This document shows, piece after piece, positions 1-64,000 of a DNA stretch of 64,000 nucleotides. This DNA is from an uncultured Carboxylicivirga sp. (GTDB lineage Bacteria; Bacteroidota; Bacteroidia; Bacteroidales; Marinilabiliaceae), in contig CANNEA010000005.1 of the NCBI GenBank assembly GCA_947503525.1, positions 62,001 through 126,000 on the forward strand, read 5' to 3'. Made by a program: the position numbers and the translations under genes. Within the stretch, counting starts at the first letter, position 1. Each line of letters begins with the position of its first letter. The notes below the pieces were generated by a model. It was not told the origin of the DNA. It worked only from the letters and a program-made list of their open reading frames with translations, and searched no databases.

Positions 1-1
1 A

Positions 2-1501
2 AGTTCCGAAATGACCTTCCCTATTTTGATTAAGGCCGCCATGGGCGGTGGTGGAAAAGGAATGGTGATATGTAATAATCACACTGAACTTAGCGAACAA
101 TTACCTGCAGTTGCACGTCAGGCAGAAAGGTACTTTGGGGATGGACGAATTTATGCGGAACGCTACTTAAATTCTCCTCGTCATATTGAAGTACAGGTAC
201 TTGCCGACTCAATGGGACAAACAATACATCTATTTGAACGGGAGTGCTCGGTTCAACGTCGTTTTCAAAAAGTTATAGAAGAAGCCCCTGCTCCTAACCT
301 GAGCCCTGAAAAACAAAATGAGTTCTGTAACGATGCCTTAAAGCTTTGCAAAGCAATAAACTATAAAAGTGCTGGAACACTGGAATTTTTATTAGATGAA
401 GACGGAAAACATTATTTCCTTGAAATGAATACGCGAATTCAGGTTGAACACTGTGTTACTGAAGAGATAACGGGGATTGATTTGGTGAAATGGCAATTTA
501 AGATTGCTAATGGAGAACAACTGAATATAGCTCAAAATGACATATCAATACGAGGTCACTCCATTGAAGCACGCGTTTATGCCGAAAAGCCCGATGATAA
601 CTTTCAACCATCACCCGGGGATATCACGTATATAAATTGGCCATCTCAGAATGAATTTAGGCTGGAAGCTGGTTTTAATCAGCCTGCCACAATTCATCCT
701 CAGTTTGACCCAATGATTGCAAAAATCATTGTACACCAAGCATCCAGAGAAGAGGCCATCAAGCAATTAAAAAGCAAGTTAAATCAAACCGTACTTCTTG
801 GCATTTCAACCAATCTGTTGTACCTAAACAATGTATTGGAACATCCATTATTTCTTGAAGCTAAAGTCAATACTCATTTTTGTGAATTGGAGCATATCAA
901 ACTGCTCGAACAAAAATCAAACCTGAAAAATTTAGCCAGTCTGTCATATGCACTTCTACGATTTAATCCGGAAAATGGAATTGATGGCTTTTGGCGTATT
1001 CACCCCTACATTAATTATACTTTTGATGGAGAGCATATAACAGCTTCATATACTAAAGAAGGCCATGGCATTAACAGTTTACGGAATATGGAAACTTCTT
1101 TCGTACAAAATTTAATCATAGAGGATCATTATCTTAGATATGAATTAGAGGGTGATATTATTGAAGCCTTTCATTTTTCCGATAACGAAAAGTTTGAGAT
1201 CATAATCAATAACCAGGCCCATCATATTATTGCGAGTGATATTCTTCCAGCTTATCAAGCTGATAAAACAAAGGAGACTAATTCGCAAGGCAAGGTTCTA
1301 AAAGCTCCGTTACCAGGACAAGTCATGAAAATATTAGTAAATGAAGGACAAGGTGTTAAAAAGGGTGATGCACTTATCATTTTGGAAGCCATGAAAATGG
1401 AAAATCATTTAAATGCCTGGAAAGATGGAATAATTGAGCAAATCCACATTACCAATGGCGAGAAAGTTAAATCTAATCAACTACTTATTACAACAAATTA
1501 A
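2..1501 (+). CDS. Acyl-CoA carboxylase alpha subunit: biotin carboxylase + biotin carrier (5' partial)
   Basis: This is the ATP-dependent biotin carboxylase half of an acyl-CoA carboxylase, fused to its biotin carrier domain. The reading frame is open to the left edge, so the N-terminus is outside the window. The visible part starts in the ATP-grasp glycine loop (KAAMGGGGKGM) and continues through the biotin carboxylase core (EMNTRIQVEH, EARVYAE). A spacer of about 120 residues like the BT domain of propionyl/methylcrotonyl-CoA carboxylases follows. A biotinyl domain ends the protein with EAMKMEN, the lysine near residue 460 being the biotin site. The layout fits the MCC/PCC alpha family rather than stand-alone AccC. 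The acyl-CoA dehydrogenase starts 3 nt downstream. Methylcrotonyl-CoA (leucine breakdown) is the favoured substrate but is inferred from context only. Confidence 0.9.
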   Translation, partial: SSEMTFPILIKAAMGGGGKGMVICNNHTELSEQLPAVARQAERYFGDGRIYAERYLNSPRHIEVQVLADSMGQTIHLFERECSVQRRFQKVIEEAPAPNLSPEKQNEFCNDALKLCKAINYKSAGTLEFLLDEDGKHYFLEMNTRIQVEHCVTEEITGIDLVKWQFKIANGEQLNIAQNDISIRGHSIEARVYAEKPDDNFQPSPGDITYINWPSQNEFRLEAGFNQPATIHPQFDPMIAKIIVHQASREEAIKQLKSKLNQTVLLGISTNLLYLNNVLEHPLFLEAKVNTHFCELEHIKLLEQKSNLKNLASLSYALLRFNPENGIDGFWRIHPYINYTFDGEHITASYTKEGHGINSLRNMETSFVQNLIIEDHYLRYELEGDIIEAFHFSDNEKFEIIINNQAHHIIASDILPAYQADKTKETNSQGKVLKAPLPGQVMKILVNEGQGVKKGDALIILEAMKMENHLNAWKDGIIEQIHITNGEKVKSNQLLITTN

Positions 1502-1504
1502 ACT

Positions 1505-2650
1505 ATGTCGATATTAGCAACTGAATCACACGAAGCATTTAGACAAGAAGTAAGAAATTTCGTAGAAAAAGAAATTAAGCCAATTGCTCCTCAATTGGAT
1601 GAGAACGAAACCTTCTCCATTGACCTGACGCGTAAAATGGGACAAGCAGGCTTATTTGGCATTGACGTTCCTAAAAAATATGGAGGCCGTGAACTTGACA
1701 CTTTATCGTACATTATTGCCGTTGAAGAAATTTCTCGTGTCGACGGATCTCAAGGCGCTACAATGGCTGCACATAATAGTTTAGGGTTAGCTCCTATTTA
1801 TCATTTCGGAACGGAAGAACAACGTCAAAAATACATTCCTCAGCTTACCAGTGGAGAAGGCTTATGGGCTTTTGGTCTTACTGAAGAAACTGCAGGCTCG
1901 GATGCCAAAGGTGTACAAACGGTAGCTGAAGAAAATTCGGATCATTGGTTAATCAATGGTACAAAACGATACATTACCAATGGAAGTAATGAACTGATGA
2001 AGGGCATGACGGTGCTGGCCTTAACTAGTGATGAAGAAGGTAAAAAACGTTTCTCAACAATATTAGTAGATCGTAATTCCGATGGTTTTTCAACTGAACG
2101 AATGCTTGGTAAGATGATGTGGAGAGCATCGGATACAGCTGAAATTAAATTAGAAAACATTAAGGCTCCAAAAGAAAACTTACTTGGTGAAACAGGTCGA
2201 GGTTTAGGCCAAATGCTAAAAACTTTAGACTCAGGTCGTCTTTCAATTGCTGCTATGGGTTTAGGTTTGGCACAAGGTGCTTTCGAAATGGCTGTAGCCT
2301 ACTCACAGGAACGTGTGCAATTCGGAGAAAAAATATCAGCTTTTCAAACCACTCAGTTTAAATTAGCCGATATGGCATTAAAAATTGAGCTGGCCCGAAA
2401 TACCTTATACAATGCATGCGCTTTAAAAGATAAAGGTCTTCCTTTTGGAAAAGAGGCAGCCATGTCGAAATTATATTGCAGCGACATTGCTAAAGAAGTT
2501 TCTGATGAAGCAGTGCAAATATTCTCAGGGCAAGGATTATTTAAATCAAATGATATAGAACGATTCTATCGCGATCAGCGCATTCTTCAAATTGGCGAAG
2601 GTACGTCGGAAATATTACGAATGGTTATCAGTAAGCATTTAGGTTTGTAG
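1505..2650 (+). CDS. Acyl-CoA dehydrogenase (FAD)
   Basis: This 381-residue FAD-dependent acyl-CoA dehydrogenase oxidises an acyl-CoA to the trans-2-enoyl-CoA and passes electrons to ETF. The family signatures are visible: GLTEETAGSDA in the middle domain, YSQERVQFGEKIS in the C-terminal helical domain, and RDQRILQIGEGTSEI near the end. The catalytic glutamate is at about residue 365 (IGEGT), the position used by short- and medium-chain enzymes. Isovaleryl-CoA dehydrogenases usually have Gly or Ala there and place the base elsewhere, so the leucine-pathway role suggested by the neighbouring carboxylase is not confirmed by the active site. Length is normal. It is co-transcribed with the carboxylase. 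Confidence 0.93.
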   Translation: MSILATESHEAFRQEVRNFVEKEIKPIAPQLDENETFSIDLTRKMGQAGLFGIDVPKKYGGRELDTLSYIIAVEEISRVDGSQGATMAAHNSLGLAPIYHFGTEEQRQKYIPQLTSGEGLWAFGLTEETAGSDAKGVQTVAEENSDHWLINGTKRYITNGSNELMKGMTVLALTSDEEGKKRFSTILVDRNSDGFSTERMLGKMMWRASDTAEIKLENIKAPKENLLGETGRGLGQMLKTLDSGRLSIAAMGLGLAQGAFEMAVAYSQERVQFGEKISAFQTTQFKLADMALKIELARNTLYNACALKDKGLPFGKEAAMSKLYCSDIAKEVSDEAVQIFSGQGLFKSNDIERFYRDQRILQIGEGTSEILRMVISKHLGL

Positions 2651-2709
2651 TTATTTTGCATTAGTATAACTTACTGTTAAATTTGCCTTGCCGTACTTAA
2701 TATCAAATA

Positions 2710-3711
2710 ATGGAAGATCGCAAAAAAGACCATATTGATTTAGCATTTAGCTCACGACTGAGCAGCAAACATGTAGATAATCGTTTTGAATATGAACCTT
2801 TATTAGGCACTCATGAAAAAAAGGATTTAAGCTTCGGATTTGCCGGTAAAACAATGCGACTTCCAATTTGGGTATCGAGTATGACCGGTGGAACCAAACG
2901 TGCCGGGACGATTAACAAGAATCTGGCAGAAGCCTGTGCCGAATTTGGTTTAGGTATGGGCTTGGGTTCATGTCGCATTTTGTTGGATTCCCCTGAATAT
3001 TTCGATGATTTCAATGTCAGACCCATTATGGGTAATGATGTTCCATTGTTTGCTAATATTGGCATTTGTCAACTTGAACAAATGCTGGAAAAAGGAACTG
3101 ATGGCCAATTGGATGAATTAATTCACAAATTAAATGCAGATGGATTGGCCATTCATATCAATCCAATGCAGGAGGCTTTTCAACCTGAAGGTGATCTGTT
3201 AAAAACGCCGGCCATTGAACTTCTTCAGAGTTATATTGAAAAAACAGATCTGAAATTAATAGTAAAAGAAGTTGGTCAAGGCTTTGGAAAAGAGAGTTTA
3301 CGACAGCTACTCAAACTTCCAATTGAGAGTATTGAATTTGGAGCTTTGGGTGGCACTAACTTTTCATTAGTTGAATTAAATCGTTCGCAAGCCATTGCGG
3401 CTGAGGTATACAATCCGTTTATTCATATTGGACATACCGCTGAGGATATGACTCTAACCATTAACCAACTCTTTGACGAGATAGGTGCTGATCAAATTAA
3501 AACTAATAATTTGATAATTTCAGGTGGGATTAGTTCAATACTTGATGGTTATTATTTAACTCAAATATCAAAGATGCCTGCCATATTTGGAATGGGATCT
3601 GCTTTTCTTCGTCACTCTATGGGAAGTTATGAAAAGCTAAGGAACTATGTAGATAAGTTGGCGAATGGAATACAATTAGCGAATAACTTTTTAAGAGTAA
3701 AGGAAGATTAA
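2710..3711 (+). CDS. fni: Type 2 isopentenyl-diphosphate delta-isomerase
   Basis: This FMN- and NADPH-dependent enzyme interconverts IPP and DMAPP, the last step needed to make both isoprenoid building blocks. At 333 residues it matches the Fni family length. It begins with the typical RKKDHIDLAF. It also has VSSMTGGT near residue 58, GLGMGLGSCR, a phosphate-binding KEVGQGFG and a C-terminal ISGGI loop of the FMN-binding TIM barrel. It is the first gene of the mevalonate cluster and ends 1 nt before the HMG-CoA reductase start, so the genes are surely one operon. The 59-nt gap from the acyl-CoA dehydrogenase leaves room for a separate promoter. Confidence 0.93.
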   Translation: MEDRKKDHIDLAFSSRLSSKHVDNRFEYEPLLGTHEKKDLSFGFAGKTMRLPIWVSSMTGGTKRAGTINKNLAEACAEFGLGMGLGSCRILLDSPEYFDDFNVRPIMGNDVPLFANIGICQLEQMLEKGTDGQLDELIHKLNADGLAIHINPMQEAFQPEGDLLKTPAIELLQSYIEKTDLKLIVKEVGQGFGKESLRQLLKLPIESIEFGALGGTNFSLVELNRSQAIAAEVYNPFIHIGHTAEDMTLTINQLFDEIGADQIKTNNLIISGGISSILDGYYLTQISKMPAIFGMGSAFLRHSMGSYEKLRNYVDKLANGIQLANNFLRVKED

Positions 3712-3712
3712 G

Positions 3713-5023
3713 ATGCAGAAACAGTCCATTATAAAAGGCTTCTCAAAATTAAGTCGAGAGGAAAAAATACGTTTGGTCATTGAACGTAGAAATCTAGGTG
3801 AACAGTTCGAAGCCGATCTGAATCGTTATTTACATCCACAGCAGCAATCTCTATTTAATGACATTTCAGAGAATACGGTCTCAAACTATTATTTACCCTT
3901 TAGCCTGGCACCTAACTTTTTGATTAATGACAAATTATACATCTTACCAATGGTCATCGAGGAAAGTTCAGTTGTGGCTGCTGCCTCAAAAGCTGCCGCT
4001 TTCTGGGCCAATAACGGAGGTTTCAAAACCAGGGTAATTAACACCTTAAAAAATGGTCAGATATTCTTTAAATGGGATGGAAACCTTAAGGACCTGGAAG
4101 CTAAGAAAGTGAAATTAGTTACTCTTTTATTGGAAGTTACAAAAGAAGCGACCTCCAATATGCGTGCTCGTGGCGGTGGAATAGTTGGTTTTGAATTCAA
4201 AACCATAGATGACATGGAGCATACTCATCAGCTGCTGGTAAAATTCAAAACAGCAAATTCGATGGGTGCGAATTTCATCAATACCTGTCTTGAGCAAATG
4301 TCAACACCTTTAGTTGACTTTATCAATAATGATAATGAACTAAATCAACAAGGAAAGGCTGAACATGTCATGTCCATTCTGAGCAACTATACACCAGAGT
4401 GCGTAGTAGAATGCAAAGTCTCTTGTCCGATTGAAGCACTTCTTCCCTATTCCGGTACATTTTCACCGAAGGAATTTGCTCATCGCTTCAAAACAGCAGT
4501 GGATATTGCCACCAATGATCCATACAGGGCTGTAACACATAACAAAGGAATCTTTAATGGTATAGATGCCTTGATTTTAGCAACAGGGAATGATTTTAGA
4601 GCTGTAGAAGCCGGTGCTCAGGCTTATGCTTCAAGAAGCGGACAGTACAGGTCTCTAACATCAATTGAATTGACCGATAATGAATTTATATACACCTTAA
4701 AACTGCCTTTAGCGATAGGAACAGTTGGCGGCTTAACAAATATTCATCCAATGGTAAAATCAGCCATGGAGCTACTGGGAAAACCAAGTGCTGAGGAATT
4801 AATGCAAATAGTGGCATCTGCGGGAATGGCTAATAATTATAGTGCTATCTCTGCTCTGGTGACAACTGGTATTCAAAAAGGCCATATGCAATTACATTTG
4901 ACTAACATTCTTACATCGTTGGACGCAACTGAAAAAGAGAAAGCAAAGGCAATGATTCAATTTGCCAACCAAGCCGTTAGTTATTCTGCTGTACAATCCT
5001 TTTTAAAAGCCTGCAGAAACTAA
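3713..5023 (+). CDS. mvaA: Hydroxymethylglutaryl-CoA reductase, class II type
   Basis: This enzyme reduces HMG-CoA to mevalonate, the committed step of the pathway. The 436-residue protein resembles the short soluble class II enzymes such as Pseudomonas mevalonii MvaA. All four catalytic residues are present: Glu83/84 in VIEESSVVAAAS, Lys in THNKGIFNGID, Asp in ATGNDFRAVEAG, and His in GIQKGHMQLH near the C-terminus. The usual DAMGAN motif reads NSMGAN here. Members of this class can run either way, but the flanking kinases and decarboxylase argue for biosynthesis. The gene is separated from its neighbours by 1 and 2 nt. Confidence 0.93.
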   Translation: MQKQSIIKGFSKLSREEKIRLVIERRNLGEQFEADLNRYLHPQQQSLFNDISENTVSNYYLPFSLAPNFLINDKLYILPMVIEESSVVAAASKAAAFWANNGGFKTRVINTLKNGQIFFKWDGNLKDLEAKKVKLVTLLLEVTKEATSNMRARGGGIVGFEFKTIDDMEHTHQLLVKFKTANSMGANFINTCLEQMSTPLVDFINNDNELNQQGKAEHVMSILSNYTPECVVECKVSCPIEALLPYSGTFSPKEFAHRFKTAVDIATNDPYRAVTHNKGIFNGIDALILATGNDFRAVEAGAQAYASRSGQYRSLTSIELTDNEFIYTLKLPLAIGTVGGLTNIHPMVKSAMELLGKPSAEELMQIVASAGMANNYSAISALVTTGIQKGHMQLHLTNILTSLDATEKEKAKAMIQFANQAVSYSAVQSFLKACRN

Positions 5024-5025
5024 TT

Positions 5026-5958
5026 ATGGATCAAAATTATCCAAAGACATTTCACGCCAATGGTAAGCTTTTAATAACAGGTGAATACCTGGTATTAAAA
5101 GGAGCTAAGGCATTGGCCATCCCTTTAAATAAAGGCCAATCACTTAAAGTATATAAAGCAACAGAGCATTTTTTAAGCTGGAAGGCATACACTCCTGATG
5201 GCCTTTGGCTTGAAATGGAGTTTGATCAAAACCTAGAGATCATTAAATCCAATAATTCTGTGTCCTCTGAAAAATTGAAAAACATACTACAAAAAGCCAT
5301 TCTACTTAATCCCAAGGCTAAACATCAATTAAGAAATAAAGCTATTGAAACTCAACTGGAGTTTAAGCAAGATTGGGGCTGGGGAAGCAGTTCAAGCCTA
5401 ATAGCTTTATTGTCGCAATGGTTAGATATAGATGCCTTCCAATTGCTAGATTCAACATTTGGAGGTTCTGGTTATGACATTGCGTGTGCTATAAACAATG
5501 CCCCTCTTACCTACCAGTTAATTAATAATAAGCCTAAAGTAGAATTAACACTATTCGAACCCAAGTTTAAGGACCAATTATATTTTATTTATAGTGGGCA
5601 GAAACAAAACAGTCAGAAGGAAGTTAAACGTTTTAATAAATACGTGAATATTAAATCTGAGACAATTACCAAGATTAATGACCTGACGGATAAAATGATA
5701 CACAGTCAATCATTGGACATTTTTGGACAACATATGGAAGATCATGAAAGACTTATCAGTAATATTGTTGAAATAAATACTCTAAAAGGTGAACGTTTTT
5801 CCGATTTCGATGGTTACATTAAAAGCTTAGGAGCATGGGGAGGTGATTTTTTTATGGCCGCAAGTGAAAAAAATAGAGATTACGTGACATCTTATTTCAA
5901 TAACAAAGGTATAGATACCATTTTTAAATTTGATGAAGTGGTATTAAAAAGCAAATAA
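5026..5958 (+). CDS. GHMP-family kinase, probable phosphomevalonate kinase
   Basis: This 310-residue GHMP kinase has the N-terminal GKLLITGEYLVLKGAKALA (motif 1) and an ATP-loop variant DWGWGSSSSL near residue 117 in place of the usual PxGxGLGSS. It also has TFGGSGYDIACA and a C-terminal GAWGGDFFMA. The cluster already contains a clear mevalonate kinase and a decarboxylase that needs diphosphomevalonate. The missing step is phosphorylation of mevalonate 5-phosphate, so this gene is assigned that role by elimination. The sequence alone does not settle the substrate. It abuts the decarboxylase gene with no spacer. Confidence 0.8.
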   Translation: MDQNYPKTFHANGKLLITGEYLVLKGAKALAIPLNKGQSLKVYKATEHFLSWKAYTPDGLWLEMEFDQNLEIIKSNNSVSSEKLKNILQKAILLNPKAKHQLRNKAIETQLEFKQDWGWGSSSSLIALLSQWLDIDAFQLLDSTFGGSGYDIACAINNAPLTYQLINNKPKVELTLFEPKFKDQLYFIYSGQKQNSQKEVKRFNKYVNIKSETITKINDLTDKMIHSQSLDIFGQHMEDHERLISNIVEINTLKGERFSDFDGYIKSLGAWGGDFFMAASEKNRDYVTSYFNNKGIDTIFKFDEVVLKSK

Positions 5959-6987
5959 ATGCAAAGTACATTTAATACATATAAAGAAGCTCCATCCAAT
6001 ATTGCCATTGTGAAATATTGGGGCAAAAAAGATATTCAGAAACCATTAAATCCGAGTATTAGTTTCACTTTATCACAAGCTGTCACCAAAACTAAACTTG
6101 AGTACTTTGAGGGAGATAAAGATCTTAGTTTGGATTTTTTGTTTGAAGGCCAGAACAAAGGAAGTTTTATACCAAAACTTAAAACCTTTATATCCAACAT
6201 TAAACATTTATTGCCTTTTCTCAATCAAGGTCATCTAAGAATTGATAGTTCAAATACCTTCCCTCATTCAAGTGGAATTGCATCATCTGCCAGTTCAATG
6301 GCCTCTTTGGCCAAAGGTCTGGTTGATATCTATGAAAAATTGGGCCATTCGCATAATAATAGAAACCTGTTAGAATCAGAAATTGCTCGCTTAGGCTCTG
6401 GCAGTGCTTGCCGATCAACACAATTGGGTTGGACTTTATGGGGATCTACTCCACTCCTGCCTAATTCAAGTGATCAGTATGGAGTTCTTATTAATGATAC
6501 AATCGATCCATTATTTAATTCACTTCAAGATAGTATTTTAGTCATTCGAAAAGGAACCAAAACTGTTAGTAGTACACTTGGGCATTCTCTAATGAATAAT
6601 CATCCTTATCAGCAGGGACGAATTAGGCAAGCTAACTCAAATACCGAAAAGTTATTAAAAGCATTGAACGAAGGCGACTTTAACAGTTTTGCTGAAATAT
6701 GCGAAGAAGAAGCCTTAAGTTTGCATGGCTTGATGATGAGCTCATCACCCGGGTATACTTTAATGGCTCCTGAATCATTAAAGGCCATTAATCGAATAAA
6801 ACGTTTTCGCGACGATCAGAATATTCCAATTACTTACACCCTGGATGCCGGACCAAACATTCATATTATATACCCCAAAGAACAAAGTGAATTAGTTGTT
6901 CCTTTTATTGAGGAAAATTTGTTGGAACTATGCGAAGACAACACCGTATTATACGATCAAATATCAATGCCAACAACAAATATTTAA
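5959..6987 (+). CDS. mvaD: Diphosphomevalonate decarboxylase
   Basis: This enzyme makes IPP from mevalonate 5-diphosphate with ATP use and CO2 release. The 342-residue GHMP-fold protein opens with the family hallmark APSNIAIVKYWGKKD. It has the ATP loop SGIASSASSMASLAKG near residue 105, ARLGSGSACRS, and YTLDAGPNIH, whose Asp is the catalytic residue. The usual tyrosine-glycine stretch after GSACRS is replaced by TQLGWTLWG, a variation seen among Bacteroidota-type enzymes as far as I recall. It starts directly after the preceding stop codon. Confidence 0.93.
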   Translation: MQSTFNTYKEAPSNIAIVKYWGKKDIQKPLNPSISFTLSQAVTKTKLEYFEGDKDLSLDFLFEGQNKGSFIPKLKTFISNIKHLLPFLNQGHLRIDSSNTFPHSSGIASSASSMASLAKGLVDIYEKLGHSHNNRNLLESEIARLGSGSACRSTQLGWTLWGSTPLLPNSSDQYGVLINDTIDPLFNSLQDSILVIRKGTKTVSSTLGHSLMNNHPYQQGRIRQANSNTEKLLKALNEGDFNSFAEICEEEALSLHGLMMSSSPGYTLMAPESLKAINRIKRFRDDQNIPITYTLDAGPNIHIIYPKEQSELVVPFIEENLLELCEDNTVLYDQISMPTTNI

Positions 6988-6988
6988 G

Positions 6989-7966
6989 ATGAGTAAGAAG
7001 AGTAAAAAAGAAATATATTATTCGAAGGTGATGTTGTTTGGCGAATACAGTATTATACTGGGCTCAATGGGATTAACAATTCCATATTCGCATTTCAATG
7101 GTGAATTACGTTTTATTAATAAAACCAGTTATACCGATTTGGATTTTGCTAAAAATTCGAATGAGCAAATTAAAGCTTTAAACAATTATATCATTAATTT
7201 AAAAAGCAAGGACCAACTCCTACATGACATTGATAGTCAAAGGTTATCTAAAGATTTAGAAAAAGGTTTGTATTTTGAATCAAGCATACCTGAAGGTTAT
7301 GGATTAGGGAGCAGTGGCGCTTTAGTTGCTGCACTTTATAACGAATATACACTGGATAGGATTGATTCTCGGGCTGGTATTAAAATGAGTGAAATGCTGG
7401 AGCTAAAGAAAACTTTTGCTCAAATTGAGTCCTTCTATCATGGGACAAGTTCAGGGATAGATCCACTTATTTGCTATTTAAAACATCCTATTGTACTAGA
7501 GAATAACACCAAAATTTCTTCAGTTGGGATACCTCGTAAAGAAATTCTCAACGACGATGCCATTTTTCTTATTAACAGTGGAAAACCGGGTAAAACAGAA
7601 CCTTTGGTTAAACAATTCATGGATAAAATCAAGGATAGCAGTTACCTTAAGACCATTGAGGAAAAGATGATTCCCTTAACAAATGCATGTATAAAGCAAC
7701 TTTTAAATGGGGAACTGAGCGCAATGTTCGAATCTTTGAAAAAATTATCTGCTTTACAATTGGACTATTTTCCCGAGATGATACCGGATTCGGTAAAAAA
7801 GTTATGGGTAAATGGTCTTGAATCAAATGACTTTACACTGAAACTTTGTGGTTCTGGAGGTGGCGGTTTTGTTCTTGGTTTTACACGCCAATACAAGAAA
7901 TCAAAAACTTATTTTAAGGAATTAGGTATCGAAATGATTCCTGTATATCGCGAAGTAATTTCTTAA
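6989..7966 (+). CDS. mvk: Mevalonate kinase
   Basis: This 325-residue GHMP kinase phosphorylates mevalonate at the 5-position. It has motif 1 KVMLFGEYSIILG, the ATP loop IPEGYGLGSSGALVAALY, the mevalonate-kinase signature FYHGTSSGIDPL, and motif 3 KLCGSGGGGFVLGF. The frame is open further upstream inside mvaD. The ATG at 6989 is chosen because it lies 1 nt after the mvaD stop, like the other junctions in the cluster, and because it starts the conserved part of the protein. It is the last gene of the operon. HMG-CoA synthase and thiolase are not in the window. Confidence 0.9.
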   Translation: MSKKSKKEIYYSKVMLFGEYSIILGSMGLTIPYSHFNGELRFINKTSYTDLDFAKNSNEQIKALNNYIINLKSKDQLLHDIDSQRLSKDLEKGLYFESSIPEGYGLGSSGALVAALYNEYTLDRIDSRAGIKMSEMLELKKTFAQIESFYHGTSSGIDPLICYLKHPIVLENNTKISSVGIPRKEILNDDAIFLINSGKPGKTEPLVKQFMDKIKDSSYLKTIEEKMIPLTNACIKQLLNGELSAMFESLKKLSALQLDYFPEMIPDSVKKLWVNGLESNDFTLKLCGSGGGGFVLGFTRQYKKSKTYFKELGIEMIPVYREVIS

Positions 7967-7976
7967 CAAACAAAAA

Positions 7977-8002
7977 TCCCTCGCTGTCGAAACAACGAGG
8001 GA
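7977..8002 (-). terminator. Intrinsic terminator of the amtB-glnB operon
   Basis: A 7-bp perfect stem (TCCCTCG / CGAGGGA) with a 12-nt loop lies 50 nt past the glnB stop. Read on the minus strand it is followed by TTTTTG, as expected for rho-independent termination. The stem may also slow transcription from the mevalonate operon, which ends 10 nt before it on the plus strand. Confidence 0.75.
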
Positions 8003-8052
8003 CACTTCATAGATTTGTAGTTATTAACGGTATTATTTTCAATCTTATATAA

Positions 8053-8403
8053 TTAGATTGCGCTGTTACCTCTTTCTCCAGTTCGTATGCGAATACATTC
8101 TTCTAACTGAGTAATAAATATTTTTCCATCACCAATTTCCCCTTCAATATCACTCACCGATTTGGCAGCTTCCACAATCGCATCAACTGCAGTATCAACA
8201 AATTCATCATTAACCGCAATCTCAACACGCATTTTAGGAATCAGCCCTGGTACCACTTTCTTACCACGGTACACTTCCTCTCTCAACTGTGCTCCATGAC
8301 CAGAAACACGACTAACTGTTATTCTTGTAATTCCTGCTGATATCAAACTTTCACGTACCTGATCCAGTTGATATGATCTTATTATAGCTGTTATAAGTTT
8401 CAT
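8053..8403 (-). CDS. glnB: PII nitrogen regulatory protein (GlnB/GlnK)
   Basis: This 116-residue PII signal protein senses ATP/ADP and 2-oxoglutarate and, when paired with amtB, normally blocks the ammonium channel. The body is canonical: MKLITAIIRSYQLDQVRESL, the GxGxQ start of the T-loop, EVYRGKKVV, and the C-terminal IGDGKIF and IRIRTGE. The T-loop keeps Tyr45 (equivalent to E. coli Tyr46). The uridylylation tyrosine of enteric GlnB (Tyr51) is replaced by valine. There is a short insert (SVSDIEGE) before IGDGKIF. The gene follows amtB by 22 nt in one operon. Confidence 0.95.
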   Translation of the reverse strand: MKLITAIIRSYQLDQVRESLISAGITRITVSRVSGHGAQLREEVYRGKKVVPGLIPKMRVEIAVNDEFVDTAVDAIVEAAKSVSDIEGEIGDGKIFITQLEECIRIRTGERGNSAI

Positions 8404-8425
8404 AATTTAATATTATTAGAATTAA

Positions 8426-9754
8426 TTAATTTGGATTCAACATACCGTAACCACGCTCTCCATGGAAAGTATGATCCAAACCTTGCATCTCTTCTTCTGA
8501 ATTGGCTTTTAATCCAAATATCTTCTCAACTAAAACCAACAGAATTAGAGTCACTATAACAGAATATACTATCGCAATTCCAACAGCTGCTACCTGAACA
8601 CCAAATTGCTGCCATATCGTCCAAACACCACCAGCTTTTTCAGCAGCATCAGCCATCCAGCTATCACGGATAAAAAATGTCAGTACAATTGCTCCAACAA
8701 TACCACCAACTCCATGAATACCAAAAGCATCCAATGAATCATCGTATCCCATTTTATCTTTCATTATCAACATGTAATAACAAATAACAGTTGCTATTGC
8801 ACCTAGAGCCATAGCTCCAACCGGTTGAACAACACCAGCTGCTGGTGTAACTGCCACCAAACCTGATAAAATTCCGGAAGCAAAACCAAGAGCAGTCATT
8901 TTTCCCTGGTGTAAACCTTCAATTAAAATCCAAGTCATTGCCCCTGCTGCAGCAGCTACCTGAGTGGCAGTTAAGGCTTGCGCTGTTGCCAATCCACTTG
9001 ACACGCTGCTACCTGCGTTAAATCCAAACCATCCGACCCAAAGAAGTCCTGCTCCCATCATGGTCATGACTAAATTATTTGGCTTCATTTGACGGTGAGG
9101 ATAACCACGACGTGCACCAAAATATAAGGCTGCAACCAATCCACTTATACCTGCAGAAATGTGAACAACTGTTCCTCCTGCAAAATCAATGGCACCATCA
9201 GCACCCATATTATATAAGAAACCATCTTCGGCCCAAACCCAATGACATAGCGGGTTGTAAACTAATAGACCCCAAACAGTAATAAAAATCAAATAACCTT
9301 TAAACTTAACACGCTCTGCAAAAGCACCAGCAATTAATGCAGGTGTTATAATGGCAAACTTGCCCTGAAACATCGAGAACACATACTCAGGAACTCCACC
9401 TTCCATAATGGTTTCATCAATACCATTTAAAAATAAATAATCAGAGTTCCAGCCAAACCATCCTCCCAGGACACTATCGCCAAAACACATACTATAACTT
9501 ACGGCTACCCACAGCACACTCATTACACCCATGGCAGCAAAACTATGCATCATCGTCCCCAATACATTTTTCGAACGAACTAAACCACCGTAAAACATGG
9601 CTAATCCAGGAACCATTAATAATACCAAAGCTGTTGATGTAATCATCCAAGCCGTAGCACCAGAATCAATTTCGGGTTGTGCATTGGCGCTAATTAAGCC
9701 CCCAACACCAAGTAATAAACTTAAAGTCAATACTATTTTCCTCTTACTCTTCAT
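8426..9754 (-). CDS. amtB: Ammonium transporter
   Basis: This trimeric inner-membrane ammonium channel has 442 residues. An N-terminal signal sequence (about residues 1-25, ending near ANAQ) is followed by eleven predicted membrane helices. The pore twin-histidine motifs are visible: GGTVVHISAGISGL and FGIHGVGGIVGAI. The FNAGS and ammonium family motifs are present. Length and topology are normal for Amt/MEP proteins. It is the first gene of a two-gene operon with glnB, driven by the promoter at 9787-9816 and ended by the hairpin at 7977-8002. Confidence 0.95.
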   Translation of the reverse strand: MKSKRKIVLTLSLLLGVGGLISANAQPEIDSGATAWMITSTALVLLMVPGLAMFYGGLVRSKNVLGTMMHSFAAMGVMSVLWVAVSYSMCFGDSVLGGWFGWNSDYLFLNGIDETIMEGGVPEYVFSMFQGKFAIITPALIAGAFAERVKFKGYLIFITVWGLLVYNPLCHWVWAEDGFLYNMGADGAIDFAGGTVVHISAGISGLVAALYFGARRGYPHRQMKPNNLVMTMMGAGLLWVGWFGFNAGSSVSSGLATAQALTATQVAAAAGAMTWILIEGLHQGKMTALGFASGILSGLVAVTPAAGVVQPVGAMALGAIATVICYYMLIMKDKMGYDDSLDAFGIHGVGGIVGAIVLTFFIRDSWMADAAEKAGGVWTIWQQFGVQVAAVGIAIVYSVIVTLILLVLVEKIFGLKANSEEEMQGLDHTFHGERGYGMLNPN

Positions 9755-9786
9755 TTTTCTATGACATTTATCAGTTTTCTCAGGTG

Positions 9787-9816
9787 CAAATATATAAAAC
9801 AGGGGTGTACTTACAA
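9787..9816 (-). promoter_or_regulatory. Bacteroidota-type promoter of amtB-glnB
   Basis: On the minus strand a TTG (-33 region) is followed after 19 nt by TATATTTG, a full match to the Bacteroidota -7 consensus TAnnTTTG. It lies about 33 nt upstream of the amtB start. It is predicted from consensus and spacing only. Confidence 0.65.
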
Positions 9817-10230
9817 ATATTTACTTAAATTAATCTATTAATATCTATTTGAAAGCCCATAACTACAATTTAGTACCTATTTACAACCTCACACCCCATC
9901 TTTTCACACCCCTAACGCAATTATCTCCATATTCTTAAAATCTCAATTGTCTTAAATTTTAGAGACTTATTTTATTTAATTCTTCACATTACTTCATTTA
10001 TCCATTAAAAAGGAATCCTTTTTATAGAGTATTAAAATCATAAAGTAATCACATGGACCGTTAATTAATAGTCCACGATTTTATTTGTCCCTAACCAATT
10101 GCAAACTAGTATTCGGTGAATTCGATAAAACTGGTTAAATTCATAACTTTTAAAAAAAATGATATTTTTTTCATACATGGTGCATCCTTTTAATTTTAGT
10201 CTTGTCATTAGGGCGTTAACAAAATAAAAG
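9817..10230. other. AT-rich intergenic region between amtB and the ECF operon
   Basis: This divergent gap is very AT-rich and contains no convincing gene. It must hold the promoter of the sigma-factor operon at its right end. I could not pick a clear -33/-7 pair there, which would fit transcription by an alternative sigma factor. Confidence 0.6.
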
Positions 10231-10797
10231 TTGGCAGAACAAAAATTTGACATACATAAACCCATTATAGTAAAGGCAGGTAAAGGAAGTGCCAAAGCTC
10301 AGAAACAATTATACGATCTGTACGCTAAGGCTATGTTCAATATCTGCTATCGGATGATGAATAACATTCATGATGCTGAAGATATGCTGCAGGAGATATT
10401 CTGTGAGGCTTTCAACAGACTGGATAGTTTTCGTTTTGAATCCACTTTTGGAGCATGGATTAAACGCATCACTATAAATAAATGTATAAATGAATTAAAA
10501 CGAAAGAAAGTAACCCTGGAATTAAAAGAGGAAATTACCCCCGATGCATTATCTGATGATTATGAAGATACGGAAAACACATCCTTAAGTGTCAATCACA
10601 TTAAACATGCGATGGCCTTATTACCCGATGGATACCGTATCATTTTTTCGCTATACATGCTTGAAGGTTACGACCACCAGGAAATTTCTCAAATAATGGA
10701 CATCTCAGTTTCAACCTCCAAGTCGCAGTTGGCAAGGGCAAAAAAGAAACTGGTAGAAGTTTTGAAAGCAGGTTCAATGCAATACAATCTGAACTAA
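10231..10797 (+). CDS. ECF sigma-70 family RNA polymerase sigma factor
   Basis: This 188-residue extracytoplasmic-function sigma factor directs RNA polymerase to a specific promoter set. Sigma region 2 is clear (residues about 25-90, with HDAEDMLQEIFCEAF and TFGAWIKRITINKCINELKR). Region 4 is also clear (about 130-180, with EGYDHQEISQIMDIS and SKSQLARAKKKL). The start is TTG at 10231. An in-frame stop lies 6 nt upstream and the next ATG would remove half of region 2, so the TTG is well supported. It is followed after 10 nt by a membrane protein that could be its anti-sigma factor. Confidence 0.92.
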   Translation: MAEQKFDIHKPIIVKAGKGSAKAQKQLYDLYAKAMFNICYRMMNNIHDAEDMLQEIFCEAFNRLDSFRFESTFGAWIKRITINKCINELKRKKVTLELKEEITPDALSDDYEDTENTSLSVNHIKHAMALLPDGYRIIFSLYMLEGYDHQEISQIMDISVSTSKSQLARAKKKLVEVLKAGSMQYNLN

Positions 10798-10807
10798 AAC
10801 GTGTATT

Positions 10808-11341
10808 ATGACTGATCGCCTTAAAGATTTTATAAACACAAACTTTGATGAGTTCAATGAACTTGAACCACCAAAACAAAGCTGGGATCATATCTCTGCA
10901 AAAATGGGACATCGCCAAAATTTCAGGTATCGCCTCCTTAAATATAGCGGTGCAGCGGTTGCAGCTGCCTTATTAGGTTTCTTTTTATATCTGGGCCCAC
11001 TTAATAATTCTCAGAACCAGAAATTTGATCTTGCTGACATTCCTGAAATAGTGGAAACTGAAGCTTATTATACATTGCAAGTTAATCAGAAAAGAGATCA
11101 AGTATATAAATTAGCCGGAGGCCATCCTGAACTAAAACAGGAAATGGATAATGATTTGGCTGAGTTAGATAGTCTCATGCTTGAGCTAAAAAATGACCTT
11201 AACGATAATGTTTCAAATGCTGAAGTAGTGGATGCTATGATTCAAAACTACCGCATGAAATTGATGATTCTGGAAGATATTATGAGTTTTCTGGAACAAA
11301 AAAACAACAACACTGAAAAGACTATATCTTATGAATTATAA
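10808..11341 (+). CDS. Single-pass membrane protein, putative anti-sigma factor
   Basis: The 177-residue protein has a soluble N-terminus of about 37 residues containing PPKQSWDHISAKM, one membrane helix at about 45-62 (AAVAAALLGFFLYLG), and a long, probably periplasmic, helical domain. The layout and its place directly after the ECF sigma gene match many Bacteroidota anti-sigma proteins, although no zinc-binding HxxxCxxC motif is present. The next gene starts inside its last codons with an 11-nt overlap, which suggests translational coupling. The anti-sigma role is inferred from context. Confidence 0.7.
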   Translation: MTDRLKDFINTNFDEFNELEPPKQSWDHISAKMGHRQNFRYRLLKYSGAAVAAALLGFFLYLGPLNNSQNQKFDLADIPEIVETEAYYTLQVNQKRDQVYKLAGGHPELKQEMDNDLAELDSLMLELKNDLNDNVSNAEVVDAMIQNYRMKLMILEDIMSFLEQKNNNTEKTISYEL

Positions 11342-12422
11342 ATTGGCACTAATAGTTTTTTTGCTGTTCGTATTTCCTAATGGCCGGCTATTGGGACAAA
11401 CTTTTACGGAAGAAATAAAGCACAATCGTGTGTTTTATGTGTCGCCTTCAGCTACCTTGGAGATTAGTAACAAGTACGGAAACATTCACATCTCAACCTG
11501 GGAAGAAGATTCAGTTAGTATCGACATTAACTTCTTTATCTCGGAGAAAAACGAAAGTAAATTCAAGAAAATAAAGGACAATGTTGATTTCAAGATCAGC
11601 GGAAATTCAGCTTACTTATCGGCCGAAACTGTTTTTGGAAGCAAGTATTCATCCTTTTTTAAAAACATTAAAGAAGCAACTAATCTTTTATCATCAGGCA
11701 ATAATAATTCGCGAATCGATTATTTTGTGAAAGTACCCGGTTATATCAACCTCAAAATAAATAACCGTTATGGTAATATATTTATTCCTGATTTTCATGG
11801 CAACATAAATGCGCAATTATCAAATGGAGATTTTCAGGCTCGTAAAATAACGGGTTCTAACATTCTAAACCTTGAATTTGGTAACGTACTAATTGAGCAA
11901 CTGGAACAAAGCACTATAAATTTAAACTTTAGTGAGGCCACCATTACAAAGGCCGGACAAATCGACCTAACATCAAAGACATCTAATGTTACAATTAAAG
12001 AATGCAATCTCATTAAATTAAAATCGAAACGAGATGAGTACAGCATCGATAAGATTGCTTACCTGTTTGGTGACACCTATTTTAGTAAACTGAGTGTATT
12101 GCAACTTAATACCGAATTTAATATGGTTGTCAAATACGGTGAGCTCAAACATTTAGGTATTAACCCGGCATTTAAATTGGTACGAATCAACTCAGAATAT
12201 GCCAATTGCACCTTATTATTAGATAATCCGGTAGCTTATAAAAGTGTAATCAAAGGAACAAAAAGTGAAATTGAAATCGCAGATGCCATTAAAAGTCCGG
12301 TGACCAACTGGAAGGAACAAATAAATATTGAACCGGTCGCCTTCTATTACCTGGAGAATAAAGCGAAAGAAAAAGTACAGATAAACATTACCGATGCTAC
12401 TTTAAAACTAAACCATAAGTAA
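11331..12422 (+). CDS. Secreted DUF4097-like beta-solenoid protein
   Basis: This 363-residue exported protein has a signal peptide (residues 1-22, ending at LLGQ). It then has repeated short strands with the pattern NKYGNIHISTW, NRYGNIFIPDF and FGNVLIEQL, typical of the DUF4097/putative adhesin fold. No enzyme motif is seen. It overlaps the putative anti-sigma gene by 11 nt. Such proteins often accompany ECF sigma factors and DUF2807 proteins in Bacteroidota, and the function is unknown. A surface or periplasmic structural role is inferred. Confidence 0.75.
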   Translation: MNYKLALIVFLLFVFPNGRLLGQTFTEEIKHNRVFYVSPSATLEISNKYGNIHISTWEEDSVSIDINFFISEKNESKFKKIKDNVDFKISGNSAYLSAETVFGSKYSSFFKNIKEATNLLSSGNNNSRIDYFVKVPGYINLKINNRYGNIFIPDFHGNINAQLSNGDFQARKITGSNILNLEFGNVLIEQLEQSTINLNFSEATITKAGQIDLTSKTSNVTIKECNLIKLKSKRDEYSIDKIAYLFGDTYFSKLSVLQLNTEFNMVVKYGELKHLGINPAFKLVRINSEYANCTLLLDNPVAYKSVIKGTKSEIEIADAIKSPVTNWKEQINIEPVAFYYLENKAKEKVQINITDATLKLNHK

Positions 12423-12446
12423 GTAATAGTACTTAAGCAACCAACC

Positions 12447-12950
12447 ATGAAGTCATATATAATCATTTTAATAATCATACTTTCTTGCCTTAATGTAAAG
12501 GGGCAAGATTATAACAATGCCGTCCGACTCTCCGCAGGACATTACTGGGGAATAAACTACAAAAGGATGTTTAGTCAGGAGAAAGGAATGATGGGGAGTT
12601 TTCAGATTAATAAAAGCGGTGCCCAGTTGACTGGTTTGCGAGTTATTCATTCGCCAGCCTTTCCCGCCAAGTCGAGCAAATGGTTTTTTGGATACGGATA
12701 TGGGGTTCATTTGGCATACCGCACCAAAATTGAATCACGTAACCTATTTACACCATTTGCCCCACCAATCGTTCATAAAGGACATTTCTTTTCACCGGGA
12801 TTTGATGGTTATCTGTCTTTGGAGTATCGATTCTTAAAAACTCCATTTACATTATCAGCGGACTATATACCGGGATTTGAATTCTTTGGACCAGGTTTTT
12901 TTAGGTTAAATCTGAATAATATTTCCTTTAGTGCAGCCTTTACATTTTAA
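12447..12950 (+). CDS. Small outer-membrane beta-barrel protein
   Basis: This is a 167-residue protein with a signal peptide (residues 1-19, ending VKGQ). Alternating hydrophobic/aromatic strands follow, and the C-terminal phenylalanine (FSAAFTF) is typical of outer-membrane barrels. The size suggests about eight strands. No family was recognised. It is the fourth gene of the ECF operon and ends 49 nt before the next barrel gene. Confidence 0.65.
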   Translation: MKSYIIILIIILSCLNVKGQDYNNAVRLSAGHYWGINYKRMFSQEKGMMGSFQINKSGAQLTGLRVIHSPAFPAKSSKWFFGYGYGVHLAYRTKIESRNLFTPFAPPIVHKGHFFSPGFDGYLSLEYRFLKTPFTLSADYIPGFEFFGPGFFRLNLNNISFSAAFTF

Positions 12951-12999
12951 AGTTGACATTAAGATAGTAACAACAATAAGAAATATAAAAACACACGAT

Positions 13000-13686
13000 A
13001 TGAAACGAATTCTTACAGCCATAATAATATTGGCATCGCTAGGAATGCAAGCACAAGAAAATGACAATGAAGTGAAAACTTTGTTTGGAAGCAAAAAAGA
13101 TCATTCCAATGGTGGTTATGGAGCAATAATGGTTAATTATGGACAAATCGGAAATAAGGACGCGATATTAATAGGAGGACGCGGAGGATGGATTATCGAC
13201 CATAATTTTACAATTGGTATGGGAGGATATGGTTTTTTCACCGATCCTGCAACCGACCCTTATATTATGGAAGACGGAATACCTCAGAAGTATCAAATAG
13301 CCGGAGGATATGGTGGCTTGTTATTTGAACCAATTGTTGGAGCAAAACACCCGGTTCATCTTTCATTCCCTATTCTTGTAGGCGCCGGCGGTATAGCATA
13401 TACCAAACATTGGGAAAATACGGACTGGGAAAATTCAGACTATGATTATGCCAATACCTATGAGGATAGTGATGCCTTTTTTGTTCTTGAGCCAGGTGTT
13501 GAAGTTGAATTCAATATGCTAAAATTCTTCCGAATTGCCTTAAGTGCCAGTTACCGATATACCAGCAATATTAATCTAAGCTATAAGGATTCAAACTCTA
13601 ACAAACCTGAACCAAACATAATTGGCTCACAGGACATGCTACGCGGAATGAATTATGGTATCGCGTTTAAATTCGGGAAATTTTAA
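13000..13686 (+). CDS. Outer-membrane beta-barrel protein
   Basis: This is a 228-residue exported protein. The ATG at 13000 is preferred over upstream in-frame starts because it begins a clean signal peptide (MKRILTAIIILASLGMQAQ). The mature part is rich in glycine and aromatic strands (GGRGGWIIDHNFTIGMGGYGF) and ends in FKFGKF with a terminal aromatic residue, as in outer-membrane barrels. No known family was recognised. It belongs to the ECF operon. Confidence 0.65.
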   Translation: MKRILTAIIILASLGMQAQENDNEVKTLFGSKKDHSNGGYGAIMVNYGQIGNKDAILIGGRGGWIIDHNFTIGMGGYGFFTDPATDPYIMEDGIPQKYQIAGGYGGLLFEPIVGAKHPVHLSFPILVGAGGIAYTKHWENTDWENSDYDYANTYEDSDAFFVLEPGVEVEFNMLKFFRIALSASYRYTSNINLSYKDSNSNKPEPNIIGSQDMLRGMNYGIAFKFGKF

Positions 13687-13779
13687 GATCTGGCTAAGCT
13701 ATTTATTAATAAAGCTATTGTTTATCGTTTAGTACTTTCCCATTCATATTGCATAAGTAATAAAGTAATTGAACAACAA

Positions 13780-14514
13780 ATGAAAACAGGAAGAAGAACA
13801 TATCGTTATTTAATCTTAGCATCAGTAATACTGATTGCTAATGTATTCAGTAGTTGTAAGGACAGTATTTCTCCTGGCCCAATTACTAAAGAAGTACGAA
13901 ACCTTAATGAATTCACAGGCATTTCCATAGGACACGGATTTGTGGCTGAGATAAGCTATAATTCAGATGAACAAGACGTAATTGTGGAAGTGCCTGAAAA
14001 TTTTCAGCAATATATTATTACTAATGTTGTTGATGGCGTAATGACATTGAAGGTAGATAACAGCGTTAATTTAAAGGACTTTAATACACGTAAAATTTAC
14101 ATATCTACTGCAAGCCTTAATTATATCGGAGCGTCTGGTGGAAGCAATTGTTTCTCGGCAGATGATTTTTCCAACAATGAGTTCACCTTTAATTTAAGTG
14201 GAGGTAGTCAAAGTGATATGTCAATAGAATGCCTGAATATGCGTATTTCATTAAGCGGAGGATCATCCCTCAGCCTTGAAGGAATGTGTAATACAATTAC
14301 ATCTCTTAACGCTTCTGGAGGGAGTCAACACTATGGCTTTAATTTTATAGCCCAAAACATCAATATTGAAGCCTCTGGAGGTAGCATGGTGGAGGTAAAT
14401 GTAACTAAAGCCCTAACAGTTACTGCTTCAGGCGGAAGTAATGTATATTATAAAGGCTTGCCTGATATTAGTAAGAACTTATCAGGAGGTTCAAATTTGA
14501 TAGATAAAAACTAA
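13780..14514 (+). CDS. Lipoprotein with DUF2807 (head GIN domain)
   Basis: This 244-residue lipoprotein has a lipobox ending SSCKD at about residues 24-28. The mature part is the DUF2807 putative auto-transporter adhesin head: NLNEFTGISIGHGFVAEIS, then repeated rungs each carrying a SGGS turn (ASGGSNCF, LSGGSQSD, LSGGSSLS, ASGGSQHY, ASGGSMVE, ASGGSNVY, LSGGSNLI). This pattern predicts a right-handed beta-helix. It is the last plus-strand gene before the convergent barrel gene and is 93 nt from its neighbour, so it may also have its own promoter. The molecular function is unknown. Confidence 0.82.
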   Translation: MKTGRRTYRYLILASVILIANVFSSCKDSISPGPITKEVRNLNEFTGISIGHGFVAEISYNSDEQDVIVEVPENFQQYIITNVVDGVMTLKVDNSVNLKDFNTRKIYISTASLNYIGASGGSNCFSADDFSNNEFTFNLSGGSQSDMSIECLNMRISLSGGSSLSLEGMCNTITSLNASGGSQHYGFNFIAQNINIEASGGSMVEVNVTKALTVTASGGSNVYYKGLPDISKNLSGGSNLIDKN

Positions 14515-14539
14515 CTGACTGTCCCTTAATATTTTTGCA

Positions 14540-15967
14540 TTAATTAGTTAAATCTAATTTATCAGCCATCTGCTTTATTAAAGGGATAGAAATACCAATT
14601 ATAAAACGCCATCTCGACCAAGATACCTTGGTTTTATCATCAGCATTTAAAATACTTCCCTCACCATCAGGAAAATCTACAGGCCGATCTATATCATAAC
14701 TAGCTGATGCGTTTGCAGCTCCTAAGGTTACATCTGCCCATGGAAAATCCATAACAAATCCTCCGGCAAAATGATTAATGTCTGACTTAAATGTTGACGC
14801 CATATAGTTTAAGTGTTCACCCTCTTCATCAACCTCAAAATCCCTTATTGCAGCTGAATAATCCGTTGAGAAACTTATATAGGCATTTATATGTTTTGCA
14901 ATAACAACATTATATCCTATTCCATAATTCAATACCGGGTTTAATTCGTTTATCACATTTGGATTGCGAATGATTCCAGTGCTTTGTCCTATAAATGTTT
15001 CGGCCTGCAACAAAGTATACCTATTTATCTTTGAATAATATTCAGCACTCGCATGTAAAGTTCCTCCGAACAAATGCAAACCAACTCCAAAGCCAATTGC
15101 CCATGGCGTTTTATAGGTTAAATCTATCCCACCCTGCGAATCTATTTCATATATTGGATCTAAAACTGCATCTCCTGAATAAAACTGTTCGTAATAAAAT
15201 GAACCATCACCTTTTAAGCCAATCGTTGGAGCGGTTAAGGTTAAACCCAATGACACTTTTTCATAATCAAGTGCCAAACCAAATTTCCAAACTAAGCCGT
15301 AATTTTTATAATTGTAATTGTTCTTTTTAGTATACATTATTACAGTCTCATCCTCAGCATATGCTTGTAATTGAGTGGTTGCAAATGCATTCTGGTTACG
15401 GGCACTAAAGAAACCCGACACACCAACACTTATGTGAGGACTAAAAGCTTTACTCCAGCATAAACCAATCCACTCTTCACTAAAATCCTTTCCAATACCT
15501 ATACTACCACTAAAATATTCATCACCAGGAAGATCATCAATTACATCTCCCGCTAAAATTGTACTTGAACTCAAATTGATATCGGATCTTCTTCGATCTA
15601 AAAAAGCATACGCAAATTTATGCTCTGGTAACCATTTAATCTTGAACGTTCCTGACACCAAAGACGGAACACCTCCAAACTTAGATTTAGAAATATTTGC
15701 ATTTTCACCAGTTGCATTCTCAAAGGTTGTTGTACTCCATTGATTAACCTTTGCACTAATTACGAAAGCCGGCTTATCAATAACACCTAAACGGCCTGGA
15801 TTATAAAACACGGCACCCAAATCAGAAACACTTCCAATCACTGAATTACTCAAGAGCATCGATTTCGTGCCAAATTGCTCAGTCCAATAATGTGCATCCT
15901 GAGCATAACTCAATGTACTAAGCAGAAATAAAAACAAGCCGAACTTATAACTAGATCCTTTTTTCAT
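14540..15967 (-). CDS. Outer-membrane transport barrel (FadL/OmpP1-like)
   Basis: This is a 475-residue exported protein with a signal peptide (residues 1-22, ending LSYAQ). The N-terminus contains SNSVIGSVSDLGAVFYNPGRLG, the NPA-like plug segment typical of the FadL/OmpP1 family of outer-membrane transporters for hydrophobic compounds. The rest has long amphipathic strands. It is a single gene convergent with the ECF operon, and its promoter would lie in the 288-nt gap before the tRNA gene. The family assignment is moderate and the substrate unknown. Confidence 0.65.
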   Translation of the reverse strand: MKKGSSYKFGLFLFLLSTLSYAQDAHYWTEQFGTKSMLLSNSVIGSVSDLGAVFYNPGRLGVIDKPAFVISAKVNQWSTTTFENATGENANISKSKFGGVPSLVSGTFKIKWLPEHKFAYAFLDRRRSDINLSSSTILAGDVIDDLPGDEYFSGSIGIGKDFSEEWIGLCWSKAFSPHISVGVSGFFSARNQNAFATTQLQAYAEDETVIMYTKKNNYNYKNYGLVWKFGLALDYEKVSLGLTLTAPTIGLKGDGSFYYEQFYSGDAVLDPIYEIDSQGGIDLTYKTPWAIGFGVGLHLFGGTLHASAEYYSKINRYTLLQAETFIGQSTGIIRNPNVINELNPVLNYGIGYNVVIAKHINAYISFSTDYSAAIRDFEVDEEGEHLNYMASTFKSDINHFAGGFVMDFPWADVTLGAANASASYDIDRPVDFPDGEGSILNADDKTKVSWSRWRFIIGISIPLIKQMADKLDLTN

Positions 15968-16119
15968 CTTTTACATATTCACTATTGAAAAGTTAATGTT
16001 TTTATGCTTACCTACAAAACAGGAAATTAAATCAATATTTTATCACTTCACAACATCATCATTTCTAAAGCTTTTACAAGTTCGGTTAATTTTTCTTTAT
16101 ATTTTTTCCCAATATGTTT

Positions 16120-16148
16120 TTGCAGTTTAAAAAATTCCTCTACTTTTG
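16120..16148 (+). promoter_or_regulatory. Promoter of tRNA-Ser
   Basis: TTG at 16120-16122 is followed after 18 nt by TACTTTTG, a match to the TAnnTTTG -7 box. It lies about 110 nt upstream of the mature tRNA, so the primary transcript would have a leader of about 100 nt. It is assigned by consensus. Confidence 0.6.
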
Positions 16149-16255
16149 CATCCGTTATCGAAAGAGATAATGATTACCGAGAGCCCATTAACAAAGGCTT
16201 TCAGAACTTATTTAAAAACTAAAAGTGTAGAAATACACTTCACGTATATCGACTT

Positions 16256-16340
16256 GGAGAGATGGCAGAGTGGTCGAATGCGGTGGTCTTGAAAACCATT
16301 GTACCGCGAGGTACCGGGGGTTCGAATCCCTCTCTCTCCG
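16256..16340 (+). tRNA. tRNA-Ser (anticodon UGA)
   Basis: The cloverleaf is complete. It has a 7-bp acceptor stem (GGAGAGA / TCTCTCC), anticodon stem GTGGT/ACCAT around the loop CTTGAAA with anticodon TGA at 16290-16292, a long variable arm typical of serine tRNAs (GTACCGCGAGGTAC), and the T-arm GGGGGTTCGAATCCC. The CCA end is not encoded. The 3' half is the attachment site of the integrated island that follows. Confidence 0.97.
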
Positions 16341-16344
16341 CTGA
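16320..16344 (+). repeat. attL: left 25-bp att repeat of island 1 (tRNA-Ser 3' end)
   Basis: The T-arm and acceptor 3' strand of tRNA-Ser plus four more bases (core TTCGAATCCC, ending CCGCTGA) are repeated exactly at 48330-48354. A tyrosine integrase follows 307 nt downstream. This is the classic scar of site-specific integration into a tRNA 3' end, leaving the tRNA intact on the left. Confidence 0.9.
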
Positions 16345-16364
16345 GCAATTATCATATTGCACCA

Positions 16365-16396
16365 AAAGACTGTAAATCAATTGATTTACGGTCTTT
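16365..16396 (+). terminator. Intrinsic terminator after tRNA-Ser/attL
   Basis: A hairpin with 16-bp arms (AAAGACTGTAAATCAA / TTGATTTACGGTCTTT, one G-T pair) is followed by TTTTTTG. It stops tRNA-Ser transcription before the integrase. A similar hairpin follows the second att copy at 48375. Confidence 0.85.
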
Positions 16397-16650
16397 TTTG
16401 TTTTTAATCAAACCATAAACACCCAAATATATACAATAAATAAGAGTACTCTGCGGTGAACAAATTACTACTCCTACGGTGTTCACCAAAACAACCATAA
16501 CAAATTGAATCAAAATACATTAAAATAAATGTAGAGTAAAAATATATTTGACATTACTGGCATATCTTTGTAAATTGAGTGAACACTTTTGGTTATTTTA
16601 AATCTATTTACAAACACTCAGATGTTTCAAACCTATCTAAAGAACCTGCT

Positions 16651-17868
16651 ATGAATACTTTTTCAGTTCTTAATATTAGTTTTCTGATTCGGAAGAATAG
16701 AACTAATAAACATGGAGAAGCCCCAATTTATATGCGAATTTCAATTGATCAGAGACGTGCTGAAATCGCCACCGGCAGATATATCAATCCTTTAAACTGG
16801 AATAGTAAATTAAATAAAGCGTTTTCCAAAAAGAAAGGTGGTTCACAAATCAATCAGTTCCTTGATGTTTTAAAGAATGGTATTTTTGATCACCATACTG
16901 CCATGGTGAAGAAAGGGGAGCATATTACAACCCAAACGCTTAAAAATAGATTTCTAGGCATTGAAGAAGATAAAAAAACTGTACTGGAGGTTTTTGAATA
17001 CCATAACAAACAAATATCTGAATTATCCGGAATATCTTACTCGCCAGCAACTATACAACGGTATGTGACAACATTGGGTCATATTAAGAACTTTATCAAA
17101 CATCTCTATAAGACTGATGACATAGCTTTGAATCAACTCAAATATTCTTTCATTACTGACTTGGAACACTATTTTAGAACCGTTCGTAATTGTAATAACA
17201 ATACAACTTATAAGTATATAAAAAACTTTAAAAAGGTTATTAATATTGCCATTAGGAATGAATGGTTGGAGAAAGACCCATTTGCCAAATACAAATCCTC
17301 ACTGGTTGAAGTGAAAAGAGAATACCTTAGTAAAGATGAATTACATCAGCTAGAACATCTTAAAATAAACTTATCTCGCTTAGATATCGTTCGAGACATC
17401 TTTATCTTTTCCTGTTATTCTGGCTTAGCTTATATAGATGTGGCAAATCTGACTATGGACAACATCCAAAAAGGAATTGATGGAAACTTATGGGTAATCA
17501 TTCAACGCCAGAAAACGAAGGTACCATCAAATATACCTTTGCTGCCGAAGGCGCTAGCGTTAATCGAGAAGTACAGATTTTATCCTGCAAAGAAGTCAGA
17601 GGAACATATCCTTCCGAATCTAAGTAATCAAAAACTAAATGCTTATCTCAAAGAACTGGCAGATTTGGCTTCCATTAAAAAAAACCTCACTTTTCATATA
17701 GCGCGACATACTTTTGCTACAACGCTTACTCTTGCTAACGGTGTTCCAATTGAATCTATCAGTTCAATGCTTGGTCATAAAAACATTAGAACAACTCAAA
17801 TATATTCGAAAGTGATAGATGAAAAAGTCAGTAAGGACATGAACAAATTAAGAAAAAGGCTTATATGA
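16651..17868 (+). CDS. Tyrosine recombinase/integrase of island 1 (IntDOT-like)
   Basis: This 405-residue site-specific recombinase is presumed to integrate island 1 at tRNA-Ser. The N-terminal arm-binding region resembles the Bacteroidota Arm-DNA-bind type (ISFLIRKNRTNKHGEAPIYMRIS...INPLNWN). A SAM-like core-binding domain lies at about 110-210. The catalytic domain shows HIARHTFATTL (H-x-x-R), SMLGHKNIRTTQIYSKV (second His and the Tyr nucleophile), and SCYSGLAYIDV where most family members carry Arg I. That position is Ala here. A GTG start 72 nt upstream is possible, but the ATG at 16651 matches the start of the second integrase. It lies alone, downstream of attL. Confidence 0.92.
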   Translation: MNTFSVLNISFLIRKNRTNKHGEAPIYMRISIDQRRAEIATGRYINPLNWNSKLNKAFSKKKGGSQINQFLDVLKNGIFDHHTAMVKKGEHITTQTLKNRFLGIEEDKKTVLEVFEYHNKQISELSGISYSPATIQRYVTTLGHIKNFIKHLYKTDDIALNQLKYSFITDLEHYFRTVRNCNNNTTYKYIKNFKKVINIAIRNEWLEKDPFAKYKSSLVEVKREYLSKDELHQLEHLKINLSRLDIVRDIFIFSCYSGLAYIDVANLTMDNIQKGIDGNLWVIIQRQKTKVPSNIPLLPKALALIEKYRFYPAKKSEEHILPNLSNQKLNAYLKELADLASIKKNLTFHIARHTFATTLTLANGVPIESISSMLGHKNIRTTQIYSKVIDEKVSKDMNKLRKRLI

Positions 17869-18039
17869 ACCCTACCTACTTAAACATAAAAGACTCACAA
17901 ACAACACTGTATGAGCATTCCTTTTATGTATAAAAGGAAAATAATGCACATATTTGCTAATGAAAATTTAAATTACCTCCTCATTGGAAAGCTAACGACA
18001 AGGTATTTTTATCATCTATTCGTTTGGTGATTGGTGGTC

Positions 18040-18426
18040 TCATTTATATAAATCCATTACTATCATATGCTTTTCGAAGGCTTTTCTGCATTCCCTAAGC
18101 AGTCTAAAGCAGCCCTTAAACACCTCCTTATCTTCAGTACTTAGAATATAAGAATTATAGGCATTGAGTTTATGAGCAATCTGGTTCAGGTTAGTCCCAA
18201 TCTTTGTCAGATCATAATCCAAGGTTCTGAAAACAAAAACAAATTCTTCACTCACTTCAACCTGGTTCTTAAGTCGCTTCTTAAGTAGTCGCTGCCTGAC
18301 AAATTCACTTAAAGAACAGATCCGCTCAGAATGATAAGTCTCCATTATTTTGCGTCTTCCTTCAGCTGTTATGTAAACTTTCAATTGGATATTACGCTTG
18401 TCTATATCATCTAATTTTGGTCGCAT
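18040..18426 (-). CDS. MobC-like mobilisation protein
   Basis: This 128-residue protein resembles MobC relaxosome accessory proteins. It has an N-terminal ribbon-helix-helix-like segment (IQLKVYITAEGRRKIME...SLSEFVRQRLL) and the family stretch YDLTKIGTNLNQIAHKLNAY in the middle. MobC proteins bind oriT and help the relaxase nick. No relaxase gene follows: only 171 nt separate it from the integrase end, and no MobA/MobB-like motif was seen elsewhere in the island. It reads away from the structured non-coding region that could be its oriT. Confidence 0.8.
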   Translation of the reverse strand: MRPKLDDIDKRNIQLKVYITAEGRRKIMETYHSERICSLSEFVRQRLLKKRLKNQVEVSEEFVFVFRTLDYDLTKIGTNLNQIAHKLNAYNSYILSTEDKEVFKGCFRLLRECRKAFEKHMIVMDLYK

Positions 18427-19418
18427 CTCAACTCATTTTTTTGATACCCCCGGAGGGCAAGGCCAAAGGTTTTTTAGGTACTAAAAAACACATCTTGCAT
18501 TCACTTCGTAGAAGTTTAGATTTCACTATTTTTTAAGGCAAAATTATCAATTCTTGGTTCCGTTTTTCCCAAGTTCATACCAACTTGGGTGAAATTATTT
18601 TTCTTGCAGTGTTTAGGTCTAATTTGACTTTACCAGACGACTCGATTCGCATTAAACTTGATTGGTTTTATTCCTTTTTGATAATAAATAAGCCATCTAT
18701 GATGGTTTTGGTTTTTCCCAAGTTGGGCTTTTTTATTTCAAAGCAAAGGTTTTGAAGTGTTTTGACTCCTCTAAAAGGCATAATGAAACATATTGCGGCA
18801 TTTCTTTATCGCTTAAGCCACTTTTATTAAAAGGGAGGCGTAGGCTGCAAAAGGAAGCGGATATAAAGAGCCTGCGCGTGGGCATGGATTGATGGGCATT
18901 ACCCCTTTGACTGGCAAAACTGATGTGCTTTTAAGGGCTTAAATAGTTTTAAGGTGTCGCTTAAAATAAATGTAAAAGCACATGTGTTTTGGTCATTATT
19001 TAAGCGCAATGCGCATCATTGGCGGGTTTATGCCGAACACTTTTGCACATCGCCGACCGACAATAGCTTTGCTAAAGCGTATAAGAAATGCGTGGCTTAA
19101 AAAACATGGTTTAATTGGCTATTAAAGGGCATCTTTGGTGAAGAGGCGAGGACAAGCAAGGCTTGGCTGGCTCCGGGAAGCTTGTCTTCGCCGATGATCC
19201 TGTGATGCCTTTATCGGGCAGGTCTTGCGCCTAAACGGCTTTTTGGGAAAAGTGATGCTTTATGGAAGTGCTTTCTCCAAAGGGCCGTGGAGGGTTTATC
19301 TTAATAGGAATAGATTCTTAGCCAATAAGAATCATTGGAAAAGATGTATTTAAAGCTTGTTTGATCTAGATCAATAGATGTAGTGTAAGATGTAAGTATT
19401 TTAAGATGGTGAAGTAAA
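18427..19418. other. Structured 1-kb non-coding region (candidate oriT/origin)
   Basis: No reading frame of note is present and the base composition is richer in GC than the flanks. The region is dense in inverted repeats: GTTTTTTAG/CTAAAAAAC at 18469-18489, CCCAAGTT/AACTTGGG at 18569-18590, the palindrome CCCAAGTTGGG at 18718-18728, ATGTGCTTTTA/TAAAAGCACAT at 18923-18983, and a 13-bp stem (one G-T pair) at 19145-19192. It lies between mobC and the replication-like gene module, the usual place for an origin of transfer or replication. The function is inferred from position and structure. Confidence 0.5.
19145..19192. repeat. Strong inverted repeat in the mobilisation region
   Basis: Arms GGCGAGGACAAGC (19145-19157) and GCTTGTCTTCGCC (19180-19192) pair over 13 positions with one G-T wobble around a 22-nt loop. 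There is no adjoining T-run, so it is not a simple terminator. It could be a relaxase-recognition stem, a replication-origin hairpin or a structured RNA. Confidence 0.6.
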
Positions 19419-19727
19419 TTAGTTTAATAGCACGCCTTCTGTATCTAATTTCTTATAGATGGCTGTATCCTTAAACTGCTTATGCCACTTCTCTTTGGGA
19501 TAGATATACAAGGCCAGACTCTCTCCAGCTTTCATTTCAACCTCATAACGGGCATTTTCATAGGCTTGTTCAGTATTTAAATCCACCTTGTGTGTTGTTA
19601 ATACATAGATCTGCTTTTCCTCTCCGCTAGCTGAATGCTTTGTATTTAGCAGGATTATTTCTGCCTTTGAATCAATGGATCCAATATGCTTTTTGATAAG
19701 GTCTTCTATGTCTGTCTTGGTATTCAT
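19419..19727 (-). CDS. Hypothetical protein, possibly a degenerate nucleotidyltransferase
   Basis: This small protein has 102 residues from the ATG at 19727; an in-frame TTG 9 nt upstream is less likely. The arrangement AEIILLNTKHSASGEEKQIYVLTTHKVDLN, followed by a helix and a C-terminal IYPKEKWHKQF...TAIYKKLDTEGVLL, recalls minimal MNT-type nucleotidyltransferases. The catalytic GSxxRG and DxD residues are absent, so activity is doubtful. It is the distal gene of a minus-strand module with the ATPase, the replication-like protein and the HTH protein, 34 nt behind the ATPase gene. The function is unknown. Confidence 0.5.
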   Translation of the reverse strand: MNTKTDIEDLIKKHIGSIDSKAEIILLNTKHSASGEEKQIYVLTTHKVDLNTEQAYENARYEVEMKAGESLALYIYPKEKWHKQFKDTAIYKKLDTEGVLLN

Positions 19728-19761
19728 TCGCTGCAAATTTAAGCTTTATATCCGCTTGTAT

Positions 19762-20427
19762 TCATTGTCTTTTATCGACGACATGCCGATCAAAACTGAT
19801 CAAATTAAACATCTCACGCATTCTACTGCGTAAGCGATTGCCATACAAGCCCTCCAGCTCTGAGGCTGATAAATTGGTGGTCAGGTGGGTCAGCATCTTT
19901 TTATTGACAAAATGATCATATCTACTGAGTAAAATCTCGCCCATAACATTGCATTCGTTACCAAAATAAAATACCGGACGATCGATACCAACATCATCAA
20001 AACAATACACAGCCGGCACATAACCTTGTTTGGTAAAGCGATAAGAGGAGGTGGTGTATTGACTTAGCAGCTGATAGCCATGTCTGACAAAGGCAAAACA
20101 GACCTCTCGGGCTGAGCGAACAACATACTGTTTTTCCTTTGGGAAGAAGGTATTAATTAGCTGCATCAGGCTTGTTTTGCCGCACCCCACAGGGCCCGAA
20201 AGCAATATGCCTTTATTTGGATTGAGGTCTTTCAGCTTCATATTTTCCTTATCGCCAATGGCGTAGATCAAGAGTTTATAAAGTAGTTCATGGTCTTTTT
20301 TATGGATCTTAAACTGATCCCCAAAACGTTTCTTACCCGCATGATCCAACCAGGATAAACAGGCCGGGAAACTATAGTTCATCCAGCCATTTTTCTCCCA
20401 TCTTATGGGTTTACAGTGGCTCTCCAT
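19762..20427 (-). CDS. DnaC/IstB-like P-loop ATPase
   Basis: This 221-residue AAA+-type ATPase has Walker A LLSGPVGCGKTSLMQ at about residue 66, Walker B VYCFDDVGIDRP, and a C-terminal arginine stretch (GNRLRSRMREM) as in helicase loaders and IstB-like proteins. The ATG at 20427 is preferred over an in-frame TTG at 20487, and it overlaps the end of the upstream gene by 17 nt. Paired with a DnaD/replication-initiator-like protein it suggests a helicase-loading step in replication or transfer of the excised island. That role is inferred. Confidence 0.75.
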   Translation of the reverse strand: MESHCKPIRWEKNGWMNYSFPACLSWLDHAGKKRFGDQFKIHKKDHELLYKLLIYAIGDKENMKLKDLNPNKGILLSGPVGCGKTSLMQLINTFFPKEKQYVVRSAREVCFAFVRHGYQLLSQYTTSSYRFTKQGYVPAVYCFDDVGIDRPVFYFGNECNVMGEILLSRYDHFVNKKMLTHLTTNLSASELEGLYGNRLRSRMREMFNLISFDRHVVDKRQ

Positions 20428-21181
20428 AATCTTTATCGTTTTTTGTGGATAATTGGTTTTCTGCCTGAGGTCTGTTGTACTTTTCAATGTTCAGGATCCA
20501 GTTTCTGGCGGCAGCTTTCCAATCCTTCATGGGACTCTTACCCCCTACTCTCCAGCCATTGGAGTCAAAATGATTCATAAAGCGTTCTGCTTCCAGTTCA
20601 TCCTGATCTTTGCTGGCAAAATAGACTTTGAGTTCTTCAAGCTTTGGCTTGACAAAGCGTTTGGATGTTTTGCTTTTAGTTTCATTTGAATTTTCATTTT
20701 CTGAAAGTGAAATGATTGCTTTCGCGGGCGCGTGCTCTCTATTGTTTGTTATTTGTTTATTACTGTTTTTTAAGTTTATAATAGTTTTATAGTTATTATT
20801 TAAAGGAAATAATTCGCTTGTAGCAGTGCTATTATCATTGCTTATATCACTGCTTGTACCACTGCTAATAGCAGTGCTTATATCAGTGCTTGTATCAAAA
20901 GTGATAATAGTGACACTGGATAACCGATAGGCACTCTGTGAAGGTTGATAGCGCAGGTAGCCCATGGTATCCAGCTCTTTCATGGTTTTGATAAAGGTAT
21001 TGACTGAGCCAATCTTTCCCTGCCTCATCAACTCATTTCGATCAAAATGGATCGGATTGATGAATTTTAGTTTATTCCACAGGTAAAAAAGGGCCAGATA
21101 CAAACTGATGTGCCTGGGCACAATGCGAACATCTTGTGCAAAAGAGTGCAAAACAGCGTTTATATGTTTGATGTAGTTCAT
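20411..21181 (-). CDS. Replication-initiator/DnaD-like protein of the island
   Basis: This is a 256-residue protein. The N-terminal 90 residues look like a winged helix (HISLYLALFYLWNKLKF...GSVNTFIKTMKELDTMGYLRYQPS). A low-complexity Ser/Thr/Asn linker follows (about 100-170), then a C-terminal helical segment (KPKLEELKVYFASKDQDELEAERFMNHFDSNGW, KDWKAAARNWI) matching DnaD-like tails of phage and plasmid replication proteins. It overlaps the HTH gene by 4 nt (ATGA) and the ATPase gene by 17 nt, so translation is probably coupled. The role is inferred. Confidence 0.65.
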   Translation of the reverse strand: MNYIKHINAVLHSFAQDVRIVPRHISLYLALFYLWNKLKFINPIHFDRNELMRQGKIGSVNTFIKTMKELDTMGYLRYQPSQSAYRLSSVTIITFDTSTDISTAISSGTSSDISNDNSTATSELFPLNNNYKTIINLKNSNKQITNNREHAPAKAIISLSENENSNETKSKTSKRFVKPKLEELKVYFASKDQDELEAERFMNHFDSNGWRVGGKSPMKDWKAAARNWILNIEKYNRPQAENQLSTKNDKDYGEPL

Positions 21182-21507
21182 TGTTTGAACTGTTCCATAG
21201 TCGCTTTGTTGTCATTTAGCATCTTTTGAATATCGGCGTATTCGTAAAACATCATTCCGCCTACTTTGGTATAGGGCAGTATGCCTGTTGTTCGAAGGTT
21301 TTGGAGGGTGCCCGGAGAGATGCCCAAAAGCTTTCTGACCTCAAAACTCTTGAGCCACTTCTTGGGTGTGGAACTGTAGTTGTCGGCTATAATGCGGACC
21401 AGGTCTTTCAAAAGAACCTCTTTGAATTCAACAAGGTCAAAAGTGGTGACAATTTGTTCGCGATAGAGCTTTTCTTGGCCATAATCGCGTTCTGATTTGA
21501 GTGACAT
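21178..21507 (-). CDS. HTH_17/excisionase-like DNA-binding protein
   Basis: This is a 109-residue protein from the ATG at 21507. The second half is a MerR-type helix-turn-helix of the HTH_17 family: WLKSFEVRKLLGISPGTLQNL, then GILPYTKVGGMMFYEYADIQKML. This fold is shared by excisionases and small element regulators of Bacteroidota islands. It is the first gene of the minus-strand module. A CCCAAGTTGGG palindrome 75 nt upstream (21582-21592) could be its operator. Confidence 0.8.
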   Translation of the reverse strand: MSLKSERDYGQEKLYREQIVTTFDLVEFKEVLLKDLVRIIADNYSSTPKKWLKSFEVRKLLGISPGTLQNLRTTGILPYTKVGGMMFYEYADIQKMLNDNKATMEQFKQ

Positions 21508-21543
21508 AATGTTTCGTTTTAATGAGAATTGGTTTATCCTCAA

Positions 21544-21824
21544 AGTTCAGAAGCGTTTTTCGAAAAAAATCCCAAGGTCTACCCAAGTTGGGGAAAATAT
21601 TTTTATTTTAGTATTACAGATACTAATTTAATTTCAATAACGTCTCGTGGGTAATAGTTCTATCTACCTGACTGAATGTTGATTACACTTATCAAAAGAC
21701 AATCCAATTTAACCTCATAATATTTTCCATTTATCAAATACAAACTTATTTGAGCCAAAAAATACCAATATTGTGATTTATTAGACTTTTAATCGTCTTT
21801 TTGTTTATTTTTTAACTTTTATCC
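21544..21824. other. Intergenic region upstream of the island module
   Basis: This is an AT-rich divergent gap. It contains the third copy of the CCCAAGTTGGG palindrome (21582-21592), placed upstream of the HTH gene. Otherwise I see no gene or clear terminator. Confidence 0.5.
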
Positions 21825-22037
21825 ATGAACAACCCTAGTTACAAAGAATGTTATGTCCAATTTATAACGGAGATAAACGATTTTAAATCAACAATTACTC
21901 AATACGATGAGGACTTTGCTACATATAAAGATTATTTATATGCTCGATTTAAAGTTTTTAAAATGATGATCGAGTATTATAAACATGAAAATGAGATATT
22001 TAAAAGTAGCCAGACTATTAAAGTTAGTAGTTCCTAA
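21825..22037 (+). CDS. Small hypothetical protein
   Basis: This is a 70-residue acidic/aromatic protein of unknown function with a mostly helical look (NDFKSTITQYDEDFATYKDYLYARFKVFKMMIEYY). It is the only plus-strand gene between the integrase and the cargo, and is followed by an overlapping 48-residue frame. No family was recognised. It could be a cytosolic regulator or a chance frame. Confidence 0.4.
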   Translation: MNNPSYKECYVQFITEINDFKSTITQYDEDFATYKDYLYARFKVFKMMIEYYKHENEIFKSSQTIKVSSS

Positions 22038-22137
22038 CTCCCTGAAACCGATAGGCACGCTTATTGAAGCAACAGAACTTATTTTAGGATTGGACAATAA
22101 GATAAAAAAGGGATTAAAGGGGAAAATAAATGATTGA
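21991..22137 (+). CDS. Very small hypothetical protein overlapping its neighbour
   Basis: A 48-residue frame opens with ATG 47 nt before the end of the preceding small gene, in another phase. The peptide is basic and amphipathic (MRYLKVARLLKLVVP, then IEATELILGLDNKIKKGLKG) and looks more like a protein than random AT-rich sequence. The overlap suggests translational coupling. It is a weak call. Confidence 0.3.
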   Translation: MRYLKVARLLKLVVPNSLKPIGTLIEATELILGLDNKIKKGLKGKIND

Positions 22138-22190
22138 TATAAAAAACGCTGCTTAATTATTATTGGTTTTATAATTTTGATAAATTAAAT

Positions 22191-23036
22191 TTAAAACATA
22201 ACTTTTGTATAAAACAGTAACCCAGAATGTTCATAGCCAACCTTACCAATAAATTCACTATTGCCGATTATGCTGCTTCTTTCGACCTCTAAATCGATAT
22301 GAAAGGAATTATATCCCAAACCTATTCCAATATTCTTTTTCGGTTGATATTCTATAAACAAACCAAGGTCAATCATATTTCCTTTATAATTTTCAAACTG
22401 GAGATAGAAGAAATTGGTACTATGTCTTAGTAAGAAATAACGACTGAGGTAAAAATCCATACCTAAACCTAAAGCAGGCAAGGGAGCGATGAAATCAGTT
22501 TGTTCTGTAATAGAACCATCTTGACCAAAAGCAAATTCGGTAGGCATCATATAGAAACCTATAGAACCAAAGAAGTTCAACCTGTCATCTAATAAAAAGC
22601 TGTAGCAATAGTTAATTTGAAGAACCTCTAATTTAAATTTAGTGCTAACATTTCTTGATTCTTCAAATGTAGTATTGCCAACTTGTAATTCGCTATTAAT
22701 ATCTCTTGATGCCCTGCGATAAATTTGAAAATAACATACTTTTGCTGCATGCTTTCTATTTTTTGAAAAACGATAAAGCATTTGCGTTCGCCAAGTCGCA
22801 GATCTTGTGTTTAGCCCTAAAGCATCTTCAAGATTTATATCGAGACCCAAGCCAAAAGTTTCATTACCTAATCGTAAATTACTATTTATACTTGCTGCAT
22901 ACCCTCCAATATCAATTGAAAACTTTTCCCAAGGCAATGAATATTTTGAAATTGAATCATTCTTTGCAAAGCAATTTAAACTTAGTCCCAAGAAGATTAC
23001 TAGGATAAGTGGATGACTATATTTTAAATCTTTCAT
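22191..23036 (-). CDS. Outer-membrane beta-barrel protein
   Basis: This is a 281-residue protein with a signal peptide (about residues 1-24, ending NCFAK), strand-rich sequence with many aromatic residues, and a C-terminal FYTKVMF. No family was recognised. It is the last gene of a minus-strand cluster with membrane transport proteins and lies 20 nt behind the preceding stop. The function is unknown, and the context suggests an ion- or stress-related role. Confidence 0.65.
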   Translation of the reverse strand: MKDLKYSHPLILVIFLGLSLNCFAKNDSISKYSLPWEKFSIDIGGYAASINSNLRLGNETFGLGLDINLEDALGLNTRSATWRTQMLYRFSKNRKHAAKVCYFQIYRRASRDINSELQVGNTTFEESRNVSTKFKLEVLQINYCYSFLLDDRLNFFGSIGFYMMPTEFAFGQDGSITEQTDFIAPLPALGLGMDFYLSRYFLLRHSTNFFYLQFENYKGNMIDLGLFIEYQPKKNIGIGLGYNSFHIDLEVERSSIIGNSEFIGKVGYEHSGLLFYTKVMF

Positions 23037-23056
23037 TTACACAATGTTATTAAGCC

Positions 23057-24229
23057 TTATAAGAGAGATTTTAGAAAATCCTGAAAAAGCTCACTGGGTG
23101 TATAGTAAGTGAATATTAATGGTAGATATGGAAGTAAATTCATAACAAAACTTAATATAAGCATTTTTAGATTTATTGGTAATAATTGGCTTGCTTGTAC
23201 AGATGCATAACTACCATTAATGTCGGCAAGAGAAGAATTATCCATGCTTCCAAGTAAAGGCTCAATTTTCTTGTCTTTCTCCGTTATCCATGTATCATTA
23301 TAAGCCATATTGTGTTTACGTATTGTATTGCCAAAATTTATAATACCATAAGTTTTAGTTTTAATGAGCTTTGTAATAAACAATAGCAATGGAGCATAGA
23401 GGATTAAAGGCAGTAAAAATACATAGGCCCCAATAGAAAATATAAACTGGCTTAATTCAGCTCCTTTATAAATAATTTCACATGCAATGTGTGCAGAAAA
23501 AACTGCAGATGGGGCAATTAACAGAAAACTAAGGGCTAACGGTACAATATTTATATATTCTAAACCACCCATTTTATCAGCATGTAATGAATCCATTTTA
23601 AGATTAAACTTCGAAATCTTGAATACAGAGAATACCCAAACCGCCCATCGCCATAACCAGCGAAATACCAATAACTGAAAAATTGGGCTGCAAACTAAAA
23701 GATAATACCATCCGGCAGCATTTAATTCTCCTGCATTGCTTAGGTAATTTCTTTCAGAAGTAAATTGCTCAAGGCTATCCCAATTTAAAGCAACATAAGT
23801 ATAAACAGTAATTAACATGACTATTTCAGGAATAAATGAATCGGTAAGCTTGTTTAAGTTTTCAACAAGTTTGTTAAAGCGAGGTTGTTCGCTAATTTGT
23901 ATTATCTTCTCCGATGTCTTTACATATCCTAGGAATGCACTTTCAGCTACTTTTTCAATTAAAATGAGAAAGGGGATAACGAATAAATAGCGCACATGTA
24001 TCATTATATCCTCAAGAAAACTGATTGTCAATTCTGTATCCTCAATTGCATTTGCACTAAATGCTAAAATCCCCAAAATACCCCATGTTAAAATAACAAG
24101 GAAAAATGCCATATGATATCGGGCCTTATCTGCAGTTTTGCCTTTTCTAAGTGGAGATGTTATACTATAGATTAACCCACCGCTAACAAGTGAGAAGCCT
24201 GAATCATTTGTTGATTCTGATTTATTCAT
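23057..24229 (-). CDS. Polytopic membrane protein of unknown function
   Basis: This is a 390-residue inner-membrane protein with about seven hydrophobic helices (AFFLVILTWGILGILAF, YLFVIPFLILI, IVMLITVYTYVAL, YYLLVCSPIFQLLVF, LALSFLLIAPSAVF, YVFLLPLILYAPLLLF, MNLLPYLPLIF). The ATG at 24229 is chosen because longer starts would run into the preceding channel gene. No family was recognised. It lies between the K+ channel and a beta-barrel gene in one operon. Confidence 0.6.
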   Translation of the reverse strand: MNKSESTNDSGFSLVSGGLIYSITSPLRKGKTADKARYHMAFFLVILTWGILGILAFSANAIEDTELTISFLEDIMIHVRYLFVIPFLILIEKVAESAFLGYVKTSEKIIQISEQPRFNKLVENLNKLTDSFIPEIVMLITVYTYVALNWDSLEQFTSERNYLSNAGELNAAGWYYLLVCSPIFQLLVFRWLWRWAVWVFSVFKISKFNLKMDSLHADKMGGLEYINIVPLALSFLLIAPSAVFSAHIACEIIYKGAELSQFIFSIGAYVFLLPLILYAPLLLFITKLIKTKTYGIINFGNTIRKHNMAYNDTWITEKDKKIEPLLGSMDNSSLADINGSYASVQASQLLPINLKMLILSFVMNLLPYLPLIFTYYTPSELFQDFLKSLL

Positions 24230-24239
24230 AATATTACAT

Positions 24240-24683
24240 TTAATTATCCTTCTCATTGGAAGAAGGCGGTTGATGTGAGAAGTAAATACGTTGCACAACT
24301 GCCATTACAATGGCAGTTGACCATCCAAATATAATAATTCCATTAGCAGCTTCTATTGATGCCAATAAACGATGACTCTCATTTAAAGTTATATCGCCGT
24401 ATCCTAATGATGTGTATGTTACCACAGAAAAATACAATGCCTCTTTCAAACCTGATAACAAGTTAAGCAAGATATAAGCCCATGCCCAAACCATCGATTC
24501 TAGGATAGAAGCAAAAATCATGACTAAAGCAATGAATCCTATCCAGTATGACTTAGGAAAGAAGAACTTTTTTTGCCCTCCCGAATACCGATTTATAAAA
24601 TGGAATATCCCCTTTGTTGCCAATCCATGAATAGCTATCGTTACAATTATTAACATAGATCCAAGTAGTATATTATTTAGCAT
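24240..24683 (-). CDS. Two-helix ion channel (potassium channel-like)
   Basis: This is a 147-residue membrane protein of the Ion_trans_2 type. Transmembrane helices flank a pore segment with the selectivity filter TYTSLGYGD at about residue 93-101, the TxGYG signature of K+ channels. A further N-terminal helix precedes it. It has no cytoplasmic RCK/TrkA domain, so gating is unknown. The gene overlaps the antiporter gene by 11 nt, which points to coupled expression of K+ and Na+/H+ transport. Confidence 0.82.
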   Translation of the reverse strand: MLNNILLGSMLIIVTIAIHGLATKGIFHFINRYSGGQKKFFFPKSYWIGFIALVMIFASILESMVWAWAYILLNLLSGLKEALYFSVVTYTSLGYGDITLNESHRLLASIEAANGIIIFGWSTAIVMAVVQRIYFSHQPPSSNEKDN

Positions 24684-25863
24684 GAAATGTTCTTTTTATA
24701 ATTGGATTTGCAGTAAAGCCATGGAGTAGAATACTTAATAAAACAGTACATATTACAGTCAAAACAAGAGTATGGAGGTTGGGTAAGTCAAGGTCAATAG
24801 TCATTATAACGAATACAATACTTGCCAATCCTCGCGGCCCAAACCACCCTGTAAATAGTTTCTCTGATAAATTAAGATCAACTCCAATCAATGAGATGAA
24901 CACAGGCAGAATTCTAATAAGGGTAAGACTCAATATAGCATAGATGATTATTGGCCAGGTAAATTCATGAAAAAATTCACTAACCACTAAAGAACCAAAA
25001 ATTATCCAAACGATCAGTCCCAAAGTGTTGCCTGTGCCTTCAGCAGCTTTAATCAAATCAATCTTATGTGTTTTATTAATGGCACCATATAAAATACCTC
25101 CTGAAAAACAGGAAATAAAGCCACTTCCATTTAAAACCTGAGCAAGGGAAAAACAACAGACAGCCATAGCGATGATGATCATAGGCTTCCATGAATCTAA
25201 TATCCACGAGCGCTTAAAACACAGGCCAATCAGCTTTTCACAAATAAATGTAACTACCAATCCAACCAATAAACCAATGCCTATTTCTCTGGCAAAAAGA
25301 ACAAGCCCAAAACTGAGGCTGATCTTATCCACCGATTGAGCGGCAAAAATAGCCACCAGCAAGAAAAGCACCGGAACACAAACACCATCGTTCAACCCAC
25401 TCTCAACATTTAGTCCTTCACGAATCTTAGACTGAACTTTCTGACTGCTTACTACTGGTTTTCCCAAGGCAGCATCGGTTGGTGCAAGAATAACTGCCAA
25501 CAAGGCTGCTTCAATCCATAAAAAGTCGTTAAATACAAGATATCCCATTACCCAACCAAGAAAAATCGTAAGCGGTAGTCCCAGCAATAATAATCTCAAT
25601 GGAATGGCTATATTGTGTTCAAGCACCCTTAAATTCGTTTTAGATGCGTCAGTGAATAAAACCAAAGCCAATGCCAGTTCAGCAAGGGTTTTATAAGTCT
25701 CTTTCTGTATATTGAAGTTTAATATATTAATTCCTAATGGTCCAGCAATTACTCCAAGTACAACAAATATTATAGGACCACTAAGCCAGGTTTTTTCTAT
25801 ACGACCCGCTAAAAGGCTATAAATCAAAACTAAGAATGCTATTATGGTAAGGTTCTGATACAT
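24673..25863 (-). CDS. Na+/H+ antiporter, CPA1 (NhaP) type
   Basis: This is a 396-residue cation:proton antiporter with about 12 membrane helices. The CPA1 features are FTDASKTNLRVLEHN, AVILAPTDAALGKPVV (the APTDAA unwound-helix motif), NVESGLNDGVCVPVLF (the ND ion-binding pair) and FTGWFGPRGLASIVF near the C-terminus. The ATG at 25863 is preferred to an upstream TTG. It has no long cytoplasmic tail. It is the second gene of an ion-transport cluster on the island. Confidence 0.9.
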   Translation of the reverse strand: MYQNLTIIAFLVLIYSLLAGRIEKTWLSGPIIFVVLGVIAGPLGINILNFNIQKETYKTLAELALALVLFTDASKTNLRVLEHNIAIPLRLLLLGLPLTIFLGWVMGYLVFNDFLWIEAALLAVILAPTDAALGKPVVSSQKVQSKIREGLNVESGLNDGVCVPVLFLLVAIFAAQSVDKISLSFGLVLFAREIGIGLLVGLVVTFICEKLIGLCFKRSWILDSWKPMIIIAMAVCCFSLAQVLNGSGFISCFSGGILYGAINKTHKIDLIKAAEGTGNTLGLIVWIIFGSLVVSEFFHEFTWPIIIYAILSLTLIRILPVFISLIGVDLNLSEKLFTGWFGPRGLASIVFVIMTIDLDLPNLHTLVLTVICTVLLSILLHGFTANPIIKRTFHAK

Positions 25864-25896
25864 AAGCAATCAATTAACATAAGGACTTACAAGCTA

Positions 25897-26340
25897 TTAT
25901 TCACTTTTGTCAAAGAAATAGGCATATACATGTTCATCAACTTGTTTAAACATGCTTTTCACTTTAGAAAAGTAAATGCCGATGAAGAAAAGATATAATG
26001 CATCTGTTGCCCAAATGACATTGAATTCTTCAAGAATTAGATTCCCTGCAAAATATCTAAACAGTAGCAAAAGAATGGTAATTGCCATTCCTATGGGTTT
26101 CACTTTGAGGCTCAACGTTTTTTGATCTTCAGATAGTATAACTCTTTGAGTAAGACCAATAAAATGCCCAATTACAGAGCCAACCAGTGTATAAAGGATG
26201 TAGAAAAAGGGTAAATTATGAACAAATGAATCGTGGATTACTATTCCAAACATAAAAAGCACAAGCAAAATATAAATTCTACCGAAATACTTAATTTTTT
26301 TATCGATATGTTGTTTGCGAAACTGTTTTTTCTGATTCAT
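25897..26340 (-). CDS. Small membrane protein of unknown function
   Basis: This is a 147-residue protein with a basic N-terminus (MNQKKQFRKQHIDKKIKYFG) and four hydrophobic segments (YILLVLFMFGIVIH, FFYILYTLVGSVIGHFIG, AITILLLLFRYFAG, DALYLFFIGIYF). No family was recognised. It lies 33 nt upstream of the antiporter gene and is likely the first gene of that transcription unit. Confidence 0.6.
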   Translation of the reverse strand: MNQKKQFRKQHIDKKIKYFGRIYILLVLFMFGIVIHDSFVHNLPFFYILYTLVGSVIGHFIGLTQRVILSEDQKTLSLKVKPIGMAITILLLLFRYFAGNLILEEFNVIWATDALYLFFIGIYFSKVKSMFKQVDEHVYAYFFDKSE

Positions 26341-26418
26341 TAGTTTGCGCTATAAAGTCTTATTAAAAATACTATGGAAAATAAATTAATATCGACATTT
26401 TATGTAGTCGTCAATGAA

Positions 26419-27438
26419 TTACTTTTCGAAAGCGAATACTTTCAACCAATCATTCTTCATACTTACAACGTGCCAGTTACCATCATTGGCAGCCTTTAAC
26501 GAAGCGCTATCTTTTTCGGCGTAAGCAAACTCACGTATTTCATCATCATGGTTTATCAGCAATTGGAAATTTGGCAATCCATTAGCATGGCTATAAGTAA
26601 GCTGACCTATATCACCACCACTACGAACATTTCCTGCAACAAATATAGGAATACGGCCAATGTGTCGTTCTATTCCAACAGGCTTGGTAAGCCCATCATT
26701 TATAAATACGTTTTTGTCCTTTTTTGTGATCACCCATTTGCCATCAACTTGCTCAAAAGCATTTGTTGCAAAACTACCTATTACATTTTCTGGTACGATA
26801 CCATACATCTCTTCTGTCTTCACACGCATAAAATCAATACCTCCACCAGAACAGATATAGGTTTTGAAATCATTTTTACGCAAATACTCCAGAAGCTCTA
26901 ACATGGGTTGATAAATAGTTTCGGTATATGGTTTATCAAATTTTGGATGTTTTACCTCATTAAAAAACGCTTCCACATTTTTGTTAAATGTTTTTATTGG
27001 CATACCGCTATGCGTTGTGCTCATTAAATGCATCAACTCCTTTCCATGGTTGTTAAGCAAGTCATTAACCAAATAATCTTTATCTCCTTCGAGAAGCGCT
27101 TTGTATGGCAATTGAGTTTTCCATTCAGGGTGATCAATAGCCATTTTATTAATCTGATACGCAACAAATTCCAGTTGAACAACAGGCTGTTCGCACCAAA
27201 GTGTGCCATCCTGATCAAATGTGGCAATGCGATCCTTTCGATTCACATAGTTAGCCCCTCCATCCTCGGTAACTTCACTAACAAATTGAATGATTGCTGA
27301 TTTAGTAGAACCTTCGTTCCAGGAAGGCAATGGATCATCTTTAGTATCATCCTTTATGGTATTATTACAGGAAATGATGAAAACAAAAGAATAAACCAGG
27401 CATACTAATTTTAGTAATATTTTCGTCCTATTAGTCAT
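26419..27438 (-). CDS. HAD-superfamily hydrolase lipoprotein
   Basis: This is a 339-residue lipoprotein (lipobox ending IISC at about residue 24) with a phosphoserine-phosphatase-like HAD domain. It shows the nucleophile motif ATFDQDGTLWCE, motif II YICSGGGIDFMRV, and a C-terminal IFVAGNVRSGGDIGQ that holds the metal-binding Asp. It would act as a periplasmic or surface phosphatase. A terminator at 27569-27594 separates it from the arylsulfatase operon, so it is probably transcribed on its own, but similar HAD proteins often sit beside AtsA-like sulfatases. Confidence 0.85.
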   Translation of the reverse strand: MTNRTKILLKLVCLVYSFVFIISCNNTIKDDTKDDPLPSWNEGSTKSAIIQFVSEVTEDGGANYVNRKDRIATFDQDGTLWCEQPVVQLEFVAYQINKMAIDHPEWKTQLPYKALLEGDKDYLVNDLLNNHGKELMHLMSTTHSGMPIKTFNKNVEAFFNEVKHPKFDKPYTETIYQPMLELLEYLRKNDFKTYICSGGGIDFMRVKTEEMYGIVPENVIGSFATNAFEQVDGKWVITKKDKNVFINDGLTKPVGIERHIGRIPIFVAGNVRSGGDIGQLTYSHANGLPNFQLLINHDDEIREFAYAEKDSASLKAANDGNWHVVSMKNDWLKVFAFEK

Positions 27439-27568
27439 TAAAGTTGAGTTTTGTAATATTAAAATGCTTATTGATGATCTCTAATCAAACTAGTTGTCCA
27501 TTTTGAGATTTGTAAATCAGTACAGTTGAATGCGGATGTATTTATATTTTCCTATTTAATTGAAATAA

Positions 27569-27594
27569 TTTTCCCGCTGCAAACAGCGGGAAAA
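27569..27594 (-). terminator. Intrinsic terminator after the arylsulfatase operon
   Basis: A perfect 11-bp stem (TTTTCCCGCTG / CAGCGGGAAAA) with a 4-nt loop lies 12 nt past the arylsulfatase stop. On the minus strand the 3' arm is followed by TTATTT. It marks the end of the ten-gene operon that starts at 37,470. Confidence 0.85.
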
Positions 27595-27606
27595 TTTATT
27601 GAGAAT

Positions 27607-29961
27607 TTATTCGATATATTTCACATTCATATTATGAATGGTTCCTGTAAATTCAAATTCCCCCTTATCTGCATAATCTGGAGAAACTGGGGAGTGCTCA
27701 TCTCGGCCAACTTCAAGGCCTTCGGTACTTAATGTTAGATTAGCCAAATTCGGCACTTTAACTTTACCAATGCTTTTGCCATTTACTTTAATAGATACAT
27801 TGGCTGGTACTACAAGCGTTCCTTCGATAGGCTCTAATAGTATTTCAATCTTTGTCTCTCCGGCAGGGATGGGCGATTTAGACTTTAATTTAGTTCGCTG
27901 CACAATAAAGCAGTTGTATTCATAATTTAAGTATCCATCCTTCATATAACATGTAATACCAGCACCAGTTCCGCCCAAAGCAAATAGTACACCATCTGCT
28001 TTTTCAGGCATGTCGACTGTAAGGGTGGTTAAACTATGTTTACGTGCAATTTTTGCTGCAAAAAATTCTGGTATGGTTATTAAACCAGGTGTGTAATTAT
28101 ACTCTGTTGCCGGATTAGCCATGGTATACTCTGGGTGTAACAGCGCCCATAAACCTCCTCCAATAGGCATGTTGTAATTCTTAGCCGATTCTACCAAAAA
28201 TAAGTCTTTCAGTTCTTGAAGCTTTTCTGGATTTTCCTTTGCCAGGTCATTGGCTTGCGACCAATCTTCTTTTAGGTTATACAATTCCCAAACATCCTTA
28301 TCTGGTGTCCATGTTGCCATTCCTGGTGATATTGTCACCCATGGAATACGAGGTCCGAATGTGCATGCAAACCAACCATCGTTATAAATACCGCGGCTAC
28401 CCATAATATCAAAAAACTGTGTATGTTTCTGTTCTGGTGCTTCAGCATCACTAAAGGCATATAGCATACTTACACCATCAATCGGATCTTGTTGGTAACC
28501 ATTAACAACTGCAGGTGGTGTAATGTCTAATATTTCGAATATGGTTGGACTAATATCACTTACATGGTGAAATTGTCGGCGTAATTTAGTATCGTGCTTT
28601 ATTTTTTCAGGCCACGAAACAGCTAATGGTTGTCGCGTTCCTCCAAAATAAGAAGCTGATAATTTGGTTCCTTTATAAGGTGTAGAAGCCGCCCATGCCC
28701 ATCCGGCATTATAATGGTTATCGGTTGCCGGTGTACCTAACACTTCAATACCACCCATTTCTTCAAGAACTTTAAGCTGATCGTCGAGCGAAACAGGAAT
28801 TTGGTTTTGGGTTAATAATTCACTTATTGTTCCATGATTTCCTTCTGAACTACTACCATTATCGCCCCAAATGTAAAAAACAAGTGTATTGTCTTTAATA
28901 CCCAGATTCTCAAGTTCATTGATTACTCTTCCTGCATGGTGATCGGTATGTTCTGCAAAACCAGCCCATATTTCCATTAAACGGGATTGAAATGGACGTT
29001 GACTTTCAGGAATATCCGCCCATTTTTGCATACCATCAGGAATTGGAGTAAGCTTTGTATTGGCTGGAAGCAAGCCTTGTTTCATCATGCGTTTGTAGGT
29101 TCTTTCGCGATAAGCTTCCCAACCGTCATCAAATTTACCTTTGTATTTATCAGCCCATTCTTTTGTAATATGGTGTGGACCATGTACTGCTCCTGTTGCC
29201 CAATAAAGATAAAATGGCTTCTCAGGTGCCAATGCTTGATGATTTCGCATCCACTCAATTGCATTATCAGCCAAATCTTCAGTAAGGTGATACCCTTCTT
29301 CAGGTGTTTTAGGAAGATCGATATACGTGGTATTTTGTACCAGATAGGGTTCGTACTGCGATGATTCTCCTCCTAAAAAGCCATAAAAATAATCGAAGCC
29401 ATAACCATTTGGCCAGTTATCAAAAGGACCAGCTGCGCTTGTTTCGGTAACTGGTGTCATATGCCATTTCCCAAATGCTGCTGTGCTGTATCCATAATTT
29501 TGCAATACTTCAGCCGTAGTGGCCGATGTTTTTGGTATCAAGCCTGTAAAGCCATCAAAGTCGTTCGATATTTCAGAGATTTGTCCATTACCAACCCGGG
29601 TGTGATTTCGCCCTGTCATTAGTGATGAACGAGTAGGTGAACACATGGCTGTTGAGTGAAAAGCACCAAAGGAAATACCTTCATCACGAACTTTTGATAA
29701 ATTAGGCGTATTAACTTCACCCCCAAAAGCACTTGGTGAAGCGGGCCCAGCATCATCAACAAGAATAATGAGGATATTAGGCGCATCCTCAGGCAGGCGA
29801 CTTTTTGCTTGTATAGGTGCATACGTTGATTGCTCCATAGTTACACCGGCAATCGATCCCGATTTTTGCTTTTTAAATGGCAATGTTTCTTGTGCCATTA
29901 TAAAACCAGGTACTAAAAGCACAGAAATCATGCATAGTGCTATAAATCTTATTCTTTTCAT
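27607..29961 (-). CDS. Arylsulfatase, large AtsA-like type (S1)
   Basis: This is a 784-residue secreted sulfatase with a signal peptide (ending IMAQ at residue 23). The formylglycine motif is MCSPTRSSLMTGR at about residue 105 (C-x-P-x-R, so the cysteine type that needs a maturase). Metal-binding segments follow: ILIILVDDAG near the N-terminus, FGKWHM, and YIWGDNGSSSEG. The length and the C-terminal beta domain (GTIHNMNVKYIE) match the large AtsA-like arylsulfatases of mycobacteria and pseudomonads. It is the last gene of the operator-controlled operon. The natural ester is unknown. Confidence 0.92.
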   Translation of the reverse strand: MKRIRFIALCMISVLLVPGFIMAQETLPFKKQKSGSIAGVTMEQSTYAPIQAKSRLPEDAPNILIILVDDAGPASPSAFGGEVNTPNLSKVRDEGISFGAFHSTAMCSPTRSSLMTGRNHTRVGNGQISEISNDFDGFTGLIPKTSATTAEVLQNYGYSTAAFGKWHMTPVTETSAAGPFDNWPNGYGFDYFYGFLGGESSQYEPYLVQNTTYIDLPKTPEEGYHLTEDLADNAIEWMRNHQALAPEKPFYLYWATGAVHGPHHITKEWADKYKGKFDDGWEAYRERTYKRMMKQGLLPANTKLTPIPDGMQKWADIPESQRPFQSRLMEIWAGFAEHTDHHAGRVINELENLGIKDNTLVFYIWGDNGSSSEGNHGTISELLTQNQIPVSLDDQLKVLEEMGGIEVLGTPATDNHYNAGWAWAASTPYKGTKLSASYFGGTRQPLAVSWPEKIKHDTKLRRQFHHVSDISPTIFEILDITPPAVVNGYQQDPIDGVSMLYAFSDAEAPEQKHTQFFDIMGSRGIYNDGWFACTFGPRIPWVTISPGMATWTPDKDVWELYNLKEDWSQANDLAKENPEKLQELKDLFLVESAKNYNMPIGGGLWALLHPEYTMANPATEYNYTPGLITIPEFFAAKIARKHSLTTLTVDMPEKADGVLFALGGTGAGITCYMKDGYLNYEYNCFIVQRTKLKSKSPIPAGETKIEILLEPIEGTLVVPANVSIKVNGKSIGKVKVPNLANLTLSTEGLEVGRDEHSPVSPDYADKGEFEFTGTIHNMNVKYIE

Positions 29962-30046
29962 AGTATTGATGTTATAGGTTTAATAAATCCTCTATTTTCA
30001 TTTTTAGAGTATTACGATACTCTGTTTATTGTTCCTTGCTCTTATT

Positions 30047-30871
30047 TTATTTTTTAGGAAATAGTAGGACAGCCATAAATTGCAGTTGGCCTCCTTTAGC
30101 ACCTGCTTCCGGTACAATAGAATTGTGATAGTAGCCCATAGTCAGCCTAATAGGTTGTTTTCCAAAGTGTGTTACTTTCGCCACATTTAGCCCAAAAGGA
30201 ACAACCGCTTTTTCACCCTCTTCTGCCTTCCAATTAACGGTAATAGTAGGTGCAGTACCTATCGACCAAGCCTTTTTTAAGTTGTAGTTGATAAAATACT
30301 GTGTGAAAAAGGTGCTGTGTTTCTCTGCTGCATTTGGACTATAATAAGCCCAGTTTTGGGCAGCAACAAAACCAAATGTCCAATGCCCTGCGGCTGAAAA
30401 CAAAACAAATGAAGGACCTACAGCAAACTGACCATCACCAAGATCACTTGAGCTATTGCTAGGAATCAGAAAACTAGGACCAAATCCCAATGCTGTTTTA
30501 CCAATGGGTGCAGGTGTAAAAAAAGCTGTGTAGTTTATCGCTCCCAATCCTGTTGTACTTCCACTCTCAAAATTAAAATGAGGCTGTTTCATCACTGGCA
30601 TAATAATGCGGTTGATCATATTCCAGTTTTCACCAATTTTCACTGGCAATACAGGCTGTATATTAATAATGGTTTGGGTGCGATCGTATTCTCCCATACC
30701 CATATTCCAATTAAACTGAAATGGTAAACTGATAAGCGAGGCAATTGGGTTTTGAGCAGTCTTTGCAAGATTATTTGCCTGATCAGCTTCACTTGCTTCC
30801 TGAGCACATATATTCTGCAAACTTATAAGGAACAGGATACTTATTCCAAGATAATAGATTAAATTTTTCAT
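30047..30871 (-). CDS. Outer-membrane barrel/transporter-like protein
   Basis: This is a 274-residue exported protein with a signal peptide ending NICAQ at residue 23. It has the pattern of the family often labelled neuromedin-U-like or putative outer-membrane transporter: NPIASLISLPFQFNWNMG, NIQPVLPVKIGENWNMINR, and a strand-rich body with FGPSFLIPS and GFVAAQNWAYY. Such genes frequently accompany AtsA-like sulfatases and DUF1254 proteins. It lies 5 nt downstream of the DUF5335-like gene and 85 nt upstream of the sulfatase. It is likely a substrate pore. Confidence 0.72.
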   Translation of the reverse strand: MKNLIYYLGISILFLISLQNICAQEASEADQANNLAKTAQNPIASLISLPFQFNWNMGMGEYDRTQTIINIQPVLPVKIGENWNMINRIIMPVMKQPHFNFESGSTTGLGAINYTAFFTPAPIGKTALGFGPSFLIPSNSSSDLGDGQFAVGPSFVLFSAAGHWTFGFVAAQNWAYYSPNAAEKHSTFFTQYFINYNLKKAWSIGTAPTITVNWKAEEGEKAVVPFGLNVAKVTHFGKQPIRLTMGYYHNSIVPEAGAKGGQLQFMAVLLFPKK

Positions 30872-30876
30872 TCCAT

Positions 30877-31206
30877 TTAATTTTTAAAACTGAGTGTTAT
30901 AAGACTATAGTTTTTGTCAGTAATCTCAATTGAAACTACTTGTCCATTTTTCGGATTAAAAAACTCTGTAATTTTGATAGGCGAATTGACAACATGTGTA
31001 AATTCAACTCCCTTATGCCCAAGAGCAATTGTTAGAGCATCTCCTTTATCTACAGGATCCAATACGAAATGCTGCAATGGCAGTTCATTGGCCAAAATGC
31101 CCTCATCCTTAACCTCCAGAGTTATTATTTCTCCTCTGTGACCGTTAATAAATGAATCGATATATTCAATCCAACTTTCTGATTTTATGTTTTTATTTTC
31201 TACCAT
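30877..31206 (-). CDS. DUF5335-like protein
   Basis: This is a 109-residue cytosolic protein. The opening SESWIEYIDSFINGHRGEIITLEV resembles the DUF5335 family (W-x-x-Y-hydrophobic...HRG), and the remainder is beta-rich. The family is small and uncharacterised and appears near HdeD-like and other stress proteins. It is inside the operon, with 5 nt to the next gene. No catalytic motif was seen. Confidence 0.55.
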   Translation of the reverse strand: MVENKNIKSESWIEYIDSFINGHRGEIITLEVKDEGILANELPLQHFVLDPVDKGDALTIALGHKGVEFTHVVNSPIKITEFFNPKNGQVVSIEITDKNYSLITLSFKN

Positions 31207-31249
31207 GATGTACTTGTTTTAATAGTTAATTTGCACAATGCCGAAATTT

Positions 31250-32119
31250 TCATTTTACGACTTCAATAATTAAAAAATCAGATTTATCCCAAAATGCGAG
31301 AGCGTCTAGTATCTTTAAGCTTTCAATTGTTTTATCACCTGTTAAGCTATAACTAGATTGAGGATGTGTTGTAAGAAGTTTAGCTTTTTTACATGCAAGA
31401 TTAATTTCTTCTGTTTCATCAATGGGTATTTCAATAAACCAACCTTCATCAGCATCTGCAGCCAGACTTTTCACTCTTCCCATTCCCAGAAAACCGCCTT
31501 CAGCATTTATGATGCCAAATTCTTTCAACTCTTTTTTAGTTGCAGCAATAACAAAGGCAGTATTTAACGCGCCATACAAAGCATCCGTTAAGATTGCTTG
31601 TTCTTCATAAGCTTCACTTAATAAGGCAATATTAATACCCTCTTCTACAACTTCAGAATTTAAAGCATCAATTACTTCATCCCGTTCAATAATTGCATCA
31701 GCAGCTTCGTCCAGCTCAATTTCAAGAGCGAGTATGACTTCTTCATCTAAATCTTCATTCGCATAGAGCTCATCGATATTTTGTTGCATTTTACTAAGCT
31801 TATGCTTGGTATTAGTCATGGAGCCATGAATATGCTCTAAATGCAATTGAATATCTTCTTCAACAGTTTCTGCATCGCCAGTAATTTGTTTTTTTACCAT
31901 ACTGTGTTTATCATCAATAGCAGCAAGGTTCTCATCAATTTCAGTTAACATTTCCTGATAAACCTCAATTGTGAGTGCCATTTCGATATCATCCGCAGCC
32001 AGCATTGCATTCTCTTCAGCAAGGGCTGCCAATTGGGCCTTCAATTCAGCATTTTCGTTTTTAGTGGAGCAACCAATAAATAAGGTTGTTAATAGTATTA
32101 TCGACAATAGATTTTTCAT
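31250..32119 (-). CDS. Coiled-coil lipoprotein
   Basis: This is a 289-residue lipoprotein with lipobox FIGCS at about residue 17. Residues 20-170 are acidic and strongly heptad-like (AELKAQLAALAEENAML, EDIQLHLEHIHGSM, EVILALEIELDEAADAI), predicting a long coiled coil. The C-terminal part is a small globular domain (IPIDETEEINLACKKAKLLTTHPQSSY). No family was recognised. It could be a periplasmic spacer or stress protein. It is an internal operon gene. Confidence 0.65.
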   Translation of the reverse strand: MKNLLSIILLTTLFIGCSTKNENAELKAQLAALAEENAMLAADDIEMALTIEVYQEMLTEIDENLAAIDDKHSMVKKQITGDAETVEEDIQLHLEHIHGSMTNTKHKLSKMQQNIDELYANEDLDEEVILALEIELDEAADAIIERDEVIDALNSEVVEEGINIALLSEAYEEQAILTDALYGALNTAFVIAATKKELKEFGIINAEGGFLGMGRVKSLAADADEGWFIEIPIDETEEINLACKKAKLLTTHPQSSYSLTGDKTIESLKILDALAFWDKSDFLIIEVVK

Positions 32120-32172
32120 GATTATAGTTTATTATTTATCCATTATTATATCTGCACATTTCTTTCAGCGGA

Positions 32173-32760
32173 TTATTTTTTAGTTTCTTTCTTCACACTT
32201 CCTTTTACCTTGAAAGAGATTATGAAAAGAGTTATACCCCCGATAAGGGCAACAATCCCAATTAGTTTTATAATAGTAAGGGCAGAGATAAAAGGAGATG
32301 TTAGCAATATAATTCCGAAGAAAATCGAGATAATTCCACCTAGAATCATTGACCATTCGTTTTTTATTTCTTTTCGCAGGCGTAATCCAGTAATAATTCC
32401 AAGAATACCATTTATAAAAGCTGAAATGCCAAGAAACCATACTAAAAAGGATGAAGTTAGAATTGCACTTAGAGCTGGTTGAGAGAGTACAATAACACCA
32501 GCAACAGCTCCCAAAAAGCCTGTAAAAATCCCCAACCCCCAGGATTTCACTTTTTTTCGTCCTTTTATTGATTTTACTATCGTGAAAATTCCATCAACCA
32601 GCCACCACGCTCCCATAATAATGAGCACAACTGTAAGTGTGGCTAGTGGGAATGCAAGTAATATAATTCCGATAATTAAGAGACTAATACCTCGGAGCAG
32701 GATTAACCTCCAAAGTTCACTTAGCACTTGATTTTGTGTCGATTCGTTTTTCTCTTTCAT
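32173..32760 (-). CDS. HdeD-family (DUF308) membrane protein
   Basis: This is a 195-residue inner-membrane protein with six hydrophobic helices in three repeated pairs, typical of DUF308/HdeD. Recurring segments are LLIIGIILLAFPLATLTVVL, WWLVDGIFTIV and FFGIILLTSPFISAL. In E. coli HdeD is linked to acid resistance. Whether the same holds here is unknown. It is an internal gene of the operon. Confidence 0.8.
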   Translation of the reverse strand: MKEKNESTQNQVLSELWRLILLRGISLLIIGIILLAFPLATLTVVLIIMGAWWLVDGIFTIVKSIKGRKKVKSWGLGIFTGFLGAVAGVIVLSQPALSAILTSSFLVWFLGISAFINGILGIITGLRLRKEIKNEWSMILGGIISIFFGIILLTSPFISALTIIKLIGIVALIGGITLFIISFKVKGSVKKETKK

Positions 32761-32803
32761 GGTAAAATAGTTTAAGTTTTATAAAATTTATCTATAAATG
32801 AGT

Positions 32804-34117
32804 TTATATTGCATACCTCAATCTGATTGTTGAGAATACTCCTACTATATCTTTTGATTCATTAAAGGATGGATTTATGGTTAATTGTAAATCAGGCATA
32901 ATATTTAAATGCTCCGTAAGTTGAATCCCATAATAAAATTCCATTCCATATTGATCTCTATGTCTTCTATCACTTGGTCCACCCCAACTGAGACCAATAC
33001 CCAGGTTATCACCACGATAGATATTTACATCAGCACCCAACATTACTAAATGGTGCATAAGAGCAGCGTTTCCTTCAGAAATACCGGTTCTAAAAAATGG
33101 AGTTATTCCAGAGAAATCGTAAGATGCGGAGAAACACCACCCTTGGCTTTTTTCTATTCCTTTGTCTTTTCTGGCATCTTGGTTCCAATAGCTAAGGTGT
33201 ATGGTTTGGCCACTAATAAGTGACTTACTTGGACTCCAACCGAACTCTATCCAATAGAAGTATTCTTGTTGATTAAAAAAAGATTTAAAATTTTCTGCTA
33301 TAAAGTAGCTTGCTTCACCATTAGCATCATGTATCCCACCTGAAATATAAAAATAATCTGCAATGGTTATTTCTCCTGAAATACCAAAGCCTTGATTGGG
33401 TAAAGCCATCGCAGGATTATTAAAGAAAGCTTCATTTAAATAAAACTTATAGGCATTTAGCAATGGATAAAGGTCAACCCAATCTCCAACATCCATTATG
33501 CCCGCGACCAAGGCAAATTTATTACCGAAAAATTGTTTCCAATAAAAATTGGTTAATCCCCAACCAAAATCCTTAAAACTGGCAGTACTTAAGGCACTAC
33601 CTGCCTCATAACCCAATTGTCGTGGAAGTTGTGATGTGCCTATTTTATGCCTGTTTTCAACCTTTACAATTAGTGAACCATGTAATCCATTATTTGTATT
33701 AAAAGCTTCCCAAGAACCATAGAATCGGAATATTCCACTGCTTGCCCATTTATCAGAGTAACTAAAAGATGCCATTTGATTTAAAAGCATGTAATCAGTG
33801 CCCACAGCAATTCTCGTTTTATCTTTTAGTTTTCTTTTAAAACCATAGTATTTATTAAATAAACGTTTAGATACATCAACATCTAGCCAGCTCATTTTTA
33901 ATCCATCATCTAATATCAAATCAGCACCAACGGAGTTAACCCCACCTACTGAACTTATTTTATCGTAACCTGATTTGCTTTCACCAAGTTTTAAAGTGTC
34001 CAATAATGAAGCTCCTGAAGGAATGGTATCTTGAGAGAAAGTTGCCCCTCCAACTAATAACATTATGAATATCAAACAATACTCCTTCACTCTATATGAA
34101 TATCTGCCTTTTTGCAT
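32804..34117 (-). CDS. Carbohydrate-porin-like outer-membrane protein (OprB family)
   Basis: This is a 437-residue exported barrel protein (signal peptide to about residue 29, ending ATFSQ). It follows the OprB pattern: GIFRFYGSWEAF, GSLIVKVENRHKIGTSQLP, GWGLTNFYWKQ, and a C-terminal DQYGMEFYYGIQLTEHLNIMPDLQ with SKDIVGVFSTIRLRYAI. OprB porins pass sugars across the outer membrane. It is a paralogue of the next gene upstream. The pair is in the operator-controlled operon and may import the sulfatase product. Confidence 0.82.
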   Translation of the reverse strand: MQKGRYSYRVKEYCLIFIMLLVGGATFSQDTIPSGASLLDTLKLGESKSGYDKISSVGGVNSVGADLILDDGLKMSWLDVDVSKRLFNKYYGFKRKLKDKTRIAVGTDYMLLNQMASFSYSDKWASSGIFRFYGSWEAFNTNNGLHGSLIVKVENRHKIGTSQLPRQLGYEAGSALSTASFKDFGWGLTNFYWKQFFGNKFALVAGIMDVGDWVDLYPLLNAYKFYLNEAFFNNPAMALPNQGFGISGEITIADYFYISGGIHDANGEASYFIAENFKSFFNQQEYFYWIEFGWSPSKSLISGQTIHLSYWNQDARKDKGIEKSQGWCFSASYDFSGITPFFRTGISEGNAALMHHLVMLGADVNIYRGDNLGIGLSWGGPSDRRHRDQYGMEFYYGIQLTEHLNIMPDLQLTINPSFNESKDIVGVFSTIRLRYAI

Positions 34118-34175
34118 TTGTTGATCACTCTAATGTTTAGTCAAATATTTTATTCTTGACATTTTAAATTATTAT

Positions 34176-35414
34176 TTAAAAACTCACTCTTCCTCTTAAA
34201 CCGAATAGAGCTATGATATCTTTTGAAGGATTCATAGCAGGATTTATTAGCAATTGTATATCTGGTGTTATCGTAAGGATTCTTGCAACATGCATGCGAT
34301 AGTATAACTCCACAGTATATTGATCTCTTAAACCTTCGCCAAATGTTGATTCTGAAGGCTTACCCCAACTTGCACCCAGGCTTAATTGGTTGTTATTATC
34401 CGGAAAATGATAGCCAAGTCCTAAATCGAGAGAATTCTCGAGCATAGCACCACCTTTATCGGCATAACCAGCTCTGATAAATGGCTCCCAATAATTGCTG
34501 ATAATTTTGCTTAACGACAATGCCAATCCCCAACCTTCTGGAATACCTGCAGCTTTTCTTTTAGCAGCATGCCAGTATGAAATATGCGCATTGTCGGTAA
34601 ATCGCTTGGCATAATCGCCTATCAGGCCTGCTTCCACATGTGTAAAATATTCAGCATCACCAAAAAAACTGTCGAAACTACCCATAGGATTAGTTGGATC
34701 GCCATTTGCATCCTCTAATCCAGCCAGAATGTATATGTTTTCGGTAACCAGTCCTCGAATTGCAAAACCTAAACCTTGATTAGGAACTGGTATGTGTGCC
34801 CCAGTTGAAAATGTTAAGTTAGAAACATCATTCCAAGGGTCTGCCAAGCCATAAATATTAAAGAAATCTGTTGCATCAAGAATACCGACTACAAAAGCCA
34901 ACCTGTTGTTTAAAAGTTGTTGTTGCCAGTAAAAATTAGTCATTCCCCATCCCATATTGCTAAAGGTGATTGATGTAAGTCCTGCATATCCAATCTCAGA
35001 ACCAAGTGACTGGGGAACTATATAATTACCATATTTGTGTCTGTTTTCTACTTTAAAAATTAGGGAACCTTTATTACTATTTTTTTTACCTACCAAATCC
35101 CATGAACCAAAAACTCTAAACACACCGCTAAATCCTGACTTCTCGCCAAGACTTTCTGATACTGTCTGATAGTTTGAAAAATAATCGATTCCATAAGAAA
35201 AACCACTTTCTTCTTTTAGGGCATTTTTGAAATCGAAATAAGATTGCAGAAAATCAGTTTTATGAGAGGCATCGCGATCTATTTGGCCATCTACACTGCT
35301 TGGGCCACCAAAACCAGGATTTGATTTCAGTGTGTCGAGTAGATGCTCGGACTGAGCACATAGTGAACCTGGTCCGAGTAAAAGTAGACAAGCAATTAAT
35401 AAAAGCTGATTCAT
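34176..35414 (-). CDS. Carbohydrate-porin-like outer-membrane protein (OprB family), paralogue
   Basis: This is a 412-residue exported barrel (signal peptide ending SLCAQ at about residue 21) with the same landmarks as its neighbour: GVFRVFGSWDLV, GSLIFKVENRHKYGNYIVP, GWGMTNFYWQQ, LRDQYTVELYYRMHVARIL, and a C-terminal SKDIIALFGLRGRVSF with terminal Phe. The two genes are tandem duplicates that have diverged, perhaps towards different substrates. A large inverted repeat (35463-35523) lies in the 123-nt gap upstream. Confidence 0.82.
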   Translation of the reverse strand: MNQLLLIACLLLLGPGSLCAQSEHLLDTLKSNPGFGGPSSVDGQIDRDASHKTDFLQSYFDFKNALKEESGFSYGIDYFSNYQTVSESLGEKSGFSGVFRVFGSWDLVGKKNSNKGSLIFKVENRHKYGNYIVPQSLGSEIGYAGLTSITFSNMGWGMTNFYWQQQLLNNRLAFVVGILDATDFFNIYGLADPWNDVSNLTFSTGAHIPVPNQGLGFAIRGLVTENIYILAGLEDANGDPTNPMGSFDSFFGDAEYFTHVEAGLIGDYAKRFTDNAHISYWHAAKRKAAGIPEGWGLALSLSKIISNYWEPFIRAGYADKGGAMLENSLDLGLGYHFPDNNNQLSLGASWGKPSESTFGEGLRDQYTVELYYRMHVARILTITPDIQLLINPAMNPSKDIIALFGLRGRVSF

Positions 35415-35462
35415 TATTTCTGTATTAATAATATAGGTGCGTGTTGTTTATTTTGCTTACAT

Positions 35463-35523
35463 CTCAACTCCCCTCGGTGTGACACGATTATAAAACCGAA
35501 GAGTCGATTCGAACGGAGTTGAG
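35463..35523. repeat. Intergenic inverted repeat between amidohydrolase and porin genes
   Basis: Outer arms CTCAACTCC (35463-35471) and GGAGTTGAG (35515-35523) and inner arms TCGGT (35474-35478) and ACCGA (35495-35499) could form a branched hairpin in the operon mRNA. There is no T-run on either side, so full termination is unlikely. It may protect mRNA ends or set the porin:amidohydrolase ratio. Confidence 0.6.
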
Positions 35524-35537
35524 CATAGTGTATATTA

Positions 35538-37175
35538 TTAATGATTATCATGTTTAGCTGGACAGAAATCGATGGAATGCATTTTTATCCATTGTTTCTG
35601 TGTAGCTGGCACAAAGCGTCCTTTTTCTTCCTCGGGGTAGCGAATAGCCTGGCCTTTAAAGACATCCTGCACCTTTGAATCTTTTACCACAATATTTCCA
35701 CCCACAATTACATAAGGAATACCTGTAGTAGGATTTCCCTGATTCCCTGCTTTATAGGTAGCATTATCGGTTACTTTTTCAGCATCGAAAATGGTAATAT
35801 CGGCAACCATTCCTTTTTGAATGCGTCCACGAACTTTCATGGCTTCAATACCTGCGTCGCCCAAGTGCTTGGCGCTCCAGTAGCTAATCTGACAAAGTGT
35901 AAACATTAACGGAATGTCTTGTTCGCGTGCCAAACGCAATACTTTTCCTCTCGAGGCAGCTGTACGTGGATGACCGGCATATTCGCTAAAATCAGCATCC
36001 CAGGGCAATAGTTCACCGTCAGAACCTGCTCCAAAGGTATTATCGCCTCCAACAACCATGTGTGGCATGTTCATCCAAAATGGCAACCATTTTTTGCGCG
36101 GAGGAACATGGGCAATCACCAACCGGCCCGGATCTTCTTTGACAATTTTAAGGAATTCTTCTTCATTTAAAAACTTATCCTGGGTAGGGTCGTACATGGT
36201 TTCTTCGTACTGGTAGCCATTAATATCTTTCCAAGTTGCAGGCTGCAAAAAGCCTGAACCAATAGCAGTAGAACCTGCTGCATAGGGATAATACTCTGCC
36301 CACATATTTAAGCCCATTTTACGAGCCATTTGTAGTTTTTCCTCGTGCTCCCACCAGCCATAATCGTTATCGTGACCGATAATTAATGGAGCTTTTAATA
36401 AAAAGGCATTGGTAAAAACCTCATCAAAACCTAAAGCGGCTTCGGTGGGTGTTTTTGTGCTGCTGTGGAAACGGGTATGTGCAAGCGTTAAACGGCCATA
36501 ACGAGCAGCTGCACGTTGTGCCTCAAATTGCTCATATGTGGTTACACCATTGCGCATATAACCTACGGTTGAACCTAAACCCAAAGCTCCTTGACGGAGA
36601 TTCTCGTCGATAATCTGTGTGATCTTATTCATGTGCTCCAAATCACTGGGTGTATCGGCCCAACCATCCACGCCATCTTTGGCAGCCACGCCCCTAAGTC
36701 GAGGCATATCGGTAGCATCAACCGGTTTGTCAATAACAGTCCCATCGTGCACCACATTTCTTGCAAATTCTTGCGAAACAGATACCCCATAGTTAATGGG
36801 CCATTTACCTTCTTTTTCTTGATACCAGGCTCCTACATTTAAAGCACCAATTTCTAAATCAAGGCCGGTAGTTAAACCATCGCGCAATCCCATTTTGGCT
36901 GCAAACAAATCCATGCTATGGTCATGCGAATCGATAAATCCGGGTGCTACCACGAGCCCGGTTGCATCAATGGATTCTTTACCTTTAATCTCATCTTTCG
37001 TTATGATTATAATCTTTCCATCTTTAATGCCCACATTTCGTACCGCATCAAACATTGTTTCCGGATCCATTACCCGACCATTCAGAATAACCAGATCATA
37101 TTCTTGTGCTTGAGCATATAGAGCCCCCATTAAAAAGAGTGCTATTCCGAATAGAAGATGTTTAGTGATTTTCAT
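35538..37175 (-). CDS. Secreted amidohydrolase, N-acyl-D-amino-acid deacylase type
   Basis: This is a 545-residue metal-dependent amidohydrolase with a signal peptide (to about residue 23, ending LYAQAQ). It shows the dihydroorotase/D-aminoacylase features: LVILNGRVMDPET, the metal motif APGFIDSHDHSMD at about residue 82, LTLAHTRFHS, LIIGHDNDYG, and a C-terminal composite-domain return (GMVADITIFDAEKVTDNATY). Substrates in this family are N-acyl-D-amino acids or cyclic amides. The substrate here is unknown, but a secreted amidohydrolase beside a sulfatase suggests a sulfated, N-acylated compound. It is the second gene of the operon. Confidence 0.85.
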   Translation of the reverse strand: MKITKHLLFGIALFLMGALYAQAQEYDLVILNGRVMDPETMFDAVRNVGIKDGKIIIITKDEIKGKESIDATGLVVAPGFIDSHDHSMDLFAAKMGLRDGLTTGLDLEIGALNVGAWYQEKEGKWPINYGVSVSQEFARNVVHDGTVIDKPVDATDMPRLRGVAAKDGVDGWADTPSDLEHMNKITQIIDENLRQGALGLGSTVGYMRNGVTTYEQFEAQRAAARYGRLTLAHTRFHSSTKTPTEAALGFDEVFTNAFLLKAPLIIGHDNDYGWWEHEEKLQMARKMGLNMWAEYYPYAAGSTAIGSGFLQPATWKDINGYQYEETMYDPTQDKFLNEEEFLKIVKEDPGRLVIAHVPPRKKWLPFWMNMPHMVVGGDNTFGAGSDGELLPWDADFSEYAGHPRTAASRGKVLRLAREQDIPLMFTLCQISYWSAKHLGDAGIEAMKVRGRIQKGMVADITIFDAEKVTDNATYKAGNQGNPTTGIPYVIVGGNIVVKDSKVQDVFKGQAIRYPEEEKGRFVPATQKQWIKMHSIDFCPAKHDNH

Positions 37176-37206
37176 AGCTTAGTGTTTTTTAATATTAGTT
37201 TGTAGA

Positions 37207-37470
37207 TTATTTATCGTCATTAGCTGCACAGATACACTTCACCGAAATAACAGGCAAGTGTAGTTCATATAGGGTGTTGAGTATTCCGGATAAAGCTGCC
37301 TGATCTGCGATAAGCCCGGTAAGTGTTGACATGAACTGATTATCTGAAATTTGCTCGGTTTCTATATCCAGCCCACCAAGTGAATCGGACCAGGATGTAT
37401 CAAGTTTGCCCTGAACCCGAATTTTATAAGTGGCCTTGCCGCCGAATTTTATATTCTTACATTTTTCCAT
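37207..37470 (-). CDS. Small conserved-type protein, first gene of the sulfatase operon
   Basis: This is an 87-residue protein with the pattern ATYKIRVQGKLDTSWSDSLGGL, then LTGLIADQAALSGILNTLYELHLPVISVK. I recognise this as a small uncharacterised family found in several phyla (I-R-V-x-G-x-L-D...W-S...L-T-G...D-Q-A-A-L-x-G-I/L). No catalytic residues are evident, and a ligand-binding or regulatory role is possible. The start lies just downstream of operator-promoter site 1, and the amidohydrolase follows by 31 nt. Confidence 0.65.
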   Translation of the reverse strand: MEKCKNIKFGGKATYKIRVQGKLDTSWSDSLGGLDIETEQISDNQFMSTLTGLIADQAALSGILNTLYELHLPVISVKCICAANDDK

Positions 37471-37490
37471 GTTGTTCCATTTTATACCAT

Positions 37491-37549
37491 CAAATTTACG
37501 GAGTAAGAGGTGGAAGAGTCAATTCCACTTTAGTGGAAGAAAAGTGGAA
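37491..37549 (-). promoter_or_regulatory. Regulon site 1: promoter with dyad operator
   Basis: On the minus strand the order is: half-site TTCCACT, 4 nt, the dyad TTCCACTAAAGTGGAA (37523-37538), then TTGACT directly abutting (-33), then TAAATTTG (37491-37498) with 21 nt between TTG and the -7 box. The extra half-site (37543-37549) is spaced 11 bp, one helical turn, from the dyad. The layout places an activator right against the -33 element. The same arrangement recurs at 39601 and 44417. It drives the ten-gene operon. Confidence 0.8.
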
Positions 37550-37645
37550 AAGCCTTGGCAAATCATAGTTTTAGGGTCTGACAAATTCAAAATCAAGCTT
37601 CTGCTGGGGGAATAATTCTATGCAGTTTTGAAGCGAATAAAAATC

Positions 37646-37684
37646 ATAATTCAGAAATATCCCACCACGGATTTCCTGAATTAT
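37646..37684 (-). terminator. Terminator of the barrel/PCMD operon
   Basis: Arms ATAATTCAG and CTGAATTAT (9 bp, extended by AAAT/ATTT across one bulge) enclose a loop. On the minus strand the hairpin is followed by GATTTTTATT. It lies 45 nt past the PCMD stop and separates that unit from the promoter at 37491. Confidence 0.7.
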
Positions 37685-37728
37685 AATTTTGATCTAAATT
37701 CTTTGAAAATATAGAATTTGAAATTGCG

Positions 37729-38799
37729 TTAATAGATAAGCTCTACATCATCAACTATTAAAACACTACCGATGGCACCAGCAAAATTAGCCCCATCGTA
37801 ACTTGAAGATGCAACAAAGGTAATATGAGTTGGTAGCATAAAGCTTGCTGAGTCGGAACTTACAAACTGACCATTCTCAGGGAACATATAGTCGGGCATA
37901 GAGGGATCTAACTCGCCATAGTAAAAATCTAATTCCTTTTCGGATAAAGATTCTTGAATATCACCATCCCTAAACCAAGCTGCGGCTAATCGTTCTGTAT
38001 TGTCAGCAGTTCTAATTTCCAAAATGGCATAAATGTCAAACATATCCGGCTCTGACAATAAATCTCCATTTTTGTCCTTATTTTCCGCTCCCGGAATATA
38101 GGAATAGCTAAATTTTATTTTTTGAGGTCGGCTCGCAAAGGGAATACCAAAATTGATAGCTGCCTCGGGGTCGATAGGATCAATTTTATCTTTATCGAAC
38201 AAACCTGTAAAAACCGATCCTGCTGATATTGGTGTTCCAAAAGTGGCGGCCAATTTACCATTATCTAAAGTCTCCATTTTTACAGCAAGGTTATTGTCCT
38301 CTAACTCAATAGGAGTTGTTGCCAATAAATTCAAAATTTGAGTGCCAGCGTTGCCAGTCCCCCAAATTGTTGTTGAAGCATCTTCACCAGGTTCATAAAA
38401 ACCACCATTGGTTTCGTACCAGGTATTAAAATCGGAATATGCAAGCTGCGGAGTTGATGAAGCAGCTGATGCTTTTATTGTCCATGTAGTAATTTGTCCA
38501 TTTTCTGCTGTTACTTTTATGCTTACATCAGCAGTAAAATCGAGTTCATCACCAATATTTTTATCTGCAGTAGCAAACGATGATAATGTAAGTGTTTTTA
38601 AAGTTAGGTTTGTAACATCAACTCCAGCGGGAATTTCTACTGAAACTTCATACGTTTCGTTATTTATAACGGCCTGACTTGCCTGATTGCTAATTTCGAA
38701 TGATTTAATATTGCCATATTGAGATAAGCCAAAATAATCGTCGCTTATACAAGAAGCTAAAGCTATTGTTAATATAGAGAGAAATATTATATTTTTCAT
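37729..38799 (-). CDS. PCMD-domain lipoprotein
   Basis: This is a 356-residue lipoprotein with lipobox ALASC at about residue 16. Residues 25-115 form a beta-sandwich with strand motifs typical of SusE-like or DUF5018-type N-terminal domains (IKSFEISNQ, YEVSVEIPAGVDVTNL, TWTIKAS). From about 118 it is the putative carbohydrate metabolism domain (PCMD): LAYSDFNTWYE, STTIWGTGNAGT, RPQKIKFSYSYIPG. Such proteins are thought to bind or process glycans at the cell surface. It is the second gene of the unit driven by site 2. Confidence 0.82.
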   Translation of the reverse strand: MKNIIFLSILTIALASCISDDYFGLSQYGNIKSFEISNQASQAVINNETYEVSVEIPAGVDVTNLTLKTLTLSSFATADKNIGDELDFTADVSIKVTAENGQITTWTIKASAASSTPQLAYSDFNTWYETNGGFYEPGEDASTTIWGTGNAGTQILNLLATTPIELEDNNLAVKMETLDNGKLAATFGTPISAGSVFTGLFDKDKIDPIDPEAAINFGIPFASRPQKIKFSYSYIPGAENKDKNGDLLSEPDMFDIYAILEIRTADNTERLAAAWFRDGDIQESLSEKELDFYYGELDPSMPDYMFPENGQFVSSDSASFMLPTHITFVASSSYDGANFAGAIGSVLIVDDVELIY

Positions 38800-38804
38800 A
38801 ATTT

Positions 38805-39575
38805 TTAGTTTTTATTACCTGTACCAAAATAATATGCAAGACCTAACTCAAGAGACAAAATGTCGATGCTAAAATTTACATTTTGCCTAATATCTTGAGA
38901 TTGTTCAACACCATCGATAGTTGTCTCAGTTACTTTTAAATCATAGCCTAGTACATTTAATTGCACTTCGAAAGCAAAATTTTCCATGGCAAAAAATGTG
39001 ATACCAGGACTAATTCCTAATCCAAAATTGTAAGTAGTTGATAGCGTTTTAGAGATTTCATCAACATGCATTATACTGCGGGAATTTGAGTTTTCGATGC
39101 CAAAACCCAGTCCAACCATTGTAAAAAAACTTAGCCTTTCGTTTGCTGTTAAAGGTACTGAAGTACGAAGGTTAGGAGTAAAACTAAAACCGCGTGTTAA
39201 GGAGTTAGACTGAATAGTATCTGGATCGCGGAAAAGAAATCTTTCATATTTACTCTGATAGTAATTTACATTTAGCCCGACCATACCATAATCGCCCGTA
39301 TAATAACCTCCTTTAAATAAGAGATTGTAACTTAAATCATCTCCATCCAATGTTTTTTGCAGAAGCCCTTGGGTATTTTCACTTTGCTTGTCGGTTAATG
39401 AAAATGCTAAACCAACGTACCAGTTTCCTTTTTCAAAAGGTTTGAAATCGTTTTCGTAGTAACTGGAAAGTAAATCGTAAGGTGAGTACTTTAATAAAGT
39501 ATCCTGATTGCTTTGTGCTTGCACTTTAATAAGCATTATAGTGCAAAGCATTATAAATAGAAGTTTTTTACACAT
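38805..39575 (-). CDS. Outer-membrane beta-barrel protein
   Basis: This is a 256-residue protein. The ATG at 39575 starts a standard signal peptide (MCKKLLFIMLCTIMLIKVQAQ) and leaves about 19 nt of leader behind the promoter at 39601. The earlier ATGs would leave almost none. The mature part has amphipathic strands (NWYVGLAFSLTD, GMVGLNVNYYQSKY, SLELGLAYYFGTG). It is 5 nt before the PCMD lipoprotein gene. This barrel plus lipoprotein pair resembles an outer-membrane uptake or binding unit. Confidence 0.7.
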   Translation of the reverse strand: MCKKLLFIMLCTIMLIKVQAQSNQDTLLKYSPYDLLSSYYENDFKPFEKGNWYVGLAFSLTDKQSENTQGLLQKTLDGDDLSYNLLFKGGYYTGDYGMVGLNVNYYQSKYERFLFRDPDTIQSNSLTRGFSFTPNLRTSVPLTANERLSFFTMVGLGFGIENSNSRSIMHVDEISKTLSTTYNFGLGISPGITFFAMENFAFEVQLNVLGYDLKVTETTIDGVEQSQDIRQNVNFSIDILSLELGLAYYFGTGNKN

Positions 39576-39600
39576 ATCAACCATTATCATATTTTCTAAA

Positions 39601-39659
39601 CAAATTTAGTTTAGAAAGCATGTTTTAGTCAATTCCACTTTAGTGGAAGAATGGTGGAA
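39601..39659 (-). promoter_or_regulatory. Regulon site 2: promoter with dyad operator
   Basis: The architecture is identical to site 1. The dyad TTCCACTTTAGTGGAA is at 39633-39648 and the third half-site GGTGGAA at 39653-39659. The TTG of TTGACT is complementary to 39630-39632, and the -7 box TAAATTTG is complementary to 39601-39608 after a 21-nt spacer. The spacer shares ATGCTTTCTAAAC with site 3, suggesting copying of the whole promoter. Confidence 0.8.
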
Positions 39660-39715
39660 AATAAGTTGCAATAAAAACAAGCGAGGAATATGCGAATTAA
39701 AGCAAAATAGGCCAA

Positions 39716-42407
39716 TTAGGATATTTCTAGCTCCTTTACTTTTTCAATCAGTTGAATTCTATTCTTTACACCTAGCTTTTGATAGGTATTATATAGATGT
39801 TTTTTAATGGTATCTTCTGAAACATGTAACTTCAAGGCTATTTCTTTGTTACGCATACCTTCTGCAACTAAATATATAATTTCATTTTCGCGCTGAGTGA
39901 ATATATCTTTATCAATTGATTGATTAGTAATCTCAGTTCTATTTGTTTTAATTGAAGAAATCTTCAATTCCTTTTTAAATGCTTCAATAATATCACTTAC
40001 ATAAGCATTAGAATCAACAGCCCCGAGATAGGCGTTTAACAAGTCAAGCATTGGTTTGCCAAGATCAATATAATTTCGAATTGCACCGCCTTGAGCTGCA
40101 TAATGTATCGATTCGGATAACTTTTCTGTTGCACTAATCCTGTCACCTTGAGCATCAAGCACCAAAGCATACAACGCCAAGAAGTCAGTTAGAATTCTTT
40201 TTCGGTTGTTTTTCATTAAATACTCTACCGTAGGATTAAGCAAATCGATAGCTTCTTCCAGGCTTTTCCTAGTATTTTTATGCAAGAGGATTCTTACCTG
40301 TGTAAATTTGGGCACATAATAAAACCACATTGGCGGTTGTAAATCATCCTTATACTGCTCATCCAAAGCAGTGATCGCATTAACGTTTCCTTGAATGAGG
40401 TTTAATTCTATTTGTATTGATTCAATTAAGGCATGTATTGACTCCTTGTTTGTTTCAGCTTTAAGTGCTATTAAAGAATTAATTACATCAGAGGCTTTTT
40501 TGTCATCCCTATGCTTTATGTATATTAAGGCTAATAAATAACCCGCCTGAACGAGATAGTCCAATCTAGAAAATTGACGGTCATTTACCAAGGCTTTCAG
40601 ATAAGGCTCAGCTTCGTCAAGCTCATTTAAAACATAATGTGCAGCCCCCATAAAATACCTGCCAACAGATATAGATTCTACCAGTTTAAATTCCTCTCCA
40701 ATTCGAATGCATTCAAGCGCTGATCTTTTAAGCTTGTGCATATCGCCTTCCATTTTATAAGCCATACAACACCACACTTTGAACCTAGCCTGTAATATTC
40801 CATTTGGCAATTTTTGCTTATCTATTAAATCGTTAATAATATCAACACCAACATCAATTTTATTCATCATTTGGTAGGAAAGAGCTATTAAAGCATGCGC
40901 ATAAGATTTTGCATGGCAAGCATCTTCTAGCAGTAATTTAATCGCTTCTTCTGCATTCTTAAGAGCACCATTTGAGTTTCCTTCCAGTAGTTGTATTATA
41001 CCATCTAAAACCTTTAATTCACCACTAAGAGAATTCCCTAGTATCGATTTTTCTTGCTGTGTTTCAAGCAGAAGTTTTGCCTTGTTCTTGTTTAACACAA
41101 TACCTGTGTAATCTCCACTTGTATCAGAAATATAGGCAGATATGGTCAATAATAAAGGATTGTTTTCGATGATAGAATCAGGGAACATTTCCACTAATTT
41201 ATGCAGACGATTCCACTGTCCTGAATTCATAAGTTCATAGCGATGCTTTTCAATAACTGTTAATGCGAACGGAACATCTTCGGCCAATAAAGCATGTTTT
41301 ACAGACTCCTTGTAAAGATTATTATTATTGAACCAGATACTAAAACTTCTATGTGTTTCTGTAATTTCCTTTTTACTAAAAGCACTGTTTAGTTGCTTTT
41401 GTAACAATTGTTGGAATAAATGATGGTAGCGAACCCAATTATTTTGGTTGTCTAATGCAATAATAAATAGATTCGAGTCGATTAATTGATTAAAAGCTTC
41501 ACTTCTTTGCTGATTATTAATTGTATCAATAGTATCTAAAAGTTCGGGGCAAAATCTATCTAACAATGAGGAGAATAGTAATATGCTTTGTAGTTCTTTA
41601 GATTGTCTTGAAAGCACTTCCTGAATTAAAAATTCAGAAATCATAGTATTTGAATTTTTGGAAGAATCAATAAGTTTCAATAAATCTTGATTACTATTAA
41701 CAGAAAACGCTGATAATCGTAGACCAACGACCCAACCTTCTGTTAGCTCGATAAGTTTAGAAATAATTTCATGTGTGGGTTCTGAACCTAGTTGATTCTT
41801 ACACAAAAGACCTGCTTCCACTTCATCAAAAACCAAATCGCTAATTCTAATTTCGGTACTACGGTTATAGAATTTTAGATGGCTCAGCCTTAATGAAGGA
41901 TCTCGGCGAGCGATAATAACCAAATGCATATTTTGTGGAGGGTAATCTAATATAGCATTGATTAATTCATGAATTTCTTTATTGTGGATTAAGTGGTAAT
42001 CATCCAGAGCGAGAATAAATGCATTATCTATACTATCTAATTCATTAATTAATGAATTAGATAGTTTTAATAGGGGGAAGTTCAGCTGATTTTAGAAAAC
42101 CAGCTATTTTATTAAAACTATTATCTTTAAGATTAGATAAGCCTGTTGTTAAATAGGCCAAAAAAGTATATAGATCGTTCTGTTCCTCATCAAGTGATAT
42201 CCAGCAGCTCTTTAAATTGTTTTTATCAATCCACTGACTAATAAGGATACTTTTACCATACCCCGCAGGGGCTGAAACTAATGTAAAAGGCTTTTGTCTG
42301 TTTTTTTCAAGATATTCTATTAGTTTGGCTCGAATTACCAAATCGTGAGTAATAGGTGGTCTATGAAGTTTGGTTCGAAGTACTTGGCTCCTATGGGACA
42401 TATGCAA
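39716..42407 (-). pseudogene. MalT-like LuxR-family regulator, frameshifted
   Basis: This is a near-full-length copy of the regulator at 45012-47732, split by a frameshift. The first part (116 codons, to 42057) carries LRTKLHRPPITHDLVIR and the Walker A APAGYGKS. It stops after LPPIKTI. The other frame resumes at once with SLINELDSIDNAFILALDDYH (Walker B) and runs to a LuxR helix-turn-helix (FTQRENEIIYLVAEGMRNKE). Aligned to the intact copy, the break fits a 2-nt deletion near 42055-42060 (equivalent to +1). No residues other than the junction are lost, so the damage looks recent. A sequencing error or programmed shift is possible but less likely. Confidence 0.85.
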
Positions 42408-42564
42408 GATGAATTTAGCCCCATAAAGTTAAGACGTTTTTTTTAAAGATTTAAAAATATCTTGTTACAATCTATGGAAAAAGGGCTTTGGTATTAGCTT
42501 GTTTCAAGACTCTATTTACACCTTAATAACTATTTTGAATGTTCTTGACCAATCTTTCTTAAAG

Positions 42565-42598
42565 AAAACTCCACCCCAATCCAAAGGGGTGGAGTTTT
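42565..42598 (-). terminator. Terminator after the DUF1254 gene
   Basis: This is a 13-bp stem (AAAACTCCACCCC / GGGGTGGAGTTTT) with an 8-nt loop, 14 nt past the DUF1254 stop. It is flanked by A and T runs, so it can work in both directions. It insulates the DUF1254 unit from the broken regulator gene. Confidence 0.85.
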
Positions 42599-42612
42599 TT
42601 ATTTTAAACTCA

Positions 42613-44172
42613 TTAATCAACGATTTCTATTTCACCAGGTCTCCAGGTTTTGTCAATCCATGGCTGCAATGGTCCATACATTCTTAAAATGATAAACCAA
42701 CTTTTTCCCGGAACAGTTTCCAGCCAATTGTTCTCTTTGCCTACAGGGGCTTTCGGTCCAAAATAAACATCATAAGATCCGTCTTCGTTTTGCTCGAAAC
42801 CTTCTGACTGACTACCAACTGTTGGGAAGGGCTGGCTCGTCTGCAACATCGACCTAGTCTGGCTGTCGTAAATTGTCACTGCCCAAAAATTATTGACCGG
42901 GACATCTTTTGGAAGCTGCAGCTTGTAGGTTTTCGCTCCATCCAAGTATTGCTTCTTGGCATCGACATAGGCAATTCCATAATCGGAACCAAGGCCTGCT
43001 CTAGAAACCGCCATGGCCGGAGTTACAGCAGTATAAGCATAATGAAACATGGTGCGGGCATCCAAATTGCGGGCTCCATCCACATCAAAGAATACATCCT
43101 TTCCTGCATAAGCCATAACCCAGGCGCTTTGTTTGCCGTAAATATAAGCCTGTTCTTCACGAGGATACCAGTCAATGGCTCGTGCCGTTGCATTACCTAT
43201 AGCAACAGCTTCTTCAAGAATTTTTTTCATTCGCTGGTCCGGATTAAATGGTTGCCCCTTAACAATACCAATGGCAGCACATTCTCCACGACGTTCGGGG
43301 CTGAGCGATTCGAGTGGTTCCCTTTGTATAAGCTGGTTCAGTTGTTCAAAATAACTGAAATCGTTGGGGAATATGGTGTTAAATGTTTTGCCTGAGCCAG
43401 AGATAAACTCCATGGCTGGTGGATTATCTTTGCTGGCAAGCGGATAAACCTTGAGATTATCTTTGATATTTTTTGCCCCAGCTTCGATTCCATTAGCAAT
43501 GGAACCTCGCAAGAAAACCCACATTCCATAGGTTCTGGAATGTACCACAAAATAACCCGCTGGAACTTTCCCTTCGTATTCTGGAGGCAGAACCAGGTAC
43601 TTACCGCCCTTACCCTTGTCAGGGCCAGCAGGACCCACATCACCAGCATAGCGGAACCATGCATCATTAAATGCTCCTAGTAGGCCGGGAGGGATTTCCA
43701 CAACCGTTGGCCCATCCTTTTCCAGGTCGAGGACAGGAAAAGCATACATGGTGGAGGTATTTGCTGTGAGAAAAAGAGATTCGGAACTCATCAGCTTATC
43801 GAAAATCACCACCTGATTGGATTTTGTCTGTCCCAGACTTCTAGGACCATCGAGTAATCCATACAAAGAAACTCCGGGCAAGCAATTCAGAAATACTTCT
43901 ACGCCCCGCATCAGATCCAGGTTGTCATATACCTTATTTACAGTTGCTTCTGTTGGCACACCATCAAAGAATTCCAGCTTACCGATGGATGTTTCCACCT
44001 GATCTGGTGTAGTAATCTCTACTGGAATATTGCTTGCAGTCTGTTCTACCTTGGGTTGTGCATCTGAACTAGCTGTTTCCGGTCCGGATGCCTCTTTAGT
44101 TCCCTGATTCTGACAGCTTATCATGGCAATCAGAATAGTAATCCATGTTAAAACATTGCGTTTTCTCATCAT
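42613..44172 (-). CDS. DUF1254/DUF1214 lipoprotein
   Basis: This is a 519-residue lipoprotein. The ATG at 44172 (or 44169) starts a lipoprotein signal with lipobox AMISC. The DUF1254 domain is clear (GVEVFLNCLPGVSLYGLL, TANTSTMYAFPVLDL, GKYLVLPPEYEGKVPAGYFVV). The C-terminal DUF1214 domain has NFWAVTIYDSQTRSMLQT and PGKSWFIILRMYGPLQPWIDKTW. These two-domain proteins are widespread and uncharacterised, and often neighbour AtsA-like sulfatases. Here the gene has the same operator-promoter as the sulfatase operon, which ties the two by regulation. The 5' leader is long (about 240 nt). Confidence 0.88.
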   Translation of the reverse strand: MMRKRNVLTWITILIAMISCQNQGTKEASGPETASSDAQPKVEQTASNIPVEITTPDQVETSIGKLEFFDGVPTEATVNKVYDNLDLMRGVEVFLNCLPGVSLYGLLDGPRSLGQTKSNQVVIFDKLMSSESLFLTANTSTMYAFPVLDLEKDGPTVVEIPPGLLGAFNDAWFRYAGDVGPAGPDKGKGGKYLVLPPEYEGKVPAGYFVVHSRTYGMWVFLRGSIANGIEAGAKNIKDNLKVYPLASKDNPPAMEFISGSGKTFNTIFPNDFSYFEQLNQLIQREPLESLSPERRGECAAIGIVKGQPFNPDQRMKKILEEAVAIGNATARAIDWYPREEQAYIYGKQSAWVMAYAGKDVFFDVDGARNLDARTMFHYAYTAVTPAMAVSRAGLGSDYGIAYVDAKKQYLDGAKTYKLQLPKDVPVNNFWAVTIYDSQTRSMLQTSQPFPTVGSQSEGFEQNEDGSYDVYFGPKAPVGKENNWLETVPGKSWFIILRMYGPLQPWIDKTWRPGEIEIVD

Positions 44173-44566
44173 GTCGTTTGTTTTTTTGAGTTCATTAATT
44201 ATGATGTTCATATTTAGTCTCTTAGCGTCAAGTGATTTCTATTTATTATAGTCATTCCCTACCCGTATATAGGGATTCAGAGTGGCTAGTTACCAGCCAC
44301 ACTTTTCGATTTCTGTCAGATTTGATCGTTTACCAAGCATATGCAGAATTACCTGATTATTTAGGTATTCTTCGATACAAACATTAGCAGTTCAATCTCT
44401 ATCATATTTCATTTAATAAAAGTAGTTTAGAAAGCATATTATAGTCAATTACACTTTAGTGGAAGAAAAGTGGAAAATAAGCTATAAGGGAAAGTAAATT
44501 TGAAAGAGTTCAGGAGTTTTTAGGTAAATTTATGATAGGGATGTTTTCATTATAACGAGTTTAGAA
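44173..44566. other. Divergent intergenic region with long DUF1254 leader
   Basis: This gap contains regulon site 3 at 44417-44475. From the predicted start site near 44410 to the DUF1254 ATG the mRNA leader is about 240 nt, with no convincing small gene. The right part must hold the promoter of the plus-strand gene at 44567. Confidence 0.55.
44417..44475 (-). promoter_or_regulatory. Regulon site 3: promoter with dyad operator
   Basis: The dyad has one mismatch (TTACACTTTAGTGGAA, 44449-44464), and the third half-site AGTGGAA is at 44469-44475. TTGACT abuts the dyad, and TACTTTTA (a weaker -7 box) follows after the same 21-nt spacer. The orientation, like sites 1 and 2, points to the minus strand and so to the DUF1254 gene. 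Confidence 0.75.
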
Positions 44567-45019
44567 ATGGATATTCAAAAAGTAGCATCATATCAAATTA
44601 TACCTGATAAAAGATTAATAATTGAATTTTTATCAGGTAATATTATATTGGAGGATTTAATTAACCTAAAACTTAGGTTGGTTGAAGAAAAAGACTATAA
44701 TCCAATCTATAATCATATTCTTGACTTTCGAGAAGCAAACGTAAGCTTAAGTGGAAATAATATCGACTCATATATATCTTTTATTGAGAATCATGAAAAG
44801 ATATTAGCTACAAGAAGAAGTGCTATTCTCACGTTAACCCCAGCCCAAGTTGCAATAACAACACTCTATATTGAAAAAGGGAGGCATTTGCCTGTAAATT
44901 GGAACATATTCTCTACAATTGAAGCTGCACTGGACTGGGCTCAACAAAATCAGTTAAAGGAAGAGGGGTATGAAGAAATACTCAGTCAGATTCGATTAAA
45001 TAATAGTCTAGCTAGTTAG
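44567..45019 (+). CDS. Hypothetical protein
   Basis: This is a 150-residue soluble protein without signal peptide. Alternating strands and helices (IIPDKRLIIEFLSGNIILEDLINLKLRLVEEKDYNPIYNHILDFREAN is the first half in outline), with TLTPAQVAITTLYIEKG and STIEAALDWAQQ later, recall STAS-like or SpoIIAA-like single-domain proteins. The family was not recognised with certainty. It lies between the DUF1254 gene and the intact MalT-like regulator and overlaps the end of the latter by 8 nt tail to tail. It may be a partner of the regulator. Confidence 0.6.
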   Translation: MDIQKVASYQIIPDKRLIIEFLSGNIILEDLINLKLRLVEEKDYNPIYNHILDFREANVSLSGNNIDSYISFIENHEKILATRRSAILTLTPAQVAITTLYIEKGRHLPVNWNIFSTIEAALDWAQQNQLKEEGYEEILSQIRLNNSLAS

Positions 45020-47732
45020 TACCCAAGATATCAAGTGCTTTTGCTTTCTCGATTAATTGTAAACGATTTGTAACTTCTAATTTCTGGAAGGTATTGTAAA
45101 GGTGCTTTTTGATAGTATCTTCGCTTACAAAAAGTTTTGCAGCTATTTCTTTATTTCTTAAACCTTGTGCTACCAAGTTAAGTACCTCCATTTCACGAGA
45201 AGAAAGCTTTTCTGGCATCACAGATTCACTTAAAGAAACTATTTTTTTAACCGATTCATTTTTTAATATATCCTGTTGGCAGCTATCCCAGTTATCTATT
45301 GCATTTAAAATTATATTAATGTGCTCCCTGTTTTCATTGGTCTCTGGTAATCCGGCAATCAGCCCTTTTATTTCAACGCCATAATCAACATAGGTGCGGA
45401 TGTTGTTACCCATACTACTAATTGATAAAGCTTCTGTAATTTTTAAGACAGCCTCTTTATCTTTTGTCTGTGCTTTTAAAGCGAGAGCTTGCAGGATGAG
45501 CACATCAGTTAATATCTTATTCTTATTGGTTTGCCGCAAAGGTTCTTCAATTTCACTTAAGAGTTGAAGTGCCTCTGAAACACTTTCTGTTGTATTTATA
45601 GCCAATTTTAATTTTACAGGGGTTAAATGAGAAACATAATAAAACCAAATGGGCGGATAGAGTACATAAGTATCCTGCTGCTTATCCAGCAGTAGTGCTT
45701 TTTCAAGATTTTTCTCTTTTAAAGCAAGTTCAACCTGCATGGCTTTTGCTTCGGTATTGACTAGGGAATCTTTGGAATTATCAGTGTGGTTGATTATGAA
45801 TTCCATTAATTGATCAGCTTTTTCGACTTCACCCCTTTCGATGTAAATTGAGGAAAGTAAAAAAGCAGAGTTAACAAGAAAACTAGGGCGGGCAATAAAA
45901 GGATCTTCAACTATAGATTTTAGGTAGGGCTCTGCCTTATCATCTTCCATTAATAAATAATGAGCGACACTCTTAAAATATTTACCATAAACAATTGATT
46001 CAGGCACCATATTTTTTTCACTAAGCTCGATAGACTTATGTGCATGTTTTTTTAAGCTTGCTGTATCACCCTGCATGGCATATGCAATTGAATACCAACC
46101 ATGAATTCTTGCTGCGAAGAAATCGGAATTCTGCGTATTTTCTATTGAGATATTTGCCAAGCCTTCAATATTGTTGACCAATTGATGGCTAACAATCTGA
46201 GTTCCCCATACATAAGAAAGGGCATAAGTGGCAGTGGGCGGCAATAATTCGAGCGCCCTCCCGGTGCATTCCAGGGCACTTTTTCCATCACCTGAAAGCA
46301 AGTATAGTTCTCCTTCAATTGCTTCTAATTCACCTCTAATATCATTAATCTCTGGTGATTCGATGGATATCTTACTTAATAGGGCTTTTGCTTTTTCTTT
46401 AAACCCGATCCAGTCAGCTAATTGACCACGGTATTCCATGATTAAGGATTTGGCAGTCAAAAGTCCCGGAGTTACATCAATTATGCCTGGAGGCAACAGA
46501 TCTATTAAATTGTTTAAACGATGAATCTGCCCCGTTTCCATCATTTCATATTTATAACTGTTTACTAAGTGAACGGCCAAATCAGTTTTTTGCCCCTTAA
46601 GGGCATGTTTAACGGCTGCTTCTTTAAAGTCATTTTTATCAAACCATTCAGAAACTTTTAAATGATAAGCATTCATCTCATCAACACTCAGTTGTTTCTT
46701 CAATTGTTTAAGAAGCATCTCACGAAAAAGGTGATGGAACCGATACCATTTCCCTTTAAAATCCAATGAGATTGTGAAGAGGTTAGCATTAAGGAGGATT
46801 TGAATCACATCTTCTCCGCTTATATCAGCATCCTGATTTTTAACATGAGAAAAACATAGTTCATTCACCAATTCATCGCAAAACTGATCAGGGATAGCTA
46901 TTTTAAGAATACAATCCCTGATGGATTCCGGCTGATTTAAGATTACTTCTTCCAGCAAAAAATTAGTGGTTGTAGGATTAAAAGCTTGAATTTTTTCAAG
47001 GGATACATTTAAGTCTTCATCTTTTTTTACCATTAATAATAGCAGTCGCAAACCGGTAATCCATCCTTCCGTTTGTTGCATCAATTTCTGCGAAATTTCT
47101 ACACTTGATTCTGTTTGAACAATATTCTTCAACAATTCCAAAATTTCACTTTCACTAAAGCACAGTTCTGACATACGAATCTCATTGATACGATTATACG
47201 CCCTCAGATGAGTAAGTTTCAATGGTGGATCTCTACGGGTTATAATTACGAGGTGTAGGTTTTGAGGAGGAAATTGCAAATAAGTATTTACAAAATCATG
47301 TATTTCAGAATTGTTTATTTTATGGTAATCATCCAAGACCAAAATGAAATCATCTGAAATATCATCTATTTCATTGATAAAGGTATGAGCAAGGATCTTT
47401 ACAGGTGGCAAATCAGCAGCCTCAATCATTGAACTGAATTCTTTGAGCTTTTCAGGTGCTGCGCTACTCATAGAGTAAGCCAGGTATTGAAGAAAAACGG
47501 GTAAACTATTGTTCTCTTCATCCAATGAAATCCAAGCATGTTCAAATTTCATATCCTCAACCCATTGACTAATAGTTATGCTTTTCCCATAACCTGCAGG
47601 TGCAGCGACTAATGTAAAAGGTTTCTGTCTGTTTTTCTCAAGATATTCTATCAGTCCGGTCCGAATTACTATATCGTTAGTAACTGGTGGCCGATGAAGT
47701 TTAGTGCGAAGAATTTGGGTTGAATTAGACAT
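45012..47732 (-). CDS. MalT-like LuxR-family transcriptional activator (STAND ATPase)
   Basis: This is a 906-residue signal-transducing ATPase of the MalT class. The N-terminus carries LRTKLHRPPVTNDIVIR, Walker A APAGYGKS at about residue 40 and Walker B FILVLDDYH. A winged-helix and TPR-like superhelical sensor region fills the middle. The C-terminal 65 residues are a LuxR helix-turn-helix (LSSREMEVLNLVAQGLRNKEIAAKLFVSEDTIKKHL). In MalT, inducer and ATP binding drive assembly on repeated boxes. The ATG at 47732 is preferred to a TTG 6 nt upstream. It is the probable activator of the three dyad-operator promoters, by inference from proximity. Confidence 0.9.
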   Translation of the reverse strand: MSNSTQILRTKLHRPPVTNDIVIRTGLIEYLEKNRQKPFTLVAAPAGYGKSITISQWVEDMKFEHAWISLDEENNSLPVFLQYLAYSMSSAAPEKLKEFSSMIEAADLPPVKILAHTFINEIDDISDDFILVLDDYHKINNSEIHDFVNTYLQFPPQNLHLVIITRRDPPLKLTHLRAYNRINEIRMSELCFSESEILELLKNIVQTESSVEISQKLMQQTEGWITGLRLLLLMVKKDEDLNVSLEKIQAFNPTTTNFLLEEVILNQPESIRDCILKIAIPDQFCDELVNELCFSHVKNQDADISGEDVIQILLNANLFTISLDFKGKWYRFHHLFREMLLKQLKKQLSVDEMNAYHLKVSEWFDKNDFKEAAVKHALKGQKTDLAVHLVNSYKYEMMETGQIHRLNNLIDLLPPGIIDVTPGLLTAKSLIMEYRGQLADWIGFKEKAKALLSKISIESPEINDIRGELEAIEGELYLLSGDGKSALECTGRALELLPPTATYALSYVWGTQIVSHQLVNNIEGLANISIENTQNSDFFAARIHGWYSIAYAMQGDTASLKKHAHKSIELSEKNMVPESIVYGKYFKSVAHYLLMEDDKAEPYLKSIVEDPFIARPSFLVNSAFLLSSIYIERGEVEKADQLMEFIINHTDNSKDSLVNTEAKAMQVELALKEKNLEKALLLDKQQDTYVLYPPIWFYYVSHLTPVKLKLAINTTESVSEALQLLSEIEEPLRQTNKNKILTDVLILQALALKAQTKDKEAVLKITEALSISSMGNNIRTYVDYGVEIKGLIAGLPETNENREHINIILNAIDNWDSCQQDILKNESVKKIVSLSESVMPEKLSSREMEVLNLVAQGLRNKEIAAKLFVSEDTIKKHLYNTFQKLEVTNRLQLIEKAKALDILGTN

Positions 47733-47834
47733 AATCAAATGTATATGTAAAAAAACTCTCTTTTTAATATTTTTTGTGTGATCCCTTTATTATAATTCTT
47801 TAACAATGGACTCTAATGCTTCTTTCAGATCAGG

Positions 47835-48134
47835 CTAACCCTTAAAGTCCATTTTAACTTTTATAGCGATATATTTAATGAATTGTTCTTTATGGTTGAT
47901 TTCTAAAATTTTAAATAAAGATTCTATCATTGATGTTGTAATCTGTTTTTCTCCAAGATCCATCTTTGACAAGGTGCCGGTATGAAAATATAACAGAAGC
48001 TGTAGCCTTACCCGTTGAAGGACTGTCGCAAAATAGACATTTTTCTTTTTGTTAAACCAATTTCTAAATACTTTTTCAGAGAGCTTTTTTGTTTTGACAA
48101 TAGTCTCATAAATATTCTTAATTTTTGGGGAAGC
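47835..48134 (-). pseudogene. Gene remnant without start codon
   Basis: A 99-codon open frame between two stops reads like protein (ETIVKTKKLSEKVFRNWF, VYFATVLQRVRLQLLLYFH, IESLFKILEINHKEQFIKY) but has no proper start; the first ATG is past the middle. It is probably the 3' end of a gene lost by truncation at the island end. The family was not recognised. Confidence 0.4.
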
Positions 48135-48275
48135 TTACAATCCTTTTAGATGAATTTCTAGAAAAATGTCAATGAACTAATTAAACTCGAAAATCAACAT
48201 TCTTAAAGATTAAAATGTTTTAGGGCCAAGCATTGAAATAAGCTTTCATTCGAGTTCTGTGAACATATAGGTGAA

Positions 48276-48321
48276 CAAGCTAGCATATTTACAGCTAATT
48301 AGCTGTAAATATGCCAGCTTG
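48276..48321. repeat. 46-bp near-perfect palindrome beside attR
   Basis: The centre (48283-48314, arms GCATATTTACAGCTAA / TTAGCTGTAAATATGC) is a perfect 32-bp palindrome. After one mismatched pair, CAAGCT and AGCTTG extend it to 46 bp. It ends 8 bp before the att repeat. There is no T-run, so it is not a normal terminator. It may be a recombination-site arm or a cruciform. Confidence 0.7.
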
Positions 48322-48329
48322 ACTCATTA

Positions 48330-48354
48330 GTTCGAATCCCTCTCTCTCCGCTGA
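48330..48354 (+). repeat. attR of island 1 / attL of island 2 (tRNA-Ser 3' fragment)
   Basis: This is an exact copy of 16320-16344 containing only the T-arm and acceptor 3' strand of tRNA-Ser, with no tRNA body upstream. It closes island 1. Because a second integrase lies just downstream in the same layout as the first, it also acts as the left end of a second island. Confidence 0.88.
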
Positions 48355-48374
48355 ATGCGAAAGCAATTTTAAGC

Positions 48375-48406
48375 AAAACCCTGTAAGTCAACACTTACAG
48401 GGTTTT
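48375..48406 (+). terminator. Intrinsic terminator after the second att copy
   Basis: A perfect 14-bp stem (AAAACCCTGTAAGT / ACTTACAGGGTTTT) with loop CAAC is followed by TTT. It has the same position relative to att as the hairpin at 16365. Confidence 0.85.
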
Positions 48407-48462
48407 TTTATGCGCAATATTTTGCAAAAAGACGCAAAAAAACGCAGTTTTTGAGCGGACTT

Positions 48463-48498
48463 ATCGAGGACTTAATTTCCACGAAAAAAGTCCTCGAT
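48463..48498. repeat. Inverted repeat upstream of the second integrase
   Basis: Perfect 11-bp arms ATCGAGGACTT (48463-48473) and AAGTCCTCGAT (48488-48498) are separated by 14 nt, between att and the integrase start. It could be an integrase arm site or an operator for integrase expression. Confidence 0.6.
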
Positions 48499-48597
48499 TG
48501 ACAGTTGCGAAACACTCTGTATTGCGCTCTATTACTCGGTTTTGAATCGTTCAAAAATGGACTCATAGAAATAATTTTAACATTAAAATTTATCATT

Positions 48598-49812
48598 ATG
48601 AGCGGACTTGAAAATGTCAAAATCCTGTTCTTCATTAAAAGGACTAAACTGACTCAAAGCGGAGATGCAACAATCTTCGTAAGAATCACTATTAACAAGG
48701 AAAGAACAGAGTTCTCACTTAAAAAGCATGTTAATCCTAGAAATTGGGATGACAAAATGGAAAGAGCTAAAGGGCGAAGCCCGGAAATCGTAGAACTCAA
48801 TGAGTTTATAGACCAATATCAAAGGAAAATTCTATCCTATATTGATTTTATGATCTTGGATAATCAAACAGTCACTGCTCGAATTATCCAGGAAAAGCTA
48901 GTTGGTAAAAAAGAAACCAGACTAACTATCCTGAAAGTATTTCAGGAGCATAACGACAATGCCAGGAAACTAATCGGTATTGATTTCGCTCCAGACACTA
49001 TTCAGCGTTACGAAACTTCTTATATGCATACAAAAGACTTTATTCGTTGGCAGTATCAAAGAGAAGACATGGCTTTGGATGATCTAAATCATCAGTTTGT
49101 TCGTAATTATGAACTATACCTAAAAACAGAACGTAAATGCGCCCACAATACAGCCATCAAATATCTGAAGAACTTTAAAAAGATAGTGCGTATAGCACTG
49201 GCCAATGGTTGGATGAAGAAAGACCCATTTGCAACGATTAAGTTTAAACTAAAGCCTGTTGATGCAGTATATCTTACCAAAGAAGAATTGGATATTGTAA
49301 TTAATAAGGAAATAAGGATAGCCCGTTTAAGACAGGTTCGTGATGTTTTTGTATTCTGTTGTTTTACCGGATTAGCCTTCTCTGATGCCAAATCCTTAAA
49401 ACGTGAACACATCACTACCGACGCTAATGGAATTACCTGGATTCATAAAAAGCGCACTAAAACAGATCAGATAAGTACCATCTTTGTTATTGAGGCTGCC
49501 AAAAAGTTAATGGCTAAATATGAGTACGAACCAGAGCTTATTGAAAAAGACGCAGTCCTCCCCGTTCTCAGTAACCAAAAAATGAATGCCTTTTTGAAAG
49601 AAATAGGAATCATATGCGGTATTGATAAACCCATATCAACACATACAGCCAGACATACTTTTGCAACAACTGTAGCTTTAGAAAACAATATACCTTTGGA
49701 GGTTGTATCAAAAACCTTAGGTCATTCCAGTACCAAAATGACTCAGCGTTATGCCAGAACAACGGAAGCTTTGATTCAAAAGAATATGGAGAAGATTAAG
49801 GATTTGTATTAA
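48598..49812 (+). CDS. Tyrosine recombinase/integrase of island 2 (IntDOT-like)
   Basis: This is a 404-residue integrase, a clear paralogue of the one at 16651. It has the N-terminal arm-binding domain (ILFFIKRTKLTQSGDATIFVRITIN...NPRNWDD), the core-binding domain with NCAHNTAIKYLKNFKK-like sequence, and the catalytic domain with THTARHTFATT (H-x-x-R) and TLGHSSTKMTQRYARTT (His and Tyr). CCFTGLAFSDAKSL again lacks Arg I. The ATG at 48598 is chosen over an upstream frame extension because it aligns with the other integrase. It presumably integrates island 2 at the same tRNA-Ser target. Confidence 0.92.
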   Translation: MSGLENVKILFFIKRTKLTQSGDATIFVRITINKERTEFSLKKHVNPRNWDDKMERAKGRSPEIVELNEFIDQYQRKILSYIDFMILDNQTVTARIIQEKLVGKKETRLTILKVFQEHNDNARKLIGIDFAPDTIQRYETSYMHTKDFIRWQYQREDMALDDLNHQFVRNYELYLKTERKCAHNTAIKYLKNFKKIVRIALANGWMKKDPFATIKFKLKPVDAVYLTKEELDIVINKEIRIARLRQVRDVFVFCCFTGLAFSDAKSLKREHITTDANGITWIHKKRTKTDQISTIFVIEAAKKLMAKYEYEPELIEKDAVLPVLSNQKMNAFLKEIGIICGIDKPISTHTARHTFATTVALENNIPLEVVSKTLGHSSTKMTQRYARTTEALIQKNMEKIKDLY

Positions 49813-50141
49813 AACATATCACTTTAGAGTAAATATCGCGATATGCGATGTTTACCTCCATTTTTTTCGTGAACTTTTTAATCCAACTGTAGTGCTGAGC
49901 AGTATGGTTGAAAAAGTAACCTATCAGAGTTAAGTAGGAAGTCTGAAGTACTAACCCCGAAATTTTCTTTTATAGTATTACTTAAATTTCATCGGTTATT
50001 TCAACTGAGGTGCTCAGCACCCTTGTTAAAAAGGGTTTATTATAATTCAGTCGAGGTGTTGAGCACCTCAACTAAATATTTGTTTTAGAATATCAACATA
50101 AGGGTAATAAAATTCACCAAGGACTATGTTAACCTTAACGA
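49813..50141. other. Non-coding region with repeated GGTGCTGAGCACC words
   Basis: No gene was seen. Three related palindromic words occur: GTGCTGAGCA (from 49892), GGTGCTCAGCACC (50009-50021) and GAGGTGTTGAGCACCTC (50053-50069). A weak hairpin CCCTT/AAGGG at 50020-50035, followed by TTTATTATA, may end integrase transcription. Confidence 0.5.
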
Positions 50142-50450
50142 TTAAAAAGGTAAACCAGGAAATTCATCATTGATGGAAAAAAACGGTAAACTTTCTTCTT
50201 TATCTGAGATAATACCGTTTATTTGAAAGAAGTATTGACTTTCTGGTTTCTTTATTATTTCACTCAGTTCCTTTAAGTCATATCGACATTTCTCACTGTT
50301 TTGCTCTCCTTTGGCCTCTGCTATAATATACCAATCCATAAATTCGCATAGCCTAATCAATACTGTTATTCCGTAAGGAACTCCTACATTAATAACAAAA
50401 CACTCTCTTGCTTTTACATCCTCCCAATATTCCTTAATCCAATGGTTCAT
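50142..50450 (-). CDS. Hypothetical protein, second gene of a decayed pair
   Basis: This is a 102-residue protein of unknown family (MNHWIKEYWEDVKARE, VPYGITVLIRLCEFMDWYIIAEAKG). Its ATG overlaps the TGA of the upstream pseudogene (ATGA), so it was the second gene of a coupled pair. It is intact over its length, but its partner is broken, so it may be on the way to loss. Confidence 0.5.
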   Translation of the reverse strand: MNHWIKEYWEDVKARECFVINVGVPYGITVLIRLCEFMDWYIIAEAKGEQNSEKCRYDLKELSEIIKKPESQYFFQINGIISDKEESLPFFSINDEFPGLPF

Positions 50451-50926
50451 TTCAAAACTTTCCCTGGCAACTCCTCATGAGTTGTAATAAGTCTTGCATT
50501 TGATGGCAAATCTAGCTCTCCAGTATATTGAACTTCGTCAGGTTCAACCATAAGCTCCAACTCAGCACAAGCTCTTTTATCAGACCAATGAACATTAATC
50601 TGTTTTCCGTATTAAGTCGCTCTCAATCTATGCTTTAAACTCAGCATTAAACTAAAACCTGTAGGTAAGTGCATTTATATCATCAATTGCATAATTGATA
50701 TTTTGAGCAGCTTTTATCACTTTTACAGCTGCAGTAACCATTGATACTGTCTTGAATAATGGATTTGAAACACATTTGTATATAGCTTCTTAAGCGGTCG
50801 TATTGATCTTCCTATTTTTATGTCACAATATACTTTTAGTAAGTCAATTGGGTTTGTAATTTGATACTGATTCAATATTACATCAATCTGCTCAGTCAGA
50901 TGGAACTCCCAAATAAATTCAATCAT
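50447..50926 (-). pseudogene. Frameshifted gene of unknown function
   Basis: Reading the three phases in turn reconstructs one protein of about 155 codons: MIEFIWEFHLTEQIDVILNQ and IRPLKKL, then (shift) SNPLFKTVSMVTAAVKVIKA and AIDDINALTYRF, then (shift) SLMLSLKHRLRAT, a TAA, and finally YGKQINVHWSDKRACAELEL ending LPGKVLK. At least three lesions are present. It ends in the ATGA overlap with the next gene. The family was not recognised. Confidence 0.55.
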
Positions 50927-51272
50927 TGCCCTATGTGCAACTTAATTGATTGAATTTGCTTGCTCGTTTCATATAAATATGACTATTATCAAGTTAAACC
51001 CGGATTATGTATTAGAATTTTGTCATGAAAATTGAAAGTGCAAAAATACAAGAACTTGCTGAGATGAATCATAGCACCGCTATGGTGAATTGAAGCAAGT
51101 TAGCGAAGCGCTTTGTATTGAAACAATTTCAATATGGAATAGATCTTCTAATGCATATTGCGGGTTAAATGATTGCTATGGAGTTTTAACGGATTAAGTT
51201 TTAAACTTTTCGCTCTCCAAACTGCTTTTATTAGAGACACTACCAATTATTTTGATGCGTATCGGGCATCCA
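50927..51272. other. Intergenic region between decayed genes and the PUL
   Basis: This gap has no convincing gene. A small hairpin CATAGC/GCTATG lies at 51070-51084. The left part may hold the lost promoter of the broken pair, and the right part follows the last gene of the polysaccharide locus without a clear terminator. Confidence 0.5.
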
Positions 51273-53162
51273 TTATTTAATTCCCTTATTCTTATTTACA
51301 ATCACATTTGTGTATTTGTCCGTTTTAACTGTCGCTTTTCTATCCCACAAATATTTATTCTTCTCTATGCGCACATCTTTGGAATTGGTAAATTCAAACA
51401 CCGGAGCTTCAGAACTGGACAGCGTGTAATCTTTACTTGGCAGAATGGTATTCCCTTTAATGACCAGATTTTCTACCGAATTGGCATACACCAAAACACG
51501 GCTTGACACCTCACATATATTATTCTCAAATATGATGTTTTTATGATAGTAATGCGTAGGCACACCATCAAATGCAACACGTGGTGTAAATCGAAGAATC
51601 TGGCAATTACCATTGACTAAACCAAAATCTTTGAAGTGATTGTTTTTAATCACCACATTTTTCACAGGACCAGACTCATGCCAGTACGTGGCATCACCCT
51701 CAAAAAGGATACTAAAAGCGGTACAAGTACTAAAATGATTATCTTCAATGAGCACATCCCCCTGTGTGGAAATTAATAGGGTACGCGCGCGATTTCGTCG
51801 AACAGTTGAGTTTCTGAAATCAACATCGGCCTGCCAACTTACATTATCAGCCACACTATTGGGGTGTAACACTCCACTGACCTTCTCATCAAAACGCAGT
51901 GTCATGTAATCTTCATTGTAATCTATTGTTTCAACAACTTTCAGCGTTGCATAAGGCTTCATAGGTTTACTGTCACTTAACCTTATTGAATCACCAGATT
52001 CTGCAAACTGAAAACCGGTCTGTTGTCCGTGCATGCGTCGAACACCAATGGTATAATCATCAACCAAATCAACTACCTTGGTATATATCCCATGAAAATT
52101 ACCGGCATCGTCCAGCATATTTTCGAAGGTACAATTATCATAACTCAACAACCCCTTACAGTTCACAAAGTGAGTAGCATCAGCGGTTGTGGTTACCATT
52201 CTATCTGAATTGGGAGGCAACACCACATTAAAGTTATTCAAAGTGACATCCTCACACCTTTCCCCTATTAAGCCCATTCCTCCTGCATGATGTACGTTAA
52301 CATTTTGGAGTGTTACGTTTTTGTTATGAAACAGATGAATCGCAGGAGATATTCTATTGCGTTCTTTTCTACCTTTCACCACCAACACCCAGCCTATTTT
52401 TGGCAACACATTAGTAGCATTAAAAATACGGATTAAGCCAGGTTCTAACTCTTCTGCATGGTAACGAAGTCCTTTTTCTTCATTATAACTCTTCAATAGG
52501 ATTTCTTCATGATTAAAAGCTGGCGCATTCGTTTTAGAATCGTACCAGATATTCCAATCAATGTTTTGTTCCCAACCGTAGTCATCCTCAAGAGGTATGG
52601 ACCAGCGCTTCCAGGTACGGATAGCTTTCTTTGCTTTCTCGACAAACAATAATTCATGTGCCACAATCTCATAATCACACTCCTCATGCACTTTCAAGTC
52701 AAATGAATTGTTGGCTTCATCAAGAGCTACCACTTCACCCTGAAAATAGAATGGCTTTTTCCAGTCGATGGAAAAATTTGTCAATCTAATATTCTTATAA
52801 TGATCCACATCAATTGCAACCATATGACCATTCATGATAAATTGTGAACCCTGAGCATCAATCTCAAAGTTCTTCATATCCTGTAATGGAAACAGGATTC
52901 GTTTCATACCATTATCATTATTGCTAACCCTTATGTATTTTTCCGTTGCTCTATCAGGGAAACAATCATATTTCCCCTTTGGAATAATTAGTTTTGTAGC
53001 TCCTTGTTGCACGCATGCGTTTAAAGCACGACGGAGAGCCGGTACGGCATCTCCATCCTGTGTTAAGCCGAAGTCGGCTGCATTTACTATTTTTCCATCA
53101 GCGTTGGCACTTAATGAAACAACAAAAAGTGCAATGATGATGAATTTTATTTGGCGAATCAT
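51273..53162 (-). CDS. GH110-like alpha-1,3-galactosidase (parallel beta-helix)
   Basis: This is a 629-residue secreted protein. The ATG at 53162 starts a signal peptide (to about residue 22, ending SANADG), and a GTG 12 nt upstream is less likely. After the N-terminal AADFGLTQDGDAVPALRRAL comes a long right-handed beta-helix (KNIRLTNFSIDW, NVTLQNVNVHHAGGMGL, DVTLNNFNVVL). The segment TTTADATHFVNCKGLLSYDNC is typical of GH110 enzymes, which remove terminal alpha-1,3-galactose. Polysaccharide-locus neighbours support a saccharidase. The linkage here is inferred from the family. Confidence 0.75.
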   Translation of the reverse strand: MIRQIKFIIIALFVVSLSANADGKIVNAADFGLTQDGDAVPALRRALNACVQQGATKLIIPKGKYDCFPDRATEKYIRVSNNDNGMKRILFPLQDMKNFEIDAQGSQFIMNGHMVAIDVDHYKNIRLTNFSIDWKKPFYFQGEVVALDEANNSFDLKVHEECDYEIVAHELLFVEKAKKAIRTWKRWSIPLEDDYGWEQNIDWNIWYDSKTNAPAFNHEEILLKSYNEEKGLRYHAEELEPGLIRIFNATNVLPKIGWVLVVKGRKERNRISPAIHLFHNKNVTLQNVNVHHAGGMGLIGERCEDVTLNNFNVVLPPNSDRMVTTTADATHFVNCKGLLSYDNCTFENMLDDAGNFHGIYTKVVDLVDDYTIGVRRMHGQQTGFQFAESGDSIRLSDSKPMKPYATLKVVETIDYNEDYMTLRFDEKVSGVLHPNSVADNVSWQADVDFRNSTVRRNRARTLLISTQGDVLIEDNHFSTCTAFSILFEGDATYWHESGPVKNVVIKNNHFKDFGLVNGNCQILRFTPRVAFDGVPTHYYHKNIIFENNICEVSSRVLVYANSVENLVIKGNTILPSKDYTLSSSEAPVFEFTNSKDVRIEKNKYLWDRKATVKTDKYTNVIVNKNKGIK

Positions 53163-53173
53163 AACTATTTTCA

Positions 53174-54901
53174 CTAAAAAACAATCTGCTTTTGATAATC
53201 ATTCGTTTTTGAGACTTCAGGATTCAATACATGAAAAACAGGTGATAATTCATATTCTAAATCGCCATCTTTCGCTTTCCAGATATTTGAATCGGGAACT
53301 TTTTCTATTACCGGAACTGAAGAAAAACTAATTTCCTCACCACTATGTTCATGCCCTAGCATTAATGGGCCAGCCATAAAGCTATAGCTTTCTGCATTAT
53401 TGTTAGCAGTGTTGATATTTTTACGAACCTTTTGTGTCAGATCAAAATTTACTTCATACGAGGGAGTTCCTTCGCCTTTGAGAATTAGACTGGCAAAGCC
53501 ACTCTTTACTTCGAAAGAAACAGATTTACCATTTCTTGTAATTGAAAAGTTCTCTGACCACTTCGGAATAAAAAGCTTAACAGGGACATTATAGGGCTTA
53601 GATGAGTTCACCACTAACTCTACCTTACCATCATAAGGGTAGGCTGTCTTTTGGGTGATGGTCATATTATCTAATGTAATCTGGCTGTTGTGATATGCCG
53701 GAATAATTAATGTATCGCCATGATTGTAATAATTATAATTAATGGCACTAGCTAAACCTTCTCCTCCACGCATGGTACAACACCACCACGCTTCGTCGGC
53801 ATGTACTTTTAAAGAGTGTTCTCCATGATGGGTAGGGCAATTATCACAACCGTAACCTCCATTAGCACGCTGCGTATGACCTAACGCATTATAATAAATC
53901 AGGTGGGCATCGTTAATATACTCTGGATTTTGCGTGACTTCCCATAGTTGCATGGCTGCCATGTACGAATCCACAATGGCACAAGGCTCTGTCCATTCCG
54001 GGCGACCAAACCAGTTGAAATTCTCAAAATTATTGGTCATACCGGCACTGCGGTACAAATCAAAATTTTCTATGGCTTTATCCAGATATTTCTGGTCTTT
54101 GGTAATATTATAGTAACGGATTAGTGCACGTGTGCCTGTAAGAGTTGCGTGTGTTTGCGCTTTTATTTTCAGCAAATCCATCTCCATAAAACGGGCAATG
54201 ATCTCATCAATCAACTCCTTGGTTTCTGGATTTGGGAAGAGTTCGTAGGCCTGCACAACACCATCCAGAAAGATTACATCACAACCCACGTCGGAAGACA
54301 ATAACCACTTACCAATTACATTTTGATGTGTACCAGCCATCTCTCCTACTTTTACCCTGCGATCTTCCGGACTAATGGGATAGGTAGCATGAAAACCTTT
54401 GGTAGGCAATGCCAGATTATTGATAATATCATTAATATAGCCAGCTACTTTCTCGTCCTTTTTCCAGATATAATATTCACACAAACCTCTTAATAACCAT
54501 CCATGCCCCGACAGTTGCTGTTCATCAATGGTGTCGCCAAGAACTGCGCCAAGGTAACCTCCAGAGTTGGCTTTTGTAGGATACAAATCAATGAGCTCTT
54601 GCAGATACTTTGGTTCCCTGTGTGTTGCCTGAGCCTGCATTACGAGTCCTAAAATAATACGTCCTTCCTTATCTCCGGCCCAATTGGCCGAAGTATGATG
54701 ATGTTTTTCAGGATACACATTCTCAGGCGTATAAATTTCACTCTCAAGTCTGTCGAAATTTTTCAAAGCACGCTCGCGCAACTCCCCATCAATTTTTATT
54801 TGAGAATAATCAAGTGTTGACAATACAGTCTTTTCTTGATCCCTACAAGATGTTAGTAGGAATAATCCTATCATAGTAGTAAAAAATAACTTTTGTATCA
54901 T
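53174..54901 (-). CDS. GH127/DUF1680-like glycosidase, lipoprotein
   Basis: This is a 575-residue lipoprotein with lipobox LLTSC. The (alpha/alpha)6-barrel pattern of DUF1680 is visible (SGHGWLLRGLCEYY, LTGTRALIRYYNIT, YINDAHLIYYNALGH). A cysteine cluster (GCDNCPTHHGEH, then EAWWCCTMRGGEG) matches the zinc/cysteine-nucleophile area of GH127-type enzymes. Known activities of this clan are beta-L-arabinofuranosidase and, in carrageenan loci of Zobellia, 3,6-anhydro-D-galactosidase. Which applies here is not decided. It lies 11 nt before the GH110-like gene. Confidence 0.68.
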   Translation of the reverse strand: MIQKLFFTTMIGLFLLTSCRDQEKTVLSTLDYSQIKIDGELRERALKNFDRLESEIYTPENVYPEKHHHTSANWAGDKEGRIILGLVMQAQATHREPKYLQELIDLYPTKANSGGYLGAVLGDTIDEQQLSGHGWLLRGLCEYYIWKKDEKVAGYINDIINNLALPTKGFHATYPISPEDRRVKVGEMAGTHQNVIGKWLLSSDVGCDVIFLDGVVQAYELFPNPETKELIDEIIARFMEMDLLKIKAQTHATLTGTRALIRYYNITKDQKYLDKAIENFDLYRSAGMTNNFENFNWFGRPEWTEPCAIVDSYMAAMQLWEVTQNPEYINDAHLIYYNALGHTQRANGGYGCDNCPTHHGEHSLKVHADEAWWCCTMRGGEGLASAINYNYYNHGDTLIIPAYHNSQITLDNMTITQKTAYPYDGKVELVVNSSKPYNVPVKLFIPKWSENFSITRNGKSVSFEVKSGFASLILKGEGTPSYEVNFDLTQKVRKNINTANNNAESYSFMAGPLMLGHEHSGEEISFSSVPVIEKVPDSNIWKAKDGDLEYELSPVFHVLNPEVSKTNDYQKQIVF

Positions 54902-54938
54902 ATTTGTATATTTTTTTTTTCTTATTAAAAAGAATAAA

Positions 54939-56432
54939 TTATTTACATTCTTTCGCCCATTGTTTCATCAAGGCGATATTGGCTTCAATATTTTTTGCTT
55001 GCTCTATTTGACCTCGTCTTTTAAAAGGTTCAAGATATGCCTCCATACTGCTATCGTAACTCTCTTCTGATTCCGGTAAAACACCTTTATCGTCAGTTTC
55101 CTCAATCCAGTTTGAAAGAATCCCCCTGAATTCATCCAGCTGTGCTTTATGGACCTTGCTATTTGCCAGGTTATTAAGTTCATAAGGATCAACAGACAAA
55201 TCATACAACTCTTCAAAAAGACGTGTTTTGGCTGTCACCAGTTTTTGATATTTATCTAGTTTCCCCTGTTTATCTAATTCATGTAGTACTGACATCCATG
55301 GCTTTTGATCCTTATAATCGCATGGTTGCAGATATGGACGTTGAGGAAGATAATTTTTTATGTATTTGAAGTTTCCTTTTCGCACACTACGTATATGATC
55401 TACTGTTTCATCACATCGGTCGCGAGCACATACCACAAATTCACGAGGACTATAGTTTTCACCAAGCAAGGCTTTTGCGTCCATGTATTCCGGGATATCG
55501 ACACCTGCCAGTTGCAAAGAAGTAGCCGACATATCAATGTGGCTGATCAGATCATTATTGATTTGATGTTCGAAAAGCTTAGGTGCCCAAACAATAAATG
55601 GAATCCGGGTTCCTTCATCATACAGAAACTGCTTTCCTCGTGCCTGACTAATGCCATGGTCGGTAAGAAAGAAAATGACGGTATTATCCAGAAGCTCTTC
55701 TTTTTCAAGCCTATCCATTATCCGGCCTATTTCAATGTCAGTATAAGAGACGTTGTTTAAATAATCAGCCCAATCTTGTAAAAACACAGCGTCATCAGGA
55801 TAATAGGGAGGTAAAACAACCTGATTGGCACTAACGATGACCAATGAATCTAAACCAGCCAACACTTCTGCATGCCACTTGGGGACGTTTCTTAGCTTCC
55901 CTCCTCTGAGTTGAATCTGTGCAAAGAAAGGTTGTCCAGGTGCTCGTTCACTCCAATCTGTTCCATCGTACAACTGGCTGGAGTCATAGCTAAAGTTATA
56001 ATCTTCCTTGCCTTTCTTATCGTATTTTTCCTGACTATTGCAGGTATAATAACCGGCTTCTTTAAATAATTCAGGTAGCGTTTTTATTCCTTCAGGCAGA
56101 TTAATTTTATGTTTCCCCCTCGATGAACGGTGATGATGTACTCCAACCGATGTTTGGTACATTCCGGTAATAAATGCAGAACGACTGGCAGAACATACCG
56201 CAGCACTACAATAAGCGTTATTAAAAATCACTCCCTGGTTAGCCAATTGATCTACATGTGGTGTCGCCACAAGAGTTTCGCCCTGATAGCCGAAATGGGA
56301 TGACATATCCTCAACAACGATCCATAGTATATTAGGCTCTGGCATTTCTGCTTCCTTTTTACAAGAAACAGATAACAGAAGGCCAACTATTGCCAGGAAA
56401 TACCATTTATTCCTACTTTTATAATTATTCAT
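54939..56432 (-). CDS. Sulfatase (S1 family), lipoprotein
   Basis: This is a 497-residue exported sulfatase with lipobox VSCKK at about residue 24. The ATG at 56432, 1 nt after the previous stop, is chosen over an upstream start lying within the preceding gene. The formylglycine motif is [15 protein letters not shown] (C-x-A/S-x-R), metal sites are [15 protein letters not shown] and [10 protein letters not shown], and HHHRSSRGK follows. The CSASR motif and QTSVGVHHH recall the N-sulfoglucosamine-sulfohydrolase-like subfamily. The substrate is probably a sulfated sugar of the locus, and a separate maturase is required. Confidence 0.9.
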
Positions 56433-56433
56433 C

Positions 56434-58719
56434 TTAATTTGCCTCAATTTTATAGTCTCCACCTTTTAGGGTGTATAGTTTATGTTCTCCTTCTATCTTT
56501 TTTGATTTTACTTTTTGGCCATTTACCATGACCGTCTTTTCTTTAGCAGGAATGTAAACCACAGCTTCACTTCCTTCCGGCACATTGAGTTCTATGTCCA
56601 TACCGGCCTTTGTTTTTGTGACTCTCACAGCCACCTTACCAGCCAGCGTTTCATTACTTGTCTCTGCAAATTCTAATCCGGCCAAATCAGGTTTAACCAT
56701 AAAACGTTTCCAGGCTGCATCTAAAGGATACAAACCACATACATACTGGGCCAATATGGTCAATCCACCACCACTCCAGGCGTGGTTGGTAGAACCACCT
56801 CCATAACCATGTCTCCCAATACCCCATCCCTCAAAAAGGGTTGAATGTTTTTTGTCATCCACCATAGGTTGAAAGCGCTTTTTTAAGCGCGCTAATCCAT
56901 ATTCCGATTTTCCCATTAAGAACAAGGCCTCACATACATACTTTTCCATGTAGGGACTGGCATATTCCTGTGTTTGCAACGCTTTGTAAATGGCTTTGTA
57001 TTTATCCTCATCAGCTAATCCTGCGACTACAGCAAGTGCCTGTCCACGATCATCCATATCATCTTTATAATGGTACGATCTGTATTCGTTACCCTTCCAG
57101 AATGTGGCATTGAAATCCTTTTTAAATTTATTCATCACCTTCTCTGCCCACTCTACCTGGTCTTTCTTCTCAAGCAGTTCAGACATATTCCTGTAACCTT
57201 TCAGAGCCAAGTAGTACCACTCGTTCATCAACAGGTCCTTATCTACATTGGTGCCCCAGTCGCCCCAGTACCAACCTTTGCTATCACTGTCAGTCATTCG
57301 CTTGACCAATACGCCATTTTCATCCAGTTTCCAAATATCCAGGTAACGCTTCACACCATCATACACTTTAGCAATGGTTTCTTTATCTCCGGTATTGATA
57401 TAATAATTCCAGAAACCATAGTAACCGATACTTGCCAACATCTGTCCTGGAAGCTCTCTGCCCCAATTCCCTGCCGGTATGGGAGAAAAGATTGTACTAT
57501 CTTCTCGCTGCCAGTTAATAAGTTCCAGTATTCCTTTTTGAGTTAAAAAACGGCTGTCAGGATCTAAGGCATAGAATGCTTCACCGCTCTCATTTACCAT
57601 ATCACCCCACCATTGCGAGCGTTCCCTATCAGGACAATCCATATAGGTGTCACGCATAGTGACAAATAAAGTACGTTCTGCTTTTATCCACAATCTTTTA
57701 TAAAAGTCGTCGTTGCAATCAAATTCTCCCGTGAATTCCGTATTATAACCAGTCTCCCTATATTGTAAATCTAATACCTTAACCCCTTCCGGAATGATGT
57801 AATAGACCTTTTGACCATTCATCCATCCAAGGTTCTCGTATTCCTGCACTCCTTTCCGGGTAATGTATTCTGCTCTTACGTTATATGGACCACCTCCCTG
57901 ATAATGGTCGGTAAGGATTGTGATTTCCTGGCCATTTTCTGCTTCAATCTTGAAAAAAGGAGTTATTTGTGCATTGTAAGGAAGTTCACAAACAATGGTA
58001 TCTCCAGTACTAACAAATGGGAATGTCATCTCATTCTCATAATGTTTCAGGCCAAAATCTTTCCATTGAGGTATAGGACGTTTAACCAATTTATTCCATG
58101 GAGCTACAGGAGGACAACCAAGAGAACGTGTAGCACCCCATGCTACCGTTTTTGATACTGGTCTTGTAAAATCAAAATTCCCTATACGTGCATCATAACG
58201 AATGCTGGATTCCGGTAATCTGAAATTAGGCAAAGGCAGTCCGGCCGTTCCAAATTCCCTTCGGATAGAAGCTTTCCAGCTCACATCTGAGAGCAAGTCA
58301 AAATCCGCGGTCTGACAATCAAAAATCAAGGCAGCCTTACCACTGCTATTATGTGAGAAACCATCTTTTCCGAAGTACCATACTAAAATGGAAATATAGT
58401 TATCGCCTTGCTTAAGATAGGGGGCTATATCTACTTCGTCATAGTATGTATCCTTGGGTGAAGGCCCTCGTTTGAGCTGCCCTTCAAAAACAGCCAATTC
58501 ACCATTTATCCACATCCAGTATTTGGAGTCGCAGGCTATTTTAGCCAAAGCCTCGACTGGTATATCTTCTACTTTAAACGTCTTACTGTAAGCCGTCCAG
58601 TTATTGGTTTCATTTTGCTGCTCAAAGGCAGTAATCCATTGGGCTTTCCAATTTGCCTCCTGAGCAAAAATTACCATACTGAGACTGCAAACTAAAAGAA
58701 GCATTACTATATTCTTCAT
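56434..58719 (-). CDS. GH78-like alpha-L-rhamnosidase (six-hairpin glycosidase)
   Basis: This is a 761-residue secreted enzyme with a signal peptide to about residue 20 (VIFAQ). The N-terminal beta-sandwich ([25 protein letters not shown]) and the (alpha/alpha)6 domain of six-hairpin glycosidases are visible. The GH78 acid motif [14 protein letters not shown] is near residue 360, and [21 protein letters not shown] precedes the C-terminal beta domain. Family members remove alpha-L-rhamnose or related deoxy/uronic residues. The next gene, a sulfatase, starts 1 nt downstream, so the enzymes are made together. Confidence 0.82.
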
Positions 58720-58987
58720 TATTAATATTTTTTTCTACAGTTGTAAAAATTGCAGATAAATGAATCCATCACTTTATCGTGCAAAAAAATGATTGCACTT
58801 GAATGCTCGCTTCATCATATTTAAGCACTAATTATCTCGTCTCTTCGAAGTATCCTGAAATTAATCCAGTCTTGAAAAGTGAACTTAACTTCTTAGTACT
58901 AAAGAATAGTACAACTTAATCTTCCTCCGTTTATGGAGTATCTATTTGTTAAAATTGAATATATTATATAGTCAACGAATTTCTATT
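58720..58987. other. Intergenic region before the GH/sulfatase genes
   Basis: This is an AT-rich gap of about 270 nt between the FG-GAP protein and the GH78-like gene. No gene was found. It is long enough to hold a separate promoter for the four enzyme genes. Confidence 0.5.
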
Positions 58988-61900
58988 CTACAGTTTAATA
59001 AACTGACAAGCATATTTTTCCTTACCTATGACAAGCTCCAAAAAATAGGTGCCGGAAACAAGTTGTGACACATCAACTGTATTATTCATCAAGTAACGAT
59101 TATCACCAATAACTTTTACACCCATAGCATTGAAAATCTGAACTTTTGTTGTTTTAGAACCACCATTAACCTTAATATGCAAAGTATCGTCTACAGGGTT
59201 TGGATAAATCTTAATATCCTTATTATTACCGGCCGGTTTATTAACAGATGTAGGATCAGATACCCATGGTGAGCCATACAGGCATCCTCCAGAACCATCA
59301 AATGATAGTATATTTAATATATCTAACTGTGGAGCAGATGTTTCCTGATAATTAATTTGACCTCCAAGGTTGTTTGTTAATACTACGAATGGCTCGCCTT
59401 CAGACACTTCAAATCCTGTTGAAGATTTCACCAAGGTAGTAACATCATCATAAAAATAGGTTGGAAGCGTAAAATCAAATGTAGACTGACTAACTGTTGC
59501 ATTAATCGCATTACAAAAGCGACCCGACCACAATTCTTTTTTACCACCTTCTATGGCAATCCATCCAACCGTTTCAGCTTGGTACAAATCCCCCAATGTA
59601 GCATGAGTACTAATTTCAAAGGCATTGCTTCCAATAGCATATTGTTTAGTGAAGCACCCAACACTATTGGCATTAGTATTACATAAACTAAATAGAACAG
59701 GTGCACTACCAAATTCATTTGTTAAACTAACACTAACTCTATCACTGTTGTCCACTATCTTTTTTCCTGCTGCTATATGCATACCATTGGGTGCTTGCCA
59801 ATAGCCCGGCTTCACAGCTATCCAATTAACAACATCAGAACCGGTCTGAGCACCGGTAATCTCAAGTGTAACTGAACTATTACTGAGCGATTGCACTTTA
59901 ATTATTCGTCTCCCTGTTTCTGTTCCTTTAATTGAAGCATATACGACTGGTTGTACATCAAAAGCCTGAGAAAAGTTGATCGTAACCGACGAAGAGGAAA
60001 CATTTTGTGAACCATATTCTGCAATATGACTGATTTCACCGCTATGCAATCTTCTGAAGTTCTGAATAAAATCTTTGGTCATTACCCAATACATTTCAGG
60101 ATAACTCCAGAACTCTGTTTTCCCCATTCCATAGGTATATTTACCTTCCGTCATGTTGAATACATCATTCTGCTCTGGATCGCCAACCAAGCTGATGATT
60201 GTCACATCTTTGGGTTTATTTACCAACACCTTATCCCAGTCTGATCGATATAAATCACCTTCGATGCCATTTTTTTCTCTGGATATAAAAGCTCCACCAT
60301 TGTAAAAACCAGGTTGCACTACCATTTGCTGTTCGTTTTCAATGGTTCCATTTATTAATTGCCAGCCATACCAGTCACCTTTATTATCTGGATCTATGTT
60401 CGATTCTATTAAATCTGCATCCATCCATTTTAGAGTAAATCGATCGGCTGCTTGCTTTGTTCCTGTATAGTTGGCCCATTGAATATGTTTGCTTGGGGCT
60501 GGACCGTAACAGACCAGTAACGGTTTGCCGTCCAAGGTCTGGTAATTATCAGTACCATATGTATTGTAAAAATTCATCAAAGTGTTCCTGGCACTTGTTT
60601 CAACCTCACTTGGAGAGTCTTTGAACATACCGCATATAGCATAGCGGACCTTTCTATTGTTTGGATCTGAATTCCATTGCATTAGTGCTGATGCGAATAC
60701 TTGATAAGTTTTAAAAAGTGCTCCCCAGGCATTCGATTGGTCAAGTAATACAAAATCAATCTCTGCTTCTGCCATATCACTTATAATTTCTGTAATTGCA
60801 AAAACATCATCTTCAGCATCGAAACCATAATATTCATCACCTATCAAAGGTAAATAGCCTCTGTTTCTGGAATGCCAGGAACAATACCAATCAGGATCTT
60901 GCCCGGGCTGATAATTGCCATTACCGAACATATTATAAGGAGGCATTACTTGCCAATACCCTGCATCATTATTGAATGCAATTGGAGACACACCGAAGTT
61001 ACTCGTTTTTGATTGTTGAACATGCCCCGTGAAAAAAGTATGACATGCTGGTAGTCCTTTTGAAGGCCTGTCTGTTCGACTACCATGACGAGTGGTCCAG
61101 AAAGTTTCACTGCCAAAAGCATTGCTTCCATTAGAAGCACAAAACTGCCATTCGCCTCTAATTGGGTTTCCACTTCCATCATTTAAGTAATAGAGAATAG
61201 CATCTGACTTTTTATCTCCATCCACATCTGCAAACATAAGGTGTGTATATCCTGATATTCCACTTTTCCATGCTGATGCAGATTTAACAAATGCTGTTCC
61301 ATTTGACTTAGCAACATAAATGCTACCTGCTGAAACATAAATAGCATCCATTTTTCCGTCATTGTCTACATCTGCCATATATGTAGTAGAACCATCAGTA
61401 CCAAAATTGGATACAAATGCTGTTGGGCTATCAAATCCACTGCCGTTATTAATTCGAACATGCCATATACCTGAGGTATATGCCACTAAATCATCTTTAT
61501 TATCACCATTGACATCCGCAAAAAACTGATGAGAACTACCTGTACCAAAACCAGCTGCAGATATGGAAGATTGATTAAACTGAGTTCCATTAGAAATAAC
61601 GAACTCCCATACCCCTGTACTTTCTTTAAAACCGGCAACATCAAACAATCCATCACCATCAAGATCTCCGGTAAATACAACATCGTAATTGGTATCTAAA
61701 CCGTTGAACCAAGTTGATTTCTGTGCAAAATGGCGTATTTCTTTTCCTGCTAAATTCGAATACGTAGATGAAAGCGCTACTTCAATATTTCCATTAATGA
61801 ATGAAATAGCATCTTCAAATCCATCCCCATCTACATCTGCAACGCCTATTTTTTGTGCATTCTGACCTAATTCATTGGTCCAAATATAATCGCCTTTTTG

Positions 61901-62002
61901 GCGAGCCCAACCTCCATAAAATGTACCAACAAGATTGCTTTGTGCTTCTACTATGGAAGAAAACAGCAGAAATTGTACGATTAAAATATGTATTACCTTC
62001 AT
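58988..62002 (-). CDS. T9SS-exported FG-GAP / GH99-like / lectin multidomain protein
   Basis: This is a 1004-residue protein. The ATG at 62002 starts a signal peptide (ending VEAQ). Residues about 35-310 hold six or more FG-GAP/VCBS calcium-binding repeats (ADVDGDGFEDAI, GDLDGDGLFDVAGF, ADVNGDNKDDLVAY, ADVDNDGKMDAIYV). Residues 360-650 look like a GH99/GH71-like TIM barrel (IGDEYYGFDAEDDVF, AEIDFVLLDQSNAWG, LLVCYGP). H-type-lectin-like repeats follow (VVYASIKG, NWIAVKPG). The end is a type A T9SS sorting domain (KIYPNPVDDTLHIKVNG). It probably binds and cleaves a polymer at the cell surface, with activity inferred. Confidence 0.78.
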   Translation of the reverse strand: MKVIHILIVQFLLFSSIVEAQSNLVGTFYGGWARQKGDYIWTNELGQNAQKIGVADVDGDGFEDAISFINGNIEVALSSTYSNLAGKEIRHFAQKSTWFNGLDTNYDVVFTGDLDGDGLFDVAGFKESTGVWEFVISNGTQFNQSSISAAGFGTGSSHQFFADVNGDNKDDLVAYTSGIWHVRINNGSGFDSPTAFVSNFGTDGSTTYMADVDNDGKMDAIYVSAGSIYVAKSNGTAFVKSASAWKSGISGYTHLMFADVDGDKKSDAILYYLNDGSGNPIRGEWQFCASNGSNAFGSETFWTTRHGSRTDRPSKGLPACHTFFTGHVQQSKTSNFGVSPIAFNNDAGYWQVMPPYNMFGNGNYQPGQDPDWYCSWHSRNRGYLPLIGDEYYGFDAEDDVFAITEIISDMAEAEIDFVLLDQSNAWGALFKTYQVFASALMQWNSDPNNRKVRYAICGMFKDSPSEVETSARNTLMNFYNTYGTDNYQTLDGKPLLVCYGPAPSKHIQWANYTGTKQAADRFTLKWMDADLIESNIDPDNKGDWYGWQLINGTIENEQQMVVQPGFYNGGAFISREKNGIEGDLYRSDWDKVLVNKPKDVTIISLVGDPEQNDVFNMTEGKYTYGMGKTEFWSYPEMYWVMTKDFIQNFRRLHSGEISHIAEYGSQNVSSSSVTINFSQAFDVQPVVYASIKGTETGRRIIKVQSLSNSSVTLEITGAQTGSDVVNWIAVKPGYWQAPNGMHIAAGKKIVDNSDRVSVSLTNEFGSAPVLFSLCNTNANSVGCFTKQYAIGSNAFEISTHATLGDLYQAETVGWIAIEGGKKELWSGRFCNAINATVSQSTFDFTLPTYFYDDVTTLVKSSTGFEVSEGEPFVVLTNNLGGQINYQETSAPQLDILNILSFDGSGGCLYGSPWVSDPTSVNKPAGNNKDIKIYPNPVDDTLHIKVNGGSKTTKVQIFNAMGVKVIGDNRYLMNNTVDVSQLVSGTYFLELVIGKEKYACQFIKL

Positions 62003-62136
62003 ATGACCTTTGACTATAACTTTCATTCGTTATTGTGGGTAATTCACAAACTTATGATCACCACTCTAATGTTAAAAGAAAGCTATTGCCTGACATCTAT
62101 AAAGCAATAGCTTTCGATTATATAACTTACTTAAAA

Positions 62137-63732
62137 TTATTGCTTAATAAATTTCTTAGTAGTAAGAACCTTACCTCCCTGTTCCGACATATTGATAATA
62201 TAAACGCCTGATTGCAAAGACTCAACATTGATCGTATTTCCTACGCCACTTAGAATAGATTGACCGGTCAGTGAGAATATTTGCCATTTCAATTCATTCT
62301 TATATCCAATATTCAAAGCACTTTGTGCAGGTATTGGGTACAGAGTAATATCAACATCATTTTCCAAATCAGCATCAATAGCAGTTGCAGGGCTTCTTTC
62401 ATAAGAACCTATATCAGGATTACTACCAAAATAACCATCTGTATAAGGAGGAAATTCGGTTCCATTATCGATAGCCACACTACCTTCTGCCGGGATTACC
62501 TCATTATTAGCTGTTATTGCATCTGTTAGTCCCATAGTCCAACCATTTAGCCAATCGTTAAAATAAGAAGAAGCCGCTGTTGGTAATCCATCAAAAGAAA
62601 TATCCGTATTTCCGATTATAGATGTAAATAATGTAAAGTTATCTGGTGCAGGAGTAAAGATTGGTGTTTGGGTATCCGGTATCCATGAAATACCAAAGTC
62701 ATTAACAGCCTGTCCTTCATTACCTGTTGAGCCATATATAAGCGTGTTTATCATGGTAAACATATCAGGTTCAGCCTCCATACAAGCAACTCCGGAATGA
62801 CCACCTTTATTATAGGCAATGGTTGTATTATACAAGCTTATATTTACTCCCGGGCCATTCACTTCCAATGCAGATGTTCCTGTTACATTGGAATTATTGT
62901 AGAACGTAGAGTTATTAATTTGAACCGTCATGGTCGACGAAGCATCTGGGCACCAGAAAACTATTCCTCCAGCTTTACCCAAAGATGCATTATCTTTGAT
63001 TATTGTATTCGATATGGTTACAGATGAAGTCCTCGAGCCTTGATTTGTATACCAGAATAATGAAGTTCCGGTCTTACCTTCATTTTTCTCAATAATACAA
63101 TTATCCATAATCAAAGATGAACTATGTGCAGCCATGATAGCACTTCCGTCTGCTCCGGAGTTCTTACAATTTGATATTCTCACGTTATGGAATTCAGCTG
63201 CTGCATTTGCATCCATTTTAATAGCAGAACGACCATTAGCCTGATCGGGAAGCCATATATTTTTTATGCTAAGATCATGAAACTGAACTTCCACTTTGTA
63301 ATTTGCATTAAGATCATCCATACCCGATGGTGCAATGTAAAAAGCCAAACTTTGAGCACCTTGCTCCTTCCATGCTGGAAGTGGGTTGTTTTCCGGATCT
63401 GATTCATAAGCTGCTAATTCAGCATCGGTATAGGCCTGTATGGTAGTATTATCCATACCATCACCTACAATAATAAATGTTCTGTCTTTACCCCATGTGC
63501 CAAATTGAAACAATCCGGGCCTTGTAAGTGTACCAGATACATAGATATAATCTCTCCACTCTTCTATCCTATTATCATCCTGCAGTGCTTTAACTGCTTG
63601 AGTTGCATAATAAAGACCATCAGGACCATCCCAGGAACCACCCTCACCATTGGGGCCTACCTTGACTGTTTGAGCCATGATTGATGTTGCGCAGAAAGCT
63701 ACGCACAATAACATTGTACAAATTTTTTTCAT
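62137..63732 (-). CDS. T9SS-exported parallel beta-helix protein
   Basis: This is a 531-residue secreted protein with a signal peptide ending SIMAQ at residue 20. Residues about 100-370 form a right-handed beta-helix (RTFIIVGDGMDNTTIQ, LIMDNCIIEKNEGKTGTS, VTISNTIIKDNASLGKAGG, VNISLYNTTIAYN). A segment like choice-of-anchor Q proteins follows (DIGSYERSP), then a type A sorting domain (DITLYPIPAQSALNIGY...GVYIINMSEQGGK). No catalytic residues were identified. It may bind or cleave polysaccharide. It lies between the multidomain protein and the SusE-like gene. Confidence 0.75.
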   Translation of the reverse strand: MKKICTMLLCVAFCATSIMAQTVKVGPNGEGGSWDGPDGLYYATQAVKALQDDNRIEEWRDYIYVSGTLTRPGLFQFGTWGKDRTFIIVGDGMDNTTIQAYTDAELAAYESDPENNPLPAWKEQGAQSLAFYIAPSGMDDLNANYKVEVQFHDLSIKNIWLPDQANGRSAIKMDANAAAEFHNVRISNCKNSGADGSAIMAAHSSSLIMDNCIIEKNEGKTGTSLFWYTNQGSRTSSVTISNTIIKDNASLGKAGGIVFWCPDASSTMTVQINNSTFYNNSNVTGTSALEVNGPGVNISLYNTTIAYNKGGHSGVACMEAEPDMFTMINTLIYGSTGNEGQAVNDFGISWIPDTQTPIFTPAPDNFTLFTSIIGNTDISFDGLPTAASSYFNDWLNGWTMGLTDAITANNEVIPAEGSVAIDNGTEFPPYTDGYFGSNPDIGSYERSPATAIDADLENDVDITLYPIPAQSALNIGYKNELKWQIFSLTGQSILSGVGNTINVESLQSGVYIINMSEQGGKVLTTKKFIKQ

Positions 63733-63767
63733 AATAACTGAAATTTAAATTAACACTTAATTGTTTT

Positions 63768-64000
63768 TTATTGCCACTGATTTACGCCATCTAATATTCG
63801 GTTTCTGTAAATAAGCGTATCTGTAGCAGTATAGGTATATTCTTCATGTGAATATGAATAGTTCAAATAGAATTCTCTTTTATCCTTGTCATAGAGGCAA
63901 ACTCCATTTTGTGATACTTCAATGCTTGATTCCGGATTGGGTGTAATAATGACCATATCTTCCCCATCAAATTCAATATTAAAGCTATACCTCATGGATT
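63768..64000 (-). CDS. C-terminal end of a SusE-like (DUF1735/DUF4361-type) surface protein, partial
   Basis: The frame is open to the right edge, so only the last 77 codons are visible. The sequence GVCLYDKDKREFYLNYSYSH followed by TYTATDTLIYRNRILDGVNQW resembles the C-terminal domain found on SusE-positioned, surface glycan-binding lipoproteins with DUF1735. These usually follow a susC/susD pair, so such a pair is expected beyond the edge. Confidence 0.55.
   Translation of the reverse strand, partial: SMRYSFNIEFDGEDMVIITPNPESSIEVSQNGVCLYDKDKREFYLNYSYSHEEYTYTATDTLIYRNRILDGVNQWQ

Follow-up and report, generated by a model that had tools for sequence, protein, structure and literature searches.

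The window, that is, the whole stretch of 64,000 nucleotides that was analysed, contains a 32,010-bp island in tRNA-Ser, which carries all of the sites, regulators, and target genes discussed here. Its identification as a tRNA-integrated genomic island is based on flanking direct copies of the 3' end of the tRNA, the presence of an integrase, and an empty site in a sister species. The features that delimit it are:

16320..16344, plus strand: left 25-bp attachment repeat, at the 3' end of the tRNA-Ser (16256-16341)
16579..17868, plus strand: tyrosine integrase of the island
48330..48354, plus strand: right 25-bp attachment repeat of the island

Two regulators are encoded within it:

45012..47738, minus strand: R1, intact MalT-like STAND/LuxR regulator (906-908 aa, depending on the start codon) with GerE HTH and TPR_MalT
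39716..42407, minus strand: R2, the other MalT-like regulator, frame-broken into ORFs 42057-42407 and 39716-41929

Both possess the C-terminal GerE HTH and MalT-like TPR region that define membership in the MalT-like STAND/LuxR (LAL) group, with scores of 1.2e-19 (GerE) and 6.9e-13 (TPR_MalT) for R1, and 2.5e-17 and 2.6e-20, respectively, for the C-part of R2. Translated R1 and the translated N-part of R2 both contain a P-loop-like APAGYGKS, with no Pfam match to NOD at 1e-3, and no receiver domain was found among the Pfam matches of either regulator. R1 and R2 are paralogues (37-39% identity) and the only MalT-like genes in their genome. The HTH of R1 matches NarL structures; other proteins of the genome show weak C-terminal matches to a similar HTH (C1, C3, and C9).

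Around the regulators lie three copies of a leftward, that is, minus-strand, promoter-like element:

37491..37549, minus strand: site 1, candidate operator-promoter with a direct half-site, a 7-2-7 dyad (37523-37538), TTGACT, and TAAATTTG; ahead of the small-protein/amidohydrolase genes
39601..39659, minus strand: site 2, candidate operator-promoter with the outer half-site TTCCACC, a dyad (39633-39648), and TAAATTTG; ahead of the OMP-PCMD genes and immediately 3' of R2
44417..44475, minus strand: site 3, candidate operator-promoter with a dyad (44449-44464) containing one mismatch, and TACTTTTA; ahead of the DUF1254/DUF1214 gene and 3' of R1

Each precedes a gene or putative operon. Neither R1 nor R2 is preceded by a copy. 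The genes behind the sites are:

37207..37470, minus strand: 87-aa protein encoded by the first gene behind site 1, unmatched in Pfam/NCBIfam
35538..37175, minus strand: amidohydrolase, PRK09061-type, in a putative operon with site 1
27607..35414, minus strand: further tightly spaced genes (two OprB porins, DUF308, an unknown, DUF5335, a weak Phenol_MetA_deg match, and a sulfatase)
38805..39590, minus strand: outer-membrane beta-barrel protein, behind site 2
37729..38799, minus strand: PCMD-domain protein, behind site 2
42613..44211, minus strand: DUF1254/DUF1214 protein, behind site 3

The operon extents behind the three sites are predicted ones, and the genes at 27607..35414 would be co-transcribed from site 1. 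Homologues of the 87-aa protein are recurring neighbours, found after MalT-like regulators in other genomes.

The original prediction placed three identical elements in one orientation. Positions and orientation were correct, but "identical" slightly overstates the case: site 2 has an altered outer half-site (TTCCACC) and spacer, site 3 differs in its dyad and -7 box, and identity to site 2 over 67 nt is 88% for site 3 and 69% for site 1. The minus-strand consensus is TTCCACN5TTCCACTAAAGTGKAATTGACT-N18-TANNTTTR. As predicted, the dyad reads TTCCACT-WW-AGTGGAA at sites 1 and 2, with one mismatch at site 3, and has the NarL 7-2-7 geometry (two heptamers in inverted orientation, separated by 2 bp) at all three. 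The third half-site had been described as lying 11 bp away; this figure holds as the start-to-start distance of two direct half-sites (7 plus a gap of 4).

At all three sites, the TTG and the -7 box have the predicted spacing of 21 nt. Sites 1 and 2, with TAAATTTG, match exactly the -7 consensus of the Bacteroidota sigmaABfr, given as TAnnTTTG in an excerpt of PMC7366714; site 3, with TACTTTTA, matches it less well. In the -33 region, all three sites have ATTG, as compared with TTTG for sigmaABfr. From this layout, the operator would lie around -44. Because the dyad lies upstream of the -33 region with no T run after it, and Rfam at gathering thresholds gave no match in 35000-50000, we rejected an RNA element or an intrinsic terminator as an interpretation of the repeats.

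The absence of further copies, noted originally for the window, extends to the genome. With up to three mismatches, the 30-base composite matches the 6.56 Mb genome three times, at exactly sites 1-3, so that it is not scattered, and a backwards-read control has no match. The individual parts of the element vary in rarity: the bare 16-mer dyad (up to three mismatches) is about as frequent in the window as expected by chance (three seen vs. 3.04 expected), whereas the direct-repeat pair (up to one mismatch) occurs four times vs. 0.26 expected, a count attained by none of 100 shuffles, and three of the four are sites 1-3. The family search covered 71 genomes, the source genome among them; outside the latter, the composite has 25 matches, all with two or three mismatches. 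Across 395 genomes of the class, a strict direct-repeat pattern with TANNTTTG matched the source genome (at sites 1 and 2), and it occurred once in another (G378).

Counts from relaxed patterns should be treated with caution. Forward and backwards patterns gave 6 vs. 6 matches in one scan and 12 vs. 57 in another; relaxed patterns being at least as common backwards as forwards, we rejected any argument for enrichment by count alone, and position alone carries weight. Four of the 6 and two of the 12 forward matches adjoin MalT-like regulators (own two counted), and around the relaxed matches elsewhere, the 1.5 kb inspected on either side contained no MalT-like gene. A generic scan for 11-bp direct repeats at other loci was likewise discarded, since the 11-bp offset did not stand out from others (two matches at offset 11 and two at offset 10). 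One of these 11-bp matches (locus L056) is a TTTTTACACC pair with TAAATTTG, ahead of a small-protein gene.

The original prediction connected regulators and sites by proximity and family. A contig of Eudoraea carries a regulator with 59% identity, and about 180 nt 3' of it TTCCACTTTTCTTCCACT, which precedes a homologue of the 87-aa protein of site 1. In more distant relatives (~25-29% identical to R1), the region 3' of the regulator contains a 7-2-7 dyad or an 11-bp direct pair resembling ours, and its distance to a TANNTT box matches that at our sites. The link to the regulator, therefore, no longer depends on proximity alone. A dyad or direct pair was found within 800 nt 3' of the regulator in 10 of the 11 rows of one clade (support 100/99; R1, R2, and the Eudoraea regulator included) vs. 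0/15 MalT-like rows outside it, in a test that requires an ACT core and by design misses other operator types. The co-occurrence of motif and regulator is thus borne out, including in the own genome, where the only two MalT-like genes are in the island. The tree comprises 25 rows, with L053 left out; the site of L064, 1073 nt from its regulator, is outside the 800-nt count, and L049, which is nearly a copy of L048, falls short by a single base. The class and phylum searches scored two to three first-look candidates per genome and may, therefore, have missed relatives.

When 22 loci (405,855 bases, window included) were searched for symmetric ACTWWAGT dyads that have a TANNTT box at 22-28 nt, seven matches were obtained, as compared with a mean of 0.275 and a maximum of 1 in 40 first-order shuffles. 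These are sites 1 and 2 and five matches outside the window, each 48-1073 nt 3' of a MalT-like regulator; under a uniform model, the chance that all five lie within 1,200 nt 3' of one is about 2e-6. When the 64 possible core triplets were compared, ACT came out on top with seven matches, followed by CTT with four. The association with helix class is 9/10 vs. 1/16 (Fisher 3e-5, all rows), or 9/9 vs. 1/15 after merging the near-copies (L048/L049 and L052/L053), for a class that was delimited only once the data had been inspected. Since this class nearly coincides with one clade, its rows are not independent.

The layout of the element is variable. Eudoraea and L048 lack the inverted arm, and L050, L051, L058, L065, L079, and L082 match the outer direct half-site at just 1-4 of seven positions; there is, therefore, no universal single layout. 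The scan behind L064 and L082 itself requires symmetry, which partly dictates their symmetric base changes; L065 and L079, recovered without this requirement, are symmetric at only 5/7. The phylum-wide relatives L101-L103 showed no ACTWWAGT dyad with at least five symmetric pairs. We give about even odds to a broader proposal, that a Bacteroidota MalT-like clade, here island-borne, has a common operator grammar: a 7-2-7 dyad and/or 11-bp direct pair, a spacing of 24-26 nt between the -7 box and the end of the 12-bp core of the dyad, with outer half-site bases that track the recognition helix (KK-H/Y-L: CCACT or CAACT; KSHL: CGACT), and with a small ~87-aa protein, possibly a regulator partner or feedback element, often encoded by the first gene.

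Judging from sequence comparison, sites 1-3 are quite likely the operator-promoters of a small island-borne regulon driven by a MalT-like STAND activator. We count in its favour that the three composite sites are the only ones in the genome, with the sole two MalT-like genes among them, and that the predicted position near -44 agrees with the NarL-activated napF site (-40 to -49 in the available text of PMC4549865) and with MalT operators overlapping -35. We count against it that no site precedes R1 or R2, that relaxed patterns are not enriched by number, and that the layout varies among relatives. It is very unlikely that another LuxR/NarL-type protein, such as a response regulator, binds the sites and that the MalT-like genes are nearby by chance. 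The sites do have NarL geometry, and the genome encodes further proteins with a similar HTH (the weak matches mentioned earlier), but the sites are restricted to the island that bears the MalT-like genes and recur next to such regulators in other genomes, and a relaxed match beside a response regulator (L088) resembles a terminator, with a hairpin and a T run after it. Nor do we find it credible that the repeats are functionless leftovers of the duplication of a regulator-plus-promoter block. Site 1 is away from any regulator and has kept its core while its flanks diverged (69%), R1 and R2 are just 37-39% identical, and similar elements adjoin clade relatives in other genera, even though the paralogues share a 182-nt stretch of 78% identity and sites 2 and 3, both 3' of a regulator, are so alike (88%).

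A role as repressor, or sites that act both ways, is improbable. An operator touching the -33 region could block the polymerase, and the LAL regulator SCO6993 is described as negative in the portion of PMC9628970 available; however, MalT in E. coli and Actinoplanes activates through sites overlapping -35 (PMC7567727, in part), and the imperfect -33 region (ATTG rather than TTTG) would suit an activator-dependent promoter.

Under the favoured reading of an activator-driven regulon, R1, and perhaps formerly R2 too, would rest as an ADP-bound monomer and assemble upon binding inducer and ATP. The assembled regulator could then set several LuxR-type DNA-binding domains on TTCCACT half-sites, as a NarL-like 7-2-7 pair beside the -33 region and on the third half-site one helical turn upstream, and so recruit the Bacteroidota housekeeping RNA polymerase to the three promoters. 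The predicted outputs are the DUF1254/1214 protein, the outer-membrane and PCMD proteins, and the small protein with the amidohydrolase and porin genes. Binding, activation as opposed to repression, and the inducer are inferred parts of this scheme.

To our knowledge, few DNA targets of MalT-like STAND activators are known, and a literature search, in the partial texts it returned, found none published for Bacteroidota. Here, a likely target is legible from the sequence and can be traced across genera together with its regulator, which makes the regulator-operator pairing directly testable and offers a way into the DUF1254, PCMD, and small-protein genes, which are unassigned. The arrangement suggests a portable promoter set that moves together with its own regulator.

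The layout resembles several described systems. The NarL 7-2-7 sites in the available part of PMC4549865 also consist of two inverted heptamers 2 bp apart, and TACCCCTAAAGGGGTA, an engineered site, shares our layout, with a heptamer that resembles ours; NarL, however, is a two-component response regulator, whereas here the HTH is on a MalT-like protein and there is a third direct half-site. The operators of the SARP-LAL regulator PimR (excerpted from PMC5930380) are heptamer direct repeats with 4-bp spacers, that is, with the same 11-bp period as our outer and inner half-sites, though they are bound via the SARP domain instead of a LuxR HTH and have another sequence. The MalT of E. coli and Klebsiella belongs to the same protein family, and its boxes, GGGGA(T/G)GAGG, adjoin -35 (cited in the part of PMC7567727 available); no such box was found in the window with up to one mismatch, which does not fit a classical MalT-box regulon.

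The closest likeness in layout is with the MalT regulon of Actinoplanes sp. SE50/110, where, according to the accessible portion of PMC7567727, a region likewise holds two MalT-like LuxR regulators and a palindromic motif overlaps the -35 of 17 start sites. We also count as likenesses that one MalT activates, that many targets are poorly annotated, and that transfer is suspected. There are also differences: the motif is TCATCC-N5-GGATGA (two matches in the window, each with two mismatches, none at sites 1-3), the promoters are of the -10/-35 type, the host is actinobacterial, and there are 17 sites vs. three here. A local MalT-like regulon of the same kind has already been published for Actinoplanes, and the sites described here have a different motif and a Bacteroidota host.

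Re-reading the sequence confirmed three putative operator-promoters at the positions given, alongside two MalT-like STAND/LuxR regulators:

37491–37549, minus strand: site 1, upstream of the gene for an 87-aa protein, then an amidohydrolase gene, then closely spaced porin and other genes
39601–39659, minus strand: site 2, upstream of outer-membrane protein and PCMD-domain protein genes
39716–42407, minus strand: regulator R2, reading frame split in two
44417–44475, minus strand: site 3, upstream of a DUF1254/DUF1214 protein gene
45012–47738, minus strand: regulator R1, intact

On the minus strand, each site consists of an outer TTCCAC half-site, followed after 11 bp by the dyad TTCCACT-WW-AGTGGAA and TTGACT, with a TANNTTT box 21 nt after the TTG (TAAATTTG in sites 1 and 2, TACTTTTA in site 3). 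The original prediction called these elements identical; they are nearly identical, not strictly so. As to its promoter reading, the -7 box agrees with the consensus for Bacteroidota (PMC7366714); at -33 the sites read ATTG in place of TTTG. When the composite TTCCACN5TTCCACN4GTGNAATTG was searched with up to three mismatches in the organism's own genome (6,556,515 bases), exactly three matches were found, namely sites 1–3, and the reversed composite gave none. Across 71 genomes of the family, own included, there were 25 composite matches outside the own genome, each with two or three mismatches. The bare pattern showed no enrichment in these 71 genomes (6 forward vs 6 backward) or in 148 genomes of a second family (12 vs 57, tallied from the table); the forward matches adjoin MalT-like regulators in four of the six and two of the 12 cases, respectively.

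R1 and R2 are the only MalT-like regulators in the genome, the remaining four search matches being short C-terminal HTH matches. The HTH of R1 matches structures of NarL and other LuxR-type proteins, and R2 is 37–39% identical to R1. A perfect 34-bp palindrome (42032–42065) coincides with the frame break of R2, which may reflect templated mutation or an assembly artefact. Broken frames occur in three of the regulators examined: R2, that of the Eudoraea contig L036, and that of L051 (L051:7999–10677), which has one internal stop. On the opposite side of site 3, 92 nt away, begins a plus-strand gene of 150 aa (44567–45019), whose stop overlaps the end of R1 and whose product has no significant Pfam/NCBIfam match.

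The regulators, sites, and their genes probably came in together, given the repeats, integrase, and empty site of a tRNA-Ser island, and joint arrival would explain the motif's confinement to it. The last 25 bp of tRNA-Ser recur, so that copies at 16320–16344 and 48330–48354 bound 32,010 bp (16320–48354) containing an integrase and a MobC-like gene. In G019, the genome of a sister species (locus L105), tRNA-Ser leads directly into a match of 48330–49810 (80% over 1,493 bp, 25 bp shared); this junction is the empty site. Left of the junction, G019 also matches 12558–13686 and lacks most of 13.7–16.1 kb. A second integrase (48505–49812) just beyond the right end suggests a tandem element. A perfect 32-bp palindrome (48283–48314) stops 15 nt short of the right attachment repeat.

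Further loci came from the same family, from a second family of the class, and from the phylum. Each spans at most 20 kb (as little as 5 kb where a contig ends) around a MalT-like gene whose pairwise BLAST identity to R1 is 22–32%. The dyad scan, run over 22 loci (405,855 bases, window included), asked for the ACTWWAGT core from the window with symmetric flanks and, 22–28 nt on, a TANNTT box. It gave seven matches, whereas 40 first-order shuffles averaged 0.275 and never gave more than 1. Two of the seven are sites 1 and 2; the other five, one per locus, lie in L050, L051, L058, L064, and L082, each 3' of a MalT-like regulator, the distances from the regulator's end being, in ascending order, 48, 88, 183, 194, and 1073 nt. 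Among the 64 possible core triplets, ACT gave the most matches (runner-up CTT, 4). Dropping the promoter condition added an eighth dyad, in L054, 5' of its regulator; three phylum-level relatives lacked the dyad. Both arms change together from CCACT/AGTGG in L082 (CAACT/AGTTG) and L064 (CGACT/AGTCG), which is suggestive only, since the scan itself required symmetry.

One scan of named genomes gave a single close relative, L036 (4,225 bases), whose regulator (L036:1043–3729) is 59% identical to R1 and split, with the HTH in a separate overlapping ORF. TTCCACTTTTCTTCCACT lies about 180 nt past this ORF and is followed by TATCTTTA and by a small gene; the product of that gene matches the 87-aa protein of the window (34% over 53 aa, E 5e-10). 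Because the inverted arm is not conserved here, the direct pair (two same-orientation half-sites, 11 bp start to start) can stand alone.

We then examined 800 nt 3' of 26 regulators for a TANNTT box lying 23–26 nt beyond either an ACT-cored dyad (5/7 pairs or more) or a direct pair (6/7 or more). Twenty-five of the 26 were placed in a maximum-likelihood tree, where R1, R2, L036, L048, L049, L050, L051, L058, L065, L079, and L082 form a clade (support 100/99). The element is present in 10 of these 11 and in none of the other 15 of the 26. The lone failure, L049, is short by one base. Layout differs from member to member: L065 and L079 have dyads of only 5/7 symmetry, and L036 and L048 a direct pair without a dyad. 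Splitting by recognition-helix residues (KK-H/Y/S-L vs the rest) gives 9/10 vs 1/16 (Fisher 3e-5), a figure that should be read as descriptive, the split being post hoc and nearly the same set as the clade. In a second clade, KSHL (L052, L064, L081; support 100/99), the half-sites read CGACT, plainly in L064 and less distinctly in L081 and L052. We hypothesize that the recognition helix dictates the half-site. At L056:7590–7648, between a MalT-like gene and a small-protein gene, a direct repeat of TTTTTACACC with 11-bp period precedes TAAATTTG; it shares the layout of the window sites, with a different half-site.

Homologues of the window's proteins (tblastn, E ≤ 1e-3) recur among the 21 loci compared, which supports a functional set moving as one: the amidohydrolase in nine (L050, L052, L053, L058, L065, L079, L081, L082, L085, counting the near-copies L052 and L053 separately), the small protein in six (L036, L056, L058, L080, L084, L085), the outer-membrane protein in five, PCMD in four, and DUF1254 in one (L051). 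More small proteins, assigned from size, position, and alignment (21–43% identity to the window's protein in a 12-row alignment) with no significant match, lie directly after regulators in L050, L052, L064, L079, L081, and L101, and near L103. The family (about 65–105 aa) occurs near MalT-like regulators even beyond the class (L101, L103), and has no curated Pfam/NCBIfam match. Examples are:

window 37207–37470
L050:3064–3336
L103:12789–13043

Our best reading, which we consider likely, is a local regulon of MalT-like type that has a composite operator of its own and resides on a tRNA island; our confidence is slightly lowered because the symmetric base changes were partly imposed by the scan. 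Binding of the regulators to the sites, and the direction of control, we infer. In STAND activators, according to PMC6468293, an inducer shifts the ADP-bound monomer to an ATP-bound multimer. In Actinoplanes, PMC7567727 describes a MalT-like LuxR activator that acts through TCATCC-N5-GGATGA overlapping -35 on a target region holding two MalT-like regulators; sites 1–3 carry neither this motif nor the MalT box of E. coli. The dyad has the same geometry as the 7-2-7 sites of NarL, for which PMC4549865 gives an engineered site, TACCCCTAAAGGGGTA, and places the napF site at -40 to -49. On our reading, the kind of system is already known and the operator variant is new.
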